Assembly: GCA_016927275.1 (NCBI GenBank) | Contig: JAFGMW010000022.1 | Coordinates: forward strand, 1-34,306 | Reading direction: 5' to 3' | Length of the DNA stretch: 34,306 bases | Source: Pseudomonadota bacterium | GTDB lineage: Bacteria > UBA10199 > 2-02-FULL-44-16 > JAAZCA01 | In this document: piece by piece, positions 1 to 34,306 of the stretch | Layout: the number at the start of each line of letters is the position of its first letter | Position numbering within the stretch: position 1 is the stretch's first letter | Notes under the pieces: model-generated | What the model was told of the DNA's origin: nothing | What the model saw: only the letters and a program-made list of their open reading frames with translations | Databases searched by the model: none | Position numbers and translations under genes: made by a program

Positions 1-1878
1 GTCCACTCCTCGTTCGACTCGCTCCCCTGGGTTTTTCCCTCCGCGTTCCTCGAGTTCCAGGGGCAGGGGATCGAGGTGCTCGGCAACACCTTCTCGCGCA
101 GCCTGGATGTCGCCGGGGAAAAGATCGGGAACTTCGGCCATGTCATCGCCAACCCCGACGCCGTCATGCAGTCCATCAACAGCCTCTCGCACGAGAGCAT
201 CCCGAGCGCGGGCGACCTTCTCCGTTCGTTCCGGGATGCGATGGCGGGAGTGAGCGCAGCCCTCTTCGCCTCGAACATCGTATGGCCCGAGATCCTGAAG
301 TTCTTCAGGCAGGACCGCAGATGGCTGTGGCTCGCGCCAGGCTTTGCGCTCTTCAACCTCGATCTGGCGACAATGCCCGGCTTCGATGGGTGGCACTTTT
401 TGGAACACGCCTACACCTACGGGGCGGCCGCGGTCTTCCTCATGCAGATGCGCAGGGACATGACCCCAGCCCACAAGGAACACCTCAACTACGCCTCCAT
501 GGCGTTCCTCCCGGGCGCGTTCATGCTCTCGGCCGACATCGGATGCTGGCTCGCGCCGGGGCCGAACGATCCAACCTACGCGGAGCGCCTGATCCGCGCA
601 GGCCTGCTGACGGTCGAGTCGTATTTCATGATGAAGATACTCGGCAACGTGAAGTGGCACTGGGACCATCGCGAGACCGCCGCCACGAACGTCCTCACCC
701 TCATGAAGCAGACCTTCAGCGCGAACGCCGCGCTCCCCCTCTCCATGGTCATAGTCAACGCCTTCACCGCGCCGCTCGGAGGCTACATACAGAGGGACAA
801 GACCCTGGACAACGTCGTGCTCATAGCGCTTCAGGGGGTCGCGACGACCGTCTGCATGCTGCCGATCACGCTCGGCATAAGCGGCGTGCTGAAGCAGACC
901 ATACCGATACTGACGAGGGCGAAGGAGGGGCTGGACGACTCGCGCGCCGCCGGCGACGGCTCGATGAAGCGCGCATACCACACGCTGGTCGGCGGCGTGA
1001 GCGCCTTCAACACGACATACGCCCACAACCGCATCTTCCGGTCCGGCTACTGGGACATAATTCCCGCCTTGTTCAGGACGCTCATGGGGTGGGACACCTT
1101 CGCGGGCCAGCTGGCCATGTCGGGCACGAACATCGTCCACGGCAACGGCGTCTCGACGAGGATGTGGCCGGAGCTGTCGGGCACCACATGGTCCCGCCAG
1201 TCGGTGAAAAAGGAGTTCGAGAACGCGACGGACAAGCGGCTGCAGATAGATCAACGGATGGCGAACAAGACCCTGAGTCCGGAGGACGCCCGATGGGAGA
1301 GGGGCATGGTCCACGCGCAGATCAGGACCTTCTTCCAGGAGGCAGCGCAGGTCATGCACCCCGCGCATCTGTTCATGTCCCACGAGGCTCTCACCGACAG
1401 GCTCATCCCCTTCTACTCGTTCACCATGGCTGCCAGGCCCCCCACATTCCCCCAGCTTCCCGACAGACACTTCCTTGCAGACTTCTATCTCATGCTCCAC
1501 GGCGGCCACCCCAACGAGAGGCTCGACCTCGAAGAGTTCATTACGCTTCTGGACTACGTGAAGGCGGACGCATCGGACCCCAGCGCATACGACACGGTCA
1601 GGCCGCTGGTGCAGCTCTTGGCCCTTGCCAGGGACAACATGGACCCGGAATACCGGAAGTTGATAGAGGATTTCTTCGCGGAGAACCCCGAGGTGCCGCT
1701 CATGGTAAACGTTGAACTTGCGGAGCACCCGCCACTGCACGAGAAATACAGGCGCATCGCCAGGAAAAAGGTGCGCGGCAAGGTCAGGATGGAGTTCAAG
1801 GACTACGAGCGCCGCGTGAACGGCCACAACAGGCAGAAGCGTGCCCACGACAAGCTGGAGGGGCTGTTCCTTTTTTAG
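1..1878 (+). CDS. Large multi-pass membrane protein of unknown family, 5' end cut by window edge
   Basis: The frame is open from base 1 to a TAG at 1876-1878, so at least 625 residues are present and the N-terminus lies outside the window. A GTG at 76 could be read as a start, but residues encoded before it already align with the next gene's product, which argues for a partial gene. Several hydrophobic stretches lie in the first half (around WLWLAPGFALF, FLPGAFMLSADIG, LPLSMVIVNAF and VVLIALQGVATTV). The second half is soluble-looking and ends in a basic tail. It shares SADIG, SAFN-x2-Y-x2-NR-x-FR, AGQ-x2-MS-x-TN and HP-x-H-x-FM blocks with the neighbour at 2143, so the two are paralogues. 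I do not recognise the family and assign no function. Confidence 0.8.
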   Translation, partial: VHSSFDSLPWVFPSAFLEFQGQGIEVLGNTFSRSLDVAGEKIGNFGHVIANPDAVMQSINSLSHESIPSAGDLLRSFRDAMAGVSAALFASNIVWPEILKFFRQDRRWLWLAPGFALFNLDLATMPGFDGWHFLEHAYTYGAAAVFLMQMRRDMTPAHKEHLNYASMAFLPGAFMLSADIGCWLAPGPNDPTYAERLIRAGLLTVESYFMMKILGNVKWHWDHRETAATNVLTLMKQTFSANAALPLSMVIVNAFTAPLGGYIQRDKTLDNVVLIALQGVATTVCMLPITLGISGVLKQTIPILTRAKEGLDDSRAAGDGSMKRAYHTLVGGVSAFNTTYAHNRIFRSGYWDIIPALFRTLMGWDTFAGQLAMSGTNIVHGNGVSTRMWPELSGTTWSRQSVKKEFENATDKRLQIDQRMANKTLSPEDARWERGMVHAQIRTFFQEAAQVMHPAHLFMSHEALTDRLIPFYSFTMAARPPTFPQLPDRHFLADFYLMLHGGHPNERLDLEEFITLLDYVKADASDPSAYDTVRPLVQLLALARDNMDPEYRKLIEDFFAENPEVPLMVNVELAEHPPLHEKYRRIARKKVRGKVRMEFKDYERRVNGHNRQKRAHDKLEGLFLF

Positions 1879-1951
1879 TTCCAGCCCCGAATCCAGCAGG
1901 CTGACACCCCCCCGCTGCCCTGTCACGGGCATTCAGAACTACCCATAATCC

Positions 1952-1979
1952 TTGACTTATTCGACGCAATTCGTATAAA
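1952..1979 (+). promoter_or_regulatory. Sigma70-like promoter upstream of the 1091-residue membrane protein gene
   Basis: TTGACT at 1952-1957 and TATAAA at 1974-1979 are separated by 16 bases in an AT-rich part of the 264-base gap between the two paralogous genes. The match is five of six at both boxes. Transcription would begin near 1986 and run into the terminator-like hairpin at 2051 before reaching the next start codon at 2143. Confidence 0.5.
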
Positions 1980-2050
1980 TTAGCGAATATAACGCGTTGC
2001 ATCGCTTCAAGCTTCAAATTTTCTCTTTTGAAACAATAAGTTAAATTCCG

Positions 2051-2082
2051 GCTGCGCGACAGGGCGCAGCGATCTTTTTTTT
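2051..2082 (+). terminator. Rho-independent terminator in the leader of the following gene
   Basis: GCTGCGC at 2051-2057 pairs perfectly with GCGCAGC at 2064-2070 across a six-base loop and is followed by a run of eight T beginning a few bases later. It may end transcripts of the upstream gene. Because it also lies between the promoter at 1952-1979 and the start codon at 2143, it could instead act as an attenuator or as the 3' end of a short RNA. Confidence 0.6.
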
Positions 2083-2142
2083 CTCACTGAGGACGCAACT
2101 TTTTCTCACAACCTGCGATAAGTCTAGCGGAAGGCGGATGCG

Positions 2143-5100
2143 ATGACTAACCTGGTTGCGCAGAGGATTCCGACTTTTTCAAACAGCCTGCTCACCGCCA
2201 CATCGGTGCCGTCGTTGACCATATCCCCGACCGTATGCAACAGCGCGATCTGCCCGCTGCTGCAGAATCAGCGCCCCCCCCTCTCCGCCGGCAACTCCTC
2301 CGATCCCTTCAGGAAATCAAAGGGCGACAATCAGCTCCTTCAGTTCGAGCCCTCCTTTCGCATATCGAGAATCAACGAGAGCCTTGAAAGGGCGCGCGAT
2401 GCGAGGCGCACAGGGGACGTTGATTCAGCGGTCGGCTCCTACAGGCAGGCCCTTGAAGGGCTCAGGCAGCCTTTCGACGAATCCTCAAACGACCCGATCC
2501 ACAGCCTGGTCCCGGAGGGCAACGCGCTTCTGACAGAGGCGCTGATCGGCGCGACCGCGCTGACCAGCGAAGAGATCTTCGGGCTCAAGCCTTTCGCGAG
2601 CGCACAACCGGCAGCTAAAAACATCGAGGTCCTCTCCCGGCACGTGAACGATCTGGAAAAGGCCGATGCGCCCAAGACCGATCTGGCCGCGACAAAGCTC
2701 CTGCTCGCGTTCAACCTGATACAGCACGCGAGTTCCAGAAAGGTCCAGCACGATTCCCTGTTCGGCAAGGCCATCTGGATCGCCGAAGGGGCGATGAGCG
2801 ACGTAGCGCCGGCCATGGACAAGGCGGAAGCGTCCGAGATACATTTTCTCGGAGGCCTGCTCGTCATAGAGGCGCTCGCGCGCAGGCTGGAGCTGGCCAA
2901 TCGAAGCGGCGACATGTCGGAGATCGAGAAATTCTCAGACAGGATCGCCCTCCAGTTCAACAGACTCTACCAGATCCACTTCAGCCCCGCTTCTCCTGCC
3001 GGCCAGAGAGATGAGTTCAGGGAGGCCTACGCCGCCTACGGGGCGTTCTCCGCCGTTCTGAAGTACAAGCTCGGCCTCGGGGCACAGGCCCTCACCCGGG
3101 TCCGCTCCATAGTGTCGCCGAACTCGTTCGAAAACACCAAGGCTGCGAAGCTGCTGAGGAAACACGAATTCTTCGAGGGGTTCTTCGACGGCGCCCGATT
3201 CAAGGATGCGGGCGAAGTCAAAAACAACGCGACCGACGGCGCCTTCCTGCGAAGGCTTCAGGCCGCATTCGCCAACGCCCACACCACGAGCATCGTGAAC
3301 TCCATGATCACCGGAGGAATCGGCATGGCCCTGGGCATAGCGGGCGCAGCAGCAGCCGGCCATCCTGAGTTCGGATGGGCCGCCGGCGGCCTCGGCGCCG
3401 CCATGACGGAGGGCGCCTATCAGCTCCGAAACGGCTGGAACTCGATCGAGGCCCGTGACTCGGCTGCCATCGACACCGGAAGGATCAGCCGCACTCGCAC
3501 AGCATACGACGTGACGCTCTTCATGGCCAAGAGGCTCATGAGCGCGCTGATTTGGACGGTGCCTTCGTCGGCCGTGGCCGCGGGCCCGGAATTCGGAGAG
3601 ACGGTCGTCAACACCCTGGCGAACGTCCCCGGGGCCTACGAGAAGGCGTTCCTCAAGCTCGTGCAGTCCCCGCAGAACCTCTTCCCGAGCCTTTTGAACG
3701 GCGACCCTGCGGAAACCGCCTATCAGATATATACGAAGGCCGCAGGGGTGATCTTCCTGGCGAACCTCCTTTCGGCGAGGGCGAGGAAATGGACGCAGAT
3801 GGCCTCCTTCTTCTTCATCCCCGGCGCTGTGATGTTCTCGGCGGACATAGGCGTCGCTCTCGCGCCCCCCGAGGTGTTCGCCAACCCGATGGACGCCTGG
3901 ACCGACCGCATCGTGCGCGCCACCATCGTCAGCGGCGAGATGCTCGTTATGCTGCTGACCACCGGCCTCTCGCCGCTGAAAAACACCGGCGCCGGCGAGC
4001 TCAGAAAAAGCTTCATGGCCCTTGGCAAGACCCTGATCCCGATAAAGGGCAACACAGACTACAACCTCCCCCTGGCCGCCGCCCTCGTCACCGGCCTCTC
4101 ATCGCCGCTCGGCGCGATGTTCCAGGTCGGCCAGATGCCCGAGAGCTACCCCCTGATCGCGGCGCAGGGCGCCGCCATCACCGCGGGGCTCCTCGGCATC
4201 ACCCTTGGCTTCAGCGGCATCCTCAAGAGGCAGATACCTCTCGGCGCGAACATCAAGAGGGCGATCAACGACGTCCGTCACGCGAGGGCCGACGAGGCGA
4301 GGCGAATCAAGGAGGGGGAAGCAATCGAGGCGAAGACCGGCATGCTCGCCTATCCCCACGAGTTCCTCCGAGGGGGGCTTTCGGCGTTCAACTCCGGCTA
4401 CCTCAGAAACAGGGTGTTCAGGATACTTGGGCCCGACCTGGGCGCGTCGCTCGTCCGGCTAGTCGCGGGAGGGGGCAACTGGGATTGCAACGCCGGCCAG
4501 ACCGGCATGTCCGCAACAAACGCGATCTCGGGGAACCCATACTGGGACAGCGCCTATCCAAGCGCCAGCGGGGCGCAGCCTGAGGAGCAGTCGTTCATCA
4601 GGGCGCTCGACAAGGTCATCGGGGAGCGCAAGGCCCTCATGGCGCAGGCGGCGGGAAAGAACCTCACCGAGAAGGAGCGCGGGGAACTCGACCGAAAGAT
4701 CTCGGATGCGCTGAACCTGTTCAAGGACCACATCAAGAAATCGGGGCAGGTCATACATCCGCTGCACTTCTTCATGCCGTTCAAGCACCCCCTGGACAGG
4801 CTGTGGCCCCTCTACGCCTTCACTAAGCCGGTGATCCCGCCCGACTTCCCGCAGCGCCCGAACCCGTACTTCTTCGGAAGCGTCTACCAGGTCCTGACCG
4901 ACAGGGAAAATCTGGGCATGGACCAGGAAAAATTCGAGGTCATCCTGGAACTGGTGCTCACCAACGTCTCGGACAGCGCCTCATACCACATCCTGAGGCC
5001 CCTGGTGAAGACGCTCCTCATGGCCAAGGAGAGCGAAACCTATGGCGACCGGATCAACTCCTTCTTCAGCGAAAATCCGCACACGCTGATAATGCTGAAC

Positions 5101-5418
5101 ATAAACCCGGACGCCGAGGAGCTCACTCCCCCGCAGAGCCCGTTGAGCAGGGTGGCGCGGTCGGAGGTCCGCGGCGCCATCGCTCAGCCGTTTGAGAAAT
5201 ACGAGGCGAGGGTCCGCCGCTACAGGCGGAACGAGAACTACGGCGAGCCCCACCACCTCTACGGCCTCTTCCAGGCCGAGGTCGGCGGAGAAACGATTGC
5301 TGAAGATCCGACCGCCGCAGCGCCGGAAGCGGAGGCAGCCAAGACGGAGATCCGCGAGGGTGAGCAGAGGCACAATGCCGAAGGTTCGGACAGCATCCCA
5401 CCGCGCGTCAGGTTGTAG
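2143..5418 (+). CDS. 1091-residue membrane protein of unknown family, paralogue of the upstream gene
   Basis: I do not recognise the family. Residues 1-60 are rich in Ser, Thr, Pro and Asn and look disordered. Residues about 77-108 resemble a TPR-like helical pair (SLERARDARRTGD, AVGSYRQAL), and a helical region runs to about 375. A Gly/Ala-rich hydrophobic stretch follows (GGIGMALGIAGAAAAG, near 390-405), then from about 457 a part homologous to the neighbour at 1-1878, with further hydrophobic segments near FFFIPGAVMFSADIG, LAAALVTGLSSPLGAMF and AAITAGLLGITLGFSG. The C-terminal part is soluble-looking, with an Ala/Glu-rich tail. The ATG at 2143 is preceded by a weak GAAGGCGG. The overall layout suggests a membrane-anchored protein with a large N-terminal domain. 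The topology was judged by eye. Confidence 0.85.
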   Translation: MTNLVAQRIPTFSNSLLTATSVPSLTISPTVCNSAICPLLQNQRPPLSAGNSSDPFRKSKGDNQLLQFEPSFRISRINESLERARDARRTGDVDSAVGSYRQALEGLRQPFDESSNDPIHSLVPEGNALLTEALIGATALTSEEIFGLKPFASAQPAAKNIEVLSRHVNDLEKADAPKTDLAATKLLLAFNLIQHASSRKVQHDSLFGKAIWIAEGAMSDVAPAMDKAEASEIHFLGGLLVIEALARRLELANRSGDMSEIEKFSDRIALQFNRLYQIHFSPASPAGQRDEFREAYAAYGAFSAVLKYKLGLGAQALTRVRSIVSPNSFENTKAAKLLRKHEFFEGFFDGARFKDAGEVKNNATDGAFLRRLQAAFANAHTTSIVNSMITGGIGMALGIAGAAAAGHPEFGWAAGGLGAAMTEGAYQLRNGWNSIEARDSAAIDTGRISRTRTAYDVTLFMAKRLMSALIWTVPSSAVAAGPEFGETVVNTLANVPGAYEKAFLKLVQSPQNLFPSLLNGDPAETAYQIYTKAAGVIFLANLLSARARKWTQMASFFFIPGAVMFSADIGVALAPPEVFANPMDAWTDRIVRATIVSGEMLVMLLTTGLSPLKNTGAGELRKSFMALGKTLIPIKGNTDYNLPLAAALVTGLSSPLGAMFQVGQMPESYPLIAAQGAAITAGLLGITLGFSGILKRQIPLGANIKRAINDVRHARADEARRIKEGEAIEAKTGMLAYPHEFLRGGLSAFNSGYLRNRVFRILGPDLGASLVRLVAGGGNWDCNAGQTGMSATNAISGNPYWDSAYPSASGAQPEEQSFIRALDKVIGERKALMAQAAGKNLTEKERGELDRKISDALNLFKDHIKKSGQVIHPLHFFMPFKHPLDRLWPLYAFTKPVIPPDFPQRPNPYFFGSVYQVLTDRENLGMDQEKFEVILELVLTNVSDSASYHILRPLVKTLLMAKESETYGDRINSFFSENPHTLIMLNINPDAEELTPPQSPLSRVARSEVRGAIAQPFEKYEARVRRYRRNENYGEPHHLYGLFQAEVGGETIAEDPTAAAPEAEAAKTEIREGEQRHNAEGSDSIPPRVRL

Positions 5419-5489
5419 AGGCCCTGGCACAGACCAATAATTCCTTGATTTCCTGATGTATTTACGGGATAGATGACCGCCTGTCCGCA

Positions 5490-5503
5490 GTCGTCCGGAC
5501 GAC
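5490..5503. promoter_or_regulatory. Perfect 14-bp palindrome before the transporter gene
   Basis: GTCGTCCGGACGAC is a perfect inverted repeat with no spacer, ending about 15 bases before the AAGGAG ribosome binding site of the transporter gene. The position fits an operator for a dimeric repressor, or a small mRNA hairpin. No T-run follows, so it is not a terminator. A weak TTGATT lies at 5445-5450 with a poor -10 match 17 bases on. Confidence 0.35.
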
Positions 5504-5530
5504 ACAACCCACAGGGACAAGGAGCGAAAG

Positions 5531-6886
5531 ATGCCCAATATCCTGTCGTTTCTTAAGGTCGCCCCCCACGCCAAACCGATAGAGGATCCCGCAAAGGTCA
5601 AAAGCCTCTATCGATACTGGCGCTGGCAGACGATCACGTCGCTCGTGATCGGCTATGCGGTCTACTACTTCGTCAGGAAGAACTTCTCGATGGCCATGCC
5701 GTCATTCCTCGACGAGCTGGGATACACAAAGACGGACCTCGGCATAGTCCTCACGCTCTTCTCAATCGTCTACGGCGTCGGCAAGTTCGCGAACGGAGTG
5801 ATCGCTGATCGCGCGAACTCCCGTTACATGCTGGCATTGGGTCTTCTGGCCGCAGCGATAGTCAACATCCTCTTCGGCCTTAGCTCAGGCCTCATCGCAT
5901 TCAGCATCTTCTGGATCCTCAACGGCTGGTTCCAGTCGCTGGGCATGCCCGCCTCGGTGAGGCTTCTGACCCACTGGTACAGCCCGACCGAACTCGGAAC
6001 CAAATGGGGAATACAGAGCACGGCTCATCAGATCGGCGGGGCCGGGATACTCATCTTCGCGGGATGGCTCGTCTCGAACTTCGGCTGGCGATCGGCATTC
6101 TATATCCCGGCATTTATAGCGATAGTGGTGTCATTCCTTCTCATCTGGCGTCTGCGCGACACACCCCAATCCATAGGCCTGCCCCCCGTCGAGGAGTACC
6201 GGGGTGAGGCGCATCTCGCCGATCCGAACGAGGACCAGGCCAAATCGATCAAGGAAATCCTCTTCAAACACGTGCTGAACAACAGGCTCATCTGGATAAT
6301 CGCCATCGCGAATATCTTCGTCTACATCGTGCGCATAGGCATCATGGACTGGGCGCCGACCTTCCTCGTGGAGGCCAGGGGCTCAACGCTGGGAGCTGCG
6401 GGGCTCAAGACCGCGGCATTCGAGCTCGCAGGCATAGGAGGCGCGATCGGCATGGGCTGGGCCTCTGATTTCTTCTTCAAGGGCCGGCGCGGCCCCCTCG
6501 CCACCGTCAGCATGTTCCTGCTCGCAGGCTCGATAGCGCTTCTGTGGCTCATACCGAACAGCAGCCACATTCTGGAGGCGGCGGTCTTGATAGCTGCAGG
6601 CGTGCTCGTCTACGGACCGCAGCTCCTCGTGCCGGTCGCAGCCGCTGATTTCGCATCCAAGAAGGCTGCGGCCACGGCCACCGGGCTCACGGGGGCGTTC
6701 GGCTATATCGGCAGCGCCCTGGCCGGCGTTGGCACCGGTCTGATAGCGGACCGCTGGGGCTGGAACGGCGGATTCATCTTCTTCATAATAGCTTCGATCC
6801 TGGGCGGGTTCTGTTTCATGCTGACATGGAAGCACAGGGCGCCTCAGCTCGATAAATACCACAACAGCAGGAAGAAGAAATCCTAG
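5531..6886 (+). CDS. MFS organophosphate:phosphate antiporter, GlpT/UhpT/UhpC family
   Basis: The 451-residue product is an inner-membrane major facilitator protein of the organophosphate:inorganic-phosphate antiporter family. The N-terminal YRYWRWQ and GYAVYYFVRKNF blocks match the first helix of GlpT and UhpT. The Arg of VRKNF and the Arg of YIVRIGIMDWAP correspond to the two phosphate-binding arginines known in E. coli GlpT (R45 and R269). Twelve hydrophobic segments fit, and the length is that of the family. The start at 5531 has AAGGAG at a good distance. The family imports glycerol-3-phosphate or hexose phosphates, or senses them (UhpC). The substrate cannot be read from sequence, but the next genes handle sugars. 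It is probably co-transcribed with the glycosyltransferase 30 bases downstream. Confidence 0.9.
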   Translation: MPNILSFLKVAPHAKPIEDPAKVKSLYRYWRWQTITSLVIGYAVYYFVRKNFSMAMPSFLDELGYTKTDLGIVLTLFSIVYGVGKFANGVIADRANSRYMLALGLLAAAIVNILFGLSSGLIAFSIFWILNGWFQSLGMPASVRLLTHWYSPTELGTKWGIQSTAHQIGGAGILIFAGWLVSNFGWRSAFYIPAFIAIVVSFLLIWRLRDTPQSIGLPPVEEYRGEAHLADPNEDQAKSIKEILFKHVLNNRLIWIIAIANIFVYIVRIGIMDWAPTFLVEARGSTLGAAGLKTAAFELAGIGGAIGMGWASDFFFKGRRGPLATVSMFLLAGSIALLWLIPNSSHILEAAVLIAAGVLVYGPQLLVPVAAADFASKKAAATATGLTGAFGYIGSALAGVGTGLIADRWGWNGGFIFFIIASILGGFCFMLTWKHRAPQLDKYHNSRKKKS

Positions 6887-6916
6887 AGCTTTGCGCTGAA
6901 ACGAAAGGCACATGCG

Positions 6917-8314
6917 ATGGACGGCAAAAACCTACAAAGAGAATTCCTGCAGTCGAAGCGCTCCCATATCCTGATGGTCACCAACCACGGGACCCACACG
7001 TGGGAGGTGCGTTCGGGGCTCACCGACACCGGCGGGCAGAACCAGTACGTGCGCTCGCTCTCCGACGCGCTCGTGGCGCTCGGATACAGGGTCACCACCT
7101 ACAACCGCGGCGGCTACCCCGACCCCATGAGCGGCGAGATTCTCACCGGAGCCCGCTACAGGGACTCGCACTCGCGGATCGTCTATCTCGAGGGCGGAGG
7201 TGGGGCCTTCATCCGCAAGGAGGACCTGACCCGAGAGATCCTCTCCGATGAGGTCGAGTTCGCAAAAAGGCTCGCCGACCGGGAGAGGCTCCCGGTCGAC
7301 CTCATCATATCCCACTACTGGGACGGGGCGCTGCTGGCCTGCATCCTGAAGGAGGAGAGCGGCCTCAAGGCGAAGCACATCTGGGTGCCCCATTCGCTGG
7401 GGACGCTCAAGCGCCTCAACTTCATGGACAAGCCGCCCGAGGTGGTGGCCCCTCTCCGGTTCGACGAGCGCATCGCATTCGAGAAAGAGGTCATGAAAGC
7501 GGCCGATGCGGTCGCCTCGACCTCCGGCGACATCTCGAGACACTCCGAGAAGAGCTACGGCCGCAGGCCGGAGCTGTTCCTGCCGCCGTGCATAGACACC
7601 TCGGCGATCCGCCCCCTGGATGAGGGCGCCGACCTGGGCCGCATCTACGAGTTCCTGAAGGAGACGGACCCCGCGACGGGCCGCAAGGCCTCCGGCCGCA
7701 GATGCGTCCTCGAGATGAGCCGCACAGACCGGACCAAGCGCAAGGACATCGTCCTCAAGGCGTTCGCCGAGGCGCGCAGGGACAACCCGGACGCGCTGCT
7801 CCTGCTCAGGATCAACCGGAAGGCGAACGATCTCTTCGCCGAGCTGGACTCCCTCGCCCGCGAGCTCGGGGTGCGCGACGACGTGGTCTATGTGGGCATG
7901 GTGCCGGACGACCTGATGGCGCAGCTCTTCGCGATATCCACGGTCTACCTGTCGCCCTCGGAGATGGAGGGGTTCGGGATGTCGGTCCAGGAGGCAGCCG
8001 CCTGCAGAAAGGCGACGATATCGTCCACCCTCATCCCCTTCGCGGTCGAGTATCTGGCAAAGGACGGCAGAGACGAGATCGTGAAGACGCGCGGGGGCGA
8101 TGTGAAGATCCGCTGGGGCAAGGGGGGCGTGATCGTCCCGGCCGGGGCCGCAGACGGGTTCGCCCACGCGCTGAAGGCGCTGCTGGCGGACGCCGGGCGG
8201 CGCGAATCGATCGCAGCGGCCGCCTACGACATCACCATCCCCTACTTCACGTGGGACAATATGACGCGGATGCTTTTGTCAGGCGTCGGGATGAAAGCCG
8301 CCCGCCCGGACTGA
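6917..8314 (+). CDS. GT4-family glycosyltransferase, sucrose-phosphate-synthase-like
   Basis: The 465-residue protein has the GT-B fold signatures of family GT4. An N-terminal nucleotide-fold strand and loop carries TGGQNQYVRSL (about 38-48), as in sucrose synthase and sucrose-phosphate synthase relatives. The C-terminal half holds a donor-binding R-x4-K (R269, K274) and the E-x7-E motif in EMEGFGMSVQEA (E351 and E359). It has no signal peptide or membrane segment, so it should be cytoplasmic. It probably transfers a sugar from a nucleotide donor to a small acceptor or sugar phosphate; neighbouring GDP-mannose genes make GDP-mannose a possible donor, but that is inference. The start at 6917 has only a weak AAAGG. 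It converges on the guanylyltransferase gene, with 10 bases between the two stops. Confidence 0.85.
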   Translation: MDGKNLQREFLQSKRSHILMVTNHGTHTWEVRSGLTDTGGQNQYVRSLSDALVALGYRVTTYNRGGYPDPMSGEILTGARYRDSHSRIVYLEGGGGAFIRKEDLTREILSDEVEFAKRLADRERLPVDLIISHYWDGALLACILKEESGLKAKHIWVPHSLGTLKRLNFMDKPPEVVAPLRFDERIAFEKEVMKAADAVASTSGDISRHSEKSYGRRPELFLPPCIDTSAIRPLDEGADLGRIYEFLKETDPATGRKASGRRCVLEMSRTDRTKRKDIVLKAFAEARRDNPDALLLLRINRKANDLFAELDSLARELGVRDDVVYVGMVPDDLMAQLFAISTVYLSPSEMEGFGMSVQEAAACRKATISSTLIPFAVEYLAKDGRDEIVKTRGGDVKIRWGKGGVIVPAGAADGFAHALKALLADAGRRESIAAAAYDITIPYFTWDNMTRMLLSGVGMKAARPD

Positions 8315-8324
8315 GCCTCGATTG

Positions 8325-9245
8325 TCACTTTATCTTTTCCTTCAGATAACCCTGGACCTCGAGCGGGAGCGTTATCTTGAATCGAGCGGCCATCTCGGCG
8401 AGGCTCTGCCATGTGCCTATGTCGGACCAGCTCACGGGGAACGGGAACACGGCGACGTTTTTCGCCTTCTCCATCACGCCGTAGTCTATCGATATGCCCT
8501 GAACCTCGTCGAAGAACCTGTTCACCCAGCCCTGATCGGCCCCTCCCCTCGGATCGAGCTTGAGCGTGGAGAGCTGCTCCGCCATCTGCGGCAGGTGCTC
8601 CCTCACCGCGCCGAGCAGGGCGTCGGCCTTCCACACGAACATGCCGCTGTTCCAGAGGTAGTGGCCCGTGGCTATGTAGCGCTCCGCGGTCGGCACGTCA
8701 GGCTTCTCCACGAACTCTTTGACCATGCGGGCCTCAGAGCCTTGGATCGCATCGCCCTCGTGGATATAGCCGTACTCGGGCGAGGGGAAGGTCGGCGGTA
8801 TCCCGAAGGTGACGAGGTGCCTGCCGTCCGCCGCAAAGGCAGCGGCCTTCTCGAACGCCGATATCGCGCCTGCGTAATCGGGTATGTAGTGATCGGCAGG
8901 GGTGAAGACAGTCACCGCATTCGAGTCGCGCCTGTGGATGAGGCTCGAGGCGAGCGCGATCGCGGGGGCGGTGTTCTTCTTCTTCGGTTCGCCGATCACG
9001 TTCTCAGGCGGGATCTCGGGGAGCTGCTCGGCCACGAGCGCCCTGTACCTGTCGTTGGTCGCCACGAAGCACCTGGAGCCGGGCACGAACCCCGAGACCC
9101 GATCGAACGTCTGCTGGATCATGGTCCGCCTGTTGTCGATGACGTTGAGAAACTGCTTGGGCCTCTCGGGCGTGCTGTAGGGCACGAACCGCGTCCCCTC
9201 CCCTCCGGCCAGGATTATCGCGTAGACATTCGGCATGACCCTCAT
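8325..9245 (-). CDS. manC: Mannose-1-phosphate guanylyltransferase (GDP-mannose pyrophosphorylase)
   Basis: The enzyme joins mannose-1-phosphate and GTP into GDP-mannose and pyrophosphate in the cytoplasm. The N-terminal nucleotidyltransferase signature GGEGTRFVPYS with PERPKQFL is intact. TPADHYI (metal-binding Asp), FVEKP and LWNSGMFVW follow in the expected order. The 306-residue length fits the single-domain form, without the C-terminal isomerase domain of long bifunctional ManC/AlgA proteins. The ATG at 9245 is preceded by GGAGGGGAT; a second ATG three codons in has worse spacing. It lies 33 bases after the phosphomannose isomerase gene on the same strand, which should be one transcript. 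The phosphomannomutase step is not encoded in the window. Confidence 0.93.
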   Translation of the reverse strand: MRVMPNVYAIILAGGEGTRFVPYSTPERPKQFLNVIDNRRTMIQQTFDRVSGFVPGSRCFVATNDRYRALVAEQLPEIPPENVIGEPKKKNTAPAIALASSLIHRRDSNAVTVFTPADHYIPDYAGAISAFEKAAAFAADGRHLVTFGIPPTFPSPEYGYIHEGDAIQGSEARMVKEFVEKPDVPTAERYIATGHYLWNSGMFVWKADALLGAVREHLPQMAEQLSTLKLDPRGGADQGWVNRFFDEVQGISIDYGVMEKAKNVAVFPFPVSWSDIGTWQSLAEMAARFKITLPLEVQGYLKEKIK

Positions 9246-9278
9246 ATCCCCTCCCTTGAAGGCCCCGCGCAGGGGCGG

Positions 9279-11033
9279 TTACGATGCTGCCGCTGAGGTC
9301 TCGATCATCACGTTCCGGCCAGACAACCCTCTTATCGCAAAATCTCCCATGGCCGCCGGCACCATGAACGACTGTCCCTTCCTGAATTCGCCCTGGAGCG
9401 TGCTGTCTGATTTTCTGACTACCGACACCGCGCCCTCTATCACAGTGTAGCCCCTGAACACGCCGCCCTCGCCCTCGAACACCTCGCCCCTGGTCATGCG
9501 GAGGCGCTCACCCCTTGCGAACGGCTCGTCGAACAGCCTCTCGGCCATCTGGACGTTGTCGCCTGATGATGCCACGGGCTCCGGCATCCTGCGGAGCGCG
9601 GAGACCGCGGCCGGCCCCCTCGGCCCGTCCCAGATGGTCGCAGCCATGGCCTGGTCCACGTGGAGCTGCCTCGGCCTCCCCATGTCGTCCACCCTGCCGT
9701 AGTCGAAGACGCGGTAGGTGGTCTCCGAGGTCTCCTGAGGCTCCACGAGAAGGACGCCGGCGCCTATGGCGTGTATCGTGCCGGCGGGGATGAAGAACAC
9801 GTCGCCCGCGCAGACAGGAACGAAGTTGAGGAATCGCGTCACGTCGTCCCCTGAATTGAGCGCAGCGGCAAACCGCTCCTTCGTCACGCCCTCCTTGAGC
9901 CCCAGATAGAGGCCTGCGCCCTCCTCCGCATCGACGATGATCCACGCCTCCGTCTTGGAGTGCTCGCCGGGGGCCATGCCCTTGAAGCCGGAACGGGGAT
10001 GCACCTGGACCGAGAGGTTCTTCGCGAGCATCCGCCTGTGAAGGTCCCGGAGTTCAGCCGCCTGCGGGATATCGCCCTTGATCTCCCTCTCGAGCGCGAG
10101 CATCCCCTGGTGGATATCGTCGTAATTTCTGCCGCCGAGTTCCTGAAGGGACGAGGTCGCCCCGACCGCGCCCCTCCACGCGCCGGACTTCGGCATATCA
10201 TCGAGCTCCCCGAGTATCTTCATGAACTCGGGGATGTATTCGGACCAGCTGCCGGAGTTGAGCAGTTTGACGAGAAACGGCATGGAGGTGATCTCGTTCG
10301 ACGGCGCGAGAGGCCCGTAGAGGTTTCTCGAGAACATCGCCGCTAGCTGTGCCACCTCCACGGTGGTCCTCTTCCCCGCGTATTCGACGGCGAAGCTGTT
10401 CGGAAATCTGGGATGACCGGATATCTCCCACGACTCGCCCACGACAAGGCCCTTCGCCCAGATGCGAAGCCCCATCTTCATCTGCGGGATGATGGTGCCC
10501 CCCCAGGGCGTCCTCTCCTCAGGGGTGAAGTTGTCGGGCGAGGGGACGAGCACCCCCCTGGTCATCTCGAAGAGCTTCTTCGCGAGAGGCCTGCCCATGA
10601 GCGAGGCGTAATAGGGCTCTCCCGCGGCGGCCCGGCGCACCATCTCCATCCAGCTGAACCCATCCTCGCCGCCGGTGATCGCGTCCTCGAGCAGGTCGAG
10701 CTCCTTCTCCGGCGTCGCGGTCCTGTCCAGGAGCGCGGGGAATCGCTTTCTCAGCCTGGCGTCGTCGCCCGATCCGCCCCCTGAAGGCGGGGATCCCCTC
10801 CCCCCTCCGGACACGCTGCCGGCGCCCGACCCCCCGCCGAATCGCGCAAAAGCTGAAATGGCGCAGATGGTGCTCGCGGAGAACTCCGACTCTCTGCCAC
10901 AGCGCGCGACCGCTGAGAACGAATCAAACGATGGATCCATGACGCCCACCTTTATGCCATTCAATGATGGCCCAAGCAGTTGGCTCTGGATTGGCGTGTT
11001 GCCGCCTATGGTGAAGTTCATCGTGGAGCGCAT
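9279..11033 (-). CDS. manA: Type I mannose-6-phosphate isomerase with long N-terminal extension and insert
   Basis: The enzyme interconverts fructose-6-phosphate and mannose-6-phosphate using one Zn. Expected ligands are visible: Q343 and H345 in LSVQVHP, E362 in KTEAW, and H421 in AGTIHAIG. The GESWEIS block lies near 199 and the late signature VEPQETSETTYRVFDYGR near 430-447. At 584 residues it is much longer than the usual 310-390. Residues 1 to about 165 have no counterpart in typical enzymes and include a Gly/Ser-rich linker (about 65-90). About 80 residues (roughly 258-338) are inserted between MPFLVKLL and NLSVQVHP, which are nearly adjacent in relatives. The ATG at 11033 has GGGAGGTCAA in front, so the long start is supported. 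It leads the manA-manC pair. Confidence 0.92.
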   Translation of the reverse strand: MRSTMNFTIGGNTPIQSQLLGPSLNGIKVGVMDPSFDSFSAVARCGRESEFSASTICAISAFARFGGGSGAGSVSGGGRGSPPSGGGSGDDARLRKRFPALLDRTATPEKELDLLEDAITGGEDGFSWMEMVRRAAAGEPYYASLMGRPLAKKLFEMTRGVLVPSPDNFTPEERTPWGGTIIPQMKMGLRIWAKGLVVGESWEISGHPRFPNSFAVEYAGKRTTVEVAQLAAMFSRNLYGPLAPSNEITSMPFLVKLLNSGSWSEYIPEFMKILGELDDMPKSGAWRGAVGATSSLQELGGRNYDDIHQGMLALEREIKGDIPQAAELRDLHRRMLAKNLSVQVHPRSGFKGMAPGEHSKTEAWIIVDAEEGAGLYLGLKEGVTKERFAAALNSGDDVTRFLNFVPVCAGDVFFIPAGTIHAIGAGVLLVEPQETSETTYRVFDYGRVDDMGRPRQLHVDQAMAATIWDGPRGPAAVSALRRMPEPVASSGDNVQMAERLFDEPFARGERLRMTRGEVFEGEGGVFRGYTVIEGAVSVVRKSDSTLQGEFRKGQSFMVPAAMGDFAIRGLSGRNVMIETSAAAS

Positions 11034-11098
11034 TTGACCTCCCTCTGTGAACTACTGTCGTCGATAAACTCGAAGGCCTGTGCACAAACCGAACATGA

Positions 11099-11127
11099 TC
11101 CATATTCATATTTATGCGTAATTTCAA
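11099..11127 (-). promoter_or_regulatory. Candidate promoter for the manA-manC unit
   Basis: Read on the minus strand, TTGAAA (11127-11122) is followed after 17 bases by TATGGA (11104-11099), giving an mRNA leader of about 60 bases before the manA start at 11033. The boxes are imperfect. The 270-base gap is divergent between manA and the formimidoyltransferase gene, so promoters for both directions are expected here. Confidence 0.33.
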
Positions 11128-11207
11128 GGATTTTTACTGTACCTTAAAGTTCTTTCTAGATATCCGAAACTTAAAGCAGTCCATGCCTAAACAGACCTAA
11201 CCTTCCC

Positions 11208-11231
11208 ATGATTCAATGATTTTATGATTCA
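11208..11231. repeat. Three tandem copies of an 8-bp unit
   Basis: ATGATTCA, ATGATTTT and ATGATTCA lie head to tail, followed by a partial GATTC. The array sits just before the inverted repeat at 11240-11272 in the divergent manA/formimidoyltransferase gap. It could be a slippage product or a set of binding sites. Confidence 0.55.
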
Positions 11232-11239
11232 GATTCGAT

Positions 11240-11272
11240 AAAACCCGCCTGTCTTGCCCTTCAGCGGGTTTT
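11240..11272. terminator. 9-bp stem hairpin with A/T flanks before the formimidoyltransferase gene
   Basis: AAAACCCGC at 11240-11248 pairs perfectly with GCGGGTTTT at 11264-11272 across a 15-base loop. A-tract and T-tract arms give it terminator character in both directions, though the T-run is only four bases. It ends 31 bases before the GTG start at 11304, so it may be a leader structure instead of a true terminator. Confidence 0.4.
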
Positions 11273-11303
11273 CACCTATAAGGCTCGGGACTCCGGAGGA
11301 GCG

Positions 11304-12227
11304 GTGAAGCTCATCGAGTGCGTGCCCAATTTCAGCGAGGGCCGGGACAAAGCGAAGATAGAGGCCATCTCCTCGGCCATCAGATCCGTGCAAGAGATCT
11401 CGCTCATGGACGTGGACCCCGGCGAAGGGACAAACCGCACGGTCTACACCTTCGCAGGGCCTCCGGAGGCCTTGCTCGAGGCTGCGTTCAGATCGATCGA
11501 GAAAGGCGTCGAGCTCATCGACATGCGCCTCCAACACGGGGCGCACCCGAGGATCGGGGCATGCGACGTGTGCCCCTTCGTGCCGCTCCTCAACGCTACC
11601 ATGCAGGAGTGCGTCGAGCTCGCGAAGAAGCTGGGCTGGCGCGTGGGCAACGAACTCGGAATACCTGTGTATCTCTACGCAGAGGCGGCGGCGAGGTCTG
11701 AGCGAAAGAGGCTCCCTGACATCCGCAGGGGCGAGTACGAGGGGCTTAAGGAAAAACTGAAAGACCCGAAGTGGAGACCAGATTTCGGGCCCTGCGAGTT
11801 CAACGCGAGATCTGGCGCCACAGCTGTCGGCGCACGCAGGGTACTGGTCGCCTTCAACGTGAACCTGGACACCGACGACGCGGGCATAGCGAAGAGGATC
11901 GCCGCGGAGATCAGGTCGTCCGGCAGCGGTTCCCGCCGCTTCGAGTCGCTCGAGGCGCGCGGCTGGTTCATCCCCGAGTACGGCCGCGCGCAGGTGACCA
12001 CAAACATCCTCGACATCGATGCAGCGCCGCTGGCCGCGGTCTTCGCGGCGTGCAGCGAACTCGCAGCTGAGTTCGGCGCGAGCGTTACCGGGAGCGAGAT
12101 AGTGGGCATGGTCCCTGAACGAGCGCTCGCTGATATCGATCGCCTTGGCCTGAACGATGTGTCTTTGTTCGATCCTGCGCAAAAGATCCTGGAGAGGGCG
12201 CTTGGCATTCCACCCCTTAAGCTGTAA
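11304..12227 (+). CDS. ftcD: Glutamate formimidoyltransferase (single-domain FtcD)
   Basis: The family moves a formimino group between N-formimidoyl-glutamate and tetrahydrofolate, or uses 5-formyl-THF, linking histidine breakdown to one-carbon metabolism. The N-terminal signature CVPNFSEGRD is at residues 6-15. HGAHPRIGACDVCPFVPL near 78-95 carries the conserved catalytic His-Pro-Arg region, and an N-R-SGAT-x-VGAR block follows. The 307-residue length equals the transferase domain alone, without the cyclodeaminase domain of the mammalian fusion. The start is GTG at 11304, preceded by GGAGGA. No histidine-utilisation gene lies nearby, so its local role is unclear. An AT-rich spacer follows the stop. 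Confidence 0.9.
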   Translation: MKLIECVPNFSEGRDKAKIEAISSAIRSVQEISLMDVDPGEGTNRTVYTFAGPPEALLEAAFRSIEKGVELIDMRLQHGAHPRIGACDVCPFVPLLNATMQECVELAKKLGWRVGNELGIPVYLYAEAAARSERKRLPDIRRGEYEGLKEKLKDPKWRPDFGPCEFNARSGATAVGARRVLVAFNVNLDTDDAGIAKRIAAEIRSSGSGSRRFESLEARGWFIPEYGRAQVTTNILDIDAAPLAAVFAACSELAAEFGASVTGSEIVGMVPERALADIDRLGLNDVSLFDPAQKILERALGIPPLKL

Positions 12228-12345
12228 ATTATTGTTTTTTATATATAATTTGACTAGGAGGGGCGGTCTTTTCGTAGCAACTTTTTCGGGATCCTGCCGA
12301 GAACGATGGATGTGGGCCTCTGGACAGGCCCAGGGAGAACGCGCC

Positions 12346-14067
12346 ATGGTTAAGATGACCCGCATACAGCACGACGCGCTGGACCGGATCGAGAAGCTCA
12401 TCGATCGGGGCATACTACCCGAGGAGGTGGCCGAGCAGATCAGGATAGCCAGGAGCGGCGATTACGACAGGAATCTCATATTCAAAGCCTTTGCCAAGAA
12501 ATACAACCGCGGCGACAGGATAGCGGTCAACTGGCTCATGAGGGAGCTCGGGGGCCTGCCTCCCCAGGTAAGGCCTGCGAGCTCCTCTCAAGAGCCGTAT
12601 GTCGTGTACGACGACGACCCAGCCAGACCGATCGAGCACGAAGCTCCAGAGCTCGAACCGAGGTTGTTCCGAAAGAGGCTCGACGAGATGATCTGGGGGC
12701 TCAACAGGCCCCAGGAATACACGCCGCAGAGGATCGTCGACTCCGCGCTGAAAAAGCTCGGCGTCACGAAGGGGATGGACGGATACGAGCATGGCGCGGA
12801 TGCCGCGACGAGGCTCCTCTCCAAGAAGATGGCCTTCGAGATCGTCTCCTCGCTGCGCAGGGGACGGCTGGACCCGCTGCCCATACCGCCGAACCCCACC
12901 TCGCCCGCCTTCGACGGGTTCATGTCGGAGAAGCTGCTCGTGGATGAGCGCATGATAAGGGAGTGGAAGGGCTGGGACGGATGGCCGCGCACCCTCGTCA
13001 ACGTGTTCGCGGTCGTGCTCGGGGACGGCGTATCGCCGTGGCACGCGGCGACCCTGGTGGAGCGGAGGGAGCAGGAGATAACGCTCAAGCGCAGGTGGTA
13101 TCTCGACATCGACGCCTTGGGCGTGAGATCGCAGCTCGGCTCCGCGGAGATAGACGTAACCGGCATCGAGAGCGACAGCGCCGGCGCCATAGGGCGCATG
13201 TACAGGAGAGTCGAGGACGCGGACAGGATACGCAGGGCGAAGGCCGAGTACGCGCGCTTTGACAGCACCGTGCACGCGGACGCGGGATACGACGGCGCGT
13301 CTGTGCGCGACCTCTACAGGGACATGCTCGCCCTGCATCAGGACGACCTTAACCTCGGGGCAAAGTCCTTCCTGCGCCTGCTCATGCCCTTCGTCCTGCC
13401 CATGACGCCGGCGGAGATCGAGAAGGCGATCCACAGGCAGGACGTGCCCGACGAGGTGCGCAGGCTGACGGCTCTGACCGTGCTCTACTGGCACACGCGG
13501 AGCCTGCACGGCCTTGCAGGGTGGCTGTCGAGGATCGTGCGCGACAACAAGACCTGCAGGACCATCAACGCGTTCTGCGCGAACAGGCTCGGGTTCAGCC
13601 CCGGCATGATCGGCCGCGACAGGGCAGCGCCGCCCGCCCTCATGAAAAAACTCGAGCAGATGGCCGATGCGGGGGTGGACCTCGCCCCGCTCATCAACAC
13701 GCTGGCCACCATGTTCGCCGGCTCGGTGCCCGATCGCAAGGCAGCGGAGCTGCTGAAAACGGCCAAGGAGAAGAGGGCCAAGGCGCTTCCGCTCGATCTC
13801 AAGGAGCCGAAGGCTGCGACGACAGCCGGGCGTCGAAAGAGGGCGAAGGACAATGCGGTCGTGCGCGGCAACGGGCCCCGCAGGATGAAGCGCAAGGGGA
13901 CCACGGGGGGCGATCAGCTCGCGCTCGATTTCGGAAAGACACAGGACAAAGGCGCCGCGCATTACATCCTGTCAAAAAGGGCCGCCCCGATCGTGCCGGG
14001 CGCGCCCGCCAAAATGGTTCTCGGCGCGCAGCTCATGCTGCCGGGGATCGCAAAACCCGGCAGATAG
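12346..14067 (+). CDS. Hypothetical protein, 573 residues, basic C-terminus
   Basis: I do not recognise this protein. The ATG at 12346 is chosen because AGGGAGA stands about eight bases before it; an upstream in-frame extension would overlap the previous gene. It has no signal peptide and no convincing membrane helix, so it is probably cytoplasmic. Residues 1-75 are helical and charged (EEVAEQIRIARSGDYD). The middle is mixed alpha-helical with few conserved-looking motifs. Residues about 470-530 are rich in Lys and Arg. Three short hydrophobic motifs occur in that tail: ALPLDL, QLALDF at 524-529 and QLMLPG at 562-567. QLALDF fits the loose consensus for beta-clamp binding peptides. A DNA-associated role is possible but unproven. 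Confidence 0.8.
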   Translation: MVKMTRIQHDALDRIEKLIDRGILPEEVAEQIRIARSGDYDRNLIFKAFAKKYNRGDRIAVNWLMRELGGLPPQVRPASSSQEPYVVYDDDPARPIEHEAPELEPRLFRKRLDEMIWGLNRPQEYTPQRIVDSALKKLGVTKGMDGYEHGADAATRLLSKKMAFEIVSSLRRGRLDPLPIPPNPTSPAFDGFMSEKLLVDERMIREWKGWDGWPRTLVNVFAVVLGDGVSPWHAATLVERREQEITLKRRWYLDIDALGVRSQLGSAEIDVTGIESDSAGAIGRMYRRVEDADRIRRAKAEYARFDSTVHADAGYDGASVRDLYRDMLALHQDDLNLGAKSFLRLLMPFVLPMTPAEIEKAIHRQDVPDEVRRLTALTVLYWHTRSLHGLAGWLSRIVRDNKTCRTINAFCANRLGFSPGMIGRDRAAPPALMKKLEQMADAGVDLAPLINTLATMFAGSVPDRKAAELLKTAKEKRAKALPLDLKEPKAATTAGRRKRAKDNAVVRGNGPRRMKRKGTTGGDQLALDFGKTQDKGAAHYILSKRAAPIVPGAPAKMVLGAQLMLPGIAKPGR

Positions 14068-14162
14068 TGGAATGTCCACCCTCTGTGGCTTGAGGCCCCG
14101 GATTTACCCTCCCAGACATCCAGCAAAACCTCATAAGATAGGCTCAAGCGGACTTTATGTAT

Positions 14163-14191
14163 TTGACATTGACACACAAAGCAAATAGAGT
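14163..14191 (+). promoter_or_regulatory. Candidate sigma70 promoter for the first small exported protein
   Basis: A perfect TTGACA at 14163-14168 is followed after 17 bases by TAGAGT (four of six). A second overlapping TTGACA lies directly after it at 14169-14174. The predicted start near 14198 leaves a leader of about 50 bases before the ATG at 14247, which has GGGAGGTG in front. Confidence 0.42.
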
Positions 14192-14246
14192 GACGCGCAA
14201 TCGGATGAAAAGGCAGAATCAACGCAATAGCCAAGGGAGGTGTGAG

Positions 14247-14729
14247 ATGAGGAGATTGACTGTTGTTGCACTGGCAGCACTGGCAGCACTGGCAATCGCG
14301 GGCACTGCGATCGCAGAGGTGCAGAAGAAACAGGTGATCAAAGCGGAGCCGCAAGCGGTCAAGGCCAAAGTACATATCCCCACCATGACGGCGTATGTGC
14401 AATGCCCGCCCACTGCCCATATCAAGGGCTTTGAAGTCAACCCGGACGGAACGCAGAAAGATAAAGGCTACTGGATTGACCGGGTGTGCCCGCAGGCGCC
14501 GACAGAAACCTCCTGGGGTCCGACCATCAGCTTCTCGACGCCGGTGAATGCCATGTGGAAGTTCGCAGGAAAGCTCACAGACGGTAAAATAAGCATGGCA
14601 AAGGGCGCCTTCACACACACCCAAGTCAACAAGGACAAACCGGACGTGGGACTCAACTTCGTCACGCCGATGCCCAAGGCTGTTAATGAGATATGGAACT
14701 GGAAAGGTTACCAGCCGCCCATTGAATAA
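14247..14729 (+). CDS. Small exported protein with signal peptide, paralogue of 16005-16580
   Basis: The ATG at 14247 has AAGGGAGGTG in front and opens a classical signal peptide: MRR, then a Leu/Ala-rich core made from a 9-base DNA repeat, ending near IAGTAIAE. The mature part is about 138 residues with two cysteines (YVQCPP and DRVCPQ) that could form a disulfide. The product aligns end to end with the small protein encoded at 16005: a VQ/K-rich N-terminus, FEV/FEI, GY-x5-CP-x2-P, an aromatic block and a final IE. It is probably periplasmic or secreted. I do not recognise the family. The gene is a self-contained unit with its own promoter-like site and terminator. Confidence 0.82.
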   Translation: MRRLTVVALAALAALAIAGTAIAEVQKKQVIKAEPQAVKAKVHIPTMTAYVQCPPTAHIKGFEVNPDGTQKDKGYWIDRVCPQAPTETSWGPTISFSTPVNAMWKFAGKLTDGKISMAKGAFTHTQVNKDKPDVGLNFVTPMPKAVNEIWNWKGYQPPIE

Positions 14730-14753
14730 GCATTGTCACATGCTGTGAGATCC

Positions 14754-14784
14754 AAAAAACCCCCGGTTTCCCGGGGGTTTTTTT
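14754..14784 (+). terminator. Strong rho-independent terminator after the first small exported protein
   Basis: CCCCCGG at 14760-14766 pairs with CCGGGGG at 14771-14777 around TTTC. Six A precede and seven T follow, giving up to 13 continuous pairs with flanks. It is nearly identical to the terminator at 16597-16627 behind the paralogous gene. Confidence 0.9.
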
Positions 14785-15793
14785 GTGCCCTGAAAAACCG
14801 CGCACCTTTTCCAAAAATTCGCCGATAATATCTGCAGGACACAGGGACTTCACCAACGGGGGGTGGACCATCGAGACAAAGATCTTCAGCTGCAAACCCG
14901 CGCTCAACAACGCCCCGGAGAAGACCCCATTCTGCGAAGACCTCGCCGTGGCCTTCCATGCAGAGATGAAGGCCAAGGGCTACGAGTGCCGCATCGAGAG
15001 GTACGACGACTACATCGAGGACACCTCGACCGAGCAGCTGAGGTGCGAGACCTTCTACTCGGTCACCTGCCGCGAGGGCCCCGAGCTCTTCCGAAAGATG
15101 ATGCTCGCCAGCGAGTTCCTCTACTATCTTGAGAATATCGAGTTCAACAACGAGTCGGACGGCACCTGCACCCTGTCGGACCCGTCCGGGCGCGAGCCGT
15201 CCAAGGACGACATCAATGCCTGCGAGGAGCTGAGCACCTGGAACGCCACGATCTGGATCGAGAAGTACATAAGGGACAACGAGCTTGAGAAAAGGCAAAA
15301 AGATAGGCTGCTTACGGCGATCGTGAAGGCGATAGACATAACCATCGAGAGCGATCCTTCCCGGCTGTGGTCCATGAACCGCAACGGAGTGATGGTCAGC
15401 AGGGCCTTCGATATCCTGAAACGCATAGGCAGCGAAGGCGACGGCATGACCGTCCCCATATTGATGAAGGCCATCAGGGCGAAGATATACGAGTACGAGG
15501 CCATCGTGGCCCTCAACGAGATCGCGCCGTACTCGAGCGAGCTGGAAGAGGCCCGCAATATCCTCAGGCTGTCCGTGAAGAGATACGTGCGCGGGACCAT
15601 GGACCCTGAGAGGGCCGGCAAACTGCACGACCTGAGGATCAACTACTACGGCGCCATAAGCGTGATAGCCCCGGGCTCCAATGAGCAGCGCAAGGCCTGG
15701 AGGAACATCTGCGAGGGGTGGGACAGGTATCCCGACCAGCCCTGGGCCCGGGGATACCTCGACAAGTTCCGTGAGTTCTGCGGCCAGCGATAG
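14783..15793 (+). CDS. Hypothetical protein, apparently missing its 5' end
   Basis: The frame opens at a TTG that lies inside the T-run of the preceding terminator, which is not a believable start. No ATG occurs in frame for about the first 58 codons (the first is in EMKAKG), while the reading frame stays coding-like from about 14860. The frame includes a cysteine-rich front (FSCKP, FCEDL, YECRI, LRCET, VTCRE) and a C-terminal helical-repeat-like half. This fits a once-exported protein whose signal peptide and start were replaced when the small-gene-plus-terminator unit came to lie in front. It could be a pseudogene, or be translated from GTG or ATG near 14948-14966. I do not recognise the family. 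The stop is TAG at 15791. Confidence 0.6.
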   Translation: MCPEKPRTFSKNSPIISAGHRDFTNGGWTIETKIFSCKPALNNAPEKTPFCEDLAVAFHAEMKAKGYECRIERYDDYIEDTSTEQLRCETFYSVTCREGPELFRKMMLASEFLYYLENIEFNNESDGTCTLSDPSGREPSKDDINACEELSTWNATIWIEKYIRDNELEKRQKDRLLTAIVKAIDITIESDPSRLWSMNRNGVMVSRAFDILKRIGSEGDGMTVPILMKAIRAKIYEYEAIVALNEIAPYSSELEEARNILRLSVKRYVRGTMDPERAGKLHDLRINYYGAISVIAPGSNEQRKAWRNICEGWDRYPDQPWARGYLDKFREFCGQR

Positions 15794-16004
15794 AAATAAT
15801 CAAGCCAATCAGCCCTTCGACTTCGTCAAAATATTGACATTATCCGACATATCTTCAATTTGATAAGTTCACGATTTAAAAATACCGTTGAAATAACAAC
15901 GAATTTAGGTTGATTTTTTATATCAAGGCATGGCATAAATATTACTGTTATAAGACGCAGGGTCTTTATGATTTATAATTACTGCTAAATAAAGGAGGTC
16001 GCCG
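15794..16004 (+). promoter_or_regulatory. AT-rich leader of the second small exported protein
   Basis: This 211-base gap is much more AT-rich than its surroundings. It contains a perfect TTGACA at 15834-15839 without a well-spaced -10, TTGATT at 15910-15915 with ATAAAT about 19 bases on, and a perfect TATAAT at 15974-15979 without a good -35. A strong AAAGGAGG binding site stands before the ATG at 16005. A promoter is likely here, but which boxes are used cannot be decided. Confidence 0.4.
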
Positions 16005-16580
16005 ATGAAAAGAATACTGGTCCTGGCAGTAGCGGTGTCTTTAGGTTTTGCAGTCAGCACGGCTTACGGTGCGGAGAAGAGGGCAGTGCAAGTGGTAAAA
16101 CCGCAGCAAATAGAAAAACAGCATATGATGCAGATTTCCAAGGATAAATATACTGTAAAGCTTTACTGCAAGGCTGGCAATATGTCCGCAGGGCCGCAGG
16201 GGCCGGGCGGCTATGAGACCAACGACCCTGTGACGGGCCAGCTCAGGGTATTCGAGATCGACACCGCCACATGCTCAGGCAACAGCTGTCAGCCGAAGAA
16301 GAACGGATATTTCAAACTGGTCAGCTGCCCCTCGCCACCATCAGCGACACAGGCGCTCACAGTCATTCTCCCCGCGAACAAAGTCTACTGGATGGCGGGG
16401 TATGCATCCAACAATCCCAACATGCAGCGAGGCGCATATATAGACACAGGCCTCCTGAAGCAGGACAAGACCGAGGACCTATTCTTCATGTATCCGCTCA
16501 GCGCGCTAGGCGGAGACGGTCTGGCCAGGTTCAACCAGGTGATGAGCTGGCCAATGCCTTCAACGGTCATCATTGAATAA
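16005..16580 (+). CDS. Small exported protein with signal peptide, paralogue of 14247-14729
   Basis: The 191-residue product starts MKRI followed by a hydrophobic core and an AYGAE cleavage-like site near residue 23. The mature part has four cysteines (LYCKAG, ATCSG, NSCQP, VSCPSP) and a Gly/Pro-rich insert (GPQGPGGYE) not found in its paralogue. The shared pattern FEI/FEV, GYF/GYW, SCPSPP/VCPQAP, then an aromatic block and a final IE supports homology. It is probably periplasmic or secreted, with function unknown. AAAGGAGG at ideal spacing suggests strong translation. A terminator follows within 17 bases, so the gene is transcribed alone. Confidence 0.85.
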   Translation: MKRILVLAVAVSLGFAVSTAYGAEKRAVQVVKPQQIEKQHMMQISKDKYTVKLYCKAGNMSAGPQGPGGYETNDPVTGQLRVFEIDTATCSGNSCQPKKNGYFKLVSCPSPPSATQALTVILPANKVYWMAGYASNNPNMQRGAYIDTGLLKQDKTEDLFFMYPLSALGGDGLARFNQVMSWPMPSTVIIE

Positions 16581-16596
16581 CATCGTCTCTTGTCAC

Positions 16597-16627
16597 AAAA
16601 AACCCCCGGTCCTCCGGGGGTTTTTTT
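16597..16627 (+). terminator. Strong rho-independent terminator after the second small exported protein
   Basis: CCCCCGG at 16603-16609 pairs with CCGGGGG at 16614-16620 around TCCT, with six A before and seven T after. It has the same stem as the terminator at 14754-14784 behind the paralogue, differing only in the loop. Confidence 0.9.
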
Positions 16628-16695
16628 GTGCCTTTGGAACAGGCCCTGATCTTGGACGGCCACTTCAATTCAAATGCCGCATGATCTTTCGACAC

Positions 16696-16713
16696 AAAAA
16701 AATATCGGGTCAG
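16696..16713 (-). terminator. Terminator-like trailer of the tRNA-Ala transcript
   Basis: On the minus strand, ACCCGA (16710-16705) lies four bases past the tRNA discriminator base and is followed by TAT and a run of T. It is complementary to TCGGGT (16796-16791) just before the tRNA, so the two flanks can close a 6-bp stem around the whole tRNA with a T-run behind it. Confidence 0.45.
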
Positions 16714-16786
<73 letters not shown>

Positions 16787-16835
16787 ACCAACCCGACATT
16801 TTATGAAAGAACGTATAGCCCTTTATGGGCTCGGA

Positions 16836-16864
16836 TATATCATTGAGAAACCGTTGAAAGTCAA
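16836..16864 (-). promoter_or_regulatory. Candidate promoter for tRNA-Ala
   Basis: On the minus strand TTGACT (16864-16859) is followed after 17 bases by GATATA (16841-16836), with TATATC two bases on as an alternative -10. It stands about 50 bases before the tRNA. A small AGCCC/GGGCT hairpin lies between it and the tRNA. Confidence 0.33.
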
Positions 16865-16888
16865 CAATTTTTCAGCGAAATCAGCGAG

Positions 16889-17680
16889 TTACCATTGTAT
16901 AAACAGCCCGCCCCCGGGGCCGTGGATCGTCTCTCCCCCGGTCTTTATCATCCTGTAGAAGGCCCTGGCCCCCACCGCCTTGTACTTGTAAGCAAGACCG
17001 CCCGTTATGTCGTAGACGTTCTTTCCGTTTATGAACGCCATGTACGGCTGTATGTCCAGGGTCAGGTGCCGCGTGAAATAGATGTACGAGGGAAAGCCGA
17101 ACTCGAACCCGGAATGCCAGTTCGCGCCCTTGAGCGACTTCACCCCCATGGCGAGATTCACCCCCAGGAACTGCGCAAAGAGAGTGCGCAGCAGCCCGTG
17201 CCCCGATATGAAATCGAGGTCGCGAGCCCCGCCCTCCATGTACCTTATGTACTCCGCCTGCGCGCCGAGCATGAGATATCCGGCCTCGACCTTTCCCGCA
17301 GCTCCGTGGATGCCGTCAAAGACGTACTGATACGACGCGTCCACCTTTATCGTGGGGAGGGCGGGGCTCTCCGAGAGCTTGAGCTCCTCGTACATCTCCT
17401 TTGAGGAGACAGCGCCGGTCATCCCGAGCCCTGTGAGGAAGAAGGAGTAGAAGACCGACATGAAGCCCTCGGCCGCGATCTCCGTTCCGCCGGCCGGGCC
17501 CGCACCGCGCCGCTCATGATCGTGACGGTGATCGCGGCCATCCTCATGGCGCCTCGGCTCCGACTTCTCTATCTCTCCCTCGAAGCCCTCGAGTTTTCCC
17601 TTCTTCTCGGCCGCAGCGACCCGGCCGGCGAAACAGGCAACGAGGGCAGCCAGCGAGATGAGCGCTGCGATGCGCCTCAT
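16889..17680 (-). CDS. Putative outer-membrane beta-barrel protein with signal peptide
   Basis: The ATG at 17680 overlaps the stop of the thioredoxin gene in an ATGA junction and opens a signal peptide (MRRIAALISLAALVACFAGRVAAAE). An upstream in-frame start would bury the signal peptide 18 residues in, so it was not chosen. The 263-residue product has a His/Arg-rich charged stretch after the signal peptide (HEDGRDHRHDHERR, about 41-54). Alternating aromatic and polar residues follow, as in beta-strands (SYQYVFDG, GYLMLGAQAEYIRY, SYIYFTRHLTLDIQPYMAF), and the protein ends FIQW with a terminal aromatic typical of outer-membrane barrels. I do not recognise the exact family. The His-rich segment could bind metal, which is inference. 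Confidence 0.75.
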   Translation of the reverse strand: MRRIAALISLAALVACFAGRVAAAEKKGKLEGFEGEIEKSEPRRHEDGRDHRHDHERRGAGPAGGTEIAAEGFMSVFYSFFLTGLGMTGAVSSKEMYEELKLSESPALPTIKVDASYQYVFDGIHGAAGKVEAGYLMLGAQAEYIRYMEGGARDLDFISGHGLLRTLFAQFLGVNLAMGVKSLKGANWHSGFEFGFPSYIYFTRHLTLDIQPYMAFINGKNVYDITGGLAYKYKAVGARAFYRMIKTGGETIHGPGGGLFIQW

Positions 17681-18189
17681 TCGACCCCCCCTATCAGTCC
17701 ATCGACGCGGTCGCGCACATCCGGCGAGTCCCACTCAAGGGGCCCTGCCCCGCGCCACGCTATCCTGCCGCCCCTGTCCACGAACACCGTGTCGGGCACG
17801 GCAAAGCTGTGGTAGGAGTCGGCCACAGCCCCGTCCGGGTCGAAGAGGACCGCGAGGCCGGGCGCGAGCGCCTCTCCCGCGGCCGTCGCATCGGCAGGCC
17901 GTTCGTCGATGGAGACGGCCAGAACAGCCAGCCCCCTGTCAGCGTAGTCGCCCTGAAGCCTGGCCAGGGAAGGCAGCTCGCGCATGCAGACGCCGCACCA
18001 GCTGGCCCAGAAGTGCAGGATCACCGGCCTCCCGCTCAAGCCCTCGAGGCTCACTTCGGCGTTGTCCCCGGATCGGAGCATGAAATGCGGGGCTGCATCG
18101 CCTGCCGCCGGGCGGGTCAGATACTGCAAGGCCGGCATCGCCAGTATGGCGACGCCGGCCGCAACAATCACGTACCAGATTCTCTTCAT
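17677..18189 (-). CDS. TlpA/ResA-type membrane-anchored thioredoxin
   Basis: This 170-residue protein has an uncleaved signal anchor at the N-terminus (IWYVIVAAGVAILAMPALQYL) and a periplasmic thioredoxin fold. The active site is WCGVC in FWASWCGVC, with the cis-proline in the later AVPDTVFVD segment. Such proteins reduce disulfides, for example in cytochrome c maturation. The specific partner is not shown; the next gene encodes a putative outer-membrane protein without many cysteines. It starts 28 bases after the rplQ stop, across a heptamer repeat, with only a weak ribosome binding site, so it may depend on read-through from the ribosomal operon. Confidence 0.88.
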   Translation of the reverse strand: MKRIWYVIVAAGVAILAMPALQYLTRPAAGDAAPHFMLRSGDNAEVSLEGLSGRPVILHFWASWCGVCMRELPSLARLQGDYADRGLAVLAVSIDERPADATAAGEALAPGLAVLFDPDGAVADSYHSFAVPDTVFVDRGGRIAWRGAGPLEWDSPDVRDRVDGLIGGVE

Positions 18190-18196
18190 GTCTTTC

Positions 18197-18217
18197 TTTC
18201 AGCTTTGAGCTTCTATC
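18197..18217. repeat. Heptamer array, TTTCAGC type
   Basis: TTTCAGC, TTTGAGC and a divergent TTCTATC lie head to tail between the rplQ stop and the tlpA-like start. The units match those at 23438-23465 and 34222-34242. Confidence 0.6.
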
Positions 18218-18786
18218 TAGTCCCCCCTGCCGGACTTGCGGGCCCTGGATGCAGGGGCCTTCTTCGCGGTCGACTTCCCCCTGGCGGGCGCCTTGGCCCT
18301 CTTCTCGAGCCGCGGCTTTGCCGCCTTGCCCGCTGCCTGCTTTTTAGCGGCCTTCTCAGCCGGGGCCTTCCCCGCCCTGGGTTTGGCAGCGCCCTTCTCG
18401 CCATGCGGCGCAGCCGCTTGCCCGCCCTCGGCGGTCGAGAGATACTCGATGGCAGCCATGGGCGCCGAGTCGCCGTGGCGCCAGCCGAGCTTGAGCACGC
18501 GCGTGTAGCCGCCCTGCCTTTCGGCAAAGCGCGGGGCGAGGTCCTCGAACGCGATCCTGACGGCCTTGGGATCACGGACGATGGCGATGGCGCGCCTGCG
18601 GGCCGCCAGCGTCCCTCTCTTGCCCAGGGTGACGATGCGGTCCGCCAGGCCGCGAAGGACCTTGGCCTTGGGCAGCGTCGTCTCGATCCTGCCGTGCCTT
18701 ATGAGCGAGGCGGCCATGTTGGCCAGCATCGCATCGCGGTGCGCCCTGGTTCGCCCCAGCTTGTTCGTAGCACAATGATGTCTCAT
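18217..18786 (-). CDS. rplQ: 50S ribosomal protein L17 with basic C-terminal tail
   Basis: L17 lines the polypeptide exit tunnel region of the large subunit. The core of about 120 residues is clear (MRHH, NKLGRT, HRDAMLANMAASL, RIETTLPKAK, QGGYTRVLKLGWRHGDSAPMA). It is followed by about 68 residues made mostly of Lys, Ala, Arg and Gly (KAPAEKAAKKQAAGKAAK and similar), resembling a histone-H1-like tail. The total of 189 residues compares with about 120 in E. coli. The ATG at 18786 is preceded by AAAAGGG. It ends the alpha operon after rpoA, as usual. Confidence 0.95.
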   Translation of the reverse strand: MRHHCATNKLGRTRAHRDAMLANMAASLIRHGRIETTLPKAKVLRGLADRIVTLGKRGTLAARRRAIAIVRDPKAVRIAFEDLAPRFAERQGGYTRVLKLGWRHGDSAPMAAIEYLSTAEGGQAAAPHGEKGAAKPRAGKAPAEKAAKKQAAGKAAKPRLEKRAKAPARGKSTAKKAPASRARKSGRGD

Positions 18787-18810
18787 ATATTAACCCTTTT
18801 CATTCCGACC

Positions 18811-18852
18811 GATCACCAGTCACGAGTCACGAGTCACCAGTCACCAGTCACA
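18811..18852. repeat. Heptamer array, AGTCACS type
   Basis: Six units in a row, GATCACC, AGTCACG, AGTCACG, AGTCACC, AGTCACC and AGTCACA, fill most of the gap between the rpoA stop and the rplQ start. The period is exactly seven with single-base variation. A looser unit precedes it. Confidence 0.85.
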
Positions 18853-18855
18853 GTT

Positions 18856-19866
<1,011 letters not shown>

Positions 19867-19926
19867 CGCATCCTCCCTGGCGCCTCCACGCCGGCATTTT
19901 CACCGCCGGCTCCACAGCGCCTTGTT

Positions 19927-19987
19927 ATCACTGATCAGTGACCGGCGATCGGTGTCAGTGATCCCCGATCCCTGATCACAGGTCACT
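19927..19987. repeat. Heptamer array, GATCNNN type
   Basis: Consecutive units GATCAGT, GACCGGC, GATCGGT, GTCAGT (one base short), GATCCCC, GATCCCT, GATCACA and GGTCACT occupy the gap just after the rpsD stop and before the rpoA leader. The 7-base period is kept while the last three positions vary. Confidence 0.8.
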
Positions 19988-19989
19988 TT

Positions 19990-20616
19990 TTATTTCGAGT
20001 ACAGCTCGACAATAAGCTGCTCCTGGATGGGCATGGTCAGCTGCTCGCGCGACGGATATGCCATGAGCTTGGCCTGGAACTTGTCCTTCTCGAGCATCAG
20101 CCACTCCGGGAGCCCGCGGCGCTCCACGGACTCCATGGCCTCCATGATCGCCGTGACCTTGCGGCTCTTCTCGCGGACCGTGACCGCGTCGCCCTGCCTC
20201 ACGAGGTATGAGGGGATGTTCACCCTGCGACCGTTGACCTCGAAGTGGCCGTGCCGGACCATCTGCCTCGCCTGGCTGCGGGAGCGGGCGAACCCCATGC
20301 GGTAGACCATGTTGTCGAGCCTGCGCTCCAGGAGCACGAGCAGGTTGTCGCCTGTGACGCCCTTCATCCTGTCCGCCATATGGAAATAGCGCCTGAACTG
20401 CTTCTCCAGGATGCCGTACATCTGCTTTGCGCGCTGCTTCTCCCTGAGCTGGGTGCCGTACTCGGAGAGTTTGCGGCGCGCCTGGCCGTGCTGCCCCGGT
20501 GGATACTGGCGCCGCTCGTAGGCGCACTTGTCTGTGAAGCAGCGGTCTCCCTTGAGGAAGAGCTTCATCCCGCCGCTGCGGCAACAACTGCAATATGACT
20601 CCCGATACCTTGCCAT
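19990..20616 (-). CDS. rpsD: 30S ribosomal protein S4, zinc-binding form
   Basis: S4 is a primary 16S rRNA binder that starts small-subunit assembly, and in many bacteria it represses its own operon. The 208-residue protein starts MARYRESYC at an ATG preceded by GGAGGAAAC. The N-terminal cysteines C9 and C12 with RCFTDKC form a zinc knuckle, as in the C+ form. The S4 RNA-binding domain ([20 protein letters not shown], then [15 protein letters not shown]) is intact. It sits between rpsK and rpoA, as expected. Confidence 0.97.
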
Positions 20617-20635
20617 GTTTCCTCCAAAAAAACCC

Positions 20636-20704
20636 GTGATCCGTGATCCATTATCCGTGACCCGAAAAAAACTGCTCACTGCCCACCGATCACCATTCAC
20701 AGCC
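20636..20704. repeat. Two heptamer arrays in the rpsK-rpsD gap
   Basis: The first block (20636-20663) reads GTGATCC, GTGATCC, ATTATCC, GTGACCC. After a seven-base A-rich spacer, a second block (20671-20704) reads ACTGCTC, ACTGCCC, ACCGATC, ACCATTC, ACAGCCG with the last unit eroding. Both keep a period of seven. The rpsK stop lies only four bases beyond. Confidence 0.75.
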
Positions 20705-20708
20705 GGTG

Positions 20709-21128
20709 TCAGACTCGTCTCTTCTTCGGCGGCCTGCACCCGTTGTGCGGGATCGGGGTGATGTCCCTGATGCCGGTGACCTTGACGCCGGTCTTGGTGA
20801 GAGCCCTGAGCGCCGACTCGCGGCCCGCCCCCGGGCCGTCCACGTAGACGACCGCCGAGCGGAGGCCGTGGTCGTAAGCCTTGCGGACCGCATCCTCGGC
20901 GGCCAGCTGGGCGGCGAACGGCGTGCTCTTGCGGGACCCCTTGAATCCGCGGACCCCGGCCGACGACCACGAGAGCACGTTGCCCTTGAGGTCCGTGACC
21001 GTGATGATCGTGTTGTTGAAGGTTGAGCGGATGTGCACGATGCCGACCGGCACGTTTTTCTTCACCCGCTTCTTGCCCTTCTTCGGCTTTACTTTTTTGA
21101 CCTCTACAGCGCTCTCAGCAGTTGCCAT
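20709..21128 (-). CDS. rpsK: 30S ribosomal protein S11
   Basis: S11 forms part of the platform of the small subunit near the mRNA exit. The core is clear ([63 protein letters not shown], and the end [12 protein letters not shown]). Two ATG codons lie in tandem; the second (21128) is chosen because GGAGG is five bases before it but only two before the first. It gives 139 residues with a Lys-rich N-terminal lead. Confidence 0.95.
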
Positions 21129-21176
21129 CATGTCCTCCAAGGGCCCGGGGAAAAGGCCCCGCGGCCCGCCGTTTTT

Positions 21177-21563
21177 TTACTTCGACATCGGCGCCAGCTT
21201 CTTGCCGGCCACCGCGATGCGCTTGCGGCCCTTGGCCGTCCTGGCGTTGGTGCGCGTGCGCTGCCCGTGACACGGCAGCTTCCTGATATGCCTGTGCCCG
21301 CGGTAGGCGCCTATGTCCTTGAGGAGCTTAATGTTGCCCTGCACCTCCCTGCGCAGGTCTCCTTCCACCTTGAAGCCCGACTCGAGCACCTCGCGGATCT
21401 TGGATATCTGGGCCTCGGAGAGGTCGTCGGCGCGCAGGCTCTCTTCGATCCCCGCCATCTTGAGGACCTTTCTGGAGGTGGTCGGCCCGATCCCGTAGAT
21501 ATAGGTGAGGGCTACGACCGATCTCTTCTTCCCCGGAATGTCTACACCTGCTATGCGTGGCAT
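21177..21563 (-). CDS. rpsM: 30S ribosomal protein S13
   Basis: S13 sits in the head of the small subunit and bridges to L5 and the P-site tRNA. The 128-residue sequence starts [10 protein letters not shown] and has [14 protein letters not shown] (helix-hairpin-helix) and [28 protein letters not shown] near the basic C-terminus. The start has AAAGGAG at ideal spacing. It lies between rpmJ and rpsK, the standard alpha-operon position. Confidence 0.97.
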
Positions 21564-21577
21564 GTCTTACTCCTTTG

Positions 21578-21697
21578 TTATTTGTATCCCTGCCTCTGCT
21601 TGTGCTTGGGGTTCGGGCAGATCACCCTGACGATCCCGCGACGGCGGATGATCTTGCATTTGTCGCATATCTTTTTGACCGACGAACGTACTTTCAT
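21578..21697 (-). CDS. rpmJ: 50S ribosomal protein L36, zinc-binding form
   Basis: This short gene encodes 39 residues starting [15 protein letters not shown] and ending HKQRQGYK. The zinc ligands are C11, C14, C27 and H32 in the C-x2-C-x12-C-x4-H pattern of the C+ form. The ATG at 21697 is preceded by GAGGAAG. It stands between infA and rpsM, its usual place. Two extra residues (YK) follow the common QG ending. Confidence 0.96.
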
Positions 21698-21727
21698 GAC
21701 TTCCTCCATCCGATCCCAAACGACGGG

Positions 21728-21766
21728 GATCCTTCGCTTCGCTCAGGATGACACCCTCCGGGTGTC
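21728..21766. repeat. Intergenic palindromic element after infA
   Basis: A GGGTGTC/GACACCC hairpin (21750-21766, loop of three) overlaps the infA stop codon. Beside it lies an imperfect palindrome with core CCTTCGCTTCGCTCAGG (21731-21747), bounded by GGAT and ATGAC. From memory, the same word recurs in intergenic DNA of many unrelated bacterial genomes. No T-run follows, so it is not a standard terminator. Confidence 0.6.
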
Positions 21767-21983
21767 ACTTCGCGCGGTATATGATCCTCCCTCTCGAGAG
21801 GTCGTACGGCGACAGCTCTATCGTCACGCTGTCGCCGGGCAGTATCTTAATGAAGTGCATCCTCATCTTTCCCGAGACGTGGGCCAGGACCTTGTGCCCG
21901 TTCGGCAGCTCCACCCTGAACATCGCGTTCGGGAGCGTCTCCAGCACCTTCCCCTCGACCTGTATCGCTTCCTGCTTGGGCAT
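21765..21983 (-). CDS. infA: Translation initiation factor IF-1
   Basis: IF-1 blocks the A site during initiation. The 72-residue OB-fold protein [20 protein letters not shown], with [21 protein letters not shown] and a [10 protein letters not shown] ending, matches the family over its full length. The ATG at 21983 is preceded by GAGAGGCAAA. An upstream in-frame extension would run into map and lacks family similarity, so it was rejected. It follows map by 23 bases. Confidence 0.97.
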
Positions 21984-22006
21984 TTTGCCTCTCGTCACTG
22001 CCTTGT

Positions 22007-22753
22007 CTACATCACGGTCAGGACCTCGGGGCCCTCGTCCATTATGGCGACCACGTGCTCGAAGTGCGCCGAGAGCCTGCGGTCCTTCGTGACCACCGTC
22101 CACCCGTCGGAGAGGACCTCTACCTCGTGCGTGCCGACGTTCAGCATCGGCTCCAGCGCAATCACCAGCCCGCGCCTGAGCTTCATGCCGGTGCCTGCGG
22201 TGCCGAAGTTCGGCACCTGCGGGTCCTCGTGGAGCTCCCGTCCGATCCCGTGGCCCACGTAATCGCGGACCACGGTGAACCCCGCCTCCGTGGCAACGCT
22301 CTCGATGGCAGCGGATATGTCGTGGAGATGCCCGCCGACTACCGCCGCCTCGATGCCGCTCTTCAGGGCCAGCTTCGCCGCCTCGAGGAGCCGTTTCGCC
22401 TCTTCTCCGACCTTTCCCACGGGGAAGGTCACGGCGTGGTCGCCGTAGAAACCGTCGAGCAGCACGCCGCAGTCCACGCTGACTATGTCGCCCGTCTCGA
22501 GCATGCGCCTGCCCGGGATGCCGTGGACGACCTGCTCATTCACCGAGACGCAGAGAGTATGCCTGTAACCCGGCACTGTCGGGAACGCGGCCCGCGCGCC
22601 CCTGGCCTCGATGAGCTCGGTGGCGATGCGCTCCAGGTCCATGGTGGTGACGCCGGGCGCTATCGACTCGCCGACCTTCACCATCGCCTCAGCGGCGATC
22701 CTGTTGGCCTTTCTCAGCTTCTCGACCTCGTCCCTGGACTTGAGCGCTATCAT
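22007..22753 (-). CDS. map: Type I methionine aminopeptidase
   Basis: The enzyme removes the initiator methionine from nascent proteins. The 248-residue sequence shows the dinuclear-metal ligands in order: Asp in SVDCGV, Asp in GDHAVTF, His in [10 protein letters not shown], Glu in ALEPML and Glu in AHFEHVV. It has no N-terminal zinc-finger extension. Its ATG overlaps the adk stop in an ATGA junction, so the two are translationally coupled. Ribosomal-operon placement between adk and infA is the common bacterial arrangement. Confidence 0.97.
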
Positions 22754-23427
22754 TTACACCCCGAGGCAGCCCTCTTATCAATCAAAGAACAGATGTTCCC
22801 GTATATCTCATCTATGCCCCCGACGCCCTTAACGTTGGCCAAAAGCCCCTTCCCTTCGTAGTGGCCGAGCAAAGGCTCGGTCTGGCGCTTGTAGTTCGCG
22901 AGCCTGGCGCGGACCGTCTCCTCGTTGTCATCCGCGCGCTGGTAGAGCCTGCCGCCGCACGCGTCGCAGACGCCGTCGCGGGCCGGCTTCTTGAAAAGAA
23001 CGTGGTAGCCGGTGCCGCACTTCTCGCACTGCCTGCGGCCCGCTATCCTGGCGACGACCTCGTCGTCAGGTACGTCCAGGTTGATCGCGGCGAGAAGCCC
23101 CTGCTTCATCTCCGAGAGCATCCTCTCCAGCGCCTCGGCCTGCGCCACGGTGCGGGGGAACCCGTCGAGTATATAGCCCCTTTCACAGTCGGGCTTCGCA
23201 AGGCGCTCCCTCATTATGCCTATGATGACCTCGTCGGGCACCAGGGCGCCGCTCTCCATGTAGGAGCGCGCCTTCCTGCCGACCTCTGTGCCCTCGCCGA
23301 CCGCCGCGCGGAGCATGTCGCCGGTGGAGAGCTGAGGGATCGAATATCTCTCCTCGAGCATCTTTCCCTGGGTCCCCTTGCCGCAGCCCGGGGGCCCCAT
23401 CAATATTATGCGTATCGCCTCGGTCAT
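22750..23427 (-). CDS. adk: Adenylate kinase with zinc-binding LID
   Basis: The enzyme interconverts ATP plus AMP and two ADP. The P-loop GPPGCGKGTQ is at residues 11-20, the AMP-binding LSTGDMLR follows, and DGFPRT is present. The LID domain has C-x2-C-x16-C-x2-C (CEKC and CDAC), so it is the long, zinc-stabilised form at 225 residues. The ATG at 23427 lies after a heptamer array downstream of secY; AAAGG is eight bases before it. Confidence 0.97.
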   Translation of the reverse strand: MTEAIRIILMGPPGCGKGTQGKMLEERYSIPQLSTGDMLRAAVGEGTEVGRKARSYMESGALVPDEVIIGIMRERLAKPDCERGYILDGFPRTVAQAEALERMLSEMKQGLLAAINLDVPDDEVVARIAGRRQCEKCGTGYHVLFKKPARDGVCDACGGRLYQRADDNEETVRARLANYKRQTEPLLGHYEGKGLLANVKGVGGIDEIYGNICSLIDKRAASGCK

Positions 23428-23437
23428 CCTCTTAACC

Positions 23438-23465
23438 TTTCAGCTTTGAGCTTTGAGCTGGCAGC
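23438..23465. repeat. Heptamer array, TTTGAGC type, between secY and adk
   Basis: TTTCAGC, TTTGAGC, TTTGAGC and TGGCAGC lie head to tail, with a degraded TGCTCAGC running into the secY stop codon. The units are the same words as at 18197 and 34222. Confidence 0.8.
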
Positions 23466-23468
23466 TGC

Positions 23469-24776
23469 TCAGCTTCTCCTCCCGCGGAATCGGCCGCCCG
23501 CCTTTGCCCCCAGGAACCCCTCGTAGTGGCGGGTGAGCAGGTGCGATTCTATCTGGGCCAGCGTGTCCATCGCCACGCCGACGACGATCAGCAGCGAGGT
23601 GCCGCCGAACGTGTACGCCAGCGAAGACGGTATGCCGAACCTCTGTATCAAAAAGTACGGAAGCAGGCATATCGCAGCCACGTAGAGCGCCCCGCCGAGC
23701 GTGATGCGCGTGAGCACCCTGTCTATGTAGTCCGAGGTGTTCTTGCCCGGCCTGATCCCCGGGATGAACCCGCCGTACTTCTTCATGTTCTCCGCCACGT
23801 CGACCGGGTTGAAGGTCACCGCGGTGTAGAAATACGCGAAGAAGATGATCAGCCCGCCGTAGAGCGCGCTGTGGAACCACCCGGTGGAGAGAGTGGCCGC
23901 CACCTTCTGCATCACGCCGCCCGGAGAGAACTGCGCTATCGTCGCGGGGAACATGATGATGGAGGAAGCGAATATCGCCGGGATGACGCCCGCGGTGTTG
24001 ACCTTGAGCGGGAGGTGCGAGGCCTGGCCGCCGTACATCTTGTTGCCCACCACGCGCTTGGCGTACTGCACCGGTATCTTCCGATAGGACCTCTCGACGT
24101 ATATGATGATGGCTATGATGATCGCGATGAAGGCGAGCAGCATCAGGAAACCGAAGAACCCGCCGTACTGCTCCTTGGTGGCCCACGCGTCGCGGAAGCC
24201 GACCGGGATGCGGGTCACGATGCCGGCGAAGATTATGAGGGAGATGCCGTTTCCGATACCGCGCTCGGTTATCATCTCGCCCAGCCACATGAGGAATGAG
24301 GTGCCGGCCGCCAGCGTGACCATCGTCGTCAGATAGAACTCCCAGACCGGCACGCCCGGCAGAACCGCGCCCTGCTTATGCAGGCCGACGCTGATCCCCA
24401 GGCCCTGCACCAGGGCGAGCACGACCGTGCCGTACCTCGTGTACTGGGTGATCTTCTTGCGCCCGCCCTCCCCCTCCTTCGACAGCCTCTCTATGGAGGG
24501 GACCACCACCGTCAGGAGCTGGAAGATGATCGACGCGCTGATATAGGGCATTATGCCAAGGGCGAAGACCGAGAACTGGGCAAGCGCGCCGCCGGAGAAC
24601 AGGTTGAAGATTTCAAAGACCGTGCCCTGGGATACGATGTTTCGGACGGCGTCAGCGGAGATGCCCGGCGTCGGCACGAATATGCCGATGCGGTAGACGC
24701 CGAGCAGGAGGATCGTCAAGAATATCCTCTTCCTGAGCTCGGGTATCTTCGCTATGTTGGTTATGCTGTCAGCCAC
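23469..24776 (-). CDS. secY: Preprotein translocase subunit SecY
   Basis: SecY forms the inner-membrane protein-conducting channel. The 435-residue sequence has the ten expected hydrophobic helices, starting with [22 protein letters not shown] and including the signature [14 protein letters not shown]. The C-terminus is basic (GRFRGRRS). The start is GTG at 24776, overlapping rplO by eight bases and preceded by GAGGTAGTGC, which implies translational coupling. It is the last gene of the spc-type section before adk. Confidence 0.97.
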
Positions 24777-25218
24777 GCACTACCTCGGCCTTTCCGCCCG
24801 CCGCTTCTATCTTCTTCCGGGCGGAATCGGAGAACGCAGCTGCCTTGACCGTGAGGGCGCTCGTGATCTCGCCCCTGCCGAGGACCTTGAGCCCGTCCAT
24901 GCCTTTTCTCACCAGGCCGCTCTCGATCAGCGCCTCGAGGGTCACCTCGGTGCCGGGAGCAATCCCCGCGAGCTTGTCGAGGTTGACCACCGCGTACTCG
25001 GTGCGGAATATGTTGGTGAAGCCGCGCTTGGGAAGCCTGCGCGAGAGCGGCATCTGCCCGCCCTCGAAGCCCATCTTTCCGCCCGAGCCCGCGCGGGCCT
25101 TCTGGCCCTTGTGGCCCCTGCCCGCTGTCCCGCCCCATCCGGACCCGGTCCCTCGGCCGACCCTCTTCGTGCGCTTCGCCTGCTTGCCGGCAGGCCTCGG
25201 TATCTCGTTGAGCCTCAT
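24769..25218 (-). CDS. rplO: 50S ribosomal protein L15
   Basis: L15 is a late assembly protein of the large subunit. The 149-residue sequence starts [13 protein letters not shown] and carries the typical Gly/Arg/Lys-rich loop ([40 protein letters not shown]), followed by PKRGF and LGRGEI. GGAGA stands before the ATG. It lies between rpmD and secY. Confidence 0.96.
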
Positions 25219-25263
25219 CTTGAGTATCTCCTCGCCGCGCCGCCTGGGCGCAGCAGCACTTTT

Positions 25264-25479
25264 TTAGCCGCGCCCGCGCGACGGCTCGATGGAGAGCCCC
25301 TCCTCGACTATCTCGACGAGATAGGGGATCTTGGCCACCATGCCGCGCACCGCCGGGGTGTCCTCGAGCACACGCTCGTCGCCGGTCCTTCTGAGCCCCA
25401 GGCCCAGCGCCGTCCCGCGGTGCTTCGGGATCCTGCCGCAAGCGCTCCTCACCAGTTTAACCCTGATTGCCTTGGTCAT
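25264..25479 (-). CDS. rpmD: 50S ribosomal protein L30
   Basis: The 71-residue product has the L30 pattern: [25 protein letters not shown] and the NTPAVRGM-like [15 protein letters not shown]. It is slightly longer than the usual 60 owing to a basic C-terminal tail. The ATG at 25479 has GAGGACAGGCG before it and lies inside the 3' end of rpsE (23-base overlap in another frame). Confidence 0.94.
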
Positions 25480-25963
25480 CGCCTGTCCTCATGAGCGCCT
25501 TCTGTTCGGGCGAGATCAGCTGCGAAAGCCCGTCCAAGGCCGCCTTGATGACGTTGTGCGGGTTGTTTGTCCCTATGCACTTCGTCAGGATGTTGCGGAT
25601 GCCCGCCGCCTCCACCACGGCGCGGACCGGGCCGCCCGCAATGACGCCAGTACCGGGGGAAGCCGGCTTCATGACGACCTTGCCGGCCCCGAACCTCCCG
25701 AACACCTCATGCGGTATGGTGTCGGATATCACGTTGACCTTAACCATCTCGCGCTTGGCCTGGTCGGTGCCCTTCTTTATGGCAGCGGGCACCTCCTTCG
25801 CCTTGCCGAGGCCCACGCCGACGCGGCCGTTTCCGTCGCCGACGACAACCAGCGCCGAGAAGCTGAAGCGTTTTCCGCCCTTGACCACCTTGGCGACGCG
25901 GCTGATGTGGACCACGCGCTCGATGAGCTCGGATTTAGTTCCCTGTTCGAAGTCTCTCCTCAT
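25457..25963 (-). CDS. rpsE: 30S ribosomal protein S5
   Basis: S5 helps control decoding accuracy at the mRNA entry side. The 168-residue sequence has the double-stranded RNA-binding-like N-domain ([19 protein letters not shown], then [18 protein letters not shown]) and the C-domain ([22 protein letters not shown] and [11 protein letters not shown]). The ATG at 25963 lies just after the rplR stop, with AAAGGATTG upstream. Confidence 0.96.
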
Positions 25964-25964
25964 A

Positions 25965-26321
25965 TCAGAACTTCAATCCTTTCTGCCGCGCTGCGTCCGC
26001 CAGCTCCTTCACGCGGCCGTGAAAGATGCTTCCGTTCCGGTCGAAGACGACCTTCTCCACACCTTTGGCCTTCGCGCGCTCCGCGATCGCCTCGCCGACC
26101 AGCTTTGCGGCCGCGCGGTTGCCCGTCTTGCCGCCGCCTGCCAGACCCTTCTCGCAAGTCGAGGCCGCGCACAGCGTAGTGCCGGCGGTGTCGTCTATCA
26201 CCTGGGCGCCGATGTGCCTGAGGCTTCGAAAGACCGAAAGCCTCGGCCTGTCGGCGGTCCCGAAGACGTTCTTGCGGATGCGCCTCTTGCGGCGCTCGCG
26301 CCCTGTGAGTTTCATCGCCAT
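25965..26321 (-). CDS. rplR: 50S ribosomal protein L18
   Basis: L18 brings 5S rRNA to the large subunit with L5. The 118-residue sequence has [26 protein letters not shown]-type basic start and the [26 protein letters not shown] and YHGRV-like [13 protein letters not shown] end blocks. The start at 26321 is preceded by GGGAGGTTG and follows rplF by three bases. Confidence 0.96.
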
Positions 26322-26324
26322 TTA

Positions 26325-26888
26325 TCAACCTCCCGTAGCACCCGCCGCGGCCTTGCCGACCTTGCGGCGCACGTATTCCCCTGCGTATTTGATCCCCTTG
26401 CCCTTGTACGGCTCGGGCGGCCTCATCCTGCGGATCTGCGCCGCCACCTCGCCGACCAGATGGCGGTCGGCGCCGGTGATCTTCACACGCGTCTGCTTGT
26501 CCACGTCGATCTTTATGCCGGCCGGGATTTCGAAATCGATTGGGTGGCTGTAGCCTAGGTTGAGCGCCAGCACCTTGCCCTTGACCTCGGCCTTGTAGCC
26601 GACGCCGATGATCTCCAGTTCCTTCGTGAAGCCGTCGGAGAGCCCCGTCATGATGTTCTGCACAAGCGCGCGCACGAGGCCCTGCTCCCTCCTGCCCTGA
26701 ACGCCGTCATCGCGCCTGGTCACCGTGACCGCCCCGTCCTTGAGCTCGACAGCGACCCCGGGGAAGCGATCCGGCTTGATGTCGAAGGAGAGCTCACCCT
26801 TCGGGCTCTTCGCGGTCAGAAGCGTTCCGCTCATGTTCGCAGTGACGCCCTTGGGGACGACCACCGGCCTTTTGCCTATGCGTGACAT
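26325..26888 (-). CDS. rplF: 50S ribosomal protein L6
   Basis: L6 lies near the factor-binding site and sarcin-ricin loop. The 187-residue product starts MSRIGKRPVVVPKGV and has the duplicated fold. The second half carries the signature PEPYKGKGIKYAGEYVRRK near the C-terminus. AAAGGGAG stands before the ATG. It lies between rpsH and rplR. Confidence 0.97.
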   Translation of the reverse strand: MSRIGKRPVVVPKGVTANMSGTLLTAKSPKGELSFDIKPDRFPGVAVELKDGAVTVTRRDDGVQGRREQGLVRALVQNIMTGLSDGFTKELEIIGVGYKAEVKGKVLALNLGYSHPIDFEIPAGIKIDVDKQTRVKITGADRHLVGEVAAQIRRMRPPEPYKGKGIKYAGEYVRRKVGKAAAGATGG

Positions 26889-26909
26889 TCTCTTTCTCCC
26901 TTTATCCTG

Positions 26910-27308
26910 TTACCAGGCTGTGCAGAGGACCTCTCCGCCGAGCCCCTGCCTCTTTGCGTCCACGTCCTTCATTACGCCCTTCGAGGTCGTGAGGATGGCG
27001 ACGCCCACCCCCTGCCTGTTGGGGCGTATATCCGACGCTCCGATGTAGCAGCGCCTGCCGAGCTTGCTCGTCCGCTCCAGGCTCCGGAAGACCGGCTCGC
27101 CGTCCGGCATATACTTGAGATCGATCACGATCGATTTCCTCGTGCCCTCGCCTGCGACGTCCACGGCCTTGAGGAACCCCTCGGAGGCCAGGACCCTTGC
27201 CAGCGCCTCCTTGATGCCGGAGTAGGGCACGGTGACCTTGTCATGCTTCGCGTGTACGGCGTTTCTTATGCGCGTCAGCATGTCGGATATCGGGTCGTTG
27301 ACAACCAT
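26910..27308 (-). CDS. rpsH: 30S ribosomal protein S8
   Basis: S8 binds the central domain of 16S rRNA; in E. coli it also represses the spc operon. The 132-residue sequence has DPISDMLTRIRNAVHAKHDKV at the N-terminus and the late signature LTTSKGVMKDVDAKRQGLGGEVLCTAW. GAGGTGAACAG precedes the ATG at 27308. It lies between rpsN and rplF. Confidence 0.97.
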   Translation of the reverse strand: MVVNDPISDMLTRIRNAVHAKHDKVTVPYSGIKEALARVLASEGFLKAVDVAGEGTRKSIVIDLKYMPDGEPVFRSLERTSKLGRRCYIGASDIRPNRQGVGVAILTTSKGVMKDVDAKRQGLGGEVLCTAW

Positions 27309-27353
27309 ATCTGTTCACCTCATTCTCTTTCGCCTCGCCAGCGAGGCCCTGGT

Positions 27354-27539
27354 TTACCAGCTCGACTTCACCACGCCGGGAAGATCGCCCCTGAGGGCCA
27401 TGTTCCTGAAGCAGATCCTGCACATGTCGAAGCGCCTCATGTACGCCCTGGGGCGCCCGCAGATCGGGCAGCGGTTATATGCGCGGACCTTGAAGGCCGG
27501 CTTGCGCTTCGACTTAACTACCAGCGATGTCTTTGCCAT
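27354..27539 (-). CDS. rpsN: 30S ribosomal protein S14, short zinc-binding form
   Basis: The 61-residue product has the zinc site CPICG and CRIC with intervening [11 protein letters not shown], the C+ type of S14 found in many non-proteobacterial and some deltaproteobacterial lineages. The end [10 protein letters not shown] is characteristic. The ATG at 27539 has AAGGGAGAG before it. It lies between rplE and rpsH. A longer in-frame-looking read-through upstream belongs to rplE in another frame. Confidence 0.96.
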
Positions 27540-27559
27540 ACTCTCTCCCTTGATGCGCC

Positions 27560-28216
27560 CTATTCGCTCCTGAAGGGCATGCCGAGAAGCGCCAGCAGCG
27601 CCTTGCCCTCCTCGTCGCTTTTGGCAGTGGTGACGAACGTGAGGTTCATGCCGTTCACCCTCTGCATCTTGTCCACGTTGATCTCCGGGAATATCGCCTG
27701 CTCGGTGATGCCCAGAGTGTAGTTGCCGCGGCCGTCGAACGAGCGCGGAGGAACGCCCTTGAAGTCGCGCACGCGCGGGAGCGCGATGTTCACGAGCCTG
27801 TTCATGAAATCGTACATGGTCTTGCCGCGCAGCGTGACCCTGGCGCCGATCGACTGCCCCTTGCGGAGCTTGAAGTTGGCGATCGACTTCTTGGCCTTGG
27901 TGATGCAGGCGCGCTGGCCGGTGATGAGGCCTATCTCCTCCGCCGCGCGCTCGAGCATTTTGATGTCCACCAGCGCCTCCTTCGTGGAGGTGTTCACCAC
28001 GATCTTGGCCAGGCGCGGCACCTGCATGACGTTCTTGAAGCCGAACTGCTTCATCAGCTCGGCTATGCACTCCCGCTTGTAGCGGAGCTCGAGCTCGGAC
28101 GGCACCTTCGGCTTCGCCTCGCGGCGCGGCTTCTCCTTCGCGGCGCCCTCTGCGCCCTCAGGCTTCGCGGCCTTGCCCTCGGCCTTTTTCTTCTTCTTCG
28201 CCTTGTCCTCTGACAC
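27560..28216 (-). CDS. rplE: 50S ribosomal protein L5 with charged N-terminal extension
   Basis: L5 holds 5S rRNA in the central protuberance. The core begins near residue 41 ([17 protein letters not shown]) and contains [12 protein letters not shown], the [13 protein letters not shown] block, [22 protein letters not shown] and GRGNYTLGI. The first 40 residues are Lys/Ala/Glu-rich and absent from typical L5, making 218 residues instead of about 180. The GTG start at 28216 is supported by AAGGAGG seven bases upstream, so the extension looks genuine. Confidence 0.96.
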
Positions 28217-28244
28217 TTTCTTCCTCCTTGAGCGCCTTTGGGCC

Positions 28245-28565
28245 TCACGCCTTCGCCGCGGCGATCACCTCGCCGGAGCGCTTAGAGATGCGGAACTTCT
28301 CGCCCTTGACCGTTTTGTAACCGACCCTGGACGCGCGTCCCGCCTTCTCGTCGTAATACATGACGTTGGAGACCGCCAGCGGCGCCTCCTTCTCGACTAT
28401 GCCGCCCTGCTTGTGCGACTGCGTCGGCTTCTGGTGCCTCTTGACCATGTTGAGGTGCTCGACCCACACTAGGCTCTTCCTCGGGTCAAGGCGCATCACC
28501 CTGCCGGTCTTCCCCTTCTCGCGCCCCGTCGTCACCTTCACCATGTCGCCCTTGCGTATCTTCAT
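28245..28565 (-). CDS. rplX: 50S ribosomal protein L24
   Basis: L24 is an early assembly protein near the tunnel exit. The 106-residue product starts [19 protein letters not shown] (KOW motif), with [23 protein letters not shown] and [12 protein letters not shown] following. The ATG shares one base with the rplN stop (TGATG), so translation is coupled. GGAGGTGC lies just upstream inside rplN. The longer open frame upstream overlaps rplN and was rejected. Confidence 0.96.
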
Positions 28566-28933
28566 CAGAGCACCTCCGGTGCCAGCGATATGATCTTCAC
28601 GAACTTGCGGGCGCGGAGCTCCCTTGCCACCGGCCCGAATATGCGGGTTCCGATCGGCTCGCCCTGCTCGCTGATGAGGACCGCGGAGTTCTCGTCGAAC
28701 TTGATCGTCGATCCGTCTGTGCGCTTTATCTCCTTCTTCGTGCGCACGATCACCGCCCTCTTGACGTCGCCCTTCTTCACCTTGGCCCTGGGCATCGCCT
28801 CCCTGATCGAAACGACGATTATGTCGCCCACGCCGGCGTAGCGCCGCCTGGAGCCGCCGAGCACCTTGATGCACCGAAGCAGCTTCGCGCCGGAGTTGTC
28901 CGCAACCTGCAGCTCTGTCATCTGCTGAATCAT
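28565..28933 (-). CDS. rplN: 50S ribosomal protein L14
   Basis: L14 contacts 16S rRNA at an intersubunit bridge. The 122-residue sequence [17 protein letters not shown] with [32 protein letters not shown], and FGPVARELR is a full-length match to family length. GGAGAGCC precedes the ATG. It lies between rpsQ and rplX. Confidence 0.98.
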
Positions 28934-28975
28934 ATGGCTCTCCTGCCGGGGGGCGCCTTCATGGCGCCCTCCCCA

Positions 28976-29242
28976 TCACTCGACCTCTGAGGCCTTCTCG
29001 AGTATCTCGACCACCCTCCAGCGCTTGCGCCTGGACAGGGGACGGCACTCCCGTATGGCTACCACGTCGCCCTTCTTGCACTCGTTGCCCTCGTCGTGCG
29101 CCATGTACTTCTTGCGGCGCCTCAGGTATTTGCCGAAGTCCGGGTCCTTGACCGTCCGCTCCACCCGGACCGTCACGCTCTTGTCCATGGCTGTGCTCAT
29201 CACAACCCCGGTCCTAGTCTTGCGCGATTGGATACCAGTCAT
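28976..29242 (-). CDS. rpsQ: 30S ribosomal protein S17
   Basis: S17 is an OB-fold protein binding the 5' domain of 16S rRNA. The 88-residue sequence has SRKTRTGVVMSTAMDKSVTV-like SRKTRTGVVMSTAMDKS, KYLRRRKKYMAHDE, and the signature GDVVAIRECRPLSRRKRWRVVEI. AAAGGAGG stands before the start, at the 3' end of rpmC. Confidence 0.97.
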   Translation of the reverse strand: MTGIQSRKTRTGVVMSTAMDKSVTVRVERTVKDPDFGKYLRRRKKYMAHDEGNECKKGDVVAIRECRPLSRRKRWRVVEILEKASEVE

Positions 29243-29245
29243 GGC

Positions 29246-29458
29246 TTACGCGCCTCCTTTCGTGCGGGCCTCGATGTCGCGCTCGCGCATTACCGTATGC
29301 ACGCGCGCGAGGTCGCGTCTCGCCTTCTTGATATTGGCGGTCTCCTTGAGCTGACCCGCGCCCTTGCGGAAGCGAAGCCTGAAAACCTCGTCCCGGAGCC
29401 TCTCGACTTCCTTCACCAGGTCCGCGTTGGACCTGTCACGCACCTCACTTGGATTCAC
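29246..29458 (-). CDS. rpmC: 50S ribosomal protein L29
   Basis: L29 is a helical protein at the tunnel exit, where trigger factor and SRP dock with L23. The 70 residues start [19 protein letters not shown], have [15 protein letters not shown] and end with the second helix [19 protein letters not shown]. The ATG at 29458 lies 14 bases inside the rplP 3' end in another frame, so the two are coupled. Confidence 0.95.
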
Positions 29459-29870
29459 GATAGACCTCCCGCTCCACGATCTTAGTCTTCAGCGGCAGCT
29501 TGTGCGACGCGAGCCTGAGCGACTCGCGGGCTATGTCCGCGGTCACCCCCTTTATCTCGTAGAGCATCCTGCCGCGCTTGACCGGGACGACCCACTCCTC
29601 CGGGGAGCCCTTCCCCTTTCCCATCCTGGTCTCAGCCGGCTTCTTGGTTATCGGCTTGTCCGGGAAGATCCTGACCCAGAGCTTGCCGCCGCGCTTGGTG
29701 GCGCGGCTCATGGCCATGCGGGCCGCCTCGATCTGTCTCGAGGTGACCCACCCGTGGGTCAGGGACTGGAGCCCGTAATCGCCGAAGGAGAGGTTGCAGC
29801 CCCTCCACGCGACGCCGCGCAGCCTGCCCTTCTGCTGCTTCCTGTATTTCGTCTTCTGTGGCTGTAGCAT
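29445..29870 (-). CDS. rplP: 50S ribosomal protein L16
   Basis: L16 organises the peptidyl-transferase region and A-site tRNA binding. The 141-residue sequence starts [16 protein letters not shown] and has [49 protein letters not shown] at the conserved places. GGGAGCG precedes the ATG. It lies 15 bases after rpsC. Confidence 0.97.
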
Positions 29871-29885
29871 CTTCTGTCGCTCCCT

Positions 29886-30557
29886 TTACCTGGGCTGCCC
29901 CGGCAGCAGGGACTCCCTCTTCTCAGGCAATATCTCGCCCTTGTAGACCCACGCCTTCACGCCGATGATGCCGTATGTGGTCCTGGCCTCGGCGAACCCG
30001 TACTCCACGTCGGCCCTGAGCGTGTGCAGCGGCACCCTGCCCTCGCGGTACCACTCGCACCTGGCGATCTCGGCGCCGCCGAGCCTCCCGGCGCACTGGA
30101 CCTTGATCCCCTCTGCCCCAAGCTTCAGCGCGGAGGTGACCGCCTTCTTCATGGCGCGGCGGAACGCTATGCGCCTGATCAGCTGCTGCGCTACGTTCTC
30201 CGCCACCAGCTGCGCGTCGATCTCCGCCTTGCGGACCTCGCGGATGTTTATCTGCACGTCGTCGGCGGCCGCCACCCTCTTCTGGATGTCCATCCTCAGC
30301 GCGTCGATGCCGGCGCCCTTCTTGCCGATCACGAGGCCTGGCCTGGAGGTGAATATGTTGATCGTCACCTTGCCGGCGGCGCGGTCGATATCCACGTGGG
30401 AGACGCCGGTGTGCTCGAGCCTCTTCTTGATCTCCCGGCGGATGAACAGGTCCTCGTGGACCTGCCTGCGGTAGCCGTCCTTCTGGGCGTACCACTTGGA
30501 GTTCCAGGTCTTGCTGACACCCAGCCTGAATCCTATAGGATGCGTCTTCTGTCCCAT
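29886..30557 (-). CDS. rpsC: 30S ribosomal protein S3
   Basis: S3 lines the mRNA entry tunnel. The 223-residue sequence starts [14 protein letters not shown], has the KH-domain GxxG in [13 protein letters not shown] and the C-terminal domain [26 protein letters not shown], with [15 protein letters not shown] near the end. GAGGAGAG stands before the ATG. It is preceded by a gap holding a heptamer array. Confidence 0.97.
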
Positions 30558-30573
30558 TTTCTCTCCTCACAAA

Positions 30574-30596
30574 CCGGGACCCGGAACCCGGGACCC
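30574..30596. repeat. Heptamer array, GGRACCC type, between rplV and rpsC
   Basis: GGGACCC, GGAACCC and GGGACCC lie head to tail from 30576, followed by an A-run. The period is seven, as in the other operon gaps, but the word is different. Confidence 0.65.
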
Positions 30597-30612
30597 AAAA
30601 AAGAACATCCGG

Positions 30613-30945
30613 TCATCTCTGATCAAGCGTTATGCTGACTTTGCTGCTCCTCTTGAGCACCGGGCTGGCGCTGCCCCTGGCCCTGGGCATCCAGCGCTTC
30701 ATCGTGGGGCCCTTGTCAACGAGCAGCTCCTTCACGTAGAGCCTGTCCAGGTCCATCCCGCCCTTCTGGTCCGCATTCGAGACCGCGGACTTGATGAGCT
30801 TCAGCAGCGGGCGCGCCGGGCTTCGGCGGCAGAAGGTGAGGTAGTCGATCGCCTCCTGCACCCCCTTGCCCCTTATCTGGCTCGCCACCACCTGAACCTT
30901 GCGGGTGGTCATGCGGATGTTCTTTATCCTCGCTTGAGCCGGCAT
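30613..30945 (-). CDS. rplV: 50S ribosomal protein L22
   Basis: L22 lines the exit tunnel with its long hairpin loop. The 110-residue product has NIRMTTRKVQVVASQIRGK and the late block DRLYVKELLVDKGPTMKRWMPRARGSA with the tunnel hairpin. Two ATG codons are in tandem at 30948 and 30945; the second is preferred because GGAGG is six bases before it and only three before the first. Either way the start overlaps the rpsS stop. Confidence 0.95.
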   Translation of the reverse strand: MPAQARIKNIRMTTRKVQVVASQIRGKGVQEAIDYLTFCRRSPARPLLKLIKSAVSNADQKGGMDLDRLYVKELLVDKGPTMKRWMPRARGSASPVLKRSSKVSITLDQR

Positions 30946-31244
30946 CATGCACCTCCGGTCGGGGTCGCCGCCACCTGGGTCTTCCTCTCTCCCGAGTGGA
31001 CGCGGAATGTCCGCGTGGCCGCGAACTCGCCGAGCTTGTGGCCCACCATGTTCTCGGTGACGAAGACCGGTATGAACTTGCGCCCGTTGTGGACCGCGAT
31101 CGTGAGCCCGACCATGTCGGGTATCACGGTCGAGCGCCTGGACCAGGTCTTGATGAGCTGCCTGTCCCTGGTCTCCTGCGCAGCCTTCACCTTCTTGAGA
31201 AGGTGATCGTCTATGAACGGGCCTTTTTTGAGCGAACGAGCCAT
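30945..31244 (-). CDS. rpsS: 30S ribosomal protein S19
   Basis: S19 binds the head of 16S rRNA with S13. The 99-residue sequence starts [19 protein letters not shown], contains [25 protein letters not shown] and GHKLGEFA-x-TR-x-FRVHS. The ATG has GAGAGGATCAGG before it. It lies between rplB and rplV. Confidence 0.98.
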
Positions 31245-31268
31245 ATCCTGATCCTCTCCAAAATTGGT

Positions 31269-32096
31269 TTACTTCGCCCTTCTGTCGCTGACTATGAAAT
31301 GCTGCGTGCGATCGTTGCACCTCGTCTTCGCGCCCTTGGTCGGCCTGCCCCACGGAGTGACCGGATGGCGGCCGCCCTTGGTGCGCCCCTCGCCTCCGCC
31401 GTGCGGATGGTCGATGGGGTTCATCGCCGTTCCCCTCACGTGCGGCCTCCAGCCCATGTGGCGAACGCGCCCCGCCTTGCCCAACTCGACGTTCTCGTGG
31501 TCGACGTTGCCTACCTGGCCGATCGTGGCCCAGCAGTTCACGTGCACTATCCTCACCTCGCCCGACGGCAGCTTGACCTGCGCGTGGTTGCCGTCGCGGG
31601 CCATGAGCTGCGCCACCGCCCCTGCGCTGCGGACGATCTTGCCGCCCTCCCCGGGCCTCAGCTCGATGTTGTGGATCGAGGTGCCCAGCGGGATGTTCGA
31701 CAGCGGAAGCGAGTTGCCCGGCTGGATCTCGGCGCCGGCCGAGGCCATGAGCGAGTCGCCGATCTTGAGGCCCACCGGGGCGAGTATGTAACGCTTCTCG
31801 CCGTCGGCGTAGGCGACCAGGGCGATGCGGGCCGAGCGGTTCGGATCGTACTCCAGCGCCTTGACGGAAGCGGGGATGTCCCTCTTGTCGCGCCTGAAGT
31901 CGATGATCCTGTACTTCAGCTTCGCGCCGCCGCCCCTGTGCCGCATGGTGATCCTGCCGTTGCAGTTGCGCCCCGCGTGCTTGCTGAGCGCTTCGGTCAG
32001 GCGACGCTCCGGCCTCTTGGACGAGAGCTCCGAAAAATCGTAGGAGCTCATCCCTCTGCGCCCAGGCGTTGTCGGTGCGTAATTCTTGAGTACCAT
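31269..32096 (-). CDS. rplB: 50S ribosomal protein L2
   Basis: L2 supports peptidyl-transferase activity and subunit joining. The 275-residue sequence has the RNA-binding core ([20 protein letters not shown]-like [36 protein letters not shown]) and the strictly conserved C-terminal part ([33 protein letters not shown]), including the His implicated in catalysis in other species. AGAGGACAGCC precedes the ATG at 32096. Confidence 0.98.
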
Positions 32097-32154
32097 GGCT
32101 GTCCTCTTCTATATGACTGCCTTACAGTCGTTTGATTTGGCTTGCCGCCTGATA

Positions 32155-32439
32155 TCACGCGCCTTCCATGAACTCTATGCGGTCGCCCTCCTTGAGCCTC
32201 ACGATCGCCTTCTTCCACGGCGAGAGCTTCCCCATGTTCTTGCCCACGCGCTTGTACTTCGCCGGCATGGAGATCGTGCGCACCTCCTCCACCGTCACCT
32301 TGAAGACGCCCTCGACGGCCCTGCGGATGTCCGCCTTGGTAGCCTTGAGGCTCACGTCGAAGGTGTACTTGTTGTCCTCCTGGGCCATGGTGCTCTTCTC
32401 GGTGACCAGCGGCCTCTTTATGACCTCGAACATGTTCAT
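32155..32439 (-). CDS. rplW: 50S ribosomal protein L23
   Basis: L23 is the docking site at the tunnel exit for trigger factor, SRP and the translocon. The 94-residue sequence has FEVIKRPLVTEKSTM, KYTFDVSLKATKADIRRAVE and FKVTVEEVRT. Its ATG overlaps the rplD stop by four bases (ATGA). A 58-base gap with a small GACTG/CAGTC hairpin separates it from rplB. Confidence 0.96.
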   Translation of the reverse strand: MNMFEVIKRPLVTEKSTMAQEDNKYTFDVSLKATKADIRRAVEGVFKVTVEEVRTISMPAKYKRVGKNMGKLSPWKKAIVRLKEGDRIEFMEGA

Positions 32440-33056
32440 GGCTTGAGCACCTCCTCGACCTTCTCGAGCGCCGGCCTCGTGATGAGCGCGTGCTCGTGGC
32501 GCATGAGGTCGTATACGTTCAACCCCTCGCAGCGGATCATTCGGACGCCGCTTATGTTGCGCAGCGACTTGCGCAGCGCCTCGTCATCCCCGGCGACGAC
32601 CACTACGCAGCTCGCAACGCCCAGCTTCTTCAGCGCATCGGCCATCGCCCTGGTCTTTATGCTGCTCACCTTCAGGTCTTCGACTATGAGCAGCCTGCCC
32701 TCCGCCTTCTTGAGGGAGAGCGCATGCCGGAGCGCAGCGCGGCGCGCCGCGGCCGGGAGCCTGTAGCTGTAATCCCTGGGCCTGGGGCCGAACGCCTTGC
32801 CGCCGCCCACGAATATATTGGCCTTGGCGTCGCAGTGGCGGGCCCTTCCAGTGCCCTTCTGGCGATACATCTTGGCGGTCGTCCCGCTGACCTCGCCCCT
32901 GTTCTTGCACCAGGCCGTGCCGCTGCGGCGGCCGGCGAGCTGCATCCTCACAGTCTCGTAGATCAGCGGCGTCTTCGGCTTGAGGCCGAAGATCGCGTCG
33001 TCGAGATCGACTTCGCCAACCTTCGCGTTCTCCATGTTCAGGACCGGCTCCTTCAC
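32436..33056 (-). CDS. rplD: 50S ribosomal protein L4
   Basis: L4 reaches the exit tunnel with its long loop; in E. coli it also represses the S10 operon. The 206-residue sequence has the loop region [32 protein letters not shown]-type blocks ([39 protein letters not shown]). The start is GTG at 33056, with AAAGGAG seven bases before. An ATG seven codons in would remove part of the conserved start and has no good binding site. Confidence 0.95.
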
Positions 33057-33095
33057 GGTTTCGCTCCTTTGCGCCCTGCTGCTGTGCGCTCCGCG

Positions 33096-33836
33096 TTACT
33101 TGTTCTCCGCCGCATCGGCCTCGCCCGCCTGCTCCGGCGCAGCCGCATTGTCCTCCGTCATCGCCGCCGGTGAAGCGGCAGCGCCCCTCTTCAGCTCCTG
33201 CCTCGTCTCGAAGGAGCGGTCCTTCGGCACCACCAGCAGCATCCCGCCCCTCGAGCCGGGCACCGAACCGCGCACGAGGATGACGTTGTCGTCCGGCCTC
33301 ACCGCCACGACCTCGAGGCCGTCGATGGTTATGCGCTCGCAGCCCATGTGCCCCGGCATCTTCATGTTCTTGGGGACGCGTCCCGGCCAGGTCCTCATGC
33401 CTATGGACCCGGGCCTGCGATGGAAATCCGATCCGTGCGAGGCAGGGCCGCCGTGCTTGCCGTGGCGCTTCATGACGCCCTGGAAGCCGCGACCCTTGCT
33501 GATACCCGTCACGCTGACCACGTCGCCCGGCTTGAATCCTGCCGCGATGAGCTCGTCGCCGACCTCGAAACCCGAGGCCCCGCCGGTGCGGAACTCCCGC
33601 ACGTGGGAGAAGAGAGGGAGGCCCTTCTTCTCGAAGTGGCCCTTCTCGGCCCTGGACATCCGCTTGCCCCTGGAGCGGCCGAAACCGAGCTGCAGCGCCG
33701 AGTAGCCCTCCTTTTCGGGGAGCTTCCTCTGCACAACCGTGCACGGGCCGACCTCGATGGCCGTGACCGGCACGTTCTCTCCGCCGTCGGCGAACATCTG
33801 CGTCATCCCGACTTTTTTTCCTATCAGACCCAGCAT
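33096..33836 (-). CDS. rplC: 50S ribosomal protein L3 with acidic C-terminal tail
   Basis: L3 reaches the peptidyl-transferase centre. The 246-residue sequence starts [15 protein letters not shown] and contains [53 protein letters not shown] and [15 protein letters not shown]. The last 35 or so residues are Ala/Glu-rich ([16 protein letters not shown]), so the protein is longer than the usual 205-215. It lies between rpsJ and rplD. Confidence 0.97.
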
Positions 33837-33883
33837 AGAAGCCTCATTCTATCTGGCGCCGTCGGCGCCGGCCCTCTGCGGCC

Positions 33884-34210
33884 TCATATCATCTTTATCT
33901 CGACGTCGACGCCGGCCGAGAGCTCGAGCTTCATGAGCGCGTCGACCGTCTGCTGCGTCGGCTCCAGTATGTCCACCAGCCTCTTGTGCGTGCGGATTTC
34001 AAACTGCTCCTGGGAGCGCTTGTCCACATGCGGGCTGCGCAACACCGTGTACTTCTCGATCTTGGTCGGAAGCGGTATGGGGCCCGCGAGCCTTGCGCCC
34101 GTGCGGTTGACCGTGTTCACTATCTCTGATGTGGACTGGTCAAGCAGCTTATGATCGTAGGCCTTGAGCCTGATCCTTATCTTCTGCCCCTTCTCCGCTG
34201 GTGTAGACAT
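33884..34210 (-). CDS. rpsJ: 30S ribosomal protein S10
   Basis: S10 sits in the small-subunit head and is also the NusE antitermination factor. The 108-residue sequence has [40 protein letters not shown] and [16 protein letters not shown]. The ATG at 34210 has AAAGGAGAGAACGC before it; the open frame further upstream runs through the tuf end and was rejected. It opens the S10 block. Confidence 0.98.
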
Positions 34211-34221
34211 GCGTTCTCTCC

Positions 34222-34242
34222 TTTGAGCTTTCAGCTTTGAGC
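34222..34242. repeat. Heptamer array, TTTGAGC type, between tuf and rpsJ
   Basis: TTTGAGC, TTTCAGC and TTTGAGC lie head to tail in the 34-base gap after the tuf stop. On the coding strand the units read GCTCAAA and GCTGAAA, and the last merges with the AAAGGAG of rpsJ. Confidence 0.75.
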
Positions 34243-34244
34243 TG

Positions 34245-34306
34245 CTATTCGAGTATCTCGGTGACGACGCCTGCGCCCACCGTCCGGCCGCCCTCGCGCA
34301 CCGCAA
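34245..34306 (-). CDS. tuf: Elongation factor Tu, 3' end only
   Basis: Only the last 20 codons are in the window. They read [19 protein letters not shown] before a TAG at 34247-34245, which is the invariant C-terminus of EF-Tu. The position upstream of rpsJ matches the str-S10 junction of most bacteria. The rest of the gene lies beyond the right edge. Confidence 0.95.

Follow-up and report, generated by a model that had tools for sequence, protein, structure and literature searches.

A fast-diverging family of giant helical proteins linked to organophosphate antiporter and sugar genes in one bacterial phylum

In this study we describe two giant genes that stand in tandem in the window, the stretch of 34,306 bp that we analysed, which is the complete contig C22 of a 1.81-Mb, 119-contig genome (G000) that is 96% complete. 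As judged from alignment, their products, P0001 and P0002, are genuine diverged paralogs. They belong to what is almost certainly an unrecognised family, which by profile search is restricted to one bacterial phylum, and a functional tie of these giants to sugar-phosphate metabolism is likely. The explanation that we favour for the locus as a whole, with a probability of roughly 0.4, is that the two genes encode paralogs of an undescribed, fast-diverging giant family that serves sugar-phosphate metabolism as a membrane-associated scaffold or accessory subunit.

A first-pass annotation of the window had placed two large open reading frames side by side on the same strand, and both are present, at positions 1-1878 and 2143-5418 of the forward strand. 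The second encodes P0002, a full-length copy of 1091 amino acids that was examined by ORF calling, blastp, alignment, hydropathy and an AlphaFold model. The first comprises 625 codons encoding the C-terminal ~60% of a subfamily-I protein, and is open at its 5' end, the contig edge being reached without a start codon. Coding sequence and homology to the family both begin at the first codon of P0001, the profile match running from model position 445 to 1007 (model length 1008; E 5e-228), and the N-terminus of the protein must therefore lie beyond the contig end. As the contig ends here, the stretch cannot be extended to the left in search of further copies. Truncation of P0001 by the contig start accounts for the ‘extra’ N-terminal domain that had been ascribed to the second copy, which is thus an assembly artefact; an N-terminal part is present in every full-length relative of P0002. 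An orphan N-terminal family fragment at the end of C111, a 4.1-kb contig of the same genome, could be the missing N-terminus of P0001; the two do not overlap, and ~200 residues would be absent between them.

The similarity of the two products holds in a proper alignment: by blastp they share 32% identity (167/525) and 49% positives over 525 residues (E 1e-70), a level that agrees with the earlier description of the copies as diverged. All of the order-conserved blocks listed for the pair fall within this alignment, and the underlying residues are among those invariant in an alignment of 10 members. The 264-bp gap between the genes contains, by consensus scan only, a terminator-like hairpin with a T-run (2051-2070, forward strand) that may end the first transcript, together with promoter-like matches at 1920-1981, which hints that the window copies may be transcribed separately.

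The assertion that no known family carries these motifs has withstood searches of sequence profiles, the PDB and Foldseek, none of which gave a confident match to a characterised family. For P0001 and P0002 no Pfam-A or NCBIfam model scored above its curated cut-off (the best, TPR_7, reached 13.3 bits against 27.9), and all 10 subfamily-I members gave scattered weak matches only (best E 0.006). Profile matches to PDB sequences were not significant (best E 0.06-0.5), neither PHROGs nor PADLOC contained a match at E 0.01 to a phage or defence protein, and a plasmid search and the literature on UBA10199, the presumed GTDB phylum, yielded nothing on the giants. Foldseek, run with a low-confidence full model, returned no significant fold match, the best (E 0.024) being to generic helical solenoids. 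Identities rejected as chance were omptin (14.2 bits against a cut-off of 415), Prp19 and NPV_P10 (weak, sub-threshold family profiles) and katanin or GID8 (weak PDB matches). Degenerate patterns built from P0002 alone found no relative in 84,980 species genomes; patterns from a 5-row alignment recovered from the same genomes only JAUSII010000129.1 and JACQOX010000118.1, family-bearing MAG contigs of G036 and G007 that are labelled Deltaproteobacteria.

The profile search for relatives that had been proposed at the outset did identify further members, both in the same genome and in other genomes of the phylum. G000 contains at least 5 further copies or fragments, including a second tandem pair of 1066 and 1248 amino acids on C94, a single giant of 1065 amino acids on C72 and a diverged giant of ~1030 amino acids on C54. 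Subfamily I is completed by relatives in G003, G004, G007 and G036 that are 26-34% identical to P0002. Subfamily II consists of four proteins (from C54, G001, G002 and contig C19 of G003), is homologous to subfamily I over ~800 columns (profile-profile E 9.5e-39) and is split from it in the tree with full support. A further G003 protein of 1257 amino acids is recovered by the joint profile (E 8e-59) and carries the C-terminal domain twice. Self-blast gave no significant support for an internal duplication of a PGAxMLSADIG unit, which visual inspection of P0001, P0003 and P0007 had suggested. The profile found subfamilies I and II in 7 of 46 genomes of one phylum (single class), comprising all four genomes of the same taxonomic family and 1/1, 1/4 and 1/6 of those in three other families, and found no giant in ~340 genomes outside the phylum.

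The window is not the only place with a tandem pair: C94 carries one, and so does G007, there with a GalT-like gene between the giants. Single copies are found at C72, on C26 of G003 (one subfamily-I copy) and in G004 and G036, and pairing is therefore not obligatory. The nearest relative of P0001 by tree path and identity (40%) is the G036 protein, and P0002 groups weakly with the second C94 giant, C94b (86/87); a single ancestral pair may have given rise to those at C22 and C94. On the partners-or-ALTERNATIVES question, the tree does not show the window tandem copies as sisters.

The genes that follow P0002 point to sugar phosphates. The first, 112 bp downstream in the same direction, encodes an organophosphate:phosphate antiporter of the GlpT/UhpC/PgtP type (5531-6886, forward strand; MFS_1 E 4e-57). 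Its product scores best with the UhpC model (420 bits) and reaches 404 bits with that of PgtP, both under their cut-offs, while its 404 bits against TIGR00881 are just under the cut-off of 407.75. Its alignment to GlpT (PDB 1pw4; E 4e-93) preserves the Arg, His and Arg that are phosphate-site residues of GlpT, and on sequence grounds the protein is clearly related to the organophosphate antiporters. A GT4 glycosyltransferase follows after 30 bp (6917-8314, forward strand; PF00534 E 5e-20); its nearest solved structure is that of the sucrose-phosphate synthase Tll1590 (PDB 6kih, E 7e-16). The reverse strand carries a mannose-1-phosphate guanylyltransferase-like (ManC/GMP) gene convergent with the operon (8325-9245; PF00483 E 1e-39), whose product scores 239 bits with TIGR01479, under the equivalog cut-off of 373. 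Also on the reverse strand, at 9279-11033, is the gene for a protein of 584 amino acids with a C-terminal part like ManA, mannose-6-phosphate isomerase (TIGR00218 E 6e-16 over residues 360-572).

Comparable arrangements recur in other genomes of the phylum. The window order is giant, MFS, GT4 (gaps of 112 and 30 bp). In G036, GalT-like, giant, GT4 and MFS genes share one orientation and are spaced by 3, -1 and -4 bp, and G007 has giant, GalT-like, giant, GT4 and MFS, separated by 57, 57, 37 and 19 bp. In G004 the order is giant, GT4, ManC (on the other strand) and MFS, adjoining a gene for a 1672-residue ManA-GT-ManC fusion in which the relative of the window ManA-like protein is joined to GT4 and ManC. 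The antiporter also adjoins giants at C72 and in G003. The MFS proteins of G004, G007 and G036 are 70-74% identical to that of the window and the GT4s beside their giants 53-66% identical to its GT4, compared with 26-34% for the giants themselves. When antiporter genes were counted via TIGR00881 across the 46 genomes of the phylum, 28 were found in 17 genomes; all five subfamily-I genomes carry one, against 12 of the 41 others (Fisher p 0.0045).

The constancy of this neighbour, the commonest beside the giants, raises the possibility that a giant is the membrane partner or sensor of the antiporter, much as UhpB is for UhpC, with the MFS protein as receptor and the giant transmitting the signal. 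The best score of the MFS protein being with the UhpC receptor model, albeit under the cut-off, is consistent with such a role, and TPR-like regions of the kind predicted in the giants often mediate protein contacts. However, the giants have no kinase, response-regulator or output domain (UhpB-type histidine-kinase domains were sought, and no kinase family was found in any giant), and subfamily II persists in G001 and G002, which have no antiporter. We consider this reading quite unlikely.

Subfamily II is instead found beside GT4, maltokinase-like (model score under the cut-off), GH13 and sugar-symporter-type (SSF) genes, with a HAD hydrolase gene near one copy, and so keeps a sugar context even where the antiporter is missing. 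Two loci in G000 depart from this context: the C94 pair is adjoined by genes for an EamA transporter and a NosD/PKD protein, with no sugar gene adjoining, and the C54 giant adjoins a Na:solute symporter gene close to dnaA and yidC. These copies, along with the multi-copy and lineage-restricted nature of the giants, would suit a protein with a structural role, in an internal compartment or in the cell envelope, and only a loose link to sugar metabolism. Repeated linkage, in many genomes, to sugar genes and to the same antiporter ortholog group argues against such a protein, which we regard as improbable.

A third group of very large proteins extends the association. Where a genome lacks subfamily I, its antiporter gene usually adjoins a different very large ORF, which encodes one of the mutually homologous proteins of 1,000-1,500 amino acids that we call group III. 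This group was first met by looking beside antiporters, which favours linkage, and was then searched for genome-wide; it is present in 14 of 290 genomes searched, all within this phylum, and four of the 14 (G008, G010, G013 and G038) have no antiporter match. Its neighbours include ManA-like genes (G006 and G042, both related to the ManA-like gene of the window) and UDPGP and GT4 genes (G007). Profile comparison indicates that group III is probably homologous to subfamilies I and II. In the first region, which spans the end of the helical repeat and a Gly-rich hairpin, the profiles align with a score of 54 (E 9e-5, probability 60%), against 35.6 for a reversed alignment and 27.1 for the best of 60 local shuffles. 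The C-terminal domains align independently (24 against at most 13.8 in shuffles), and a probe built from the GWDT block selects its GYDT counterpart in group III (21-24, with shuffles reaching no more than 18.7). All three matches follow the same linear order and each exceeds its shuffled controls; as each is modest alone, the homology is only probable. Taken together, this superfamily is present in at least 19 of the 46 genomes of the phylum. In G045, G028 and G014 the antiporters have large ORFs next to them, but these matched neither the family nor the group III profiles and were left uncounted. Some 17 of the 28 antiporter genes have a subfamily I, subfamily II or group III gene no more than 3 kb away, against ~0.3 expected by a rough estimate for 2-Mb genomes, and superfamily and antiporter tend to be present together (13, 6, 4, 23; Fisher p 0.0003, an optimistic value that ignores the kinship of the genomes).

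The speed at which the giants diverge, at 26-40% identity against about 60-70% for the neighbouring antiporters, would also be expected of large host- or prey-directed proteins of an attached or intracellular lifestyle, encoded beside nutrient-scavenging genes. Intracellular bacteria are also among the known carriers of hexose-phosphate exchangers, and the giants have a Gly-rich hydrophobic hairpin and a weak sequence match (E 0.2), probably by chance, to a chlamydial inclusion-membrane protein. Such weak matches are, however, expected of any helical protein; moreover, translational overlaps tie the giants to metabolic genes, and no secretion-system genes were noticed in the stretches examined, which were not searched systematically. 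A host- or prey-directed role is accordingly the least probable of those considered here, and very unlikely.

The giants are ~940-1250 amino acids long and almost all-helical. In P0002 a variable N-terminus is followed by a TPR-like helical region (residues ~70-350), a moderately hydrophobic Gly/Ala-rich core (~352-700), a conserved NRxxR...LGWDT...W block (~749-815) and a helical C-terminal domain (~860-1045). The TPR-like pair recorded earlier in P0002 falls where helical pairs are predicted with moderate confidence, an AlphaFold model of the G036 protein showing a series of paired, TPR-like helices at residues ~57-310 (pLDDT ~72); its Pfam counterpart is weak, being a single sub-threshold TPR_7 match at residues 88-112 of P0002 (E 0.097). 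The best part of the C-terminal domain was modelled at pLDDT ~75-88. Mean pLDDT was 55 for the complete protein and 42 when the core was modelled alone, so there is no confident fold, and the models are too weak to carry more, as only five sequences qualified for them.

The description of the products as membrane proteins is plausible for subfamily I, where some six conserved segments make membrane association likely on hydropathy grounds. The hydrophobicity of these segments is only moderate (mean Kyte-Doolittle 1.2-1.8), below that of the adjacent MFS transporter, which reaches 2.3, and hydrophobic segments are nearly absent in group III; for both reasons the membrane assignment may be wrong. 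The most conserved block of the giants, FxxxYxxNRxxR...D...R..LGWDT...N...WPE.GGT.W, lies between the core and the C-terminal domain, and residues invariant in the 10-member alignment (P0002 numbering) include F749, Y753, N756, R757, R760, D765, R772, G776, N798, H875 and D885. Of these the charged and histidine residues R757, R760, D765, R772, H875 and D885 could bind phosphate groups. Together with the conserved hydrophobic segments and the adjoining sugar-nucleotide and GT4 genes, they allow a reading in which the giant would act in its own right as an enzyme or translocator embedded in the membrane (a glycan polymerase, a flippase or a GT-C-like transferase) that uses GT4, GDP-mannose or UDP-sugar products for a cell-surface polymer. 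Yet Pfam and NCBIfam profiles gave no match of any giant to the GT-C, Wzx or Wzy families, the hydrophobicity is low for a polytopic enzyme, and organophosphate antiporters are unusual in polysaccharide export loci. Moreover, R760, R772 and F974 are the sole residues shared by all aligned members of subfamilies I and II, with no Asp or Glu among them, and some subfamily II members have Asn in place of the SADIG-block Asp, so that no conserved catalytic acid is visible. An enzyme or translocator of this kind is thus unlikely.

Our preferred reading, of a membrane-associated scaffold or accessory subunit, would operate as follows. The Gly/Ala-rich core would probably lie in or on the inner membrane with the TPR-like part facing the cytoplasm, and the giant would bring the organophosphate:phosphate antiporter together with soluble sugar enzymes (GT4 and GalT-, ManC- and ManA-like proteins). 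The antiporter would exchange hexose phosphates, and the soluble enzymes would make a phosphorylated disaccharide or glycan. We infer the membrane insertion, the complex, the scaffold role and the product alike, and the scaffold mechanism itself is tentative, at distinctly less than even odds; gene neighbourhood is association, not mechanism. A broader proposal, that the superfamily is the central component of an undescribed membrane-associated machine coupling hexose-phosphate exchange to nucleotide-sugar or glycoside synthesis, is more speculative still, and we hold it to be doubtful.

What is new here is the protein family, which Pfam, NCBIfam and the PDB lack, and not a demonstrated mechanism. 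Lineage-specific families of this sort are common in candidate phyla, but gene linkage sets the giants above ordinary examples: they are kept at up to about seven copies or fragments per genome and are tied to a well-understood transporter. This tie provides a handle on sugar-phosphate handling in an uncultivated phylum, and the conserved neighbour makes the function of the giants testable.

Comparison with known systems shows partial likenesses. The N-terminal ~280 residues of the giants resemble TPR proteins in their predicted paired helices and their sub-threshold TPR_7 match, but the conserved two-thirds of the giants is not TPR, and the one repeat is far under the curated cut-off. The subfamily II loci, with their maltokinase-like, GH13 and GT4 genes, recall GlgE and trehalose synthase-maltokinase alpha-glucan loci, pathways in which we know of no giant protein of such kind. 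In the window, the combination of an SPS-like GT4 with ManC- and ManA-like genes is reminiscent of sucrose-phosphate synthase and mannosylfructose-phosphate synthase loci and would fit GDP-mannose and fructose-6-phosphate chemistry; no sugar-phosphate phosphatase was seen in the window operon, and those pathways differ in having no giant helical protein. Finally, the MFS protein beside the giant, as a clear relative of the organophosphate antiporters, likens the locus to the UhpB-UhpC and GlpT systems, from which it is set apart by a giant that is unlike UhpB or any kinase and that is accompanied by GT4 and sugar-nucleotide enzymes.

Inspected by eye, the unit Y-x2-Y-x2-A...FLPGAxMLSADIG is seemingly doubled in the truncated first giant of the window (residues 70-185) and in the further giants P0003 and P0007, and it seems to occur once in the second window giant, P0002; self-BLAST gave no significant support for the duplication.

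A lone N-terminal piece of the family, cut by the contig end, lies elsewhere in the same genome (contig C111, L023:1-1178), and might supply the N-terminal part that the first window gene lacks, with a gap of about 200 residues between the two. Upstream of this fragment, on the opposite strand, is the gene for the 23S rRNA methyltransferase RlmN (L023:2172-3194). In three genomes RlmN has a member of the family or of group III nearby (also L049:4206-5249 and L077:4336-5388), reflecting either an ancestral neighbourhood or coincidence.

In genome G004 (contig C30) a single in-frame TAG (L025:16868-16876) divides a group III giant, and the same frame runs on to 17614 with sequence that is still homologous. 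Either the read is wrong at this point, or the gene is interrupted, or the stop codon is read through. Adjoining the giant operon of G004 is a 1672-residue fusion of ManA-like, GT4 and ManC-like proteins (L025:316-5334); G004 also has separate ManC and GT4 genes.

Between the sugar genes of the window and its ribosomal/rpoA/adk cluster (approximately 18856-23427) are several ORFs of 190-515 residues (11229-18000), none with a Pfam match. Large unannotated ORFs flank the antiporter gene in genomes G045 (L106:9079-11454) and G028 (L112:3602-5800); they match none of the three giant groups, and are possibly yet more diverged giant relatives.
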